64,000 nucleotides of DNA, taken from contig RPFO01000156.1 in the NCBI GenBank assembly GCA_009746045.1, positions 3,833,591 to 3,897,590 of the forward strand, written 5' to 3'. Of this stretch, positions 1 through 64,000 are shown piece by piece; positions within the stretch are counted from its first letter, which is position 1, and each line of letters opens with the position of its first letter. Source of the stretch: Mesostigma viride. Its lineage: Eukaryota; Streptophyta; Mesostigmatophyceae; Mesostigmatales; Mesostigmataceae. The notes under the pieces are model-generated. The model ran no database searches and had not been told where the DNA came from. It worked only from the letters and a program-made list of their open reading frames with translations. The translations under genes and the position numbers were made by a program.

Positions 1-1257
1 GACCCCAGGAAACGCGATCGTAACCTAATAGGAAGACATGTTAGCGTCCCAGCAACATACATAGTAGTCGTAAACGTGCAAGGGTGGCCAGAAATCGCCG
101 AATCCAGCGACCATGCTGCACAGCTTTGGTGTGCCGAAATGCGCCATTTTGCGGCCACCGGCTGGGCCAAGGTAACGCCATCCATGCCTGGTAAAGCTTA
201 AGCATCGTTTTCCTATCGATGTTTGACATTTATATATACGTTCTAGCTTGTGTAGCACATTCTTTTTGCACTATTCATGCTCTTTCTTGACCCTGGCCTG
301 GCCCCTTTCTAAAACACCATTCTTAGATGCTTCCCTCAGTCAGTTGACCTGCCACAGGGTGATGGTGATAAGTTTTAGAGGCTGTATGGGTTTGAATACC
401 TCCATATATGTTTGTTATACATTTCACATACACATATTGCATGAGTGTGAGGCAGTTGGCTGGTCTCTGTGGCATCATCAAGCACGTAACTGGTGAGTAA
501 AAGCTTCCCATTGACAGCATGTGCCACCAGGTGTGCTGGCCATCACCTGGCAAGCTATAGCAGCTTAGGCCTAGTTTATCCTTGCTAGGGCAGGCTGAAA
601 TAGGCTCAACACCACTAGTTTGTTGGTGGCTGCCTCCTAGAATGCATGCCTTGCGTAGGGTGTCCGTACCACGTTACCTACGTGCATGGACAAGGTGGCC
701 GCAGTGCCCGCTCTTCTCGTTAAGCGTGGCATGTGGCCAGCTTGTATTATTGGCTGCAGGTGGTTGCCCTGTCTTATTTTGACATATCTGGGCTTAGTTT
801 GTGCATCTCCATGGGTTTATGCCCCCCAAGGGGCCCACGGTGCCTTTTGTGTGCACCCACTTGTCTACCCAGTGTTATAGTGTTATAATTTCATGGGTGT
901 GGGGAAAATAGGAGGGCTGCTTATTTCAAGCCCATATGCAGCCACGAGGGTCTACATATATTGCTTTTACTCCAAAAAATTCAGTGCCTGCAATACTTGA
1001 CCCATGTGGCATACCGGCCCCTTGTAGTGTGAGGGGGTCATAGTTTACGAGACCCATGTGTCTTCAACTTTGAATTTCACATAGCCAGGCTGGGAATTAC
1101 ATGCCAAGACCATATACTACATTTTTTTATATATCTCAGAGAATTCATAACTGGCCTCAGATAGCCCATATCATGCTTGCTTCATTAGATGTGTTTAATT
1201 GAAATAAAGTGTTATAACGCAAAAAATTGCGTTATAAATGTGCTAACGCGAGTTAAG
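1..1257. other. Spacer without recognisable gene
   Basis: About 1.26 kb of moderately AT-rich sequence. Short open frames on both strands show no family motif and no codon-bias signal. Apart from the hairpin at 1212-1237 I see nothing in it. Confidence 0.6.
1212..1237. repeat. Short perfect hairpin
   Basis: Arms TTATAACGCAA and TTGCGTTATAA (11 bp each) are separated by AAAA. It lies about 20 bp before the point where similarity to element E1 begins, so it may mark the edge of another small element or the break of the truncated E1 copy. No function can be assigned. Confidence 0.6.
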
Positions 1258-1344
1258 AATGTACTCCAACACGCAAAATGTACTTCGTACCGAAGTTTGT
1301 CTTTTTATGCTGAAAATTGTCATGCATGATGTTTGCAACCAAAA

Positions 1345-2060
1345 TAGACCTCGTACAAAGTTTGGTATCGATCGGACGTCATCTTGGTGACATTTGCTAG
1401 CAATAAAGGTACATTTTTGTCATTTTAAATTAAATTAAATAGTAATAAATAGGAAACAGTACTAAATCACGTCAAACCATCATGGATATTTGCAAGCAAC
1501 CTAATTACCACTAGAATAGACCATGCACAAAGTTTGGGGTCAATCTGAACTCAAAATAGTGACGTTTGCTAGCATAAATACTGCATTTTTTGCCATTTTC
1601 AAGCATTTTGCTCAATGTAAGCTACTAAACAATATCAAACTACGTCATAAAGCTATGAAATGTTGGAAGCAACCTAATTACCACTAGATTAGACCATGGG
1701 CCAAGTTTGGGCTCAGTTTGATGTCAAAATAGTGACGTTTGCTAGCATAAATGGTGCATTTTTTGCCATTTTCAAGCATTTTGCTCAGTGTAAGCTACTA
1801 AACAATATCAAACTATGTCAGAAAGCTATGAAATGTTGAAAGCAACCTAAGCACCACTAGATTAGACCATGGGCCAAGTTTGGGCCCAGTTTGATCTCAA
1901 AATAGTGACGTTTGCTAGCATAAATTGTGCAATTTTTGCCATTTTCAAGCATTTTGGTAAGTATAGTTGCCTCAAACTATGTCAGAAAACTGTGAATTGT
2001 TGTAAATAACCTGTTTGCCAGTACATTAGACCATCCTCAACTTGTAAGGTCAGGCATAGG
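1345..2060. repeat. Subterminal tandem repeats, unit about 170 bp
   Basis: Roughly four imperfect units, each with a run like AGTTTGGG, then AATAGTGACGTTTGCTAGCA and a TTTTGCCATTTTCAAGCATT block. The AAGTTTGG element recurs near 1532, 1700 and 1872, giving a 168-172 bp period. The palindrome GCTAGC occurs in each unit. The same array is present in E1 at 30785-31520. Confidence 0.75.
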
Positions 2061-2497
2061 TAAAGGTAGTGACATTTGCTAGCACTATATATGAGCATAT
2101 TATGCCTCTTTTCGCATATAAATAACAGGACAATATTAAATCAAGGCCTTATTACAAGGTGTGCAAATGCAAATCACACCAGATTGGATGACCAATGATG
2201 GGTGGCTGCATGCCAACACATCTACCAGGCTGCAGTGAGAGGCCACATCGCTACAAGACAGGAATCCTCGCAATTGCACACCGCTAGGACACTGCATACC
2301 CCAAGAGGATTTGGCTTAGTACAAGCCATAAAAGTTTGGCCATGCTAACACATTCTTCATCCAAGCAAAATGCAGCCTCTCCAAACTCAACTCATTGATT
2401 TTAATGCAACTAGGCCAGGCGTGCATGCTCTACTTGCCGATAACCATGAGTAAACTTGTGTACCACTTCATTCCATGCGCCGGTAGATGGCACCGTC

Positions 2498-4530
2498 TCA
2501 TCTACCAGTCATCCCCGGCTCCCATTCCGCATCCTCCTCTCCCTCTCCCTCTCCCTCTTCCTCCTCCCCCTCCCCCTCCCATTCTCCCTCCCCCTCTCCC
2601 TCGATCCTCCTCTCCCTCCTCCTCCCCCTCCTCCTCCCCCTCTTCCTCCCCCTCTTCCTCTCCCTCTTCCTCCTCCTCCCCGCCTTCACTGTCACTGTGC
2701 ACAGCAGGGACGGCATCGTCTATGTGGGTGCCATCACCTGCGTTCACGGTGCCAGCCTAGCTCCTGTGGAAAGAAGCGAGCGCGGCCAAATGCCTCGACT
2801 GGGTGTGGGCAGCCGCACACGAACTGCGTCACCTCCGCCAGGGCATGATAGTCCTCATACTGCCCATCAGCCCACATCGCCTTGATGAGCAGGTGACCTC
2901 CCCTTTCCTGAACCTTAGTGACCCAGCCATGGAAGCGCTCCCTCTTCCTCGCTGTCCCCGGAAACAGGGCACACAGGCGCATCCCGATAAGCGCACGTGC
3001 TCCATGCTCGGCAAAGTAGGCATTGCAGTCATCCTTTGCTGCTGCCCTGGCGGCGGTGGCAGTCTTGTAATGCTCAAAGTCAATCTGCGGGTGCTCTTTC
3101 AACGCCGCCACCGTGGCAGCTGACAGTTTGCCGGTACTGATCAGCTCAGGCTGGTGCACCTCTGCCGTACCGCCCACTGTCCAGTGCTGCAGGTGTACAT
3201 CAGAAATGGGGACCGTCATCCCTGCGCTGCCGCCACCTAATGTCACTCTAGAAAACTGGCCCGTCCACGACGGTGCGTAGTAAGGAGAGGCGACAATGCT
3301 GTCACGCTCCGTGCGATCGCCTTCCAGATCAAGGACCTTCACCAGCATGTGTGGTGCCCACGGCATTCCCTGCCCGCAGGTGACGGCTGGCCGCTTAACA
3401 ACGAGTAGGTCGCCGCGTCGTATGAGGCTTCCATTCACCTTGAAGGTGTGCCTGCCGGAAATCAGTGTGCGCAAAGCGGGCGTTGCCGTTGATGTGCTCC
3501 CTCGCGCAGCGGGCGCACATGCGCGGTTGATCTGCGCTTGAATCTCGCGGCAGGGCAAGCGACGTGTGAGATGACTTGTTTTATGGGCAGCCTCAGTGCT
3601 CGTGTTGCCCGCGCAACCGACTGGTCGCCTGCAGATCGCAGCGGTAAGGGTACCGCCTTGTTCGCTTGCAGTTCACGCTTCTCTTTGAGCTTTTGCTCCA
3701 TGATGTCGAACAGATTCTCGTTGTTGGCACGCACATCCTCCACGGACTTTGGCACCTGCTCAATCCATCCGTCCAGCAACTGCTGCTTCTCAGCGGCGAC
3801 GATGTCAGGAAAAAGGCTGTGAAGGCTAGCGCAGGTACATCTCCTGGCACCGCCCTCGTCCCATTCAAAAAGCAGCACTAGACCAGGACTTCCTTTGGGG
3901 GCCTTGCCACGCTCTATGAGGAGGCACCCATAGACAGGATCTCCCTGCGGGGTGTACCCAATGGGCGTGACCCCGTCACAAGCCTCGCCATTAGGCCCTG
4001 TGGGCTGCCACTTGTTCACCGGTGCATTTACCAACGTCTCCGATGCGGCTAGGCGCCAGCGGACATACACGGTCATATCCGGCCCCAAAACACTTCGAGA
4101 TCGAACACCTTCGAAGAGCGGTGCCTCTCCCTCTCGGCTTCGGTTGCTGGCTCATCATCCAAGTCGGCGGTGGCCCGCGCCCGCACCCGCGCCGGCGCCT
4201 GCCCCCCACCCCCGCCCGCGCCCGCGCGCGCGCCTTGGGTGGCGCCCGCGCCCGCACCCGCGCCGGCGCCTGCGCCCCCGCCCCCGCCCCCGCCCGGGCC
4301 CGCGCCCGCGCCCGCGCCCGCGCCTGCGCCTTGGGTGGCGCCCGCGCCCGCACCCGCGCCTTCTCCCCCGCCCCCGCCCCCGCCCCTGCCCGCGCCCACG
4401 CCCGCGCCATGGGTGTGGCCCGCGGCTGGCTTCTTCAGAAATGCGTCCATCGATTTCACCCACCGGCCAAAGTCGCGGTGGATGCACCCTTTCAGCCACG
4501 TTGTGACATCAAGCGCGGCGTCCCCAATAG
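2498..4530 (-). pseudogene. Broken second exon of the E1a gene
   Basis: This is the counterpart of 31947-33836 in the intact E1 copy. The same landmarks appear: a Gly/Ala-rich tract near the start, the stretch reading CGCPHPVEAFGRARFF near the end, and a Glu-rich tail (2500-2720). Single-base losses near 3548 and 4087 shift the frame, and a small rearrangement near 2755 detaches the acidic tail. The CCCGCG-rich block at 4180-4420 encodes an expanded Gly/Ala tract about twice as long as in the other copy. The exon start is at the right edge but the splice-acceptor bases are lost at about 4527. With no first exon present it cannot be functional. Confidence 0.8.
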
Positions 4531-4545
4531 AACAGACATGCAATA

Positions 4546-5322
4546 TCCACTGTGCATTGCCTAGGTCCACTTCTGGTTGAAGGGCACCAGAAGTTGTTTA
4601 TTACACTATATGTTGAAGCCGACCGGACTTAGTAGACAGAGAGACATAAAACATTTTTTGGCAGTCCCTGGCCGCCGCTTCCACTTGACCCGCCTCTCCA
4701 ACCTGGCCGCAGGCCGTACATCCGGAAACCGCGTCAGGAGCCATGGGAGGGCACATCCTTACCCTCCAGCTGGTGAAGCCCTAGCGTGTCCGCTAGAGTG
4801 CGCCTCACCGAAGTATGGCCGAAATCTACGGCCCAAAGTGACGACGCCAGTCACGGGGGGCAGTCTGCCCGCGAGGTCCCACACCACCTGGGGCACCCGC
4901 ACCTGCAGGGCGCGGTGGAGCCCCACGTAATGGTCCACGGACGAAAACTGGCGCTTTTGGATGTCCGCGATTGGTACCCCGTGCAGGTAGTCATGGGTGG
5001 CCCCCCCATGGCGCATGCTGTAGGGTGAAAACATCCCCCGCAAGCCAAGGAGGTCCCAGGCGGCATGCCACCGCCGCAAGAAACGGCTGTAGCTGAGTGC
5101 GCCAAAGAGCAGCTCCTCGTGCGCCCGCCCAGCACACAGGGCGCCAAGCAACGTGAGTGAAAGGGGCTCAACAACCACCACTGCCTGGGCCTGGGCCTGG
5201 CCCTTGGCTGTCTTGGGGTCGCGTAGCAGCAGTGCACCCTGGTTACTGGTCCCCAGGCGGAAGTCTCCGCGCAAAGCCACGTCCCCCACGCGAAGCTTGA
5301 ACGCTTCTCCGATGCGCAAGTA
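4546..5322 (-). mobile_element. A-family YR retrotransposon, 3' fragment
   Basis: Starts exactly at the family terminus (TCCACTGTGC on the plus strand) with one B repeat (4546-4685). This runs straight into the 3' end of the pol gene, with no A2-B2 block outside it. The right side is cut at 5322 by copy B-1. The B repeat keeps AATAAACAA (complement), the likely polyadenylation signal. Confidence 0.85.
4759..5322 (-). pseudogene. Tyrosine recombinase C-terminal fragment (A family)
   Basis: The last 186 codons of the A-family pol: box I Arg in RIGEAFKLRVGDVAL, the PKTAKG lysine turn, box II YSMRHGGATHDYL and the catalytic Tyr in SSVDHYVGLHRA. Compared with the complete A copies, a 12-bp in-frame deletion removes GRWR just before QFSSVDHY. 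This takes out the Trp that stands where most tyrosine recombinases have the last His/Trp. A 6-bp duplication adds QA. The N-terminal half and all upstream domains are missing. Confidence 0.85.
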
Positions 5323-5795
5323 TGGTTGATCTTACGATCTGGATTCCCTGATTTGCGACTAAGGGGAGCGGAGTGCGAGTCGGTGCCGCTGCCTCATGGC
5401 TGATCTGCGAGAAATGCTCCTGGAAAGGATGAAAGTCCCTACAAATGACCTCTGGACTGCTTCCAAGTACTTGGATGTAGTTCAAAGTACTTCATTGGTA
5501 TTACAGGGTAGTACAATCTACTTCAAACTAGTTCAAACTAGCTCAGGCTAGTAAAGATTCGTTCAGGTGTAGCACAACCTGCCTAGGAGGTGGTATGACC
5601 ACCTGGGTTGAAGTAGACAGTGACTAAACGTACAATGTCGAAAGAATCAGTACAAATGGGTTCTTTGTAGTACAGCTGTTCAGTGGCACCTGGGCGCCGC
5701 GCCAGTACTGTACCGGACTTGCATCCGTCACCGTGCGCATGCAATGCAGCCAATTTATTGAGGAAGACATGGCGGCGCATGCTTTATCAGTTTTC
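5323..5795 (+). repeat. B-family A1 terminal repeat
   Basis: Begins TGGTTGATCTTACGATCTGG and ends GCTTTATCAGTTTT. The same about 475-bp unit is at 10611-11085, 29317-29791, 41710-42184, 47824-48298, 51148-51621, 57255-57729 and 59070-59545. It holds a run of TAGTTCAA and TAGTACAA-like words and the conserved start GATTCCCTGATTTGCG that is shared with the A-family repeat. Confidence 0.9.
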
Positions 5796-5887
5796 TTTGC
5801 CGTTTCTTGGTCAAAATCACTCGTTCTTTTTGCGCTCATTAAAGCTCGATAATTTCCACATCATATGAAGTGATTTCGCAGCAAAAT

Positions 5888-7194
5888 ATGGGGTCGAATG
5901 AGCCCATTCCGAGAGGTTTCGCGCAAACTGCACGAAATCATTATTTTGCAACAAATAAGGATAGCACTTCGTTGGCCACTTTGATAGTGGGTTCCCTCGG
6001 TCCTGCCTACAAGGCAAGACTTGCAGCTTCTTCAAAAAGTCCCTTAGACTCATTAGGACCGTATTTGGTGAGTGTGGGATATGAAATAGAAGCTAGCAGC
6101 GAGCCAGCACAACTGGGGAAGAATATCGCGTTTTCCTTGGTGCACAAACTGCCAGAGGGGTTCCTGGCCGAAATGGGGGCCGAGGAGGGCTTCGTAGGCT
6201 CTGAGGAGGCCGAAGATATGTTGGGGGACATGTCTGGGGCCTCTGGAGATGAGCAGAATGATGGGGCGCCTCAAGCTGCGAATTTTTCCAATGATTTGGC
6301 AAAAATTGCGGCAACCATGGGCAACATGAGCATAGAAGCCCTAGGATCGGCTAAGGAGACTGGCACAGGTCTCCCAGGGGGTGGGGAGACTGTTGGCAGA
6401 GGTGCCACGCCATTTGCTGGGCGAGGGAAGGTGGTGGGAGGCACCCCCCTGGTGCATGGCTGGAGGGGCCAGGGGAAAGGGGGTAGGGGGCACGGCCCCA
6501 ACTGTGGGGGGGGGGCGCAGCGGTGGCAAGGGAGGGGCTGCGGGGGCCCACCTGTTGGCCATGGGCCGGGGAAGCTGAACCCCGGGCTGAGTGTGGGCGT
6601 CCCGATGCATCAGCTCGGGGTGCGCACCGTGCGTGAGGGAGGACGGGAGTGGATGGAGTTGGTGGGGGCCTCCGAACTTGACTGGCAGCTGCTGCCCGAG
6701 GACCCTCCTCGGCCGGCGCAGTTGGTCATGATCGACGACCTGGGCACCACACACGCGCGCAGCGGAGGCAAACGCGCTGCTGGACCGCGCATGCACCGAG
6801 TGCTACGCGCCAGCTGGCCTCGTGGTGAATGAGAAAAAGGTCGAGCGGGCGCGGGAGGGTCAAGCTGTTGAGATCCTGGGCATCGAGTTTCACCAAGATG
6901 GGAGCTTGTGGCCGTCGGCGAAGCGACTAGCCCTCCTGGTCCACGACACCGAGGCGGTGCTGGCCAAAGGACGTGCAAGCTACCATGAGTTGGCCTCCCT
7001 ACTGGGACGCTGGGTATGGATCCAGCTGTCCCAGTAGGGAGTCTGCTAAGCATGCACCTGGTTCCACGCCTACAGGATGCTCCACCAAGTGCTGGCCCTC
7101 CGCAAGGGAGGACGCTTCCAACTCTGGGCAAGTGTGCGCCGGGAGCTCTGGGCGGCTGTCTGCCTGGCTCCCCTGGTGCATGCGCAGCGCAACC
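5888..7194 (+). pseudogene. gag-RT deletion fusion of copy B-1
   Basis: The ATG at 5888 starts the B gag (MGSNEPIPRGFAQTARN), which runs through the acidic stretch and into the Gly-rich part. At about 6565 it is fused to the middle of pol: GKLNPGLSVGVPMHQLGVRTV, then RT motif C LVMIDDLGTTHARS. A frame change near 6765 ends the fusion ORF at 6832. The RT thumb sequence continues in another frame (GLVVNEKKVERA, ILGIEFHQDGS) to 7194. Gag C-terminus, RT motifs A and B, RNase H and recombinase are all absent, so this is a defective relic. Confidence 0.85.
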
Positions 7195-7205
7195 ACACTA
7201 GGAAC

Positions 7206-7540
7206 TCAGATCTGAGCTTTTTCTCAGTTTTTCTCAGTTTTCTCAGGAAGGCTGCCTGAGATTTCGTGAGATTTCCTGAGATTTCCTGAGATTTCCTGAG
7301 ATTTCCTGAGATCAACTGAGAAAAATCTCAGTTTTCTCAGGAAAACTGAGAAAATCACCTGAGAAAACTGAGAAAACTGAGAAAAAACTGAGTCAGCCCG
7401 AGAAAGTCGCCTGGCCTGAGATTTTTTTTTCTCAGGAACGAAATTTCTCAGGCGCCCGGTTTTTTCTCAGGTTGCTGCCTGAGAAAATCTGAGACTGAGA
7501 AAATCTGGGAAACTTAAGGCCTGAGAAAAACTGAGAAACC
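7206..7540. repeat. CTGAGAAAA / CTCAG low-complexity array
   Basis: Dense runs of CTGAG and CTCAG in both orientations, including five tandem copies of ATTTCCTGAG at 7261-7311. The strand switches several times between CTCAGTTTT and CTGAGAAAA, so the tract can fold on itself. No coding potential. Confidence 0.8.
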
Positions 7541-7700
7541 TCATGCACACAGAGAAATCGCATTCATATCACGCAACCAGAAATCGCTTTGATTACAAAT
7601 CATAATAATTTCTTGTGCAGTTGGAGTACAGCTCTTCAAGTTTAATAAGAACATCAATTTCAGTCACTAGACGAGTTGCTACAATCTGCTTCAGCGTAGC

Positions 7701-8075
7701 TCACTTTTCCATACGCCCTTGCACTTCTCCTCGTTGGTGCAAGGTCGCCCCGGCTAGGTTCAGCCACATTCTTGTGCTGCCTACCCCCTCTCCCCCTCTG
7801 CCCACGATTCCCCCGCGTAGGTTCAGCCGCATACTCGCGGCCATCGCCACCACGGGCAGAATCAGCAGCATTTTCTGCTGCAGGCTGCCTCCTTCCTCTC
7901 CCCCTCCGTCCACGCTTCCCCGTGCAGGTTCAGACGCATTGTAGCTGCATGGGTCATCACTGTCGCTGCTAGGTGGAGCCAAATCCTCTTGGCTACCATT
8001 ATCACTGCCGCTGCAGATGGAGGAATCAGTTTCTGCTGCAGGCTGCTTACCCCTCCTCTTCCTTGGTGCAGGCAT
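7701..8075 (-). CDS. Possible N-terminal fragment of a nuclear protein
   Basis: An open frame of 124 codons starting MPAPRKRRGKQPAAETD, a basic nuclear-localisation-like start followed by a Ser/Asp-rich acidic stretch. This style is common at the N-terminus of eukaryotic transposases. The second half looks like read-through of an imperfect about 100-bp duplication (AGGTTCAGMCGCAT blocks at 7757, 7816 and 7926) and ends without a recognisable domain. It may equally be a chance frame. I do not recognise a family. Confidence 0.2.
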   Translation of the reverse strand: MPAPRKRRGKQPAAETDSSICSGSDNGSQEDLAPPSSDSDDPCSYNASEPARGSVDGGGEEGGSLQQKMLLILPVVAMAASMRLNLRGGIVGRGGEGVGSTRMWLNLAGATLHQRGEVQGRMEK

Positions 8076-8099
8076 GCCATCCTCGCTGCCACACTAGGA

Positions 8100-8830
8100 A
8101 CGGAGTGTTGACAAACTTTGTTTGTCAAGAATTGTCAAATAGTTCTAGTGTGACCCGCTGGCTTCGCACAGCCAAATTTTTTTTCGCACAGCCAAAAAAA
8201 ATCAATTTTTGGCGGTAGAGAGACCATGGAGGGACTGCCCACTGCCCGCTGTAGACGCATACTGTAGTTCGTAGAAGCGTACTCCTTCGCTGCACTCCGG
8301 AGAGGAATCGTGACGGACTGACGGTCTCCTTCGCTGCCCTCCAGAGAGGAGGCCGCTAAAGCGGCCGCTCGCTTCGCTCGCTGGGAGCTTTGCGCGGATT
8401 GGTTGGCAGTTCTTCCGTGCGCTTGGCGCTTCGCGCGGATTGGTGGTCAGTCAGTCCGCCCCTTCTGGATTGGCCGCGTACTCGGTGATGCCCTGAATAG
8501 TGTCGGATTACCTTACATTGCCAAATTAGTAATATAGATTCTTGACATATCAACTGCCATGACCTTGACAAACCTTGACAGAACTTGACAAAAGCTTGAC
8601 ATGATAACATCAAAGGCTTGACAAACCTTGACGGAATGTTGAAAGGTTGACAAAACCTTGACAATCTTTGAAATATCAACATATCAACACGGGAAAAAAT
8701 GTCAATACACTGACAAACCAAGGTGATGTGTCAAGAAATGTCAAGACGTTAACAAAAGAAGGCCAAAAAAATTGTTAACATGACAAAATGTCCACAAATG
8801 TTAACATGACAAACGTCAACATGACGACCA
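8100..8830. repeat. Scattered TTGACA / TGTCAA array
   Basis: TTGACA and its complement recur many times, most densely at 8540-8760 as CTTGACAAACCTTGACAGAA-like words. The first half reads TTGAC on the plus strand and the end reads GTCAA, so the cluster as a whole is roughly symmetric. There is a smaller group at 8108-8140. I see no gene here. Confidence 0.7.
8340..8480. promoter_or_regulatory. GC-rich block with CCAAT-box cluster
   Basis: Three inverted CCAAT boxes lie in a repeated context (CGCGGATTGG at about 8393 and 8436, then GGATTGGCCGCG at about 8466), next to a self-complementary GCGGCCGCTCGC tract. This resembles a promoter, but no gene starts on either side, so it may be a relic. 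Confidence 0.25.
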
Positions 8831-9511
8831 AAGGCGTAGCAAACTGACAAATCAACACCACGCACAGGTAAACTTATTTCATTAAAATCAACAAGTTCAA
8901 AAGACCACCTAAACCGAGTCATCGTCATCATCATCATCATCAAAAATCAACATGGCTGCTACCTTGCTGCCTGAATTGCGGTTTTCTGCATTACATTAGC
9001 ATGACAAACTGTACTGACAAAACACATGAAGGAGAAGTGCACTCAATCACAGTCCGAGGGTGGCGGGCAAGATGCACAGCCACAAGCATCTTACAAATGC
9101 AGTATAACATCCGCGTAGGGCTGTCCCAGCGATCATTGCTGAAATTAATGGACGACTTTCTAGAAATTTACCGCAGGAGACTGTCCAGTGCTACAGCGAT
9201 GTGACGAGGGCTCAGAGCCTACAAAATCTGTGTCCGCAGGTGCCCTCCCCGCCATGCTGGGCTGGCGGATGTGTGCGCCATGGTTGTGTTAGGTAGATTG
9301 CCTGCATGCAAGGGAAACATGCGTTATCCAGCAAAGCAGCAAAGGGAACACACAACGATCTTAAGTGAGATGAATACCCGACGCCTTGACGCGCCAACAA
9401 CGTTGCATTACCTAAATCAGTCGTGTGTAATGAGACGGCGTGAGAGCACAGCAGTCGCGTGGCTGTTTGTGAGTGATGGCTTGATTTTTGGACCGAGAAA
9501 GTGAGATAGTG

Positions 9512-9513
<2 letters not shown>
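8831..9513. other. Spacer without recognisable gene
   Basis: Short open frames only, with no family signature on either strand. A (CAT)n-like run at 8925-8942 is the only notable local feature. Confidence 0.5.

Positions 9514-9599
<86 letters not shown>
9514..9599. repeat. (AG)n microsatellite
   Basis: About 43 uninterrupted AG dinucleotides. Long Ser-Leu frames on the minus strand here are artefacts of the repeat. Confidence 0.98.
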
Positions 9600-9602
<3 letters not shown>

Positions 9603-10407
9603 GGCCTGGTATTCTCACCTAAACTGTCTCTATGTACCTCACAAGATGTAGGGAACTGCGAAACCACAGGAATACCTAGAGAAGAGCGCTTCCTGGCTCA
9701 CGAAAAACTCGCCGATTGAGTGCTTGACGTTCACGTTTGATAATGCTGAACTGCGTTATCAAATCATCTGCGTTATCAAATCATCATCTGGCAGAGTCAC
9801 GTCACTTGGTTGGTGCCGGGCCCGCTACAAAAAACGTAGCGGGCCTGGTGATGTCGCTGTTACACCACCCGACTTTACATCGAGTCACTGTGCATGATAT
9901 ATATAATAATGGCTGCCTACAGCACCGCGCATGGTGTCCAAGTCCAATTATGGCGCTGCCAAGGCTGCGTACCTGCCGTTATCGCCTTGGTCTTTGTCAC
10001 GGTGGCGTTCTCCAATTCACGTGCAACATGCACTTCCTAAGCCAGCTCTGGCGCGGCGCGTGCCCTTCGGGCTGAATTTCAAATTTCCGCGTGCAGTCCG
10101 TTGGAGAGGGGCGCTGCGTCCGGAGTCCGGACTTAGGGAATTCGGAGGCTGCTGGTCGCACAAAAGATCGTTGTTGGCTGTTGAGTGATGTCCGACTGGC
10201 ACGATGGAGAGGGCTCCATCACATTGGCGACCTTACCAGTGGCCCACATGTACCGACGAGACCTGCATCTCGAGCTTGTCGGCCCTCACACTGCAGCTGT
10301 CACCATGCGAGACGCCCTGAGACTCTCGGCATGATTTTTCCCGTGCAATATCACGCCCTCGATTCGCAGCAAGGCCCGTCTCCTCCAATATGGCCGACTG
10401 CGGGCTG
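9600..10407. other. Spacer, left flank of copy B-2
   Basis: Unique-looking sequence with no convincing gene. It ends at 10407, immediately before the terminus TCCTCTGTGC of a B-family element. Confidence 0.5.
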
Positions 10408-11239
10408 TCCTCTGTGCATGCTTTCAGGTTCACTTTGTTTGAGAAGGCACCAGAACTTGTTTATTGCAAAATTATATGCTTAAGCCGCTTGCAGGCCTTG
10501 GTAGACCGAGAGACTGGCGAATTGTGCGCAAGTCCCAGGCGGCTGCCACCATATAACACCCCCAGAGACAACAAACAAACAAACAAACAAAAGAGGGTGG
10601 GCGGGTGGGGAAAACTGATAAAGCATGCGCCGCCATGTCTTCCTCAATAAATTGGCTGCATTGCATGCGCACGGTGACGAATGCAAGTCCGGTACAGTAC
10701 TGGCGCGGCGCCCAGGTGCCACTGAACAGTTGTACTACAAAGAACCCACTTGTACTGATTCTTTCGACATTGTACTACGTTTAGTCACTGTCTACTTCAA
10801 CCCAGGTGGTCATACCACCTCCTAGGCAGGTTGTGCTACACCTGAACGAATCTTTACTAGCCTGAGCTAGTTTGAACTAGTTTGAAGTAGATTGTACTAC
10901 CCTGTAGTACCAATGAAGTACTTTGAACTACATCCAAGTACTTGGAAGCAGTCCAGAGGTCATTTGCAGGGACTTTCACCCTTTCCATGAGCATTTCTCG
11001 CAGATCAGCCATGAGGCAGCGGCACCGACTCGCACTCCGCTCCCCTTAGTCGCAAATCAGGGAATCCAGATCGTAAGATCAACCATCCTCTGTGCATGCT
11101 TTCAGGTTCACTTTGTTTGAGAAGGCACCAGAACTTGTTTATTGCAAAATTATATGCTTAAGCCGCTTGCAGGCCTTGGTAGACCGAGAGACTGGCAAAT
11201 TGTGCGCAAGTCCCAGGCGGCTGCCACCATATAACACCC
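10408..11239 (-). repeat. B2-A2-B1 split direct repeats of copy B-2
   Basis: In plus coordinates: B2 at 10408-10561, a linker with (CAAA)n and GGGTGGG, A2 at 10611-11085, and B1 at 11086-11239. B1 and B2 are nearly identical. Each begins TCCTCTGTGCATGCTTTCAG and carries TTTATTGCAAAATT, i.e. AATAAA on the coding strand. The A2-B1 boundary (CAACCA/TCCTCTG) joins the two element termini exactly, as expected for split direct repeats of PAT/Ngaro-type elements. Confidence 0.9.
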
Positions 11240-11574
11240 GCATCTCCAACCTGGCCGTCCCCGGCCGCATCTGGAGTGGTTGTAGAGGGGGAAGCCCTAG
11301 CGTGGCTGCTAGAGTGCGCCTCCCCTGCACCTGTCAACGCAGGTACCCGCAGAGCCCTAGTGTATCCACTAGAGTGCGCCCCGCCGGCTCTGTCCAAGGC
11401 AGGATACGGTCGAAGTTGAGCCAAACCGGAAATCAGGATGATGGCGCGACGCCCAAAACCAGCAGGGCCCCAGCGTGTCCGCTGGAGTGCGCCCTGCCGA
11501 CTCCTCCAACGGAGCTGCATCGTTTTATACTGCGCCCCCCGGCCTAGACCGGGGCAGGCGCATCCCCACACTTG

Positions 11575-12918
11575 CTATGGCCAGTGTGAACTCCACTGAG
11601 CGGGGGGGAACTCCTCAGCCAGCAACCACACCCACCGCGGCACTTGCACCGCTAGAGCACGGTGCAGGCCCACGTAGTGGTCCACCGACTTGAACTGGCG
11701 CCAACGCCCGCGCTTCTGGATGTCTGGGAGTGAAACGCCCTGCAGGTAGTCGTACGTTGCCCCACCATGTCGCATGGAGTAGGGCGGAAACATCCCCCGC
11801 AGGCCCAGAACATCCCACGCCGCGTGCCACCGACGAGAGAACTGGCTGTAGTTGAGGCTCCCAAACAAGGGCTCCTCGGGCTCCCGCCCAGCGCACAGGC
11901 GCTCGAGCACGTACAGCGAGAGGGGGTCCTGCACCACCACCGCCTGTGCACCCCCCTTGGCTGTCTTGGGATCCCGCAGAAGAAGCGCACCCAGTCCCCG
12001 CTGCCCCAGGCGACGGTCGCCACGCAGTGCCACGTCCCCCACTCGGAGCTTGAAGGCCTCCCCGATGCGCAGGTATTGCTGGAAAGTGATGACGCACACG
12101 GCTGCTGCCATGGGCGCCCCCTGCCAGCGGAGGAGCTGCACCACCAGGTAGAGCAGCTCCCACGGCACCGGATTGGGGCTATGCGTTTGCACGCGTCGCT
12201 GCCACCCGTACAAGAGCCGGCGGGCCTCGCGCCACCCCTGCACTTGGCTGGGGTAGTACAGTTGCAGCCCACACAGCGCCCTCATGCACATGGAACGCCC
12301 TGCTCCCCCTCCATCCTCGTAGACAGACACGAGCCACTCGCAGAACACGCTCTCCGCTTCCTCCGGCGGTACAGCACCATAGGGCTCAGCCCACAGGAGG
12401 TACGCGATCACTGCGCGATGGTAGCTGCGCAGGGTCGCGGGCAGCACGGTGCTCTCCAGCAGTTCCTGCCGCCCTCCCGGACCCGGGTTACTCTCCACAT
12501 CGCCATCGGCGGTAAGGTCCCGCACCCACCGGCCCCGGCTGGGCGCGTCAGCGGGGTTTCGCTCCGAGCGGATGTACACCCAGTGGTACCTGGTGTTGCT
12601 GGCACAGCCCAGGGCGGCAGCGCGGCGGCACCACGTGTTGAGGCGGTAAGATGATGACCGCCCCTTCACCACTGCGCCCACAACGGCGGTGTTATCCACC
12701 AGCCGTACGTGCCGTCGCCCCCACCGCGCCCGCGTGCGCAGCCCCCACTCCAGGCTCTGCACGGCTGCGCGCGCCTCTTTCTCATTGATGTGCGCCCCCG
12801 CGTCCCTCCACCGGTGTTTCACCGCCACACGCCAGCGGGCGGTCGCCACCGCCCGATGTTCCCTCTCCCCGTTCGCTCCACACCGACCTCTTCCGACCCG
12901 ACACACAGAGTCTTCCAC
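11575..12918 (-). CDS. RNase H C-terminal part, 2A motif and tyrosine recombinase (copy B-2)
   Basis: An open frame of 447 codons, the longest uninterrupted recombinase region of any B copy. About the first 25 codons are out-of-frame read-in. Then come the RNase H Glu (HINEKEARAAVQ), Asp (RHVRLVDNTAVVG) and the SERNPADAPSRG end, followed by LTADGDVESNPGP, and about 290 residues of tyrosine recombinase. The recombinase shows the box I Arg (YLRIGEAFKLRVGDV), the Lys turn (DPKTAKGGAQAVVV), box II YSMRHGGATYDYL (Tyr in place of the usual His of HxxR), RGRWRQF and the nucleophile Tyr in KSVDHYVGL. The upstream RT is separated by a one-base loss in a C-run near 12872. The protein would integrate the element by site-specific recombination of a circular DNA, which explains the lack of target duplications. 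Confidence 0.85.
   Translation of the reverse strand: MEDSVCRVGRGRCGANGEREHRAVATARWRVAVKHRWRDAGAHINEKEARAAVQSLEWGLRTRARWGRRHVRLVDNTAVVGAVVKGRSSSYRLNTWCRRAAALGCASNTRYHWVYIRSERNPADAPSRGRWVRDLTADGDVESNPGPGGRQELLESTVLPATLRSYHRAVIAYLLWAEPYGAVPPEEAESVFCEWLVSVYEDGGGAGRSMCMRALCGLQLYYPSQVQGWREARRLLYGWQRRVQTHSPNPVPWELLYLVVQLLRWQGAPMAAAVCVITFQQYLRIGEAFKLRVGDVALRGDRRLGQRGLGALLLRDPKTAKGGAQAVVVQDPLSLYVLERLCAGREPEEPLFGSLNYSQFSRRWHAAWDVLGLRGMFPPYSMRHGGATYDYLQGVSLPDIQKRGRWRQFKSVDHYVGLHRALAVQVPRWVWLLAEEFPPAQWSSHWP
12478..12504 (-). other. 2A-type ribosome-skipping motif (copy B-2)
   Basis: Encodes GDVESNPGP, matching the D(V/I)ExNPGP consensus completely, right after the RNase H end and before the recombinase. 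In known 2A peptides the ribosome fails to form the final Gly-Pro bond, so two proteins are made from one frame. Function here is inferred from the motif. Confidence 0.8.
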
Positions 12919-14264
12919 CCCTTCATTTCGCGGCAGTTGGACAAAGCCTTCACGTCTGCCTCTGCCAGACGGGCGTACACCACACCGGAGCCCCGGCTCG
13001 ACGCGTCACTGGCCACGACGGTGGTGTCCAGTGGCTGGTTGCGCTGCGCATGCACCAGGGGAGCCAGGCAGACAGCCGCCCAGAGCTCCCGGCGCACACT
13101 TGCCCAGAGTTGGAAGCGTCCTCCCTTGCGGAGGGCCAGCACTTGGTGGAGCATCCTGTAGGCGTGGAACCAGGTGCTTAGCAGACTCCTGCGCAGCAGC
13201 TGGATCCATACCCAGCGTCCCAGTAGGGAGGCCAACTCATGGTAGTTGCACGTCCCCGGGCCAGCACCGCCTCGGTGTCGTGGACCAGGAGGGCCAGTCG
13301 CTTCGCCGACGGCCACAAGCTCCCATCTTGGTGAAACTCGATGCCCAGGATCTCCACAGCTTGACCTTCCCGCGCCCGCTCGACCTTTTTCTCATTCACC
13401 ACCAGGCCAGCTGGCGCGTAGCACTCGGTGCATGCGCGGTCCAGCAGCGCGTTCGCCTCCGCTGCGCTGCGCGCGTGTGTGGTGCCCAGGTCGTCGATCA
13501 TGACCAACTGCGCCGGCCGAGGAGGGTCCTCGGGCAGCAGCTGCCAGTCAAGTTCGGCGGCCCCCACCAACTCCATCCACTCCCGTCCTCCCTCACGCAC
13601 TGTGCGCACCCCGAGCTGATGCATCGGGACGCTCACACTCAGCCCGGGGTTCAGCTTCCCCGGCCCGAACAGGGTCTGCATGTGCGCCACCTGCGCCAGC
13701 AGGACCGAGTGAGACCACCCCATCACCAGAACACGGAACCTGGGATAGAGCCGGCGGCGCTCCCCGGGCTGGCCGACCTCGTCCGACCAGACTGGGGCAG
13801 CGCGAACCACTCCGCCACTCCGTTGGCACGGAGAAGCGGTAGTAGTACGTCTCCAGGTCCGTTTTGCTCGAGTAGCTGGGCGCGCCCCCTGCCATCTCGG
13901 CCACCGCCCCCACATCTGGCAGGTAACAGCCGCCAGGGGTGAGGAACTTGTCATTGCTCTGCACCATGTTGCAGATGAGTCGCTGGCGCTGGGCTGACGG
14001 GTCCACCACCCCTGGATCGCGCTTGGGCACGCCGAACAGGCCGTTGGTGACCGGGGGCTCCTCCTCGCTGTACTCTGTCATCCCGGTCTCCGCCAGCCGC
14101 ACGCTCAGGCGCGCGTACTCTGTGTCGCTCGCACAGCCATGCGTCACTCGCCGTCGACGCCCTGGCTGCACTACCTCCTCCTCCCTCAAAATATTTTTTA
14201 TGTTGCCATATACCTCCCTCCACTGGGGGGGGAGGCAGTCCATCAGCGGCACGCTGCCCGCCAC
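12870..14264 (-). pseudogene. Reverse transcriptase and RNase H start (copy B-2), frame-broken
   Basis: The order on the minus strand is: the N-terminal extension (DCLPPQWREVYGNIKNIL), RT motif A (SSKTDLETYYYRF), motif B (RFRVLVMGWSHSV), motif C (LVMIDDLGTTHARS), thumb (GLVVNEKKVERA, VEILGIEFHQDGS) and the first RNase H Asp (VVASDASSRGSGVVY). Breaks relative to other B copies: one base lost in TGGGGGC and one in CTCCCGCC near 13796-13826, several changes near 13243-13252, and a C lost near 12872. The text stays recognisable throughout, so these are recent lesions or homopolymer errors. Confidence 0.85.
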
Positions 14265-15364
14265 TCCGCCCGCGGGCAGCGCAAGTCTCTCTGGGACATT
14301 TCATATTGCCTGTCGGGCCCATAGGGCCCAGACTCAACGTCATGCACCAGGTCCTCTGCCGCTACGGCTCTCAGCCGGCGCTCATGGACCTGGGCGGCAA
14401 TCTCCAGCCATTGTAGGGCCGCCTGCTGGGCAGCGGTGCAGGGAGCCGTTGCCGTCGCCCCGCTAGTGCCGCGCCCTGGGGGCCCGCCGGCAGGCGTGGC
14501 CATTGCTGGCCCCGCCCCACACCCGGCCGCCCCCACAGGCGGTTCCCGTGTCCCCCCCCACATCCAGTTCAGGCCTTCCACGAGCCGGACCATGAGCAGC
14601 AAGCGCGCCCGCCGCCGCGTGGCTCGCTGCAGCCTGCGTCGTGAGCGCAGGCGGGACCGGTCGAGGGGCTGGACGGCCGGAACTGGGAGGGGGAACACGC
14701 CGCGCCCCTCACTTCTGCTTGTTGCTGGCGGAGGAGGAGGCCACCGCCCCCCCATCCACCTTGGCCAGCACCGCCGCGCTGACCCGCGCGTCGTGCTCCT
14801 TCTTGGCGGCCTTGAGAGCCCGTCGCGCCGCCCTTGTCCGCTGGCTGCCGCTCTCCACCACCGGCAGCACGAAGGCGGCCTGGGCGACCCACGCGCCCTG
14901 GCCCCGCTCGCTCTCCACCACCATGAGTGACTCCACGATGCGTGCAAAGTACTCCATGCACGCGAGCTCGGTCACCGCCGTGACTCCCAGCTCCTTCACC
15001 GCCACGTCCAGGGCGTGGCACAGGTTGACCGCGATGTCCATGCGCTCGCGACTCTGCCACCCGCTGGTCTGGCCTGGCCCACGGATGAACATGGGCTTCA
15101 GGCCCTCCAGCCGGGCCCGCAGACTGCCCCCGTACCGGTCCTTGGCCGTTTGCAGGTACTCGGGCAGCACCCGCAGCTTGTACCGGTAGTCCTCCACCTC
15201 CCAAGGGATGCTGGTGGCAGTCCCCGGCAGGGCGACCCCCTTGGTCATGGGCACAGCCAACACCTGGCCGCTCGCTGGGTCGGCGCGACCCGGTAGGCGG
15301 TCCCTGCGGCGCCGGCTGCTGCTGCGCCGGCCCGAGTCGCTGCTGCTGTCGCTGCTGCTGCTGC

Positions 15365-15397
<33 letters not shown>

Positions 15398-16560
15398 AAC
15401 GGCACGTGCGATGGCGGCACTTGGGACACTTGGCTGCCTTGGCTCGCGCCGGTGCTGGGGCCACTGGTTTGGCGCCGGGCAGGATTGTCCCACCTCCCCG
15501 CGCCCCTTGCTGGGCCGCTGGGTGTGAGCTGTGCAAGGGATACCCCTCTGCAGGCTCCTCGTCCCCCGCCACGGACGCGGGGGCCGTCACCCATCCCCCT
15601 GGCCGCCCGGGGCTCTTCCCCAGTGCCTGGGCCTCCAGCCCCCGGCCACCCGGCTCCCCAGTACCCCCGGGGGGGAGCAGGCACCCAGTAACCGCCCCCT
15701 GGCACTGCTCCTTCCCCTGCCCCACTGGTGTACCCCCATGGAGGGGCTACCCCCGTGGCGTGCAGGCCACCAGCCCACAGTGGGGCTATCCCGGGGTGGG
15801 TTTGAGGGGTGTGCCCACCCGGCACTCGCAGTGCAGGGCCCAATGGGGGGTGCCCTCCTCCCTGCAAGCCGGCAGGGCCCCCCCCCCCCCGCCCGCACCC
15901 ATCACCCCCTGTCCACCCATGACGGCGCCCATGCGGGCCATCATGGCGGGGTCCATGGCCAACAGGTAGGCCCCCGCAGCCCCTCCCTTGCCACCGCTGC
16001 GCCCCCCCCCCACAGTTGGGGCCGTGCCCCCTACCCCCTTTCCCCTGGCCCCTCCAGCCACCAGGGGGTGCCTCCCACCACCTTCCCTCGCCCAGCAAAT
16101 GGCGTGGCACCTCTGCCAACAGTCTCCCCACCCCCTGGGAGACCTGTGCCAGTCTCCTTGGCCGATCCTAGGGCTTCTATGCTCATGTTGCCCATGGTTG
16201 CCGCAATTTTTGCCAAATCATTGGAAAAATTCGCAGCTTGAGGCGCCCCATCATTCTGCTCATCTCCAGAGGCCCCAGACATGTCCCCCAACATATCTTC
16301 GGCCTCCTCAGAGCCTACGAAGCCCTCCTCGGCCCCCATTTCGGCCAGGAACCCCTCTGGCAGTTTGTGCACCAAGGAAAACGCGATATTCTTCCCCAGT
16401 TGTGCTGGCTCGCTGCTAGCTTCTATTTCATATCCCACACTCACCAAATACCGTCCTAATGAGTCTAAGGGACTTTTTGAAGAAGCTGCAGGTCTTGCCT
16501 TGTAGGCAGGACCGAGGGAACCCACTATCAAAGTGGCCAACGAAGTGCTATCCTTATTTG
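14265..16560 (-). pseudogene. gag and pol N-terminus (copy B-2), 5' truncated and frame-broken
   Basis: From 16560 down: gag without its first 27 codons (DSTSLATLIVGSLGPAYKAR...), a Gly-rich middle, a CPKCRHRTCRC cysteine cluster, a poly-Ser tract encoded by CTG repeats (15355-15400), an Arg-rich stretch and the conserved C-terminal module (AVTELACMEYFARIVESLMVVE), ending SNKQK at about 14709. The pol N-terminus then overlaps in the -1 frame (PLDRSRLRSRRRLQRATRRRARLLL). Frame changes occur at the C-run near 16008 and at other homopolymers in the Gly/Pro region. A gag role is inferred from position and from the cysteine/basic composition, not from a named family. Confidence 0.75.
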
Positions 16561-17340
16561 GTACACTATATGTTGAAGCCGACCGGACTTAGTAGACAGA
16601 GAGACATAAAATATTTTTTGGCAGTCCCTGGCCGCCGCTTCCACTTGACCCCCCAAGACAAAACAGAAAAGGGTGGGTGGGTGGGGAAAACTGATAAGCT
16701 GGCTTGGCAGCCATCACCACCTTGAAATACATCGCATCAACGTTGCATCCGTGACACACGCAAGTGCGGCGCCCCGCTGGCGCGGCGCTCCATGTAAGAA
16801 TGACCTCAGAATACTACTGTACTAGATCTAGGACCCTGATACTACTTTTTTCAACATTGTACTACATTTTTATGATGTCACACATGTTCTGTCATGCCAG
16901 AACCGTTCAGCAACCACCTGGCATATCTTGAGGGTCCCTGGATACTAGTTGAAGTAGATTGAACTCGTTTGAACTAGTTTGTACTACCTGTACTAACTTT
17001 GAACTAGTTCGAACTACATCTGAGGCCCATCCAAGGCTGTCAGACCCTCCAGAGAGGGCGTGGCCACCCCGTTTGGCTCCCGCATGTCGACTTGCACCAC
17101 TGGGCAACGGTGTAGCGCCTCCAAGGTAGCGGCGCACCTCCATCCCTCCGCTCCCCCAGGCAAAATCAGGGAATCCCGATCGTAAGATCAATCATCCACT
17201 GTGCATTGCCTAGGTCCACTTCTGGTTGAAGGGCACCAGAACTTGTTTATTACACTATATGTTGAAGCCGACCGGACTTAGTAGACAGAGAGACATAAAA
17301 TATTTTTTGGCAGTCCCTGGCCGCCGCTTCCACTTGACCC
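16561..17340 (-). repeat. B2-A2-B1 split direct repeats of A-minus
   Basis: B2 (truncated) at 16561-16650, a linker with GGGTGGGTGGG, A2 at 16687-17194, and B1 at 17195-17340. A2 and B1 abut at the two termini (CAATCA/TCCACTGTGC). B1 and B2 carry the AATAAACAAGTTCTGGTGCC-like 3' signal on the coding strand, also shared with the B family. Confidence 0.88.
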
Positions 17341-17407
17341 GCATCTCCAACCTGGCCGCAGGCCGTACATCTGGAAACCGCGTCAGGAGCCATGGGAGGG
17401 CACATCC

Positions 17408-20400
17408 TTACCCTCCAGCTGGTGAAGCCCTAGCGTGTCCGCTAGAGTGCGCCTCACCGAAGTATGGCCGAAATCTACGGCCCAAAGTGACGACGCCAGT
17501 CACGGGGGGCAGTCTGCCCGCGAGGTCCCACACCACCTGGGGCACCCGCACCTGCAGGGCGCGGTGGAGCCCCACGTAATGGTCCACGGACGAAAACTGG
17601 CGCCACCGGCCACGCTTTTGGATGTCCGCGATTGGTACCCCGCGCAGGTAGTCATGGGTGGCCCCCCCGTGGCGCATGCTGTAGGGTGAAAACATCCCCC
17701 GCAAGCCAAGGAGGTCCCAGGCGGCGTGCCACCGCCGCAAGAAACGGCTGTAGCTGAGTGCGCCAAAGAGCAGCTCCTCGTGCGCCCGCCCAGCACACAG
17801 GGCGCCAAGCAACGTGAGTGAAAGGGGCTCAACAACCACCACTGCCTGGGCCTGGCCCTTGGCTGTCTTGGGGTCGCGTAGCAGCAGCGCACCCTGGTTA
17901 CTGGGCCCCAGGCGGAAGTCCCCGCGCAGAGCCACGTCCCCCACGCGAAGCTTGAACGCTTCTCCGATGCGCAAGTATTGCTGAAAAACAATGATGCAGC
18001 AGCAGGCAGCTAATATCGAGCCTTGTGCACGAAGAATGTTTGCCACGAGGTACAGTAGCTGCCACGGGACGGGGTGAGGGCTCTGCACGGGAACTCGTCG
18101 CGCCCAGCCGGCCAGCAAGCGACGCGCCTCGTACCACCCCTTAATCTCGTTGGGGAAGTACAGCTGCAGCCCGCATAATGCGCGCACAACCATGGTCCGG
18201 CTTCCCCCTTCCTCATACACGCTGACCAGCCACTCACAAAAGACGCCTTCCGCCTCCGTCTTGGCCACGGGAGCGAGGGGTTGACCATACTCCACGTACG
18301 CCCTCAGCGCTCGGTGATATGCAGCTAGCGTGCTGGGCTGCACAGTGGCCTCCAGCAATTCCTGCCGCCCATGTGGCCCCGGATTGCTCTCCACGTCGCC
18401 ATCCGCAGTGAGGTTGCGCACCCATCGACCACGACTGGGCGCGTCGGCCGGGTTGCGCTCCGACCTCACATACACCCAGTGGTAGCGGGTGTTGCTGGCC
18501 AGCCCTAGCGCGATCGCCCGGCGGCACCAGGCGTTCAGCCGGTAGGACGACGAACGCCCTTTGACGAGCGCACCGACAACTGCCGAATTGTCCACCAGCC
18601 GCACGTGACGTTGCTGCCAGTGAACCTGTGAGCGCAGGCCCCACTCGATCCCTTGCACAGCCGCACGAATCTCCTTCTCGTTGATGTGGGCCGAGGGATC
18701 GAGCCACCGGTGGGCAAGAGCGGTCGCCACTGCGCCGCTGCCATGGCTCGGTGCTCAATCTCCCCTGTGCGCTCCACGCTGGCCGTCTCAGAGTCCACAC
18801 AGAGCGTCTTCCAGCCCTTCCGCTCCCGACAGTTGGACAGGCCACGCACCGCAGGCGCCTCCCACCGGCTGTACACCACCCCAGAACCGTGGGTTGACGC
18901 ATCAGTGGCCACCACGGTGCAGCTCAGGGGCTGGTCGCGCTGCGCATGCACCAGCGGGGCCAAGTCCATTGCAGCCTGGAGCTCTTCCCTTACACTACCC
19001 CACAGCCGATAGCTCCAGCCCCGCTTGTGCACCAGGACTTGCTGCAGCAAGCGGTAGGCGTGAAACCAGATGGACAGTAGACCCCGACGCAGCAAGTGGA
19101 CCCACACCCACCGTCCCAGCAACGAGGCCAGTTGGTGGTAAGTGGCCCGTCCACGCCCCAGCATTGCCTGCGTGTCGCGCACCAAGGCCGCCATCCGGGC
19201 CGCGCTCGGCCGCATGGACCCGTCCTGGCAGAACTCAATCCCCAAGATTTCCACCGGGCGCCCCTCCTCAGCTCTCTCCACCTTCTTCTCGTTGACCACC
19301 AACCCCTTGGGACCGTAGCTCTCCTCGCACGCCTTGGTGAGCACGGCGTTGGTCTCCTCCGCGCTCCGCCCATGGGTGACCCCCAGATCATCGATCATGA
19401 CCAGCTGAGCGGGATGTGGGGGATCCTCCGGCAGCAGCCGCCACGCTGCACTGGCTGCGCTCTCCACCAACTCCAGCCGGTCCATGCCATCCCCGCGCAC
19501 TGTGCGCACCCCCATCAAGTGCATGGGATATGACAGCCCTCTCTTGGCATCGAGCACCCCGCCCCGTAGAGACAGTGCAGGTGGGCAACCTGTGCAAGGA
19601 CCACCGAGTGGCTCCAGCCCATGACAAGGACCCGGAACCTGGGGTACAACTTTCGCCGTCGTCCCAGCTGGCCGACCTCATCGGACCACACGGGGGGCAG
19701 CGAGAAATAGGGGCGCCAGCTCTCAGGTACCTCGAACCGGTAATAGTAGGTGTCAAGGTCTGTCTTGCCCGAATAGCATGGCGCCCCCACACTCAGCTCA
19801 GCGACCTCGCCCAAGTTAGGCAGGTAACAGGTAGGCGGCTTGAGGAAGCGCCGGTTGCACGGCACCATATTCCCTATAAACCGCTGCCGTCGTTCGCTGG
19901 GCTCCACAACCCCGGGGTCTTTCTTGGGGACGGCAAAACAGCCGTTCACCACAGGGGCGCCTCCTCACTGTACTCGATCATCCGCGTCTCCGCCAGCCTG
20001 ATGCTCAGTCGTGCGTACGCCGCATCGCTTGCACAACCATGAGACACCCGGCCCCGCCGCATCCACGCCCCCGCCTCCGCGTCGCATCTTTGTAGAATGT
20101 TGTTTATGTCCTCATACGTCCTCTGCCATGCCTCCGGCAGGCAGTCCAGCAGCTTGACACTACCTGCAGCTCCTCCTTTTGGCAGTGCCAGCCTCTCCGG
20201 GTCAATAATTTCGTATTGACCGCCCGGCCCGTATGGCGCGGGCTCTGCGTCCCCCGTGTCTGTCGCCTCCGCTACGGCGGTAAGCCGGCGGTTGTAGACG
20301 CGGGCAGCATCCTCCATCCCTTGTAGGGCGGCCCTTTGGGCGACGGTGCAGGGGCTCGCAGTAATAGCCTGCTGCTGCACCGCCGGTCCACCGGACCGTT

Positions 20401-20533
20401 CCCGGGTCCTGCCCCACAGCCAGTTCAGGCCCCTTGTGGCCCGCTCTTGACACCGCAGCCTTGCTCTGGCACGCAGAGCGCGCTGCAGCCTGCGGTTGGA
20501 TCGCAGGCGGCTGCGGTCGAGCGGGGGGACCAT
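17408..20533 (-). pseudogene. pol of A-minus: RT, RNase H, 2A, tyrosine recombinase, frame-broken
   Basis: The likely start is the ATG at 20533 (MVPPLDRSRLRSNRRL), in the -1 frame relative to gag. Order: N-terminal extension, RT motif A (SGKTDLDTYYYRF), B (RFRVLVMGWSHSV), C (LVMIDDLGVTHGRS), thumb (GLVVNEKKVERA), RNase H (VVATDASTHGSGVVY, HINEKEIRAAVQ, RHVRLVDNSAVVG), GDVESNPGP, and recombinase (YLRIGEAFKL, YSMRHGGATHDYL, GRWRQFSSVDHYV). Frame breaks lie near 19950 and 19555 (both shared with A-plus, so older than the duplication) and near 18719 (one base lost, unique to this copy). The recombinase part, 17408-18715, is open. Confidence 0.87.
18374..18400 (-). other. 2A-type motif (A-minus)
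   Basis: GDVESNPGP in frame between the RNase H end (NPADAPSRG) and the recombinase, identical in protein to the B-family motif but with different codons. Confidence 0.8.
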
Positions 20534-20565
20534 CTTCACTGGCAGCGGGAGCACACCCCTGCCCC

Positions 20566-21317
20566 TCACTTGTCCTTTTTGGCCGCCGCCGCCGCCGCCG
20601 ATGCCAGCTCCGCCTCCTGGCGAGCCGCCTTCCGCGCTGCCCGGGCTGCTGCGCTTCCAATAGTACTGCCCTCCACCAGTGGCAGCAGGTGCATCGCCCC
20701 GTTGTTCCAGCCGCTGGTCTTCTCCACCATGAGGAACGCCTCGACCACACGCGCCAGGTACTCGAAGCAGGCCAGCTCCGTCACCACATCCTCCCCCAGC
20801 TCTTGGATGGCCACATCCAGAATGTAGGTCAGGTTGTTGCACACCAGATGGTGCGTGCTGTTCTTCCACCCGCGGGGGGCTCCCGGTGCAGCCCCAACGC
20901 CCTCCTGCTCCTTGCGAAGGGCCAAGCGGGCCTGCAGGCTCCCGTGCGCGACCTGGCGCGCATCCAGCACCTGCAGCGGCAGCACCCTGTCGTCGCGGTC
21001 CTTGACCAACAGGCGCCAGGCCACTTTGAAAGCTCGCCGGGGGAGACGCACCCCCTTGGTGGTTCGGCGCAGGTCTCTCTCCCTCACACGCTCCCGCGAT
21101 CGACGCGAGCTCCGCTGGGAGGAGTCCCGACTCGTGCTCCGGCTGCTGGACCGCTGCCGCTCCTTGCGACGCTCGCGGGAGCGATCCCGACGCCCCTTGG
21201 GCTCCGCAGAACGGCCCCTGCCATGCCCACGTCGCTCCCGGGACTTGTCGCGGCGCGACCGAGCGCCACCCCTGCCCCTGCCACGGCCTCTGCTCTCGCT
21301 GTCGGAGCTGTCGCTGG

Positions 21318-21378
<61 letters not shown>

Positions 21379-22089
21379 GCGACTCTCGTCGCTCCCACTG
21401 CTGGTGTCTGTCGAGCCTGGGCTGCTCCCGCGCCGCGCGCGTCTCTTCTCCTGGCGCTTGCTCTTCGGATGGCCCTTGCCCCCCTTGTCCTCGCGCTGGC
21501 TCTTCCCTTTCCTCGCGTCCCTCCTCTTCCCCCGCGCCAGGGCTTGCAACTCCGCTCCGATGAGCTCGCGGACGCCCGCCAGAAGGGCAGCATTCTCTGC
21601 CAGCTTTCGGTTCCTGCCCTGAGACTTCTTTCCCTTGGCGCGAGCAGCAGCAGGGGCCAGCTGCTCGCGCGCGTCCAAAAAATCCTCAGAGCTCGTCGCG
21701 TCCTCCTCTTCCTCGTCGGTGCCGTTGCTGGGAGGATCCTTTCGGGTCCTTTCGCCCCTGGCTGGACCAGTCTTCCCCTTGCCCCCAGTGGCCACTGGGG
21801 GCTTCTTCATCTCTAGAGTAATGGCCTTGCACAACATGGAACCCATGTCGGAATCACTTGACCCCTCACTAATCTGGAGCCCTGCAGTCTTGAGAAACTG
21901 TCCCAAGGATGTCAAACGACCCTCAGACATAGTAGTAAGCCTTTGGGCCCAGTTTGGACCGAGATACTCAGTCAAGAACTTCAAAGTCGTTAACAACTCC
22001 TTGCCCCCCTGAAAATACGATTTTTTCACATTTAATAAGAAATCTCGGTCTACTGCCTCAAGGGTGGTGTCTTCGTGATCACTAGCCAT
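20566..22089 (-). CDS. gag-like RS-rich protein of A-minus
   Basis: Open frame from the ATG at 22089 (MASDHEDTTLEAVDRDF), 507 residues. Residues 1-110 are a mixed domain (LLTTLKFLTEYLGPNWAQRL). A basic region follows, then a poly-Ser run encoded by CTG repeats (21318-21376). An arginine-serine region with SR/RS dipeptides (SRERRKERQRSSSRSTSRDS) looks like an SR splicing-factor tail. The C-terminal module (ELGEDVVTELACFEYLARVVEAF) is clearly shared with the B-family gag. It ends AAAKKDK. A gag role (RNA or DNA packaging) is inferred from its place before RT. There is no classical CCHC knuckle. The frame is intact and codon use matches pol. Confidence 0.8.
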
Positions 22090-22445
22090 TATAGAATTCA
22101 AAGATGAAGAAATTTCTCACAACTAGGCTCAATATTCCGCAATCTTGGAGACTGAGAAAAATTTCGGACTGAAAATTTGTCACTCAGTTCTACCTTGCGG
22201 ACTTTTACTCCCGTTGCGCAAACCCGTCAAAACTTGGTGCGAAAACCGTCAAAATGATGTCGGCTATTGTCTCACGATTAGTTTGACACCAACTTTGTCA
22301 AAAACGGTGAAGTATTGCTCTAGTTGTGTTGAAAACTGATCAGCTGGCTTGGCAGCCATCACCACCTTGAAATACATCGCATCAACGTTGCATCCGTGAC
22401 ACACGCAAGTGCGGCGCCCCGCTGGCGCGGCGCTCCATGTAAGAA
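22090..22445 (-). other. Leader of A-minus and inner part of its A1 repeat
   Basis: Untranslated leader between the A1 repeat and gag. 22325-22445 is the inner 120 bp of A1; the insertion of A-plus lies at 22445/22446. Confidence 0.75.
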
Positions 22446-22953
22446 TGATTGATCTTACGATCGGGATTCCCTGATTTTGCCTGGGGGAGCGGAGGGATGG
22501 AGGTGCGCCGCTACCTTGGAGGCGCTACACCATTGCCCAGTGGTGCAAGTCGACATGCGGGAGCCAAACGGGGTGGCCACGCCCTCTCTGGAGGGTCTGA
22601 CAGCCTTGGATGGGCCTCAGATGTAGTTCGAACTAGTTCAAAGTTAGTACAGGTAGTACAAACTAGTTCAAACGAGTTCAATCTACTTCAACTAGTATCC
22701 AGGGACCCTCAAGATATGCCAGGTGGTTGCTGAACGGTTCTGGCATGACAGAACATGTGTGACATCATAAAAATGTAGTACAATGTTGAAAAAAGTAGTA
22801 TCAGGGTCCTAGATCTAGTACAGTAGTATTCTGAGGTCATTCTTACATGGAGCGCCGCGCCAGCGGGGCGCCGCACTTGCGTGTGTCACGGATGCAACGT
22901 TGATGCGATGTATTTCAAGGTGGTGATGGCTGCCAAGCCAGCTTATCAGTTTT
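22446..22953 (+). repeat. A-family A1 repeat (A-plus)
   Basis: 508 bp. Begins TGATTGATCTTACGATCGGG and ends CAGTTTT. Contains clustered TAGTTCAA/TAGTACAA words (22625-22700, 22770-22830). A2 at 28074-28582 is the matching copy. Confidence 0.9.
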
Positions 22954-23195
22954 CAACACAACTAGAGCAATACTTCACCGTTTTTGACAAAGTTGGTGTC
23001 AAACTAATCGTGAGACAATAGCCGACAACATTTTGACGGTTTTCGCACCAAGTTTTGACGGGTTTGCGCAACGGGAGTAAAAGTCCGCAAGGTAGAACTG
23101 AGTGACAAATTTTCAGTCCGAAATTTTTCTCAGTCTCCAAGATTGCGGAATATTGAGCCTAGTTGTGAGAAATTTCTTCATCTTTGAATTCTATA

Positions 23196-23906
23196 ATGGC
23201 TAGTGATCACGAAGACACCACCCTTGAGGCAGTAGACCGAGATTTCTTATTAAATGTGAAAAAATCGTATTTTCAGGGGGGCAAGGAGTTGTTAACGACT
23301 TTGAAGTTCTTGACTGAGTATCTCGGTCCAAACTGGGCCCAAAGGCTTACTACTATGTCTGAGGGTCGTTTGACATCCTTGGGACAGTTTCTCAAGACTG
23401 CAGGGCTCCAGATTAGTGAGGGGTCAAGTGATTCCGACATGGGTTCCATGTTGTGCAAGGCCATTACTCTAGAGATGAAGAAGCCCCCAGTGGCCACTGG
23501 GGGCAAGGGGAAGACTGGTCCAGCCAGGGGCGAAAGGACCCGAAAGGATCCTCCCAGCAACGGCACCGACGAGGAAGAGGAGGACGCGACGAGCTCTGAG
23601 GATTTTTTGGACGCGCGCGAGCAGCTGGCCCCTGCTGCTGCTCGCGCCAAGGGAAAGAAGTCTCAGGGCAGGAACCGAAAGCTGGCAGAGAATGCTGCCC
23701 TTCTGGCGGGCGTCCGCGAGCTCATCGGAGCGGAGTTGCAAGCCCTGGCGCGGGGGAAGAGGAGGGACGCGAGGAAAGGGAAGAGCCAGCGCGAGGACAA
23801 GGGGGGCAAGGGCCATCCGAAGAGCAAGCGCCAGGAGAAGAGACGCGCGCGGCGCGGGAGCAGCCCAGGCTCGACAGACACCAGCAGTGGGAGCGACGAG
23901 AGTCGC

Positions 23907-23960
<54 letters not shown>

Positions 23961-24701
23961 TCCGACAGCGAGAGCAGAGGCCGTGGCAGGGGCAGGGGTG
24001 GCGCTCGGTCGCGCCGCGACAAGTCCCGGGAGCGACGTGGGCATGGCAGGGGCCGTTCTGCGGAGCCCAAGGGGCGTCGGGATCGCTCCCGCGAGCGTCG
24101 CAAGGAGCGGCAGCGGTCCAGCAGCCGGAGCACGAGTCGGGACTCCTCCCAGCGGAGCTCGCGTCGATCGCGGGAGCGTGTGAGGGAGAGAGACCTGCGC
24201 CGAACCACCAAGGGGGTGCGTCTCCCCCGGCGAGCTTTCAAAGTGGCCTGGCGCCTGTTGGTCAAGGACCGCGACGACAGGGTGCTGCCGCTGCAGGTGC
24301 TGGATGCGCGCCAGGTCGCGCACGGGAGCCTGCAGGCCCGCTTGGCCCTTCGCAAGGAGCAGGAGGGCGTTGGGGCTGCACCGGGAGCCCCCCGCGGGTG
24401 GAAGAACAGCACGCACCATCTGGTGTGCAACAACCTGACCTACATTCTGGATGTGGCCATCCAAGAGCTGGGGGAGGATGTGGTGACGGAGCTGGCCTGC
24501 TTCGAGTACCTGGCGCGTGTGGTCGAGGCGTTCCTCATGGTGGAGAAGACCAGCGGCTGGAACAACGGGGCGATGCACCTGCTGCCACTGGTGGAGGGCA
24601 GTACTATTGGAAGCGCAGCAGCCCGGGCAGCGCGGAAGGCGGCTCGCCAGGAGGCGGAGCTGGCATCGGCGGCGGCGGCGGCGGCCAAAAAGGACAAGTG
24701 A
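23196..24701 (+). CDS. gag-like RS-rich protein of A-plus
   Basis: Open frame of 501 residues from the ATG at 23196 (MASDHEDTTLEAVDRDF). It is identical to the minus copy except for a poly-Ser run shortened by six codons (23908-23955), so the repeat is mobile in length. Domain order: N-terminal mixed domain (1-110), acidic stretch (DEEEEDATSSED), basic region, Ser run, RG/RS-rich region, and a C-terminal module with VTELACFEYLARVVEAF that the B gag also has. The stop TGA at 24699 lies inside the pol frame, which is offset by -1. A nucleic-acid-binding gag role is inferred. The RS domain could instead target host splicing or nuclear speckle factors. Confidence 0.82.
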
Positions 24702-24733
24702 GGGGCAGGGGTGTGCTCCCGCTGCCAGTGAAG

Positions 24734-25740
24734 ATGGTCCCCCCGCTCGACCGCAGCCGCCTGCGATCCAACCGCAGGCTGCAGCGCGCTCTGCGTGCCA
24801 GAGCAAGGCTGCGGTGTCAAGAGCGGGCCACAAGGGGCCTGAACTGGCTGTGGGGCAGGACCCGGGAACGGTCCGGTGGACCGGCGGTGCAGCAGCAGGC
24901 TATTACTGCGAGCCCCTGCACCGTCGCCCAAAGGGCCGCCCTACAAGGGATGGAGGATGCTGCCCGCGTCTACAACCGCCGGCTTACCGCCGTAGCGGAG
25001 GCGACAGACACGGGGGACGCAGAGCCCGCGCCATACGGGCCGGGCGGTCAATACGAAATTATTGACCCGGAGAGGCTGGCACTGCCAAAAGGAGGAGCTG
25101 CAGGTAGTGTCAAGCTGCTGGACTGCCTGCCGGAGGCATGGCAGAGGACGTATGAGGACATAAACAACATTCTACAAAGATGCGACGCGGAGGCGGGGGC
25201 GTGGATGCGGCGGGGCCGGGTGTCTCATGGTTGTGCAAGCGATGCGGCGTACGCACGACTGAGCATCAGGCTGGCGGAGACGCGGATGATCGAGTACAGT
25301 GAGGAGGCGCCCCTGTGGTGAACGGCTGTTTTGCCGTCCCCAAGAAAGACCCCGGGGTTGTGGAGCCCAGCGAACGACGGCAGCGGTTTATAGGGAATAT
25401 GGTGCCGTGCAACCGGCGCTTCCTCAAGCCGCCTACCTGTTACCTGCCTAACTTGGGCGAGGTCGCTGAGCTGAGTGTGGGGGCGCCATGCTATTCGGGC
25501 AAGACAGACCTTGACACCTACTATTACCGGTTCGAGGTACCTGAGAGCTGGCGCCCCTATTTCTCGCTGCCCCCCGTGTGGTCCGATGAGGTCGGCCAGC
25601 TGGGACGACGGCGAAAGTTGTACCCCAGGTTCCGGGTCCTTGTCATGGGCTGGAGCCACTCGGTGGTCCTTGCACAGGTTGCCCACCTGCACTGTCTCTA
25701 CGGGGCGGGGTGCTCGATGCCAAGAGAGGGCTGTCATATC
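24734..25740 (+). pseudogene. pol N-terminal extension and RT fingers/palm (A-plus), two frame breaks
   Basis: Starts at the ATG 24734 (MVPPLDRSRLRSNRRLQ), 33 bp after the gag stop and in its -1 frame. The frame is also open upstream to 24398, so frameshifting would be possible too. The extension (about 195 codons) ends EYSEEAPLW at a TGA at 25319. The next frame carries NGCFAVPKKDPGVVEPS, then motif A (SGKTDLDTYYYRF) and motif B (RFRVLVMGWSHSVVLAQVAH), and runs to about 25740. A second frame change near 25706 leads to motif C. The B family reads continuously through both points (EYSEEEPPVTNGLFGVPK), which shows that the A copies are damaged rather than using two separate genes. Confidence 0.82.
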
Positions 25741-27860
25741 CCATGCACTTGATGGGGGTGCGCACAGTGCGCGGGGATGGCATGGACCGGCTGGAGTTGG
25801 TGGAGAGCGCAGCCAGTGCAGCGTGGCGGCTGCTGCCGGAGGATCCCCCACATCCCGCTCAGCTGGTCATGATCGATGATCTGGGGGTCACCCATGGGCG
25901 GAGCGCGGAGGAGACCAACGCCGTGCTCACCAAGGCGTGCGAGGAGAGCTACGGTCCCAAGGGGTTGGTGGTCAACGAGAAGAAGGTGGAGAGAGCTGAG
26001 GAGGGGCGCCCGGTGGAAATCTTGGGGATTGAGTTCTGCCAGGACGGGTCCATGCGGCCGAGCGCGGCCCGGATGGCGGCCTTGGTGCGCGACACGCAGG
26101 CAATGCTGGGGCGTGGACGGGCCACTTACCACCAACTGGCCTCGTTGCTGGGACGGTGGGTGTGGGTCCACTTGCTGCGTCGGGGTCTACTGTCCATCTG
26201 GTTTCACGCCTACCGCTTGCTGCAGCAAGTCCTGGTGCACAAGCGGGGCTGGAGCTATCGGCTGTGGGGTAGTGTAAGGGAAGAGCTCCAGGCTGCAATG
26301 GACTTGGCCCCGCTGGTGCATGCGCAGCGCGACCAGCCCCTGAGCTGCACCGTGGTGGCCACTGATGCGTCAACCCACGGTTCTGGGGTGGTGTACAGCC
26401 GGTGGGAGGCGCCTGCGGTGCGTGGCCTGTCCAACTGTCGGGAGCGGAAGGGCTGGAAGACGCTCTGTGTGGACTCTGAGACGGCCAGCGTGGAGCGCAC
26501 AGGGGAGATTGAGCACCGAGCCATGGCAGCGGCGCAGTGGAGGACCGCTCTTGCCCACCGGTGGCTCGATCCCTCGGCCCACATCAACGAGAAGGAGATT
26601 CGTGCGGCTGTGCAAGGGATCGAGTGGGGCCTGCGCTCACAGGTTCACTGGCAGCAACGTCACGTGCGGCTGGTGGACAATTCGGCAGTTGTCGGTGCGC
26701 TCGTCAAAGGGCGTTCGTCGTCCTACCGGCTGAACGCCTGGTGCCGCCGGGCGATCGCGCTAGGGCTGGCCAGCAACACCCGCTACCACTGGGTGTATGT
26801 GAGGTCGGAGCGCAACCCGGCCGACGCGCCCAGTCGTGGTCGATGGGTGCGCAACCTCACTGCGGATGGCGACGTGGAGAGCAATCCGGGGCCACATGGG
26901 CGGCAGGAATTGCTGGAGGCCACTGTGCAGCCCAGCACGCTAGCTGCATATCACCGAGCGCTGAGGGCGTACGTGGAGTATGGTCAACCCCTCGCTCCCG
27001 TGGCCAAGACGGAGGCGGAAGGCGTCTTTTGTGAGTGGCTGGTCAGCGTGTATGAGGAAGGGGGAAGCCGGACCATGGTTGTGCGCGCATTATGCGGGCT
27101 GCAGCTGTACTTCCCCAACGAGATTAAGGGGTGGTACGAGGCGCGTCGCTTGCTGGCCGGCTGGGCGCGACGAGTTCCCGTGCAGAGCCCTCACCCCGTC
27201 CCGTGGCAGCTACTGTACCTCGTGGCAAACATTCTTCGTGCACAAGGCTCGATATTAGCTGCCTGCTGCTGCATCATTGTTTTTCAGCAATACTTGCGCA
27301 TCGGAGAAGCGTTCAAGCTTCGCGTGGGGGACGTGGCTCTGCGCGGGGACTTCCGCCTGGGGCCCAGTAACCAGGGTGCGCTGCTGCTACGCGACCCCAA
27401 GACAGCCAAGGGCCAGGCCCAGGCAGTGGTGGTTGTTGAGCCCCTTTCACTCACGTTGCTTGGCGCCCTGTGTGCTGGGCGGGCGCACGAGGAGCTGCTC
27501 TTTGGCGCACTCAGCTACAGCCGTTTCTTGCGGCGGTGGCACGCCGCCTGGGACCTCCTTGGCTTGCGGGGGATGTTTTCACCCTACAGCATGCGCCACG
27601 GGGGGGCCACCCATGACTACCTGCGCGGGGTACCAATCGCGGACATCCAAAAGCGTGGCCGGTGGCGCCAGTTTTCGTCCGTGGACCATTACGTGGGGCT
27701 CCACCGCGCCCTGCAGGTGCGGGTGCCCCAGGTGGTGTGGGACCTCGCGGGCAGACTGCCCCCCGTGACTGGCGTCGTCACTTTGGGCCATAGATTTCGG
27801 CCATACTTCGGTGAGGCGCACTCTAGCGGACACGCTAGGGCTTCACCAGCTGGAGGGTAA
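25710..27860 (+). CDS. RT motif C to tyrosine recombinase with internal 2A (A-plus)
   Basis: 716 codons open. RT motif C LVMIDDLGVTHGRS (about 50-65), thumb GLVVNEKKVERA and VEILGIEFCQDGS. RNase H: Asp in VVATDASTHGSGVVY, Glu in HINEKEIRAAVQ, Asp in RHVRLVDNSAVVG, then SERNPADAPSRG. LTADGDVESNPGP follows at residues about 383-395. The tyrosine recombinase comes after it: N-terminal SAM-like part (STLAAYHRALRAYVEY), box I Arg YLRIGEAFKLRVGDV, PKTAKGQAQ, YSMRHGGATHDYL, RGRWRQFSSVDHYVG with nucleophile Tyr, and a C-terminal tail. If the 2A works, RT-RNase H and recombinase are released as two proteins. The start is a continuation of pol, not a true initiation codon. Confidence 0.9.
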   Translation: MLDAKRGLSYPMHLMGVRTVRGDGMDRLELVESAASAAWRLLPEDPPHPAQLVMIDDLGVTHGRSAEETNAVLTKACEESYGPKGLVVNEKKVERAEEGRPVEILGIEFCQDGSMRPSAARMAALVRDTQAMLGRGRATYHQLASLLGRWVWVHLLRRGLLSIWFHAYRLLQQVLVHKRGWSYRLWGSVREELQAAMDLAPLVHAQRDQPLSCTVVATDASTHGSGVVYSRWEAPAVRGLSNCRERKGWKTLCVDSETASVERTGEIEHRAMAAAQWRTALAHRWLDPSAHINEKEIRAAVQGIEWGLRSQVHWQQRHVRLVDNSAVVGALVKGRSSSYRLNAWCRRAIALGLASNTRYHWVYVRSERNPADAPSRGRWVRNLTADGDVESNPGPHGRQELLEATVQPSTLAAYHRALRAYVEYGQPLAPVAKTEAEGVFCEWLVSVYEEGGSRTMVVRALCGLQLYFPNEIKGWYEARRLLAGWARRVPVQSPHPVPWQLLYLVANILRAQGSILAACCCIIVFQQYLRIGEAFKLRVGDVALRGDFRLGPSNQGALLLRDPKTAKGQAQAVVVVEPLSLTLLGALCAGRAHEELLFGALSYSRFLRRWHAAWDLLGLRGMFSPYSMRHGGATHDYLRGVPIADIQKRGRWRQFSSVDHYVGLHRALQVRVPQVVWDLAGRLPPVTGVVTLGHRFRPYFGEAHSSGHARASPAGG
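26868..26894 (+). other. 2A-type ribosome-skipping motif (A-plus)
   Basis: Nine codons encode GDVESNPGP. Skipping would fall between Gly (26889-26891) and Pro (26892-26894). Five of the nine codons differ synonymously from the B-family version while no residue differs. Confidence 0.82.
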
Positions 27861-27927
27861 GGATGTGCCCTCCCATGGCTCCTGACGCGGTTTCCAGATG
27901 TACGGCCTGCGGCCAGGTTGGAGATGC

Positions 27928-28073
27928 GGGTCAAGTGGAAGCGGCGGCCAGGGACTGCCAAAAAATATTTTATGTCTCTCTGTCTACTAAGTCCGGTCGG
28001 CTTCAACATATAGTGTAATAAACAAGTTCTGGTGCCCTTCAACCAGAAGTGGACCTAGGCAATGCACAGTGGA
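27928..28073 (+). repeat. B1 repeat (A-plus)
   Basis: Runs from GGGTCAAGTGG to the terminus GCACAGTGGA, directly followed by A2. It matches B2 at 28618-28762. Confidence 0.9.
28017..28022 (+). terminator. Polyadenylation signal AATAAA in B1
   Basis: AATAAA followed by CAAGTTCTGGTGCC. The same 20-bp context is kept in the B-family B repeats, whose flanks have diverged, which suggests use as the 3' end of the element RNA. A second copy is in B2. Confidence 0.55.
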
Positions 28074-28582
28074 TGATTGATCTTACGATCGGGATTCCCT
28101 GATTTTGCCTGGGGGAGCGGAGGGATGGAGGTGCGCCGCTACCTTGGAGGCGCTACACCGTTGCCCAGTGGTGCAAGTCGACATGCGGGAGCCAAACGGG
28201 GTGGCCACGCCCTCTCTGGAGGGTCTGACAGCCTTGGATGGGCCTCAGATGTAGTTCGAACTAGTTCAAAGTTAGTACAGGTAGTACAAACTAGTTCAAA
28301 CGAGTTCAATCTACTTCAACTAGTATCCAGGGACCCTCAAGATATGCCAGGTGGTTGCTGAACGGTTCTGGCATGACAGAACATGTGTGACATCATAAAA
28401 ATGTAGTACAATGTTGAAAAAAGTAGTATCAGGGTCCTAGATCTAGTACAGTAGTATTCTGAGGTCATTCTTACATGGAGCGCCGCGCCAGCGGGGCGCC
28501 GCACTTGCGTGTGTCACGGATGCAACGTTGATGCGATGTATTTCAAGGTGGTGATGGCTGCCAAGCCAGCTGATCAGTTTTC
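28074..28582 (+). repeat. A2 repeat (A-plus)
   Basis: 509 bp, matching A1 at 22446-22953 with very few changes. Bounded on the left by B1 and on the right by a G/C-asymmetric linker (28583-28617). Confidence 0.9.
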
Positions 28583-28617
28583 CCCACCCACCCACCCTTT
28601 TCTGTTTCGTCTTGGGG

Positions 28618-28762
28618 GGTCAAGTGGAAGCGGCGGCCAGGGACTGCCAAAAAATATTTTATGTCTCTCTGTCTACTAAGTCCGGTCGGCTTCAACATAT
28701 AGTGTAATAAACAAGTTCTGGTGCCCTTCAACCAGAAGTGGACCTAGGCAATGCACAGTGGA
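28618..28762 (+). repeat. B2 repeat (A-plus)
   Basis: Second copy of B, ending at the element terminus GCACAGTGGA. The next base belongs to the split A1 repeat of A-minus. Confidence 0.9.
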
Positions 28763-29156
28763 TGACCTCAGAATACTACTGTACTAGATCTAGGACCCTG
28801 ATACTACTTTTTTCAACATTGTACTACATTTTTATGATGTCACACATGTTCTGTCATGCCAGAACCGTTCGGCAACCACCTGGCATATCTTGAGGGTCCC
28901 TGTATACTAGTTTAAGTAGATTGAACTCGTTTGAACTAGTTTGTACTACCTGTACTAACTTTGAACTAGTTTGAACTACATCTGAGGCCCATCCAAGGCT
29001 GTCAGACCCTCCAGAGAGGGCGTGGCCACCCCGTTTGGCTCCCACATGTCGACTTGCACCACTGGGCAACGGTGTAGCGCCTCCAAGGTAGCGGCGCACC
29101 TCCATCCCTCCGCTCCCCCAGGCAAAATCAGGGAATCCCGATCGTAAGATCAATCA
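28763..29156 (-). repeat. Outer part of the A1 repeat of A-minus
   Basis: 394 bp matching 22446-22839 in inverted orientation, ending GATCAATCA, the 5' terminus of A-minus. It was separated from the rest of A-minus by the insertion of A-plus. Confidence 0.88.
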
Positions 29157-29791
29157 TTGCTGCAAAATAATGATTTCGTGCAGTTTGCGCGAAACCTCTC
29201 GGAATGGGCTCATTCGACCCCATTTTTTGCTGCAAAATCACTTAATATGACGTGGAAATTATCGAGCTTTAAAGAGCGCAAAAAGAACGAGTGATTTTGA
29301 CCAAGAAACGGCAAAGAAAACTGATAAAGCATGCGCCGCCATGTCTTCCTCAATAAATTGGCTGCATTGCATGCGCACGGTGACGGATGCAAGTCCGGTA
29401 CAGTACTGGCGCGGCGCCCAGGTGCCACTGAACAGTTGTACTACAAAGAACCCATTTGTACTGATTCTTTCGACATTGTACTACGTTTAGTCACTGTCTA
29501 CTTCAACCCACGTGGTCATACCACCTCCTAGGCAGGTTGTGCTACACCTGAACGAATCTTTACTAGCCTGAGCTAGTTTGAACTAGTTTGAAGTAGATTG
29601 TACTACCCTGTAGTACCAATGAAGTACCTTGAACTACATCCAAGTACTTGGAAGCAGTCCAGAGGTCATTTGCAGGGACTTTCACCCTTTCCAGGAGCAT
29701 TTCTCGCAGATCAGCCATGAGGCAGCGGCACCGACTCGCACTCCGCTCCCCTTAGTCGCAAATCAGGGAATCCAGATCGTAAGATCAACCA
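29157..29791 (-). mobile_element. B-family copy B-2, 5' part
   Basis: Contains on the minus strand the A1 repeat (29317-29791, terminus TGGTTGATC at 29791), the gag leader (29224-29316) and the first 22 codons of gag from the ATG at 29223 (MGSNEPIPRGFAQTARN). Gag resumes at 16560. Together with 10408-16560 this makes a B copy about 6.8 kb long. Confidence 0.88.
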
Positions 29792-29941
29792 TAGTGCCCC
29801 TTATAAAAGACCAGGGCCTATTATAAAATATTAAATGCTCTATTTACTTTTTATATGTGCTGTCACCCAGCGGCGTCCCTTGCCTCCTTCGCTCCCTCCG
29901 CCCCGACAAATCAGGGAATCCAGATCGAGGGAGATCAACCA
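29792..29941 (-). mobile_element. Terminal fragment of a possible third YR family
   Basis: The last 37 bases (29905-29941, CAAATCAGGGAATCCAGATC followed by GAGGGAGATCAACCA) match the A1 terminus of families A and B with small differences. The rest (TTATAAAATATTAAATGC...) matches neither. It abuts the B-2 terminus on one side and the piggyBac coding fragment on the other. I read it as the remaining tip of a third, related element. Confidence 0.4.
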
Positions 29942-30160
29942 TGCAGGCAGCGATGGGCAGGAAGGTGGGATCGCAGGTGACGATCCAGATGCCTCGGAGC
30001 CGGCATCGGAGCCCGAGGCGGATGACGAGGGGGATAGCGACGATATCTCCGTTTCCTCGGTCAAGAAACGTGCCAAGCGTCGTGCAGGCAACCCGAGGAA
30101 GGCTCCAGCCATCGCGCCTGCTGCAAGGAGGCGTCTGCAGCCGCTGCCCCCTCCGGATTC
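29942..30160 (+). pseudogene. piggyBac transposase, N-terminal piece
   Basis: An acidic low-complexity frame (DDPDASEPASEPEADDEGDS) followed by a basic NLS-like stretch (VKKRAKRRAGNPRK) and ending PLPPPDS at 30160. Such an acidic-plus-NLS start is usual for piggyBac transposases. It joins in frame with 40429 onward if the TTAA element and one copy of the 8-bp repeat CCGGATTC are removed. No start codon is present in this frame, because the 5' end was lost to the YR fragment at its left. Confidence 0.6.
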
Positions 30161-30682
30161 TTAACCCTTAGTCCGCTGACCCATTTTTGGCACTTTCATA
30201 CCCCTGAAAATGAAAAAAATCATAACTCACAGGCCACAACTCCAAATACCCCCAACCAAGATGCTAGGAGTATCTACACTTCAAGGGCTTTCAGAATATG
30301 CAATAATACCACGGGTTTATCAAAGCATTTGGATGATAGCTCCACTCAAAGTTGGCCAAAAGACGATTTTTTTTTCCCAAGGAAAAGTCTACCCCCCCCT
30401 AACTTCCCAGGAAGGGTAGGGAATCTCAATACCAACATTGGACAACTTAGTTGGATAGTCCAATGGTGGTTTCCTTGGGTCAGACCGCCCGGATAACCCA
30501 TTAGACCTATATAAGGTGCTCATATACGTGTGTGGGTTACGCGCGCGTAAACAGCCATCTATGACATGCAATACAAGAATGCATTATAACAAGCCATCAA
30601 AGGCTGCCAAAATTGCTGGAATACAAACACGTTGCCTACCTGCACTGACGAAGTGATAAACTCCAAAGAAATGCCATAAACT

Positions 30683-30714
30683 CCCTACCAGCCATTTAGA
30701 ATGTACTCCAGCAC
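30683..30714. repeat. Left terminal inverted repeat of E1
   Basis: Starts CCCTACCAGCCATTTAGAAT. 32 of 32 bases are complementary to 39552-39583. CAAAATGTACTT follows immediately inside (30716-30727). Confidence 0.85.
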
Positions 30715-30784
30715 GCAAAATGTACTTCGTACCGAAGTTCGTCTTTTTATGCTGAAAATTGTCATGCATGATGTTTGCAACCAA

Positions 30785-31520
30785 AATAGACCTCGTACAA
30801 AGTTTGGTATCGATCGGACGTCATCTTGGTGACATTTGCTAGCAATAAAGGTACATTTTTGTCATTTTAAATTAAATTAAATAGTAATAAATAGGAAACA
30901 GTACTAAATCACGTCAAACCATCATGGATATTTGCAAGCAACCTAATTACCACTAGAATAGACCATGCACAAAGTTTGGGGTCAATCTGAACTCAAAATA
31001 GTGACGTTTGCTAGCATAAATACTGCATTTTTTGCCATTTTCAAGCATTTTGCTCAGTGTAAGCTACTAAACAAAATCAAACTACGTCATAAAGCTATGA
31101 AATGTTGAAAGCAACCTAAACACCACTAGATTAGACCATGGGCCAAGTTTGGGCTCTGTTTGATGTCAAAATAGTGACGTTTGCTAGCATAAATGGTGCA
31201 TTTTTTGCCATTTTCAAGCATTTTGCTCAGTGTAAGCTACTAAACAATATCAAACTATGTCAGAAAGCTATGAAATGTTGGAAGCAACCTAAACACCACT
31301 AGATTAGACCATGGGCCAAGTTTGGGCCCCGTTTGATCTCAAAATAGTGACGTTCGCTAGCATAAATGGTGCAATTTTTGCCTTTTTCAAGCATTTTGGT
31401 AAGTATAGTTGCCTCAAACTAAGTCAGAAAACTGTGAATTGTTGTAAATAACCTGTTTGCCACTACATTAGACCATCCTCAACTTGTAAGGTCAGGCATA
31501 GGTAAAGGTAGTGACACTTG
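30785..31520. repeat. Subterminal tandem repeats of E1, unit about 170 bp
   Basis: About four imperfect units with TTTGCTAGCA and TTTTGCCATTTTCAAGCATT blocks, as in the truncated copy at 1345-2060. Possible transposase-binding array. Confidence 0.7.
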
Positions 31521-31946
31521 CTAGCACTATATATGAGCATATTATGCCTCTTTTCGCATATACACATAAAAAATAACAAGACAATATTAAATCATGGCCT
31601 TAATACAAGGTGTGCAAATGCAAATCACACCAGATCGGATGACCAATGATGGGTGGCTGCATGCCAACACATCTACCAGGCTGCAGGGTGAGAGGCCACA
31701 TCGCTACAAGACAGGAATCCTCGCAATTGCACACCGCTAGTACACTGCATACCCCAAGAGGATTTGGCTACAAGCCATAAAAGTTTGGCCATGCTAACAC
31801 ATTCTTCATCCAAGCAAACTGCAGCCTCTCCAAACTCAACTCATTGATTTAAATGCAACTAGGCCAGGCGTGCATGCTCTACTTGCCGATAACCATGAGT
31901 AAACTTGTGTACCACTTCATTCCATGCGCCGGTAGATGGCACCGTC
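31521..31946. other. E1 3' flank of gene E1a
   Basis: No gene. It contains the downstream region of E1a. No clear polyadenylation hexamer was identified. Confidence 0.5.
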
Positions 31947-34900
31947 TCATCTACCAGTCATCCCCGGCTCCCATTCCGCATCCTCCTCTCCCTCTCCCTC
32001 TCCCTCTTCCTCCTCCCCCTCCCCCTCCCATTCTCCCTCCCCCTCTCCCTCCCCCTCTCCCTCCTCCTCCCCCTCCTCCTCCCCCTCTTCCTCCCCCTCT
32101 TCCTCTCCCTCTTCCTCCTCCTCCCCGCCTTCACTGTCACTGTGCACAGCAGGGACGGCATCGTCCATGTGGGTGCCATCACCTGCATTCACGGTGCCAC
32201 CCTCCTGTGGAAAGAAGCGAGCGCGGCCAAATGCCTCGACTGGGTGTGGGCAGCCGCACACAAACTGAGTCACCTCCTCCAGGGCATGATAGTCCTCATA
32301 CTGCCCATCAGCCCACATCGCCTTGATGAGCAGGTGACCTCCCCTTTCCTGAACCTTAGTGACCCAGCCATGGAAGCGCTCCCTCTTCCTCGCTGTCCCC
32401 GGAAACAGGGCACACAGGCGCATCCCGATAAGCGCACGTGCTCCATGCTCGGCAAAGTAGGCATTGCAGTCATCCTTTGCTGCTGCCCTGGCGGCGGTGG
32501 CAGTCTTGTAATGCTCAAAGTCAATCTGCGGGTGCTCTTTCAACGCCGCCACCGTGGCAGCTGACAGTTTGCCGGTACTGATCAGCTCAGGCTGGTGCAC
32601 CTCTGCCGTACCGCCCACTGTCCAGTGCTGCAGGTGTACATCAGAAATGGGGACCGTCATCCCTGCGCTGCCGCCACCTAATGTCACTCTAGAAAACTGG
32701 CCCGTCCACGTCGGTGCGTAGTAAGGAGAGGCGACAATGCTGTCACGCTCCGTGCGATCGCCTTCCAGATCAAGGACCTTCACCAGCATGTGTGGTGCCC
32801 ACGGCATTCCCTGCCCGCAGGTGACGGCTGGCCGCTTAACAACGAGTAGGTCGCCGCGTCGTATGAGGCTTCCATTCACCTTGAAGGTGTGCCTGCCAGA
32901 AATCAGTGTGCGCAAAGCGGGCGTTGCCGTTGATGTGCTCCCTCGCGCAGCGGGCGCACATGCGCGGTTGATCTGCGCTTGAATCTCGCGGGCAGGGCAA
33001 GCGACGTGCGAGATGACTTGGTTTACGGGCAGCCTCAGTGCCCGTGTTGCCCGCGCAACCGACTGGTCGCCTGCAGATCGCAGCGGCAAGGGTACCGCCT
33101 TGTTCGCTTGCAGTTCACGCTGCTCTTTGAGCTTTTGCTCCATGATGTCGAACAGATTCTCGTTGTTGGCACGCACATCCTCCACGGACTTTGGCACCTG
33201 CTCAAACCATCTGTCCAGCAACTGCTGCTTCTCAGCGGAGACGATGTCGGGAAAGAGGCCGTGAAGGCTAGCGCAGGTACGTCTCCTGGCACCGCCCTCG
33301 TCCCATTCAAAAAGCGGTGCTAGACCGGGACTTCCCTTGGGGGCCTTGCCACGCTCCATGAGGAGGCACCCATAGACAGGATCTCCCTGCGGGGTGTACC
33401 CAATGGGCGTGACCCCGTCACAAGCCTCGCCGTTAGGCCCTGTGGGCTGCCACTTGTTCACCGGTGCATTTACCAACGTTTCTGATGCGGCTAGGCGCCA
33501 GCGGACATACACGTTCATATCCGGCCCTAGAAACACTTCGAGATCGAACACCTTCGAAGAGCGGTGCCTCTCCCTCTCGGCTTCGGTTGCTGGCTCATCA
33601 TCCAAGTTGGCGGTGGCGCCCGCGCCCGCGCCTACGCCCGCGCCTTGGGTGGCGCCCGCGCCCGCACCCGCGCCTTCTCCCCCGCCCCCGCCCCCGCCTG
33701 CACCTGCGCCCGCGCCATGGGTGTCGCCCGCGGCTGGCTTCTTCGGAAATGCGTCCATCGATTTCACCCACCGGCCAAAGTCGCGGTGGATGCACCCATT
33801 CAGCCACGTTGTGACATCCAGTGCGGCGTCCACAATCTGCAAGCAATAGAACAGTCATGCAATAGGAATAATGCAATATGAATAATCATTAGTATCAACG
33901 ATGCGTTCATGCAGACGTGAACATGTGAAAAACAACAAGCATGCAACAACGACTCCAGCACACTTAGTAAATACTGCTCATAATATCTGTAGCACATGCA
34001 ACATGGTTAAAACACACATGGATGACCTATATGGCTGCACATGAAGTGTGCACATAGAGAAGACTAGAAATCCAGCATGATATCAAGAGCCATCCACACT
34101 AATATAAGTCTTACCGCAGCTTGGGGCTTCTTCGGGTTGAGTTGGCGCATCGAGTTTGTCGGGCCCTGCTCGTAGTAATGCTCAAATGCGATGCCAAGGC
34201 CCGCCAGCACATCATCAAATGTGATTAGTTTCACAGGTGGCCTGTCCGTCACCTTGTTCTTTAAGCCATTCATCCACCTGACGAACCAACCGAACCGTTG
34301 ATCACAATCAATATGAGTGTGACCAACGGGTAGCCTGCAGAAGCGGACACGGTCAAACAGTCCTCTCATGATGAGGACGGCGGCGAACCCCAGAACCTCG
34401 CGGTTCATGTTGTCGCCGCCACCGTCCACCTGCATGACCAAAATTCTGGGCAGCCCGTAAGCCCTTATCTCAGGGTCCGTGGCACTGTTCCACGACTGTT
34501 GCTCGCAGATTTCAATGATGTGACGAACAAGGATGGTGACAGTTATCCTGCCCGAATTACCAGCCACAGCCTTGTTGATCACCCATGGTGCGACCACCCA
34601 GAAAAAAGTCCTCAACCCGTGTGCAATCGTACAAATCAGGGTGTAAGGTACGGTCAGGTCTCGCTTGGAAAGAAAGTCCTTAGGCGCCTCAGCCGCCGCA
34701 GGAATGTGAGTCCTCATGTGAGCGATAGCGTCCATGGACATGGAATGATAGTGACCGTTCTTACCATTAAAGCGCCTGACAAGAAACCCCTTCCTCTCTA
34801 CATGAAAAAGCTCTTCGTGGTTGGCGAGTTCCTCCTTCCAATACTCCCATCGTTTAGTGTCAGTGTGACGGGCAGCATTGATGTTGTTGTTGATGTTGCT

Positions 34901-35809
34901 GCAAATGTTGCACACGCCCATGATCTTCGTGCGAAACTTCTCCACGCGGACATAACTGGTTGCAACAACCTCCTCAAAGATGATCCGGAACAGAGTGAGA
35001 GACACGAAGGGAAAGTTGGCTTCCTTCTCGTTCTCCTTCACATAAGTGGCGAAAAGAGTCTGCTTGCATGGCTCCTCAATGAACGTAGTTCCGTTTGTCG
35101 GGTCATTCTGCACCGCGGGCTCCAACCACCGCCGAATCCACTCCTCCGCAAGCGCCCGTGCTTCCAGCCCCCTCTCCTTGCAGCCCCCGCGAGACTGCTT
35201 CTTGCCATGGTGGCCGCTTACATCTATGACGTGCTGTCCCTCGGCTCGCGCTTGGCGCTCATCAGCCACCTCGTGGACCGACGAGTGCCAAACGTGGTTG
35301 CTAATTTTCAGGCAGTGCCTGAATGCCGCCTCGCAAACCTGAAAGTGAAAAGGGGTCACAGACCCTGTGTTCTTATCCTTGACTCCCCCGTCGAGAACGA
35401 ACCGGAAACCAGCGTCATGAACGAACTTGTGACGAGTAGATGACGACATGGTCGTTATGGCGTCGTACCCCCCCTGGTGCAGCTGCTGCTTTATCGCCGC
35501 CTTCCTGTCCTCTTGCTTCCGCCCGGGCGCAAACCAGGCGCTCCGCAATGCCTGGAGATGTGATGTTTTAATGGGCTTCATGCACTCGTGGCCGCACTTA
35601 CAGTCGACCGTCTCGTCGGTCACTAGGCTGCCGGCATGGGTGCTGCCGCTTAGCATTTCAGCTGCGGACTTGCGCTTCCCATGGTGTCCCATCAGCATGA
35701 TAGCGAAAGCCAGGAAGCAGAGAGCCACGATTATGTCCCAGCAAAGCCATAGCACACCTTCCGTTTCGACCGCCATGTCGGCCACTAGTCCGGATAGCTC
35801 AACGTACAC
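31947..35809 (-). CDS. E1a: large two-exon protein with a DUF7869-like domain, candidate transposase
   Basis: Exon 1 is 35809-34115 (565 codons), exon 2 is 33836-31947, joined in phase 0 to about 1194 residues. Exon 1: a hydrophobic segment (LWLCWDIIVALCFLAFAIML, residues about 20-40), a CKCGHEC cluster, the block PFHFQVCEAAFRHCL, and near its end ILVMQVDGGGDNMNREVLGF and FCRLPVGHTHIDCDQRFGWF. The last two recall the D-N...GHT...D..F signature of multicopy eukaryotic DUF7869 proteins, possibly an RNase H-like fold. Exon 2: a Gly/Ala tract, about 500 residues without a known family, and a Glu-rich tail. The start could instead be the Met at 35776. It diverges from E1b across the palindrome. 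The transposase role is an inference; the membrane-like segment is unexplained. Confidence 0.7.
33837..34114 (-). other. Intron of E1a
   Basis: 278 bp. The donor after GCTGCG reads GTAAGA and the acceptor reads TATTGCTTGCAG before ATTGTGGACGCC. Both flanking frames are phase 0. Without splicing exon 1 stops at 34064. Confidence 0.8.
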
Positions 35810-35879
35810 CTGACCTTGACACTAATCGCACAAACAGCCACAATTTTGCAAGCAAGAAGACATGGCTACCTCGGCATTT

Positions 35880-36206
35880 CATGAAATGTACTTCGTGAAA
35901 TGCATTTCGTGAAATGTACTAAGGAACGTGATTGGCCGGCGTTCGCTCGCCAAATCTCGCAAAATGTACTAAGGCACGTGATTGGTCCCGCAAAATGTAC
36001 TAAGGAACGTGATTGGCCGGCGAAGATTCTGTTTGCAACAATTAAAATTCCCTACAGAATCTTCGCCGGCCAATCACGTTCCTTAGTACATTTTGCGGGA
36101 CCAATCACGTGCCTTAGTACATTTTGCGAGATTTGGCGAGCGAACGCCGGCCAATCACGTTCCTTAGTACATTTCACGAAATGCATTTCACGAAGTACAT
36201 TTCATG
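35880..36206. promoter_or_regulatory. Perfect 153-bp-arm palindrome, likely bidirectional promoter of E1
   Basis: Arms 35880-36032 and 36054-36206 are exact reverse complements, with a 21-nt AT-rich spacer. Each arm holds three AATGTACTAAGGMACGTGAT units ending in ATTGG. These supply an inverted CCAAT box after each ACGTG, plus one full CACGTG per arm. The start codons of E1a (35809) and E1b (36283) lie 71 and 77 bp outside the arms, almost symmetrically. The words CAAAATGTACT match the sequence next to both E1 termini. Confidence 0.8.
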
Positions 36207-36282
36207 GAAGCTGCGCAGAAGACAGCCTGGAGGCAGAGGGAAAGTTCCTGTTCATCGTGAGTCGGGGTTAGCAATCACGGCG

Positions 36283-38621
36283 ATGTCGTCTGCCATGGCG
36301 GAGGAAGTCGGTAATGGCTGCCCTGCCGCGGTAGAGAACCTGGAGGAAGTAAAGATCGAAGAAAAAGCTAAGGAAACTAGCGCTGTGGAAGGGGGGGTGT
36401 TGGGCGACAACTCCAGACTTCGAAAGAGTTTTGTTCCGTGCCGGGGGGCTGTCGCTGGGTTGGAGCGCATGGCGCAGGATGCTAGGTCAGCCTCGGGGAG
36501 TGGCCTTATTAGCTCGGCCCCCGTGTTCAGCAAATGCCTAGTAAAGTATGGTGGCCACTTAGGGGTGCGTAGAATGGCTATGAATGCGGTGGCATCGAAG
36601 ATGACGGCAAACAAAGGTGCCGTCATCAACGTCATTGACGTCGGTGGGGGGACGCCTGCAGGCGTGAGGCGACAGAATGGTGAGAATCAGCTGTACTTGC
36701 TGGATGCCACTATGCTGACAGAGTATACCAGCTTCTCCGAGGCGATTCATCTCGACGTGCGCAAGGGGCAGGTAACCGGAAAGCCGGGATATCCCGACAT
36801 CTTCGTCGCCTGCGAAACTGGGAACGACACATTCGCAATCGGAGACTTGGTCACGTTTGATGGCCAGGCAGCTGTCGCTGACATGGCTTCTGCAATGGAG
36901 CTTGACGTGGCGACATTCTCCTCGGCCCTAATCGCTGGCCTGGTCCGTACGGGGGGTAAGAATGATAGAGAGGAGCAGTGGTTCTGCCTGGTAATGCCCC
37001 TTTTGAGCGATTCGCAGGGGTTTTACTCGCTGCCGTCCACATCACCGGGGAAGCAGTTTCCGGCAATGTGGTGTAAGCCGCGGTTGCTGGCAGTGGATCT
37101 GGGCGCCCATGGGGCAATTCGAGAAACTTCTCTGGTGGCCCAAGCTGTGGAAGCCGCCGCGGGAATATTCTATGACCCAAACTCTGCCATCAATGCATTA
37201 AAAACTACCTGCACGCAAGAGAAAGGCTGGAGTGTAAGTCTTGCACGAATGCTTTCCTCTTTGATATAAGTGCCTTTTCCGTGGATAGATTGGGCTCTTT
37301 TTATAATAAATAAATAAACACATGGTAAAATGTCCTTGGGTTGTTTTGTCCTGTATGCACCTCCTTGCCCAACATCCAGGCTGTCGGCTACAAGGTGCCA
37401 GCGTCTACACCCCCTGCCACACTCCCAGCGCCGCCGCCAAGCACACCACTTCCTGCCTCACTCCCCTCGGTGCCCCTGCTATGTGCACCCCCTGCCGTAT
37501 CTTCAAGGGCAGCTGAAGGGACTCAGGACGACGACATGACACCGCACAACAGCAGCGGGGATGGCGGTGACAACAGGTCAGACAAGTCTTACGGCTCGCC
37601 ACCCGAGAAGAAGGGGAGGGTCAAGCAGGAGCATGCACCAGTGAAGCGCGAGAAGCATGTTCGCACTTGCACCAATGCATCTAAGCATGCCATTCCACCT
37701 GTGGTTGCTGATGCTGCCATTCCCATGGTGACTGCTGGTGATGCCGACTTATCCGACTTGCGCTCGTCTCTGGATGAGGTCAAGAAGGAGTATGATGGCT
37801 TGAGGGAGGCAATGGCCGAGGCTCAAACCGATATCAAAAGCATCCTCGGGGGCGGTCGCACCAAGCCAAAGCGGGGGAGCCAGGCTGTCGAGTCGCTGCC
37901 CGCTCTGGCCAAGAAGCTTGGCTTAGCTGAGGGGAGGCTGGCCAGGGTGGAGCAGGAGCACGCAGCTATAAATGCAAAGCTGGCCACACTTCAAGGCACA
38001 GCTGCAGCACCAGCAACGGTGGGGAGCAGGAAGAAAAAGGGGCAGGAGGTTGTTGCTGCGCAGCAGTCACCACCAAAAGTTGAGGCGCCCGCTACCCCTG
38101 ACATGCGAAAGGAGGTCAAGGAGCTGCGGGAGCGGGTGGAGCGACTGGAGCGCGAGTACCGTACTCCGTTGGTGGTCCCTGGTACTCCAGCCAGTGACTC
38201 CAGTCACGGGCTGGAGCAGCAAGGGCATCATTATTCAACACGGTCGAGTCCCCAGAGGGTGCTGCACTATGATGCAGCCATGGCTCAGCCCAGGGCTGTG
38301 ACATATGTGGACGATCAGCGGGTGGTGTACACTGCTGCAGGAGGCGGATACCACAGGCAGGCAGCTCCCGTGACACTTCGCACGGCATTGGACCCTGAGG
38401 TTGAATACCACCGGCATGCACCTCCAGTGACAAGCCGCTCGACATACAGTAACAGTGGGCAGGGCACTGCTTTCGTGCTAACCCCACCGGCAGGTCACCA
38501 GCAGTACTTCGACTCTGAATCAATCACGATGGTGCCTGTCACATCTCTCGCGCAGAACGTGGTGCACTTGCAGCCCGCTTATCCAGCAGTGGAGTATTCC
38601 ATGAAGAAGCAACGGCGCTAG
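36283..38621 (+). CDS. E1b: two-exon protein of unknown function with C-terminal coiled coil
   Basis: Exon 1 is 36283-37233 (317 codons, MSSAMAEEVGNG; the next Met at 36295 is an alternative). Exon 2 is 37380-38621, giving about 730 residues. Exon 1 encodes a globular region with VINVIDVGGGTPAGVRR, YPDIFVACETGNDTFAIGDL and KPRLLAVDLGAHGAIRET, which I do not recognise. Exon 2 starts Pro-rich, has a KKGRVKQE basic patch, two heptad-like stretches (LDEVKKEYDGLREAMAEAQ and KEVKELRERVERLERE), and a Tyr/His/Pro-rich tail with repeated EYHRHAPPVTSR-like segments. It diverges from E1a over the shared palindrome. A DNA-binding or assembly partner of E1a is possible but unproven. Confidence 0.65.
37234..37379 (+). 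other. Intron of E1b
   Basis: 146 bp, donor GTAAGT after GGCTGGAGT and acceptor AACATCCAG before GCTGTCGGC, phase 0 on both sides. It contains AATAAATAAATAAA at about 37306-37319, so premature polyadenylation there would give a 325-residue exon-1 product. Confidence 0.75.
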
Positions 38622-39551
38622 ATTAGTAGCTTGGCTATCGATGCCATGCTTATCAAGGTCTATGAGGCATGGTGGGATGTCTTGTTAAGTGCTGCTCATT
38701 AAGGAGCACAGGTGAGCGATATGTTTGCAGGATGCTGTACATTGTCTTACACCATATGTTTTGTGGCTCATGTTTTCGCGCAGGCATTGATTATACATGT
38801 ATCATGCATCAAGAATGGCATGACAACTAGGACTATGCATGTGCAAACTAAGAGTAAAGCTCACGGGCTCTTTCATCAAGATAGCCATGCATGGAATATG
38901 TGTGCCCACAGTCCATCATGGTTGGAAACCGGGTGTTGCAACTTGCCTTGTTCAAAACTCTCTTAATAAAAGGCAACAATATAATTTGTGGTTGGTGATG
39001 TTTGGTGAGTTTCAAGAGTTTTGCCACAATGAAGTTGCTATTTTGCCATGTGCATGTGTCATGATTGTGAGGCGCTTTCTATGGTCCCTGATTATATAGC
39101 TGTCTCACTTAATACTTGCTTATCGCTACAAGATGAATTATGACAACACCAGTATGCATGACATGCTTGCTTGATTACATGTGATCGCAAGGCGCAATGG
39201 GGGGCAGGATTGCCTCATTAGTCCGGTGGCTGCGACAGTTTTCGTGTAGCGAATCTGGGCGCGAGCAGGGTCGGGGAGCCGAAAGAGGCGGCAAAACCTG
39301 TTTTTCAAGGGTCTGGAACACTAGACAACTGCATAGCAGCCTTAAAATTTGTTCAAATGTAGTTCAATGTAGTACATTATAGTAAAAATGTAGTACAAAG
39401 TAGTACAAACTAGTACAATGTAGTATTTTGTAGCATATACTAGTTCAACTACCTCCAGATGAGATCCAGGGGCCATGGGGACACTTTTTTTGCAGAACTG
39501 AACTTGAAACAAGCAAAAAAGAGGAAACTTGGAAAAACTCAAAATGTACTT
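38622..39551. other. E1 3' region with TAGTACAA words
   Basis: No gene. AATAAAAGG at about 38965 may end E1b transcripts. 39345-39455 is packed with TAGTACAA/TAGTTCAA-type words, like the A repeats of the YR retrotransposons. Confidence 0.55.
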
Positions 39552-39583
39552 GTGCTGGAGTACATTCTAAATGGCTGGTAGGG
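39552..39583. repeat. Right terminal inverted repeat of E1
   Basis: Ends ATTCTAAATGGCTGGTAGGG, complementary to 30683-30714 over all 32 bases. CAAAATGTACTT precedes it (39540-39551) in direct, not inverted, orientation relative to the left end. Confidence 0.85.
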
Positions 39584-39586
39584 ACT

Positions 39587-40420
39587 GGGCACTTTCAGGG
39601 CTAATACCACTCTTTACAACAGGCATGGAAGCTTGCTGAAATATGCATGCATAAAATCGTCATTTATAATGCATGGGATACGTATTCCGCTGCAAACAAC
39701 ATGCAAATACGCTGTCGTACCTGGCTCGTTCATGCCCTACCCGGACTCCGCTGGCCGGGACCCTCATATCTCACACATACTGATGCTCTACAGGCAAAGG
39801 CCGCCATAGCCGCATACTGCATGATCCGCCATGACTACCAGGTTGATGTTCCGTGCAAAGATGGCCACTAAACTAGTCCGCATTCTCAGCAAACGCTGCA
39901 GCTGACGTCCCTTACCCAAACTGGATGCCCGGGCTGGCGCAGATTGCCCGGCCATAGGGAGAAAATCGACCGATGATAAGCTATGAATCGTCTGGAACTG
40001 ACGACCAGGAAAGTTCTATTTTCCTACCTGTATTTTACCAACCCTATAAATCTGGCCGTGCCTGACCTACGAAAATCATGCATCGTCATTCTGAGCAACA
40101 TTCTGAACCGTTTCAAGCCGCGAGACGCGAAAATTTCGTGACAGCGGCACGTTGGCAGCCATATCTCATTACGCGCGCGCGCGAGCGAAAATTTCCCGCC
40201 AAAGTCACGTGATACATTCTCAATGCACGTTGTAATTACCAGGCTATGGCGAATATTACCCCCAAACCTATGCATCACCTTCGTCCCTAAGTGTTCCCGG
40301 ACCCACCGGACAACTGTCCTCCGTCACAAGTGGCGCGGCGCTTGCGGCGCGGCGCGAAATTCGACCGTTAGTCAAACCCCCCGACAGGTCGGGGGGTTAG
40401 CGGACTAAGGGTTAATTAAG
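39587..40420. other. Right part of the TTAA element
   Basis: About 830 bp with no gene recognised. It contains a GC-dinucleotide run (CGCGCGCGCG, about 40173) and the subterminal hairpin at 40377-40396. Confidence 0.5.
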
Positions 40421-41543
40421 CCGGATTCCGAGGACAGTGCGTCTTCTGACGACGACGATGCCATTCCCGAGCTCGTCGACAGTGATGCCGACGAGCTGGA
40501 GGATGAGGGGCGCGCTGCTGCGGATGATGGCGATGATGGCGACAATGGGTGGGTGTTTGGCACTGGCAAGCCGGATCCAGCCATCCTTACCCGCGTGCGG
40601 GGTGCTGCGGAGTTTGGCACCGGCTCGCGCACAGCAATGTATCAAAACATCCCGGGTGTGCCTTACAGGTTTTCTCCTCTTGACCTGTTCCTGCTGCTCT
40701 GGCAGCCTGGCCCCGTGCTGCAGAGGATTGTCACCGAGACAAACCGCTATGCCGAGGAGAAGCAGCGCACGGCATCTGCTGGGGCACGGGAGTGGTCGCC
40801 TCTCACCATGAACGAGCTGCGCATGTTCTTGGGTCTGCTCTTCACCATGTCGCTGGCGTCCATGCCTTCCCGTGACATCTATTTTTCAGGCCAGCCACTC
40901 GGTGTCGCACATGCTGCCAACCTGCAGCACGTGATGCCCTTGCGACGCTTTGAGCAGATTGCCAGGTTTCTTCACTTCCATTACTCTGCTGAGCGCCCGG
41001 CCAACCGCCAGACACGCGAGTGGCGACTGTGGCAGTTCCTGTGGCTGGAGGACATCTTGAACGACGCGTACAAGAAGTACTTCATCCCAGGCAGGGCGGT
41101 CGCCCTCGACGAGAGGAGCATCGCGTCCAGGCACAGGCTGTGCCCGATCAAGTGCTTCAACCCAAGCAAGCCAGACCCATTCCATGTGAAGCAGTATTGC
41201 CTGAACGAGTGGCCCACCGGCTACCTTTACCATGCCAACACGTACGACAAGCTGCCCCAGGTCAACCACACCTACCATGTGGTGACAGAGCTCGCCAGCA
41301 CCTTGCCCCATGGTGTCGAGATGGCCATGGACCGCTTCTACACCGGGCGCGAGGTGATTGAGGAGTGCCACCGCATGGGCCACCGCGTGGTGGGCACAGT
41401 GCTCCCCAAGCGCCGTGGCATTCCCGTTGCCGAGGTCAAGCGCCGCATGCCCCGCAGGCCAGCCCAAGGGGACTACGCATGGGCTGTCAACAGGGATGGG
41501 CTGACCCTGTGCGCCTGGCAGGACCGCAAGCTTGTGTGGGTGA
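40421..41543 (+). pseudogene. piggyBac transposase, central piece
   Basis: Open frame with the acidic lead DSEDSASSDDDDAIPELVD, then the DDE_Tnp_1_7 (piggyBac) core: ELRMFLGLLFTMSLA, FEQIARFLHFH, first catalytic Asp in AVALDERSIASRHRLC, KPDPFHVKQYCL, second Asp in MAMDRFYTGREVIEEC, VVGTVLPKRRGIP, and the block ending DRKLVWV. At 41543 it is broken by B-3; the third Asp lies in the piece at 48299. The fragment has no stop or frame break of its own, so the gene was intact when B-3 arrived. It would cut at TTAA sites if complete. Confidence 0.88.
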
Positions 41544-42338
41544 AGGCACCAGAACTTGTTTATTGCAAAATTATATGCTTAAGCCGCTTGCAGGCCTTGG
41601 TAGACCGAGAGACTGGCAAATTGTGCGCAAGTCCCAGGCGGCTGCCACCATATAACACCCCCAGAGACAACAAACAAACAAACAAACAAAAGAGGGTGGG
41701 TGGGTGGGGAAAACTGATAAAGCATGCGCCGCCATGTCTTCCTCAATAAATTGGCTGCATTGCATGCGCACGGTGACGGATGCAAGTCCGGTACAGTACT
41801 GGCGCGGCGCCCAGGTGCCACTGAACAGTTGTACTACAAAGAACCCATTTGTACTGATTCTTTCGACATTGTACTACGTTTAGTCACTGTCTACTTCAAC
41901 CCAGGTGGTCATACCACCTCCTAGGCAGGTTGTGCTACACCTGAACGAATCTTTACTAGCCTGAGCTAGTTTGAACTAGTTTGAAGTAGATTGTACTACC
42001 CTGTAGTACCAATGAAGTACTTTGAACTACATCCAAGTACTTGGAAACAGTCCAGAGGTCATTTGCAGGGACTTTCACCCTTTCCAGGAGCATTTCTTGC
42101 AGATCAGCCATGAGGCAGCGGCACCGACTCGCACTCCGCTCCCCTTAGTCGCAAATCAGGGAATCCAGATCGTAAGATCAACCATCCTCTGTGCATGCTT
42201 TCAGGTTCACTTTGTTTGAGAAGGCACCAGAACTTGTTTATTGCAAAATTATATGCTTAAGCCGCTTGCAGGCCTTGGTAGACCGAGAGACTGGCAAATT
42301 GTGCGCAAGTCCCAGGCGGCTGCCACCATATAACACCC
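41544..42338 (-). repeat. B2-A2-B1 split direct repeats of B-3
   Basis: B2 (truncated) at 41544-41659, a linker with (CAAA)n and GGGTGGGTGGG, A2 at 41710-42184, B1 at 42185-42338. Confidence 0.88.
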
Positions 42339-42673
42339 GCATCTCCAACCTGGCCGTCCCCGGCCGCATCTGGAGTGGTTGTAGAGGGGGAAGCCCTAGC
42401 GTGGCTGCTAGAGTGCGCCTCCCCTGCACCTGTCAACGCAGGTACCCGCAGAGCCCTAGTGTATCCACTAGAGTGCGCCCCGCCGGCTCTGTCCAAGGCA
42501 GGATACGGTCGAAGTTGAGCCAAACCGGAAATCAGGATGATGGCGCGACGCCCAAAACCAGCAGGGCCCCAGCGTGTCCGCTGGAGTGCGCCCTGCCGAC
42601 TCCTCCAACGGAGCTGCATCGTTTTATACTGCGCCCCCCGGCCTAGACCGGGGCAGGCGCATCCACACACTTG

Positions 42674-45600
42674 CTACTGCCAGTGTGAACTCCACTGAGC
42701 GGGGGGGAACTCCTCAGCCAGCAACCACACCCACGCGGCACTTGCACCGCTAGAGCACGGTGCAGGCCCACGTAGTGGTCCACCGACTTGAACTGGCGCC
42801 AACGCCCGCGCTTCTGGATGTCTGGGAGTGAAACGCCCTGCAGGTAGTCGTACGTTGCCCCACCATGTCGCATGGAGTAGGGCGGAAACATCCCCTGCAG
42901 GCCCAGAACATCCCACCCGCGTGCCACCGACGAGAGAACTGGCTGTAGTTGAGGCTCCCAAACAAGGGCTCCTCGGGCTCCCGCCCAGCGCACAGGCGCT
43001 CGAGCACGTACAGCGAGAGGGGTCCTGCACCACCACCGCCTGTGCACCCCCCTTGGCTGTCTTGGGATCCCGCAGAAGAAGCGCGCCCAGTCCCCGCTGC
43101 CCCAGGCGACGGTCGCCACGCAGTGCCACGTCCCCCACTCGGAGCTTGAAGGCCTCCCCGATGCGCAGGTATTGCTGGAAAGTGATGACGCACACGGCTG
43201 CTGCCATGGGCGCCCCCTGCCAGCGGAGGATCTGCACCACCAGGTAGAGCAGCTCCCACGGCACCGGATTGGGGCTATGCGTTTGCACGCGTCGCTGCCA
43301 CCCGTACAGGAGCCGGCGGGCCTCGCGCCACCCCTGCACTTGGCTGGGGTAGTACAGTTGCAGCCCACACAGCGCCCTCATGCACATGGAACGCCCTGCT
43401 CCCCCTCCATCCTCGTAGACAGACACGAGCCACTCGCAGAACACGCTCTCCGCTTCCTCCGGCGGTACAGCACCATAGGGCTCAGCCCACAGGAGGTACG
43501 CGATCACTGCGCGATGGTAGCTGCGCAGGGTCGCGGGCAGCACGGTGCTCTCCAGCAGTTCCTGCCGCCCTCCCGGACCCGGGTTACTCTCCACATCGCC
43601 ATCGGCGGTAAGGTCCCGCACCCACCGGCCCCGGCTGGGCGCGTCAGCGGGGTTTCGCTCCGAGCGGATGTACACCCAGTGGTACCTGGTGTTGCTGGCA
43701 CAGCCCAGGGCGGCAGCGCGGCGGCACCACGTGTTGAGGCGGTAAGATGATGACCGCCCCTTCACCACTGCGCCCACAACGGCAGTGTTATCCACCAGCC
43801 GCACGTGCCGTCGCCCCCACCGCGCCCGCGTGCGCAGCCCCCACTCCAGGCTCTGCACGGCTGCGCGCGCCTCTTTCTCATTGATGTGCGCCCCCGCGTC
43901 CCTCCACCGGTGTTTCACCGCCACACGCCAGCGGGCGGTCGCCACCGCCCGATGTTCCCTCTCCCCCGTTCGCTCCACACCGACCTCTTCCGCCCCGACA
44001 CACAGAGTCTTCCACCCCTTCATTTCGCGGCAGTTGGACAAAGCCTTCACGTCTGCCTCTGCCAGACGGGCGTACACCACACCGGAGCCCCGGCTCGACG
44101 CGTCACTGGCCACGACGGTGGTGTCCAGTGGCTGGTTGCGCTGCGCATGCACCAGGGGAGCCAGGCAGACAGCCGCCCAGAGCTCCCGGCGCACACTTGC
44201 CCAGAGTTGGAAGCGTCCTCCCTTGCGGAGGGCCAGCACTTGGTGGAGCATCCTGTAGGCGTGGAACCAGGTGCTTAGCAGACTCCTGCGCAGCAGCTGG
44301 ATCCATACCCAGCGTCCCAGTAGGGAGGCCAGCTCATGGTAGCTTGCTCGTCCCCGGGCCAGCACCGCCTCGGTGTCGTGGACCAGGAGGGCCAGTCGCT
44401 TCGCCGACGGCCACAAGCTCCCATCTTGGTGAAACTCGATGCCCAGGATCTCAACAGCTTGACCCTCCCGCGCCCGCTCGACCTTTTTCTCATTCACCAC
44501 CAGGCCAGCTGGCGCGTAGCACTCGGTGCATGCGCGGTCCAGCAGCGCGTTCGCCTCCGCTGCGCTGCGCGCGTGTGTGGTGCCCAGGTCGTCGATCATG
44601 ACCAACTGCGCCGGCCGAGGAGGGTCCTCGGGCAGCAGCTGCCAGTCAAGTTCGGAGGCCCCCACCAACTCCATCCACTCCCGTCCTCCCTCACGCACTG
44701 TGCGCACCCCGAGCTGATGCATCGGGACGCTCACACTCAGCCCGGGGTTCAGCTTCCCCGGCCCGAACAGGGTCTGCATGTGCGCCACCTGCGCCAGCAG
44801 GACCGAGTGAGACCACCCCATCACCAGAACACGGAACCTGGGATAGAGCCGGCGGCGCTCCCCGGGCTGGCCGACCTCGTCCGACCAGACTGGGGGCAGC
44901 GCGAACCACTCCCGCCACTCCGTTGGCACGGAGAAGCGGTAGTAGTACGTCTCCAGGTCCGTTTTGCTCGAGTAGCTGGGCGCGCCCCCTGCCATCTCGG
45001 CCACCGCCCCCACATCTGGCAGGTAACAGCCGCCAGGGGTGAGGAACTTGTCGTTGCTCTGCACCATGTTGCAGATGAGTCGCTGGCGCTGGGCTGACGG
45101 GTCCACCACCCCTGGATCGCGCTTGGGCACGCCGAACAGGCCGTTGGTGACCGGGGGCTCCTCCTCGCTGTACTCTGTCATCCCGGTCTCCGCCAGCCGC
45201 ACGCTCAGGCGCGCGTACTCTGTGTCGCTCGCACAGCCATGCGTCACTCGCCGTCGACGCCCTGGCTGCACTACCTCCTCCTCCCTCAAAATATTTTTTA
45301 TGTTGCCATATACCTCCCTCCACTGGGGGGGAGGCAGTCCATCAGCGGCACGCTGCCCGCCACTCCGCCCGCGGGCAGCGCAAGTCTCTCTGGGACAATC
45401 ATTTCATATTGCCCGTCGGGCCCATAGGGCCCAGACTCAACGTCATGCACCAGGTCCTCTGCCGCTACGGCTCTCAGCCGGCGCTCATGGACCTGGGCGG
45501 CAATCTCCAGCCCTTGTAGGGCCGCCTGCTGGGCAGCGGTGCAGGGAGCCGTTGCCGTCGCCCCGCTAGTGCCGCGCCCTGGGGGCCCGCCGGCAGGCGT

Positions 45601-45811
45601 GGCCATTGCTGGCCCCGCCCCACACCCGGCCGCCCCCACAGGCGGTTCCCGTGTCCCCCCCACATCCAGTTCAGGCCTTCCACGAGCCGGACCATGAGCA
45701 GCAAGCGTGCCCGCCGCCGCGTGGCTCGCTGCAGCCTGCGTCGTGAGCGCAGGCGGGACCGGTCGAGGGGCTGGACGGCCGGAACTGGGAGGGGGAACAC
45801 GCCGCGCCCCC
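42674..45811 (-). pseudogene. pol of B-3: RT, RNase H, 2A, tyrosine recombinase
   Basis: From 45289 to about 43030 the frame is open for about 750 codons: RT motif A KTDLETYYYRF, B VLVMGWSHSV, C LVMIDDLGTTH, RNase H (VVASDASSRGSG, HINEKEARAAVQ, RLVDNTAVVG, NPADAPSRG), GDVESNPGP, and the first part of the recombinase with YLRIGEAFKLRVGDV. One G is lost at about 43020 (shared with B-5), with further breaks near 42916 and 42735, so the catalytic Tyr region is out of frame. Upstream, a shorter G-run at about 45326 and C-run at about 45655 disconnect the N-terminal extension. This shows that RT to recombinase is a single frame in the family. Confidence 0.88.
43574..43600 (-). other. 2A-type motif (B-3)
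   Basis: GDVESNPGP, in frame with both RNase H and the recombinase. Confidence 0.8.
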
Positions 45812-46464
45812 TCACTTCTGCTTGTTGCTGGCGGAGGAGGAGGCCACCGCCCCCCCATCCACCTTGGCCAGCACCGCCGCGCTGACCCGCGCGTCGTGCT
45901 CCTTCTTGGCGGCCTTGAGAGCCCGTCGCGCCGCCCTCGTCCGCTGGCTGCCGCTCTCCACCACCGGCAGCACGAAGGCGGCCTGGGCGACCCACGCGCC
46001 CTGGCCCCGCTCGCTCTCCACCACCATGAGTGACTCCACGATGCGTGCAAAGTACTCCATGCACGCGAGCTCGGTCACCGCCGTGACTCCCAGCTCCTTC
46101 ACCGCCACGTCCAGGGCGTGGCACAGGTTGACCGCGATGTCCATGCGCTCGCGACTCTGCCACCCACTGGTCTGGCCTGGCCCACGGATGAACATGGGCT
46201 TCAGGCCCTCCAGCCGGGCCCGCAGACTGCCCCCGTACCGGTCCTTGGCCGTTTGCAGGTACTCGGGCAGCACCCGCAGCTTGTACCGGTAGTCCTCCAC
46301 CTCCCAAGGGATGCTGGTGGCAGTCCCCGGCAGGGCGACCCCCTTGGTCATGGGCACAGCCAACACCTGGCCGCTCGCTGGGTCGGCGCGACCCGGTAGG
46401 CGGTCCCTGCGGCGCCGGCTGCTGCTGCGCCGGCCCGAGTCGCTGCTGCTGTCGCTGCTGCTGC

Positions 46465-46500
<36 letters not shown>

Positions 46501-47730
46501 AACGGCACGTGCGATGGCGGCACTTGGGACACTTGGCCGTCTTGGCTCGCGCCGGTGCTGGGGCCACTGGTTTGGCGCTGGGCAGGATTGTCCCACCCCC
46601 CCGCGCCCCTTGCTGGGCCGCTGGGTGTGAGCTGTGCAAGGCATACCCCTCTGCAGCCTCCTCGTCCCCCGCCACGGACGCGGGGGCCGTCACCCATCCC
46701 CCCTGGCCGCTCCGGGGCTCTTCCCCAGTGCCGGGGCCTCCAGCCCCCGGCCACCCGGCTCCCCAGTACCCCGGGGGGGGAGCAGGCACCCAGTAACCGC
46801 CCCCTGGCACTGCTCCTTCCCCTGCCCCACTGGTGTACCCCCATGGAGGGGCTACCCCCGTGGCGTGCAGGCCACCAGCCCACAGTGGGGCTATCCCGGG
46901 GTGGGTTTGAGGGGTGTGCCCACCCGGCACTCGCAGTGCAGGGCCCAATGGGGGGTGCCCTCCTCCCTGCAAGCCGGCAGGGCCCCCCCCCACCCCCCCC
47001 GCACCCATCACCCCCTGTCCACCCATGACGGCGCCCATGCGGGCCATCATGGAGGGGTCCATGGCCAACAGGTGGGCCCCCGCAGCCCCTCCCTTGCCAC
47101 CGCTGCGCCCCCCCCCACAGTTGGGGCTGTGCCCCCTACCCCCTTTCCCCTGGCCCCTCCAGCCACCAGGGGGGTGCCTCCCACCACCTTCCCTCGCCCA
47201 GCAAATGGCGTGGCACCTCTGCCAACAGTCTCCCCACCCCCTGGGAGACCTGTGCCAGTCTCCTGAGCCGATCCTAGGGCTTCTATGCTCATGTTGCCCA
47301 TGGTTGCCGCAATTTTTGCCAAATCATTGGAAAAATTCGCAGCTTGAGGCGCCCCATCATTCTGCTCATCTCCAGAGGCCCCAGACATGTCCCCCAACAT
47401 ATCTTCGGCCTCCTCAGAGCCTACGAAGCCCTCCTCGGCCCCCATTTCGGCCAGGAACCCCTCTGGCAGTTTGTGCTCCAAGGAAAACGCGATATTCTTT
47501 CCCAGTTGTGCTGGCTCGCTGCTAGCTTCTATTTCATATCCCACACTCACCAAATACCGTCCTAGTGAGTCTAAGGGACTTTTTGAAGAAGCTGCAAGTC
47601 TTGCCTTGTAGGCAGGACCGAGGGAACCCACTATCAAAGTGGCCAACGAAGTGCTATCCTTATTTGCTGCAAAATAAAGATTTCGTGCAGTTTGCGCGAA
47701 ACCTCTCGGAATGGGCTCATTCGACCCCAT
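45812..47730 (-). pseudogene. gag of B-3, one frame break
   Basis: Starts at the ATG 47730 (MGSNEPIPRGFAQTARN). About 210 codons: N-terminal helical domain, acidic SEEAEDMLGDMSGASGDE, then a Gly-rich region. A frame change in the C-run near 47110 leads to the second frame (from 47068: MAMDPSMMARMGAVMGG, Gly/Pro-rich, CPKCRHRTCRC cluster, poly-Ser from CTG repeats at 46440-46500, RRSSSRRRRDRLPG, and the conserved C-terminal module AVTELACMEYFARIVESLMVVE), ending SNKQK at 45812. The cysteine cluster plus basic stretch is the likely nucleic-acid-binding part. Confidence 0.78.
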
Positions 47731-47823
47731 TTTTTGCTGCAAAATCACTTAATATGACGTGGAAATTATCGAGCTTTAAAGAGCGCAAAAAGAACGAGTG
47801 ATTTTGACCAAGAAACGGCAAAG

Positions 47824-48298
47824 AAAACTGATAAAGCATGCGCCGCCATGTCTTCCTCAATAAATTGGCTGCATTGCATGCGCACGGTGACGGATGCAAG
47901 TCCGGTACAGTACTGGCGCGGCGCCCAGGTGCCACTGAACAGTTGTACTACAAAGAACCCATTTGTACTGATTCTTTCGACATTGTACTACGTTTAGTCA
48001 CTGTCTACTTCAACCCAGGTGGTCATACCACCTCCTAGGCAGGTTGTGCTACACCTGAACGAATCTTTACTAGCCTGAGCTAGTTTGAACTAGTTTGAAG
48101 TAGATTGTACTACCCTGTAGTACCAATGAAGTACTTTGAACTACATCCAAGTACTTGGAAACAGTCCAGAGGTCATTTGCAGGGACTTTCACCCTTTCCA
48201 GGAGCATTTCTTGCAGATCAGCCATGAGGCAGCGGCACCGACTCGCACTCCGCTCCCCTTAGTCGCAAATCAGGGAATCCAGATCGTAAGATCAACCA
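47824..48298 (-). repeat. A1 repeat of B-3
   Basis: 475 bp ending (plus strand) GATCAACCA at 48298. It matches A2 at 41710-42184. The next base belongs to the piggyBac gene. Confidence 0.9.
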
Positions 48299-49020
48299 TG
48301 CTGGGCAAGGGCATCCCCCTGGAGGAGGTGATGGTCAGCCGCCATGGCGGCCGCGACCAGCGCGTCATGGTGACTGCCCCGTCCCTCATCCCCGCGTACA
48401 GGAGCTGCTACTACAAGGCGGTGGATAAGTTTGACCAGCGGGCTGCCAACTACAACCTGCAGCGGGCCTTCGTCTCGCGGGTGTGGTGGCACCGGGTCGC
48501 CACGGGGCACATGGCCAACTCGGCTGGCAATGCCTACATCCTGCAGACTCTCGCCCGCGCTAACCGCCCCGACTGCCTCTCTCACGTGGGGTTCCTCAGC
48601 TTGCTCGCACAGCAGCTGGTGAACAACCAGTGGCATGGCGCCCGGCTGCCCATCCACCGCATCGCGGAGGCCCACCAGCCTGGGCTGGACGGGCAGTTCA
48701 GCGGCACCCACCTCAGGCCCGAGCGCATCCCGTAAGTAAGTAAGTACTTGCGTGTCATGCGCAAAGGCATGCCACGGAGTACTATGCTAATCTCATTAGA
48801 AAAATAATTACACAAAAGTTTAAACAAATATCGCCTGCATCATCCCCCAACCGTTAAGCACAAGATGGGGATGTAATCCTCATCCGAGCTGTCCTCTACT
48901 GTAATGGCAGACGAGGCGGTAGTGTAGCGGCTATCCTCAGGACCAATAACCTCCACGTGCGGCATCCCGTGGACGGAGGCGGCGCAGTGTGTGGTGTGCG
49001 CCACGATCCCCGAGCGCAAG
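48299..49020 (+). pseudogene. piggyBac transposase, C-terminal piece
   Basis: Continues the transposase in frame: LGKGIPLEEVMVSR, then YYKAVDKFDQRAANYN with the third catalytic Asp, and RAFVSRVWWHRV. The open frame stops at 48733, but GTAAGTAAGTAAGTAC begins at 48732 and looks like a splice donor. Downstream, 48940-49020 encodes CGIPWTEAAQCVVCATIPERKS, like the cysteine-rich end of piggyBac transposases, so an intron ending near 48927 or 48940 is likely, although the phase does not match cleanly. B-4 cuts the gene at 49020 and the rest is not in the window. Confidence 0.75.
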
Positions 49021-50944
49021 TCCTCTGTGCATGCTTTCAGGTTCACTTTGTTTGAGAAGGCACCAGAACTTGTTTATTGCAAAATTATATGCTTAAGCCG
49101 CTTGCAGGCCTTGGTAGACCGAGAGACTGGCGAATTGTGCGCAAGTCCCAGGCGGCTGCCACCATATAACACCCCCAGAGACAACAAACGAACAAACAAA
49201 CAAAAGAGGGTGGGTGGGTGGGGAAAACTGATAAAGCATGCGCCGCCATGTCTTCCTCAATAAATTGGCTGCATTGCATGCGCACGGTGACGGATGCAAG
49301 TCCGGTACAGTACTGGCGCGGCGCCCAGGTGCCACTGAACAGTTTTATTACAAAGAACCCACTTGTACTGATTCTTTCGACATTGTACTACGTTTAGTCA
49401 CTGTCTACTTCAACCCACGTGGTCATACCACCTCCTAGGCAGGTTGTGCTACACCTGAACGAATCTTTACTAGCCTGAGCTAGTTTGAACTAGTTTGAAG
49501 TAGATTGTACTACCCTGTAGTACCAATGAAGTACCTTGAACTACATCCAAGTACTTGGAAGCAGTCCAGAGGTCATTTGCAGGGACTTTCACCCTTTCCA
49601 GGAGCATTTCTCGCAGATCAGCCATGAGGCAGCGGCACCGACTCGCACTCCGCTCCCCTTAGTCGCAAATCAGGGAATCCAGATCGTAAGATCAACCATC
49701 CTCTGTGCATGCTTTCAGGTTCACTTTGTTTGAGAAGGCACCAGAACTTGTTTATTGCAAAATTATATGCTTAAGCCGCTTGCAGGCCTTGGTAGACCGA
49801 GAGACTGGCAAATTGTGCGCAAGTCCCAGGCGGCTGCCACCATATAACACCCGCATCTCCAACCTGGCCGTCCCCGGCCGCATCTGGAGTGGTTGTAGAG
49901 GGGGAAGCCCTAGCGTGGCTGCTAGAGTGCGCCTCCCCTGCACCTGTCAACGCAGGTACCCGCAGAGCCCTAGTGTATCCACTAGAGTGCGCCCCGCCGG
50001 CTCTGTCCAAGGCAGGATACGGTCGAAGTTGAGCCAAACCGGAAATCAGGATGATGGCGCGACGCCCAAAACCAGCAGGGCCCCAGCGTGTCCGCTGGAG
50101 TGCGCCCTGCCGACTCCTCCAACGGAGCTGCATCGTTTTATACTGCGCCCCCCGGCCTAGACCGGGGCAAGCGCATCCCCACACTTGCTACTGCCAGTGT
50201 GAACTCCACTGAGCGGGGGGGAACTCCTCAGCCAGCAACCACACCCACCGCGGCACTTGCACCGCTAGAGCACGGTGCAGGCCCACGTAGTGGTCCACCG
50301 ACTTGAACTGGCGCCAACGCCCGCGCTTCTGGATGTCTGGGAGTGAAACGCCCTGCAGGTAGTCGTACGTTGCCCCACCATGTCGCATGGAGTAGGGCGG
50401 AAACATCCCCCGCAGGCCCAGAACATCCCACGCCGCGTGCCACCGACGAGAGAACTGGCTGTAGTTGAGGCTCCCAAACAAGGGCTCCTCGGGCTCCCGC
50501 CCAGCGCACAGGCGCTCGAGCACGTACAGCGAGAGGGGATCCTGCACCACCACCGCCTGTGCACCCCCCTTGGCTGTCTTGGGATCCCGCAGAAGAAGCG
50601 CGCCCAGTCCCCGCTGCCCCAGGCGACGGTCGCCACGCAGTGCCACGTCCCCCACTCGGAGCTTGAAGGCCTCCCCGATGCGCAGGTATTGCTGGAAAGT
50701 GATGACGCACACGGCTGCTGCCATGGGCGCCCCCTGCCAGCGGAGGAGCTGCACCACCAGGTAGAGCAGCTCCCACGGCACCGGATCGGGGCTATGCGTT
50801 TGCACGCGTCGCTGCCACCCGTACAAGAGCCGGCGGGCCTCGCGCCACCCCTGCACTTGGCTGGGGTAGTACAGTTGCAGCCCACACAGCGCCCTCATGC
50901 ACATGGAACGCCCTGCTCCCCCTCCATCCTCGTAGACAGACACG
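49021..50944 (-). mobile_element. B-family copy B-4, 3' part
   Basis: B2 at 49021-49174 (full terminus TCCTCTGTGC), linker, A2 at about 49224-49697, B1 at 49698-49851, then the 3' end of pol. It is broken at 50944 by B-5 and continues at 57730. A further 481-bp insertion breaks it at 59069/59551. The 5' end (gag start and A1) is lost at 61335. Confidence 0.9.
50188..50944 (-). CDS. Tyrosine recombinase C-terminal part (B-4)
   Basis: 252 codons open from the B-5 junction: VSVYEDGGGAGRSM, YLRIGEAFKLRVGDV (box I Arg), DPKTAKGGAQAVVV, YSMRHGGATYDYL, GRWRQFKSVDHYVGL (nucleophile Tyr), stop at 50188. The frame joins exactly with 57730 onward if B-5 is removed. No lesion is seen, so this copy had a complete recombinase until it was interrupted. 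An extra Met-leading frame at the junction comes from B-5 sequence. Confidence 0.88.
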
Positions 50945-51775
50945 TCCTCTGTGCATGCTTTCAGGTTCACTTTGTTTGAGAAGGCACCAGAACTTGTTTA
51001 TTGCAAAATTATATGCTTAAGCCGCTTGCAGGCCTTGGTAGACCGAGAGACTGGCAAATTGTGCGCAAGTCCCAGGCGGCTGCCACCATATAACACCCCC
51101 AGAGACAACAAACAAACAAACAAACAAAAGAGGGTGGGTGGGTGGGGAAAACTGATAAAGCATGCGCCGCCATGTCTTCCTCAATAAATTGGCTGCATTG
51201 CATGCGCACGGTGACGGATGCAAGTCCGGTACAGTACTGGCGCGGCGCCCAGGTGCCACTGAACAGTTGTACTACAAAGAACCCATTTGTACTGATTCTT
51301 TCGACATTGTACTACGTTTAGTCACTGTCTACTTCAACCCAGGTGGTCATACCACCTCCTAGGCAGGTTGTGCTACACCTGAACGAATCTTTACTAGCCT
51401 GAGCTAGTTTGAACTAGTTTGAAGTAGATTGTACTACCCTGTAGTACCAATGAAGTACTTTGAACTACATCCAAGTACTTGGAAGCAGTCCAGAGGTCAT
51501 TTGCAGGGACTTTCACCCTTTCCAGGAGCATTTCTGCAGATCAGCCATGAGGCAGCGGCACCGACTCGCACTCCGCTCCCCTTAGTCGCAAATCAGGGAA
51601 TCCAGATCGTAAGATCAACCATCCTCTGTGCATGCTTTCAGGTTCACTTTGTTTGAGAAGGCACCAGAACTTGTTTATTGCAAAATTATATGCTTAAGCC
51701 GCTTGCAGGCCTTGGTAGACCGAGAGACTGGCAAATTGTGCGCAAGTCCCAGGCGGCTGCCACCATATAACACCC
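50945..51775 (-). repeat. B2-A2-B1 split direct repeats of B-5
   Basis: B2 at 50945-51096, linker with (CAAA)n and GGGTGGGTGGG, A2 at 51148-51621, B1 at 51622-51775, each boundary formed by the element termini. Confidence 0.9.
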
Positions 51776-52110
51776 GCATCTCCAACCTGGCCGTCCCCGG
51801 CCGCATCTGGAGTGGTTGTAGAGGGGGAAGCCCTAGCGTGGCTGCTAGAGTGCGCCTCCCCTGCACCTGTCAACGCAGGTACCCGCAGAGCCCTAGTGTA
51901 TCCACTAGAGTGCGCCCCGCCGGCTCTGTCCAAGGCAGGATACGGTCGAAGTTGAGCCAAACCGGAAATCAGGATGATGGCGCGACGCCCAAAACCAGCA
52001 GGGCCCCAGCGTGTCCGCTGGAGTGCGCCCTGCCGACTCCTCCAACGGAGCTGCATCGTTTTATACTGCGCCCCCCGGCCTAGACCGGGGCAGGCGCATC
52101 CCCACACTTG

Positions 52111-54726
52111 CTACTGCCAGTGTGAACTCCACTGAGCGGGGGGGAACTCCTCAGCCAGCAACCACACCCACCGCGGCACTTGCACCGCTAGAGCACGGTG
52201 CAGGCCCACGTAGTGGTCCACCGACTTGAACTGGCGCCAACGCCCGCGCTTCTGGATGTCTGGGAGTGAAACGCCCTGCAGGTAGTCGTACGTTGCCCCA
52301 CCATGTCGCATGGAGTAGGGCGGAAACATCCCCCGCAGGCCCAGAACATCCCACGCCGCGTGCCACCGACGAGAGAACTGGCTGTAGTTGAGGCTCCCAA
52401 ACAAGGGCTCCTCGGGCTCCCGCCCAGCGCACAGGCGCTCGAGCACGTACAGCGAGAGGGGTCCTGCACCACCACCGCCTGTGCACCCCCCTTGGCTGTC
52501 TTGGGATCCCGCAGAAGAAGCGCGCCCAGTCCCCGCTGCCCCAGGCGACGGTCGCCACGCAGTGCCACGTCCCCCACTCGGAGCTTGAAGGCCTCCCCGA
52601 TGCGCAGGTATTGCTGGAAAGTGATGACGCACACGGCTGCTGCCATGGGCGCCCCCTGCCAGCGGAGGATCTGCACCACCAGGTAGAGCAGCTCCCACGG
52701 CACCGGATTGGGGCTATGCGTTTGCACGCGTCGCTGCCACCCGTACAGGAGCCGGCGGGCCTCGCGCCACCCCTGCACTTGGCTGGGGTAGTACAGTTGC
52801 AGCCCACACAGCGCCCTCATGCACATGGAACGCCCTGCTCCCCCTCCATCCTCGTAGACAGACACGAGCCACTCGCAGAACACGCTCTCCGCTTCCTCCG
52901 GCGGTACAGCACCATAGGGCTCAGCCCACAGGAGGTACGCGATCACTGCGCGATGGTAGCTGCGCAGGGTCGCGGGCAGCACGGTGCTCTCCAGCAGTTC
53001 CTGCCGCCCTCCCGGACCCGGGTTACTCTCCACATCGCCATCGGCGGTAAGGTCCCGCACCCACCGGCCCCGGCTGGGCGCGTCAGCGGGGTTTCGCTCC
53101 GAGCGGATGTACACCCAGTGGTACCTGGTGTTGCTGGCACAGCCCAGGGCGGCAGCGCGGCGGCACCACGTGTTGAGGCGGTAAGATGATGACCGCCCCT
53201 TCACCACTGCGCCCACAACGGCGGTGTTATCCACCAGCCGTACGTGCCGTCGCCCCCACCGCGCCCGCGTGCGCAGCCCCCACTCCAGGCTCTGCACGGC
53301 TGCGCGCGCCTCTTTCTCATTGATGTGCGCCCCCGCGTCCCTCCACCGGTGTTTCACCGCCACACGCCAGCGGGCGGTCGCCACCGCCCGATGTTCCCTC
53401 TCCCCCGTTCGCTCCACACCGACCTCTTCCGACCCGACACACAGAGTCTTCCACCCCTTCATTTCGCGGCAGTTGGACAAAGCCTTCACGTCTGCCTCTG
53501 CCAGACGGGCGTACACCACACCGGAGCCCCGGCTCGACGCGTCACTGGCCACGACGGTGGTGTCCAGTGGCTGGTTGCGCTGCGCATGCACCAGGGGAGC
53601 CAGGCAGACAGCCGCCCAGAGCTCCCGGCGCACACTTGCCCAGAGTTGGAAGCGTCCTCCCTTGCGGAGGGCCAGCACTTGGTGGAGCATCCTGTAGGCG
53701 TGGAACCAGGTGCTTAGCAGACTCCTGCGCAGCAGCTGGATCCATACCCAGCGTCCCAGTAGGGAGGCCAACTCATGGTAGCTTGCTCGTCCCCGGGCCA
53801 GCACCGCCTCGGTGTCGTGGACCAGGAGGGCCAGTCGCTTCGCCGACGGCCACAAGCTCCCATCTTGGTGAAACTCGATGCCCAGGATCTCACAGCTTGA
53901 CCTCCCGCGCCCGCTCGACCTTTTTCTCATTCACCACCAGGCCAGCTGGCGCGTAGCACTCGGTGCATGCGCGGTCCAGCAGCGCGTTCGCCTCCGCTGC
54001 GCTGCGCGCGTGTGTGGTGCCCAGGTCGTCGATCATGACCAACTGCGCCGGCCGAGGAGGGTCCTCGGGCAGCAGCTGCCAGTCAAGTTCGGCGGCCCCC
54101 ACCAACTCCATCCACTCCCGTCCTCCCTCACGCACTGTGCGCACCCCGAGCTGATGCATCGGGACGCTCACACTCAGCCCGGGGTTCAGCTTCCCCGGCC
54201 CGAACAGGGTCTGCATGTGCGCCACCTGCGCCAGCAGGACCGAGTGAGACCACCCCATCACCAGAACACGGAACCTGGGATAGAGCCGGCGGCGCTCCCC
54301 GGGCTGGCCGACCTCGTCCGACCAGACTGGGGGCAGCGCGAACCACTCCCGCCACTCCGTTGGCACGGAGAAGCGGTAGTAGTACGTCTCCAGGTCCGTT
54401 TTGCTCGAGTAGCTGGGCGCGCCCCCTGCCATCTCGGCCACCGCCCCCACATCTGGCAGGTAACAGCCGCCAGGGGTGAGGAACTTGTCGTTGCTCTGCA
54501 CCATGTTGCAGATGAGTCGCTGGCGCTGGGCTGACGGGTCCACCACCCCTGGATCGCGCTTGGGCACGCCGAACAGGCCGTTGGTGACCGGGGGCTCCTC
54601 CTCGCTGTACTCTGTCATCCCGGTCTCCGCCAGCCGCACGCTCAGGCGCGCGTACTCTGTGTCGCTCGCACAGCCATGCGTCACTCGCCGTCGACGCCCT
54701 GGCTGCACTACCTCCTCCTCCCTCAA
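52111..54726 (-). pseudogene. RT, RNase H, 2A and recombinase of B-5, frame-broken
   Basis: Two main open parts: RT motifs A-C from 54726 to about 53900 (SSKTDLETYYYRF, MGWSHSV, MIDDLGTTH), and thumb-RNase H-2A-recombinase from about 53895 to 52460. Two bases are lost at 53890-53905 and one G near 52460, after which the recombinase catalytic end continues in another frame (to 52111, SMRHGGATYDYL, KSVDHYVGL). The G loss is shared with B-3. The 2A motif stays in frame with RNase H. Confidence 0.87.
53013..53039 (-). other. 2A-type motif (B-5)
   Basis: GDVESNPGP, same codons as the other B copies. Confidence 0.8.
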
Positions 54727-54734
54727 AATATTTT

Positions 54735-55248
54735 TTATGTTGCCATATACCTCCCTCCACTGGGGGGGAGGCAGTCCATCAGCGGCACGCTGCCCGCCAC
54801 TCCGCCCGCGGGCAGCGCAAGTCTCTCTGGGACAATCATTTCATATTGCCCGTCGGGCCCATAGGGCCCAGACTCAACGTCATGCACCAGGTCCTCTGCC
54901 GCTACGGCTCTCAGCCGGCGCTCATGGACCTGGGCGGCAATCTCCAGCCCTTGTAGGGCCGCCTGCTGGGCAGCGGTGCAGGGAGCCGTTGCCGTCGCCC
55001 CGCTAGTGCCGCGCCCTGGGGGCCCGCCGGCAGGCGTGGCCATTGCTGGCCCCGCCCCACACCCGGCCGCCCCCACAGGCGGTTCCCGTGTCCCCCCCAC
55101 ATCCAGTTCAGGCCTTCCACGAGCCGGACCATGAGCAGCAAGCGTGCCCGCCGCCGCGTGGCTCGCTGCAGCCTGCGTCGTGAGCGCAGGCGGGACCGGT
55201 CGAGGGGCTGGACGGCCGGAACTGGGAGGGGGAACACGCCGCGCCCCC
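54735..55248 (-). pseudogene. pol N-terminal extension of B-5
   Basis: Overlaps the gag end in the -1 frame (FPLPVPAVQPLDRSRLRSRRRL). It then shifts at the C-run near 55095, continues as AAQQAALQGLEIAAQVHERRL, and breaks again in the G-run near 54764 (reads LPPSGGRYMAT and stops). The same breaks are in B-3, whereas B-2 and B-4 read through as LPPQWREVYGNI. Confidence 0.75.
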
Positions 55249-55883
55249 TCACTTCTGCTTGTTGCTGGCGGAGGAGGAGGCCACCGCCCCCCCATCCACC
55301 TTGGCCAGCACCGCCGCGCTGACCCGCGCGTCGTGCTCCTTCTTGGCGGCCTTGAGAGCCCGTCGCGCCGCCCTCGTCCGCTGGCTGCCGCTCTCCACCA
55401 CCGGCAGCACGAAGGCGGCCTGGGCGACCCACGCGCCCTGGCCCCGCTCGCTCTCCACCACCATGAGTGACTCCACGATGCGTGCAAAGTACTCCATGCA
55501 CGCGAGCTCGGTCACCGCCGTGACTCCCAGCTCCTTCACCGCCACGTCCAGGGCGTGGCACAGGTTGACCGCGATGTCCATGCGCTCGCGACTCTGCCAC
55601 CCGCTGGTCTGGCCTGGCCCACGGATGAACATGGGCTTCAGGCCCTCCAGCCGGGCCCGCAGACTGCCCCCGTACCGGTCCTTGGCCGTTTGCAGGTACT
55701 CGGGCAGCACCCGCAGCTTGTACCGGTAGTCCTCCACCTCCCAAGGGATGCTGGTGGCAGTCCCCGGCAGGGCGACCCCCTTGGTCATGGGCACAGCCAA
55801 CACCTGGCCGCTCGCTGGGTCGGCGCGACCCGGTAGGCGGTCCCTGCGGCGCCGGCTGCTGCTGCGCCGGCCCGAGTCGCTGC

Positions 55884-55934
<51 letters not shown>

Positions 55935-57161
55935 AACGGCACGTGCGATGGCGGCACTTGGGACACTTGGCTGTCTTGGCTCGCGCCGGTGCTGGGGCCA
56001 CTGGTTTGGCCCCGGGCAGGATTGTCCCACCCCCCCGCGCCCCTTGCTGGGCCGCTGGGTGTGAGCTGTGCAAGGGATACCCCTCTGCAGGCTCCTCGTC
56101 CCCCGCCACGGACGCGGGGGCCGTCACCCATCCCCCCTGGCCGCCCGGGGCTCTTCCCCAGTGCCTGGGCCTCCAGCCCCCGGCCACCCGGCTCCCCAGT
56201 ACCCCGGGGGGGAGCAGGCACCCAGTAACCGCCCCCTGGCACTGCTCCTTCCCCTGCCCCACTGGTGTACCCCCATGGAGGGGCTACCCCCGTGGCGTGC
56301 AGGCCACCAGCCCACAGTGGGGCTATCCCGGGGTGGGTTTGAGGGGTGTGCCCACCCGGCACTCGCAGTGCAGGGCCCAATGGGGGGTGCCCTCCTCCCT
56401 GCAAGCCGGCAGGGCCCCCCCCACCCCCCCCGCACCCATCACCCCCTGTCCACCCATGACGGCGCCCATGCGGGCCATCATGGAGGGGTCCATGGCCAAC
56501 AGGTGGGCCCCCGCAGCCCCTCCCTTGCCACCGCTGCGCCCCCCCCCACAGTTGGGGCCGTGCCCCCTACCCCCTTTCCCCTGGCCCCTCCAGCCACCAG
56601 GGGGGTGCCTCCCACCACCTTCCCTCGCCCAGCAAATGGCGTGGCACCTCTGCCAACAGTCTCCCCACCCCCTGGGAGACCTGTGCCAGTCTCCTGAGCC
56701 GATCCTAGGGCTTCTATGCTCATGTTGCCCATGGTTGCCGCAATTTTTGCCAAATCATTGGAAAAATTCGCAGCTTGAGGCGCCCCATCATTCTGCTCAT
56801 CTCCAGAGGCCCCAGACATGTCCCCCAACATATCTTCGGCCTCCTCAGAGCCTACGAAGCCCTCCTCGGCCCCCATTTCGGCCAGGAACCCCTCTGGCAG
56901 TTTGTGCTCCAAGGAAAACGCGATATTCTTTCCCAGTTGTGCTGGCTCGCTGCTAGCTTCTATTTCATATCCCACACTCACCAAATACCGTCCTAGTGAG
57001 TCTAAGGGACTTTTTGAAGAAGCTGCAAGTCTTGCCTTGTAGGCAGGACCGAGGGAACCCACTATCAAAGTGGCCAACGAAGTGCTATCCTTATTTGCTG
57101 CAAAATAAAGATTTCGTGCAGTTTGCGCGAAACCTCTCGGAATGGGCTCATTCGACCCCAT
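55249..57161 (-). pseudogene. gag of B-5, frame-broken
   Basis: ATG at 57161 (MGSNEPIPRGF). Same order as in B-3: N-terminal domain, acidic stretch, Gly-rich middle, CPKCRHRTCRC, poly-Ser (CTG repeats 55880-55935, here uninterrupted), RS/Arg stretch, and C-terminal module, ending SNKQK at 55249. Frame changes lie in the C-run near 56540 and in the G/C-runs near 56200-56420. Confidence 0.76.
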
Positions 57162-57254
57162 TTTTTGCTGCAAAATCACTTAATATGACGTGGAAATTAT
57201 CGAGCTTTAAAGAGCGCAAAAAGAACGAGTGATTTTGACCAAGAAACGGCAAAG

Positions 57255-57729
57255 AAAACTGATAAAGCATGCGCCGCCATGTCTTCCTCAATAAATTGGC
57301 TGCATTGCATGCGCACGGTGACGGATGCAAGTCCGGTACAGTACTGGCGCGGCGCCCAGGTGCCACTGAACAGTTGTACTACAAAGAACCCATTTGTACT
57401 GATTCTTTCGACATTGTACTACGTTTAGTCACTGTCTACTTCAACCCAGGTGGTCATACCACCTCCTAGGCAGGTTGTGCTACACCTGAACGAATCTTTA
57501 CTAGCCTGAGCTAGTTTGAACTAGTTTGAAGTAGATTGTACTACCCTGTAGTACCAATGAAGTACTTTGAACTACATCCAAGTACTTGGAAACAGTCCAG
57601 AGGTCATTTGCAGGGACTTTCACCCTTTCCAGGAGCATTTCTTGCAGATCAGCCATGAGGCAGCGGCACCGACTCGCACTCCGCTCCCCTTAGTCGCAAA
57701 TCAGGGAATCCAGATCGTAAGATCAACCA
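57255..57729 (-). repeat. A1 repeat of B-5
   Basis: 475 bp. The terminus TGGTTGATC (complement) is at 57729, directly beside B-4 pol sequence. Confidence 0.92.
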
Positions 57730-59069
57730 AGCCACTCGCAGAACACGCTCTCCGCTTCCTCCGGCGGTACAGCACCATAGGGCTCAGCCCACAGGAGGTA
57801 CGCGATCACTGCGCGATGGTAGCTGCGCAGGGTCGCGGTCAGCACGGTGCTCTCCAGCAGTTCCTGCCGCCCTCCCGGACCCGGGTTACTCTCCACATCG
57901 CCATCGGCGGTAAGGTCCCGCACCCACCGGCCCCGGCTGGGCGCGTCCGCGGGGTTTCGCTCCGAGCGGATGTACACCCAGTGGTACCTGGTGTTGCTGG
58001 CACAGCCCAGGGCGGCAGCGCGGCGGCACCACGTGTTGAGGCGGTAAGATGATGACCGCCCCTTCACCACTGCGCCCACAACGGCGGTGTTATCCACCAG
58101 CCGTACGTGCCGTCGCCCCCACCGCGCCCGCGTGCGCAGCCCCCACTCCAGGCTCTGCACGGCTGCGCGCGCCTCTTTCTCATTGATGTGCGCCCCCGCG
58201 TCCCTCCACCGGTGTTTCACCGCCACACGCCAGCGGGCGGTCGCCACCGCCTGATGTTCCCTCTCCCCCGTTCGCTCCACACCGACCTCTTCCGACCCGA
58301 CACACAAAGTCTTCCACCCCTTCATTTCGCGGCAGTTGGACAAAGCCTTCACGTCTGCCTCTGCCAGACGGGCGTACACCACACCGGAGCCCCGGCTCGA
58401 CGCGTCACTGGCCACGACGGTGGTGTCCAGTGGCTGGTTGCGCTGCGCATGCACCAGGGGAGCCAGGCAGACAGCCGCCCAGAGCTCCCGGCGCACACTT
58501 GCCCAGAGTTGGAAGCGTCCTCCCTTGCGGAGGGCCAGCACTTGGTGGAGCATCCTGTAGGCGTGGAACCAGGTGCTTAGCAGACTCCTGCGCAGCAGCT
58601 GGATCCATACCCAGCGTCCCAGTAGGGAGGCCAACTCATGGTAGTATGCACGTCCCCGGGCCAGCACCGCCTCGGTGTCGTGGACCAGGAGGGCCAGTCG
58701 CTTCGCCGACGGCCACAAGCTCCCATCTTGGTGAAACTCGATGCCCAGGATCTCCACAGCTTGACCTTCCCGCGCCCGCTCGACCTTTTTCTCATTCACC
58801 ACCAGGCCAGCTGGCGCATAGCACTCGGTGCATGCGCGGTCCAGCAGCACGCTCGCCTCCGCTGCGCTGCGCGCGTGTGTGGTGCCCAGGTCGTCGATCA
58901 TGACCAACTGCGCCGGCCGAGGAGGGTCCTCGGGCAGCAGCTGCCAGTCAAGTTCGGCGGCCCCCACCAACTCCATCCACTCCCGTCCTCCCTCACGCAC
59001 TGTGCGCACCCCGAGCTGATGCATCGGGACGCTCACACTCAGCCCGGGATTCAGCTTCCCCGGCCCGAA
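57730..59069 (-). pseudogene. RT motif C, RNase H and 2A of B-4, interrupted on both sides
   Basis: Open over its whole length: GPGKLNPGLSVSVPMHQLG, LVMIDDLGTTHARS, GLVVNEKKVERA, RNase H with VVASDASSRGSGVVY, HINEKEARAAVQ, RHVRLVDNTAVVG, SERNPADAPSRG, GDVESNPGP, and the start of the recombinase ending ESVFCEWL at 57730. Upstream it joins in frame with 59551 once the 481-bp insert is removed, and downstream with 50944 once B-5 is removed. The B-4 pol is therefore the least damaged of the window from the RT onward. Confidence 0.9.
57876..57902 (-). other. 2A-type motif (B-4)
   Basis: GDVESNPGP in the copy whose RT-RNase H-recombinase frame is otherwise unbroken apart from the two insertions. 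Confidence 0.82.
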
Positions 59070-59550
59070 TGGTTGATCTTACGATCTGGATTCCCTGATT
59101 TGCGACTAAGGGGAGCGGAGTGCGAGTCGGTGCCGCTGCCTCATGGCTGATCTGCGAGAAATGCTCCTAGAAAGGGTGAAAGTCCCTGCAAATGACCACT
59201 GGACTGTTTCCAAGTACTTGGATGTAGTTCAAAGTACTTCATTGGTACTACAGGGTAGTACAATCTACTTCAAACTAGTTCAAACTAGCTCAGGCTAGTA
59301 AAGATTCGTTCAGGTGTAGCACAACCTGCCTAGGAGGTGGTATGACCACCTGGGTTGAAGTAGACAGTGACTAAACGTAGTACAATGTCGAAAGAATCAG
59401 TACAAGTGGGTTCTTTGTAGTACAACTGGTCAGTGGCACCTGGGCGCCGCGCCAGTACTGTACCGGACTTGCATTCGTCATCGTGCGCATGCAATGCAGC
59501 CAATTTATTGAGGAAGACATGGCGGCGCATGCTTTATCAGTTTAGGAGGA
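59070..59550 (+). mobile_element. 481-bp mini-element: A1 repeat with both termini
   Basis: Starts TGGTTGATC, contains one nearly complete B-family A repeat up to TTATCAGTTT, then AGGAGGA, which resembles the last bases (CAGAGGA) of the normal terminus. Host RT sequence (CCGGCCCGAA/CAGGGTCTGC) closes with no loss, no duplication and in frame. It behaves like a minimal non-autonomous derivative mobilised by the recombinase, or a solo repeat left by recombination. Confidence 0.8.
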
Positions 59551-61229
59551 CAGGGTCTGCATGTGCGCCACCTGCGCCAGCAGGACCGAGTGAGACCACC
59601 CCATCACCAGAACACGGAACCTGGGATAGAGCCGGCGGCGCTCCCCGGGCTGGCCGACCTCGTCCGACCAGACTGGGGGCAGCGCGAACCACTTCCGCCA
59701 CTCCGTTGGCACGGAGAAGCGGTAGTAGTACGTCTCCAGGTCCGTTTTGCTCGAGTAGCTGGGCGCGCCCCCTGCCATCTCGGCCACCGCCCCCACATCT
59801 GGCAGGTAACAGCCGCCAGGGGTGAGGAACTTGTCGTTGCTCTGCACCATGTTGCAGATGAGTCGCTGGCGCTGGGCTGACGGGTCCACCACCCCTGGAT
59901 CGCGCTTGGGCACGCCGAACAGGCCGTTGGTGACCGGGGGCTCCTCCTCGCTGTACTCTGTCATCCCGGTCTCCGCCAGCCGCACGCTCAGGCGCGCGTA
60001 CTCTGTGTCGCTCGCACAGCCATGCGTCACTCGCCTTCGACGCCCTGGCTGCACTACCTCCTCCTCCCTCAAAATATTTTTTATGTTGCCATATACCTCC
60101 CTCCACTGGGGGGGGAGGCAGTCCATCAGCGGCACGCTGCCCGCCACTCCGCCTGCGGGCAGCGCAAGTCTCTCCGGGGCAATTATTTCATATTGCCCGT
60201 CGGGCCCATAGGGCCCAGACTCAACGTCATGCACCAGGTCCTCTGCCGCTACGGCTCTCAGCCGGCGCTCATGGACCTGGGCGGCAATCTCCAGCCCTTG
60301 TAGGGCCGCCTGCTGGGCAGCGGTGCAGGGAGCCGTTGCCGTCGCCCTGTAGTGCCGCGCCCTGGGGGCCCGCCGGCAGGCGTGGCCATTGCTGGCCCCG
60401 CCCCACACCCGGCCGCCCCCACAGGCGGTTCCCGTGTCCCCCCCCACATCCAGTTCAGGCCTTCCACGAGCCGGACCATGAGCAGCAAGCGCGCCCGCCG
60501 CCGCGTGGCTCGCTGCAGCCTGCGTCGTGAGCGCAGGCGGGACCGGTCGAGGGGCTGGACGGCCGGAACTGGGAGGGGGAACACGCCGCGCCCCCTCACT
60601 TCTGCTTGTTGCTGGCGGAGGAGGAGGCCACCGCCCCCCATCCACCTTGGCCAGCACCGCCGCGCTGACCCGCGCGTCGTGCTCCTTCTTGGCGGCCTTG
60701 AGAGCCCGTCGCGCCGCCCTTGTCCGCTGGCTGCCGCTCTCCACCACCGGCAGCACGAAGGCGGCCTGGGCGACCCACGCGCCCTGGCCCCGCTCGCTCT
60801 CCACCACCATGAGTGACTCCACGATGCGTGCAAAGTACTCCATGCACGCGAGCTCGGTCACCGCCGTGACTCCCAGCTCCTTCACCGCCACGTCCAGGGC
60901 GTGGCACAGGTTGACCGCGATGTCCATGCGCTCGCGACTCTGCCACCCGCTGGTCTGGCCTGGCCCACGGATGAACATGGGCTTCAGGCCCTCCAGCCGG
61001 GCCCGCAGACTGCCCCCGTACCGGTCCTTGGCCGTTTGCAGGTACTCGGGCAGCACCCGCAGCTTGTACCGGTAGTCCTCCACCTCCCAAGGGATGCTGG
61101 TGGCAGTCCCCGGCAGGGCGACCCCCTTGGTCATGGGCACAGCCAACACCTGGCCGCTCGCTGGGTCGGCGCGACCCGGTAGGCGGTCCCTGCGGCGCCG
61201 GCTGCTGCTGCGCCGGCCCGAGTCGCTGC

Positions 61230-61268
<39 letters not shown>

Positions 61269-61335
61269 AACGGCACGTGCGATGGCGGCACTTGGGACAC
61301 TTGGCTGCCTTGGCTCGCGCCGGTGCTGGGGCCAC
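59551..61335 (-). pseudogene. gag C-terminal half fused to pol N-terminus and RT (B-4)
   Basis: A single open frame of 595 codons: cysteine cluster CPKCRHRTCRC, poly-Ser (61230-61268), Arg stretch, the gag C-terminal module, then, through one-base losses near 60636 and 60345, straight into the pol extension and RT motifs A (KTDLETYYYRF) and B (VLVMGWSHSV). Between the two losses the residues are out of the normal frame. In all other copies gag ends in SNKQK and pol is in the -1 frame, so this fusion is secondary. The copy is cut at 61335. Confidence 0.85.
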
Positions 61336-61927
61336 CCTAAGCTCGTCTGGATTTGTACTAGAACACGCAATTTGTAGTTCATTTTGAAAAGTTGTATTTT
61401 ATTGAATTTAAAGTTTCCACTAAAGTCTCTGAGGAAGGGGAAGTTTATAGGACCCGTGACACCGTGACATCGTGACACCGTGACACCGTGACACCTCAAA
61501 ATGCATATAAACACACATCTTTGCATGTATGCAGTGATTATTAATGGGGATGATGTATTCAATGGGTCATTGCAAGTTTTACCTATGCTTCTGACACCGT
61601 GACACCGTGACACCGTGACACCGTGACACCGAGACACCGTGACACCGCAAATACCACGTATACACCTTCATAATAATCCTAGTAGAGACATTCATTTCTC
61701 CATACATCTCGGTCATCTCACCATATATCGTCTCATGTTGATGTATTCTTGTTGTGCGTGTAGGTACCTTGCCGGTCATGACAAGTTCAGCCATTCCTCG
61801 TTTATGCGGTCCAACGTCGCTTCAATTGGGCATGTGATTAATATCTGGTAACAACTTATATATGTTGGCACGCCATGCGTCCAGGAATAGTTGTCTCACT
61901 TAATATGCATGCAAGCAACCATCAAAA
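61336..61927. other. Spacer with GTGACACC arrays
   Basis: AT-rich sequence without a gene, holding two clusters of the 8-mer described separately. Confidence 0.55.
61455..61660. repeat. GTGACACC 8-bp repeat clusters
   Basis: Cluster 1 at 61455-61495 (about five units, one with ATC) and cluster 2 at 61592-61650 (about seven units, one GAGACACC). Inverted-orientation copies occur at 62538-62630. Confidence 0.85.
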
Positions 61928-62332
61928 TCACTTTGTCATTAAATCACTTGCCGGGATTTCAGTTTCTCGCTGGCCGGCCTGAAAAAGCTGGTTCTTTATA
62001 AACTCTTTCCGATCCGCAGGCTTCTTAGACCACATGTCGGTCCTCATCGTCCTGAGCTCCTCGAAATGCACGCTTCTCAAACAATGGCGGCCACAACCAC
62101 AGTCCCAGTCCCTGCAAAGTGCCGCAGCCAAGGACGAATCCTGGGTGCATTTCGCCAACACGGCGGCTGCAGATAACCGGACCCCGCGCCTCGCCATCAT
62201 ATTGAACACGACGACGCCCAGGAGTAATAGCAAGAAGAACATTCCCAAAACCTGCCAACCCAGCGCCCCCGCACTGGGCTCCATGAAAACGCCGGGTCTC
62301 GCCATGGCTATGTCATCTGGGCAATGTTGCAA
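61928..62332 (-). CDS. Diverged first-exon fragment of an E1a-type gene
   Basis: 134 codons, M at 62332 (MARPGVF at 62305 is an alternative start). It matches the N-terminus of E1a in plan and partly in sequence: a hydrophobic segment (WQVLGMFFLLLLLGVVVF), then a CGCGRHC cluster against CKCGHEC, then DRKEFIKNQLFQAGQ against DRKAAIKQQLHQGG. It stops at 61928, before the region corresponding to the DUF7869-like domain. It may be a truncated relic or an exon whose donor I cannot fix (a GCAAGT lies at about 61951). Upstream are inverted GGTGTC repeats instead of the E1 palindrome. Confidence 0.6.
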   Translation of the reverse strand: MQHCPDDIAMARPGVFMEPSAGALGWQVLGMFFLLLLLGVVVFNMMARRGVRLSAAAVLAKCTQDSSLAAALCRDWDCGCGRHCLRSVHFEELRTMRTDMWSKKPADRKEFIKNQLFQAGQRETEIPASDLMTK

Positions 62333-62537
62333 ACATCATTTGTCCCCCCCCCCTCCCCATCTATTTCTACGTTGGCAGATGGCAAACGTAGATCCCCACG
62401 CCATGTGTGGGGGGGAATAAAACATGGCAGACCGGGATGTCACGCCAGCCCGGTCTGCCCGAGTTGTTTAGCCCATGTTACCTCATTTGGCAGCGATCAC
62501 CATCGCTGCCGCTCTCGTGAATTCGGGGTGAAAGCGC
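62333..62537. other. Spacer upstream of the exon fragment
   Basis: Includes a poly-C run (about 62343-62352) and CATGTGTGGGGGGG. No gene recognised. Confidence 0.4.
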
Positions 62538-62630
62538 ACGGTGTCACGGTGTCTCAACATGTTTGTAGTTGGTGTCTCGGTGTCTCAGAAACTCGTGGTC
62601 CGCATTGAGTGGGTGTCACGGTGTCTCGAC
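62538..62630. repeat. GGTGTCAC / GGTGTCTC repeats, inverted to those at 61455-61660
   Basis: Several GGTGTCACGGTGTCTC-type words, the complement of the downstream arrays, so the exon fragment is bracketed by inverted arrays about 0.9 kb apart. Confidence 0.75.
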
Positions 62631-62679
62631 ATCTGATTGGCCCGGTTCAGATTCGCCCCAAATTAAAAAAAAAAAGAGA

Positions 62680-62765
62680 AAATTGCAGATTAGTAAAGTT
62701 GGGGCCCGGTAATTGCAGATTAGTTTCACGAATTGCAGACAGGTGTTTTTTATTGCAGATCAGTC
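62680..62765. repeat. ATTGCAGA repeated word
   Basis: ATTGCAGA occurs four times in about 80 bp (about 62683, 62712, 62732, 62753), three of them followed by TTAGT or TCAGT. Function unknown. Confidence 0.6.
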
Positions 62766-64000
62766 GGGATTCTTAGTTCGATGCGTCAGACCATGGTCAG
62801 ACAGCGGTTTTCCCGATCGAAATCTGATTCGTTTGGTCAGATTCCTGTTTCCGTCACGCCCTTTACGGAACATGTGCGAAATTTGGGCGCGGACAAGACG
62901 TGGACGTCTGTGTAACGTCCGGGGAAAGCGATGCGCGCATTTTTTTTTTCCCTAGCATGGTGGGCATGGCGAGGTGAATTCAGGCTGCTCGGCATGTCGG
63001 AGGACTAGGCCAATCATATGGCGGAAAATTTTCTGTTTCATGAGGTCACTGCTTTGTTTTCATGTAACCGGCATGGGCGTTTTCATGTCATTAATCAGAG
63101 CGAATTTTCTGTCCTCTGGAATAATTAAGAAAAGGAATTCATGTTGGCGGCAGTGGCTGACAAGTTTTGCGGACTAAACTTATCGTAGTCAAACCGTTAA
63201 CGTTGCTAGAACTGGATTGAAAGCTTTGACAACCGGGGGTTGGCACTTTTCCGGTTTGTCTCGGTAAGTAATTACATGATGCATGCGCGATCGAAGTAAC
63301 GCTCATCCGCCTGCATGGGAGGCCGGCTTTTCTTGCGTCCCCTGGGCGAAAGATTTACAAGGGTTAGGTACAGTTTGTCGGGCGACGGTATCTGCTCTGT
63401 TTTTTGTGCTGTACGGGCTCATCGTTGTGAGCCTTTTGCGCCAAACTTTGCAGTTTCGCCTGGTCGTTTGCCCCCTGCGCATGCTCGAGTATAGTTCAAT
63501 ATGTGCCTGGCAATTTTAGATTGCTTTCGTTGGCAGGTACGCCAGATTATGGTTCATAAGGACAGTAATACAGCTTGGTTTTGAAACGGGCTTTTTGGGA
63601 GAATATTGCGCGTATTTCTTGTGCATGACGAGAGACCAAACCTTAGCAGCGGCATGAGCTAGTGCGCCTCGCTAGGAGCTGAAAATCTGCCTAACGCTTT
63701 ACATTTTCACACGCAGGAAAGGAAGCGCATGTTTGACATGTTTGGTTAGAGTAAATGTATGTAGGTATCGGTTACCATGGGTTCATTTCAGTACTCACCC
63801 TTGAGGAGGAGACTTGCAGCCTAACATCATATGGCAAGGCAGCCAATCTAGCCATGGCTGGCAATATGGTTTACAACAAGCTATACCTTGCATACATGAT
63901 TTATTGATTGCATTCCGTTATCCCTTTGTCTTTGGGCATGTTGGATAGCGTACTGAGGTCATTTTACAAGGTTTTGTTGCGTTCAGTATTTTCTTTTGTG
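62766..64000. other. Spacer without recognisable gene
   Basis: Short frames on both strands with no family features. I see no element termini in it. Confidence 0.5.

What the first reader, a model, noticed from the sequence alone, without database searches (positions are those of the whole stretch)
26868..26894. 2A ribosome-skipping motif between RNase H and tyrosine recombinase in a YR retrotransposon
Seen: GDVESNPGP is in frame between the RNase H end (NPADAPSRG) and the recombinase in all six copies that keep the region (12478-12504, 18374-18400, 26868-26894, 43574-43600, 53013-53039, 57876-57902). Between families A and B five of nine codons differ, all synonymously, while flanking residues diverge. 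Known: D(V/I)ExNPGP makes ribosomes skip the last Gly-Pro bond in many viruses and in some non-LTR retrotransposons. I know of no description in DIRS-order elements. Inference: the element uses 2A to release recombinase and RT-RNase H as separate proteins from one frame.
Basis: partly seen in the sequence, partly recalled or inferred. Interest (0 to 1): 0.93.

Follow-up and report, generated by a model that had tools for sequence, protein, structure and literature searches.

The report
Ribosome-skipping peptide in algal retrotransposon
A jumping gene of a green alga carries, between two of its enzymes, the short peptide by which many RNA viruses make ribosomes release one protein and go on with the next without a stop codon, and related jumping genes carry at the same spot either this peptide or one of a few unstudied ones that also end in Gly-Pro.

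Summary
GDVESNPGP lies in frame between RNase H and tyrosine recombinase (YR) in six copies of two retrotransposon families (0.0007 expected, 6 seen). The host is Mesostigma viride or a near relative; the elements have split direct repeats. Family B reads WVRDLTADG-DVESNPGP, a complete match to 'motif 4' of a 2026 StopGo survey, almost 100% active in reticulocyte lysate. In a predicted model it is the linker between an RNase H and a Cre-like fold. Relatives about 30% identical carry 'motif 1' or leucine-rich 2A there. So 2A release of RT-RNase H from YR is the best reading; translation was not tested. My searches found no paper on 2A in DIRS-order elements, but a 2025 survey could not be read.

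Further: 102 of 109 fused RT-RNase H-YR proteins carry a Gly-Pro-ending peptide at this junction. Only 12 are canonical 2A; others read FDSTLG(F/Y)PGEGP, (V/I)GEAxxPGP-like or GDGP. The peptide changes between relatives while both flanks stay alike. These may be new ribosome-skipping classes.

The parts
26868..26894 (+). 2A core GDVESNPGP, copy A2
26841..26894 (+). 18-residue 2A peptide RWVRNLTADGDVESNPGP, copy A2 (family A: N where motif 4 has its first D)
18374..18427 (-). same 18-residue peptide, copy A1
12478..12531 (-). 18-residue 2A peptide RWVRDLTADGDVESNPGP, copy B1
43574..43627 (-). same, copy B2
53013..53066 (-). same, copy B3
57876..57929 (-). same, copy B4 (interrupted copy)
22445..28765 (+). 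element A2, split direct repeats: A at 22445-22954 and 28073-28582, B at 27928-28076 and 28617-28765
23169..24701 (+). A2 first open frame (510 codons), putative gag by position only; no Pfam match
25590..27860 (+). A2 frame holding the end of RT, RNase H, 2A and YR (756 codons)
26340..26837 (+). A2 RNase H domain (model residues 21-186)
   Evidence: fold match; Pfam gave only a weak match below cut-off
26895..27857 (+). A2 tyrosine recombinase, PF00589
41542..48302 (-). element B2, split direct repeats: A at 47823-48302 and 41709-42188, B at 42220-42341 and 41542-41663
42674..45403 (-). B2 frame holding RT, RNase H, 2A and YR (909 codons; out of frame in the catalytic part of YR)
50945..57729 (-). 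element B3, split direct repeats: A at 57254-57729 and 51147-51621, B at 51622-51778 and 50945-51101

Best explanation
This is a functional 2A (StopGo) peptide in the pol gene of a tyrosine-recombinase retrotransposon of a green alga. Shown: RNase H, the 2A peptide and YR follow one another in one frame, and the peptide is the linker between two predicted folds. Inferred: once the ribosome has made ...WVR(D/N)LTADGDVESNPG, the nascent chain in the exit tunnel prevents bonding to the next Pro; RT-RNase H is released ending in NPG and the ribosome goes on at Pro to make YR. The element so gets a free recombinase from one frame without a second start, a frameshift or a protease.
Against: No translation data. 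Family A has N for the first D of motif 4, and the survey reports near-complete loss of activity for most changes of characteristic residues, so A may be weaker. 97 of 109 fused relatives lack the canonical core. Upstream conservation alone is weak evidence, because the RNase H end is conserved as well. The copies examined have broken frames, so present-day activity in this window is not shown.
Confidence: 0.88

Rival explanations
1. The peptide is a real 2A, but its main role is dosage: many ribosomes release RT-RNase H and do not resume, so that little recombinase is made.
For: Release without resumption is one of the three outcomes in the model of PMC4981915 (outline and abstract). An enzyme that opens and joins DNA may be wanted in small amounts (inference).
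Against: The class it matches separates at almost 100% in lysate; what share of ribosomes resume is not told in the sections I read.
Confidence: 0.2
2. The junction peptide is a conserved linker or short binding motif (for example a contact site or import signal) and no skipping takes place; the likeness to 2A is coincidence.
For: The upstream RNase H end is conserved too; most fused relatives have other peptides there; GEA peptides lie in Arg-Gly-rich stretches.
Against: Two published StopGo contexts are matched over 16-17 residues at one junction. The stretch is predicted disordered. Many close relatives end the frame after RNase H, so the two enzymes need not be joined: 99 of 125 proteins without YR stop within 14 residues.
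Confidence: 0.06
3. The peptides are protease sites, cut by a host or element enzyme after translation.
For: Several unrelated peptides share one place, as protease sites in polyproteins do.
Against: No protease domain was found in the window frames given to Pfam (not an exhaustive scan). Pro after the break is disfavoured by most endoproteases (general knowledge). Canonical 2A needs no protease.
Confidence: 0.04

Closest known systems
Viral 2A / StopGo, motif 4 and motif 1 classes of Li et al. 2026 (PMC12846837; abstract and sections 9, 10, 14 read)
   Same: Core octapeptide, six upstream residues, p15 preference, and even the one-residue offset between motifs 4 and 1.
   Different: There in RNA virus polyproteins; here in a retrotransposon between RNase H and tyrosine recombinase, in the green lineage. 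Activity is measured there, inferred here.
2A of non-LTR retrotransposons (L1Tc; APE-type elements), known to me from passages of PMC11512398 and recall; the original papers were not held
   Same: 2A in frame in a retroelement.
   Different: Those are non-LTR elements; this one has split direct repeats and a tyrosine recombinase, and the peptide sits between RNase H and recombinase.
DIRS-order elements with split direct repeats (PAT-like, Ngaro-like, VIPER; PMC3266345 and PMC6681497, passages)
   Same: RT, RNase H, YR and repeats in the order A ... B-A-B.
   Different: In the passages read YR is a region or frame of its own, overlapping, separate or inverted; here it is fused behind a 2A peptide.
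SymbioDIRS elements of Symbiodinium (PMC5890265, passages)
   Same: Algal DIRS-order elements with A-coding-B-A-B repeats.
   Different: A separate frame encodes the recombinase; '2a-like' occurs 0 times in the text.

Membership tests
StopGo / 2A peptides | Core (D/G/C/N)(V/I)ExNPGP | tested here: met
   DVESNPGP at six places
StopGo / 2A peptides | A known upstream hexapeptide class | tested here: met
   Family B DLTADG = motif 4; family A NLTADG differs at one place
StopGo / 2A peptides | In frame between two separate proteins or domains | tested here: met
   Frames; folds
StopGo / 2A peptides | Two products without a stop codon in translation, lost on changing NPGP | not testable with these tools
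   Needs a translation assay
StopGo / 2A peptides (for the PGEGP, GEA and GDGP peptides) | Core (D/G/C/N)(V/I)ExNPGP | tested here: not met
   90 of 109 fused proteins have only these peptides; GEA keeps PGP, the other two keep only the final GP. Working alike is not excluded
DIRS order | Tyrosine recombinase in place of a DDE integrase | tested here: met
   PF00589 E 1.2e-7 above cut-off; Cre-like fold
DIRS order | RT and RNase H in pol | tested here: met
   RNase H by fold; RT only by homology along the whole length to P0009 and P0010, which match RVT_1; the window frames themselves gave no RVT_1 match
PAT-like / Ngaro-like / VIPER subgroup | Split direct repeats A ... B-A-B | tested here: met
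   A2, B2, B3
PAT-like / Ngaro-like / VIPER subgroup | RT-RNase H branching with named members of one subgroup | not tested
   No named reference elements at hand
DIRS1-like subgroup | Inverted terminal repeats with internal complementary regions | tested here: not met
   B2 and B3 show direct repeats only; inverted matches around A2 are explained by its lying inside another copy (my reading)
Non-LTR elements with 2A | Non-LTR element, no terminal repeats, no tyrosine recombinase | tested here: not met
   Repeats and YR present

The most novel reading that the evidence does not exclude
Fused DIRS-order pol genes hold a slot for exchangeable co-translational release peptides, of which canonical 2A is one. 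FDSTLG(F/Y)PGEGP, (V/I)GEAx(N/H/K)PGP-like and GDGP peptides are further classes of ribosome-skipping peptide that share with 2A little more than the final Gly-Pro. They fill the same predicted-disordered linker, replace one another between elements 74-85% identical in RT-RNase H and 80-92% in YR (and replace canonical 2A between elements 59-63% identical), occur in tandem, and lose conservation right after the Pro as 2A does.
Probability: 0.45. Interest if true: 0.93.

Novelty: new variant of a known kind. Interest (0 to 1): 0.85.

Why it matters
It would extend natural StopGo use to tyrosine-recombinase retrotransposons and to the green lineage, and explain how a fused pol can supply a free recombinase without a protease. 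It also gives a short list of natural peptides, FDSTLG(F/Y)PGEGP first, that can be put into a dual reporter at once. If even one of them skips, the view that StopGo needs an NPGP-like core falls, and a new comparison opens for how nascent chains disarm the ribosome, with use in multi-gene expression. If none skips, their replacement of 2A at one site still needs explaining.

Tried and rejected
Chance: rejected (0.0007 expected, 6 seen). Viral source of the peptide or element: a viral-contig scan with P0001 gave 4 pattern stretches and no relative; one with alignment A1 gave seven loci that match only in the recombinase part; DNA patterns for the motif 4 stretch and for FDSTxG(F/Y)PGEGP gave 0 places each. 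Taking the 2A from a virus is neither shown nor excluded. Genome contigs gave two bacterial loci, again in the recombinase part; not followed. PDB sequence search: 0.

Limits. No DNA was at hand for the PGEGP, GEA and GDGP relatives, so a splice-site or frameshift reading of those peptides is untested. Hosts of nearly all relatives are unknown. The four peptide patterns were written after looking at the junctions; GDGP is the loosest (P0064 may be chance). The rows of alignments A1-A3 and of the 44- and 43-row trees were picked by me after seeing the junctions; groups for the AU tests were named after the trees; the trees used the simpler model (LG+G4) and warned of long branches meeting. The contrast of fused (102 of 109 with a peptide) and unfused (3 of 125) proteins is partly built in: 99 of the 125 end within 14 residues of RNase H; of the 26 with longer tails, 3 have a peptide. 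Gly-Pro within 80 residues after RNase H: 105 of 109 proteins, 54.4 expected on shuffling residues. Searches scored only about 8000 candidates each, and one search listed 120 of 216.

Literature: 0 papers with 'DIRS', 'tyrosine recombinase', '2A-like' or '2A peptide', 'DIRS', 'retrotransposon'; 'NPGP' and 'dinoflagellate' gave one review; the letters PGEGP, FDSTLG, GEASNPGP, GEAKNPGP gave seven papers, all for PGEGP, unrelated by title; listings showed no title on 2A in DIRS-order elements. Rao et al. 2025 (Cell Reports), which searched viral and cellular proteomes for 2A, is not held and may list such elements. Supplementary files were not read.

Full report
What is there. GDVESNPGP occurs in frame at all six places named; its Pro is the 19th residue after NPADAPSR, the end of RNase H, and the recombinase follows directly. 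No other NPGP is found in six frames, and 0.0007 matches to the expanded 2A core would be expected. Between families A and B, 5 of 9 codons differ with no residue change. Upstream the RNase H end is also conserved (1 of 30 residues differs); downstream 17 of 30 differ at +10 to +39. This is a count, not a formal dN/dS test. The six copies form two families (98-99.6% alike within, about 71% between).

Host and element. P0006 and P0007, gene models with Mesvir1 in their names, are 99% identical to families A and B, so the window is from Mesostigma viride, a streptophyte green alga, or a very near relative. Self-comparison shows split direct repeats in the order A ... B-A-B: A2 is 22445-28765 (+), B2 is 41542-48302 (-), B3 is 50945-57729 (-). 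From the matching segments I read that A2 lies inside A1, and A1 inside B1. One frame holds RNase H, 2A and YR: 756 codons at 25590-27860, and 909 codons, RT included, at 42674-45403 (-). The three elements analysed (A2, B2, B3) all have frame breaks in pol; B2 is out of frame in the catalytic part of YR. Relatives P0002-P0004, 66-79% identical, are single proteins of 1029-1054 aa.

Match to known 2A. Li et al. 2026 (PMC12846837; abstract and sections 9, 10, 14 read) widen the core to (D/G/C/N)(V/I)ExNPGP and describe upstream classes. Motif 4 is DLTxDG with D at p12 and S preferred at p15; motif 1 is (R/K)DLTxE with G at p12 and P at p15; both share WV(R/K)DLTx[acidic]G, and examples of both gave almost 100% separation in reticulocyte lysate. 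Family B reads WVRDLTADG-DVESNPGP, a complete motif 4; family A has N for the first D. P0009 and P0094 read WVRDLTEE-GIEPNPGP and P0010 WTRDLTEE-GIEPNPGP, motif 1. P0081, P0087 and P0093, distant proteins with a YR profile match here but no Pfam match, have leucine-rich 2A there. P0091, a EukProt entry named for the dinoflagellate Amphidinium carterae, has LLLAGDVETNPGP near its end, without a recognised YR. The one-residue offset between motifs 4 and 1, reported across viruses, recurs here among retrotransposons.

The slot is wider than 2A. I examined 249 proteins: the window's P0001 and 248 hits of three searches. 115 match a YR profile made here, and 109 of these have a recognised RNase H end upstream. 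Of the 109, 102 have, within 140 residues after RNase H, one of four peptides ending in Gly-Pro: canonical 2A 12 (three being the window itself or Mesostigma models), G(F/Y/L)PGEGP 44 (two of them in tandem), (V/I)GEAxxPGP and variants 31, GDGP 13, GDGP plus GEA 2; 7 have none. Grouped at 60% identity these are 47 clusters, 42 with a peptide (canonical 4, PGEGP 19, GEA 11, GDGP 8). Elsewhere in the 249 proteins the patterns occur 8 times, one of them in a YR body, the others in truncated proteins or ones without a recognised RNase H end or YR. In the PGEGP class the 12 residues FDSTLG(F/Y)PGEGP have 3.3-4.3 bits each and the next residue 1.3; canonical rows go from 4.3 to 1.4 at the same step, GEA from 4.3 to 2.6, GDGP from 4.3 to 1.7. 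In an alignment of 18 proteins of three classes, rows picked by me, the final Gly and Pro are invariant and the two residues before them are not. A model of P0106 (PGEGP class; mean pLDDT 84.6) again has its peptide, 683-694, in a stretch under pLDDT 50 (683-700) between RNase H and YR, so a fold does not explain the conservation.

The peptides replace one another. On an RT-RNase H tree of 98 rows the four classes need at least 10 changes, all six labels 14. A tree of 44 rows and a YR tree of 43 rows agree at the key places: P0205 (PGEGP) is sister to P0204 (GEA) at 100/100 and 100/99; P0217 (GDGP) groups with PGEGP rows at 88/97 and 99/92; the motif 1 rows join PGEGP rows P0095 and P0096 at 93/75 and 96/96. 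A single clade of PGEGP rows is rejected on RT-RNase H (p 1e-5) and YR (p 2e-100), and of canonical rows too (p 0.0004 and 0.004). Identity in RT-RNase H and YR: P0204/P0205 79% and 82%; P0217/P0225 83% and 92%; P0224/P0225 74% and 80%; P0010/P0095 63% and 63%; P0009/P0096 59% and 60%. P0108 and P0109 carry two PGEGP units; P0212 and P0236 carry a GDGP unit before the GEA unit that their sisters have alone. The caveats on post-hoc classes, chosen rows and the tree model stand under Tried and rejected.

Mechanism. Shown: position, frame, identity to an assayed motif class, retention and replacement. Inferred: co-translational release of RT-RNase H and continued synthesis of YR from Pro; 0.88 for the window's elements. 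For the other peptides I infer the same task from their place, their exchange with canonical 2A and the common Gly-Pro, at 0.45. A binding motif or protease site is possible, though a Pro after the break speaks against most proteases (general knowledge).

Known or new. I found no paper joining DIRS-order elements and 2A in the library searched (listings), nor in passages of PMC5890265, PMC3266345, PMC6681497, PMC3537659 and PMC8547959. PMC11512398 (passages) names non-LTR retrotransposons and NOD-like receptors as 2A carriers outside viruses. Rao et al. 2025 could not be read. I call it a new variant of a known kind: known peptide, new class of element, new junction, with a bolder case for new peptide classes.

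Noticed in passing
RNase H-YR junction of P0095-P0118, P0205, P0222 and others: A nearly invariant 12-residue peptide FDSTLG(F/Y)PGEGP, in tandem in P0108 and P0109, stands where 2A would be.
   Followed up: partly
RNase H-YR junction of P0063, P0201-P0242: (V/I)GEAx(N/H/K)PGP-like peptides, often after an Arg-Gly-rich stretch, and GDGP peptides alternate among close relatives.
   Followed up: partly
P0021, P0135, P0188, P0198: Four of the seven fused proteins without a Gly-Pro peptide share another motif there, like KQRNRLxHxxNGNT, and form one clade.
   Followed up: no
window 10443-29793: Apparent nest of three related elements: A2 inside A1 inside B1.
   Followed up: partly
B2 and B3 upstream of the main pol frame (about 45320-46260 in B2): B2 and B3 share the same two frame changes relative to P0002; shared mutations or an unrecognised intron or recoding site.
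   Followed up: no
window 40553-41749 (+): Open frame with a DDE_Tnp_1_7 transposase match (E 1.9e-40).
   Followed up: no
window 34064-35809 (-): Open frame with a DUF7869 match (E 4.9e-13).
   Followed up: no
P0197: A protein recorded under Nostoc sp. DedSLP01 is 49% identical to P0010 over 59% of the query; possibly contamination of that assembly.
   Followed up: no
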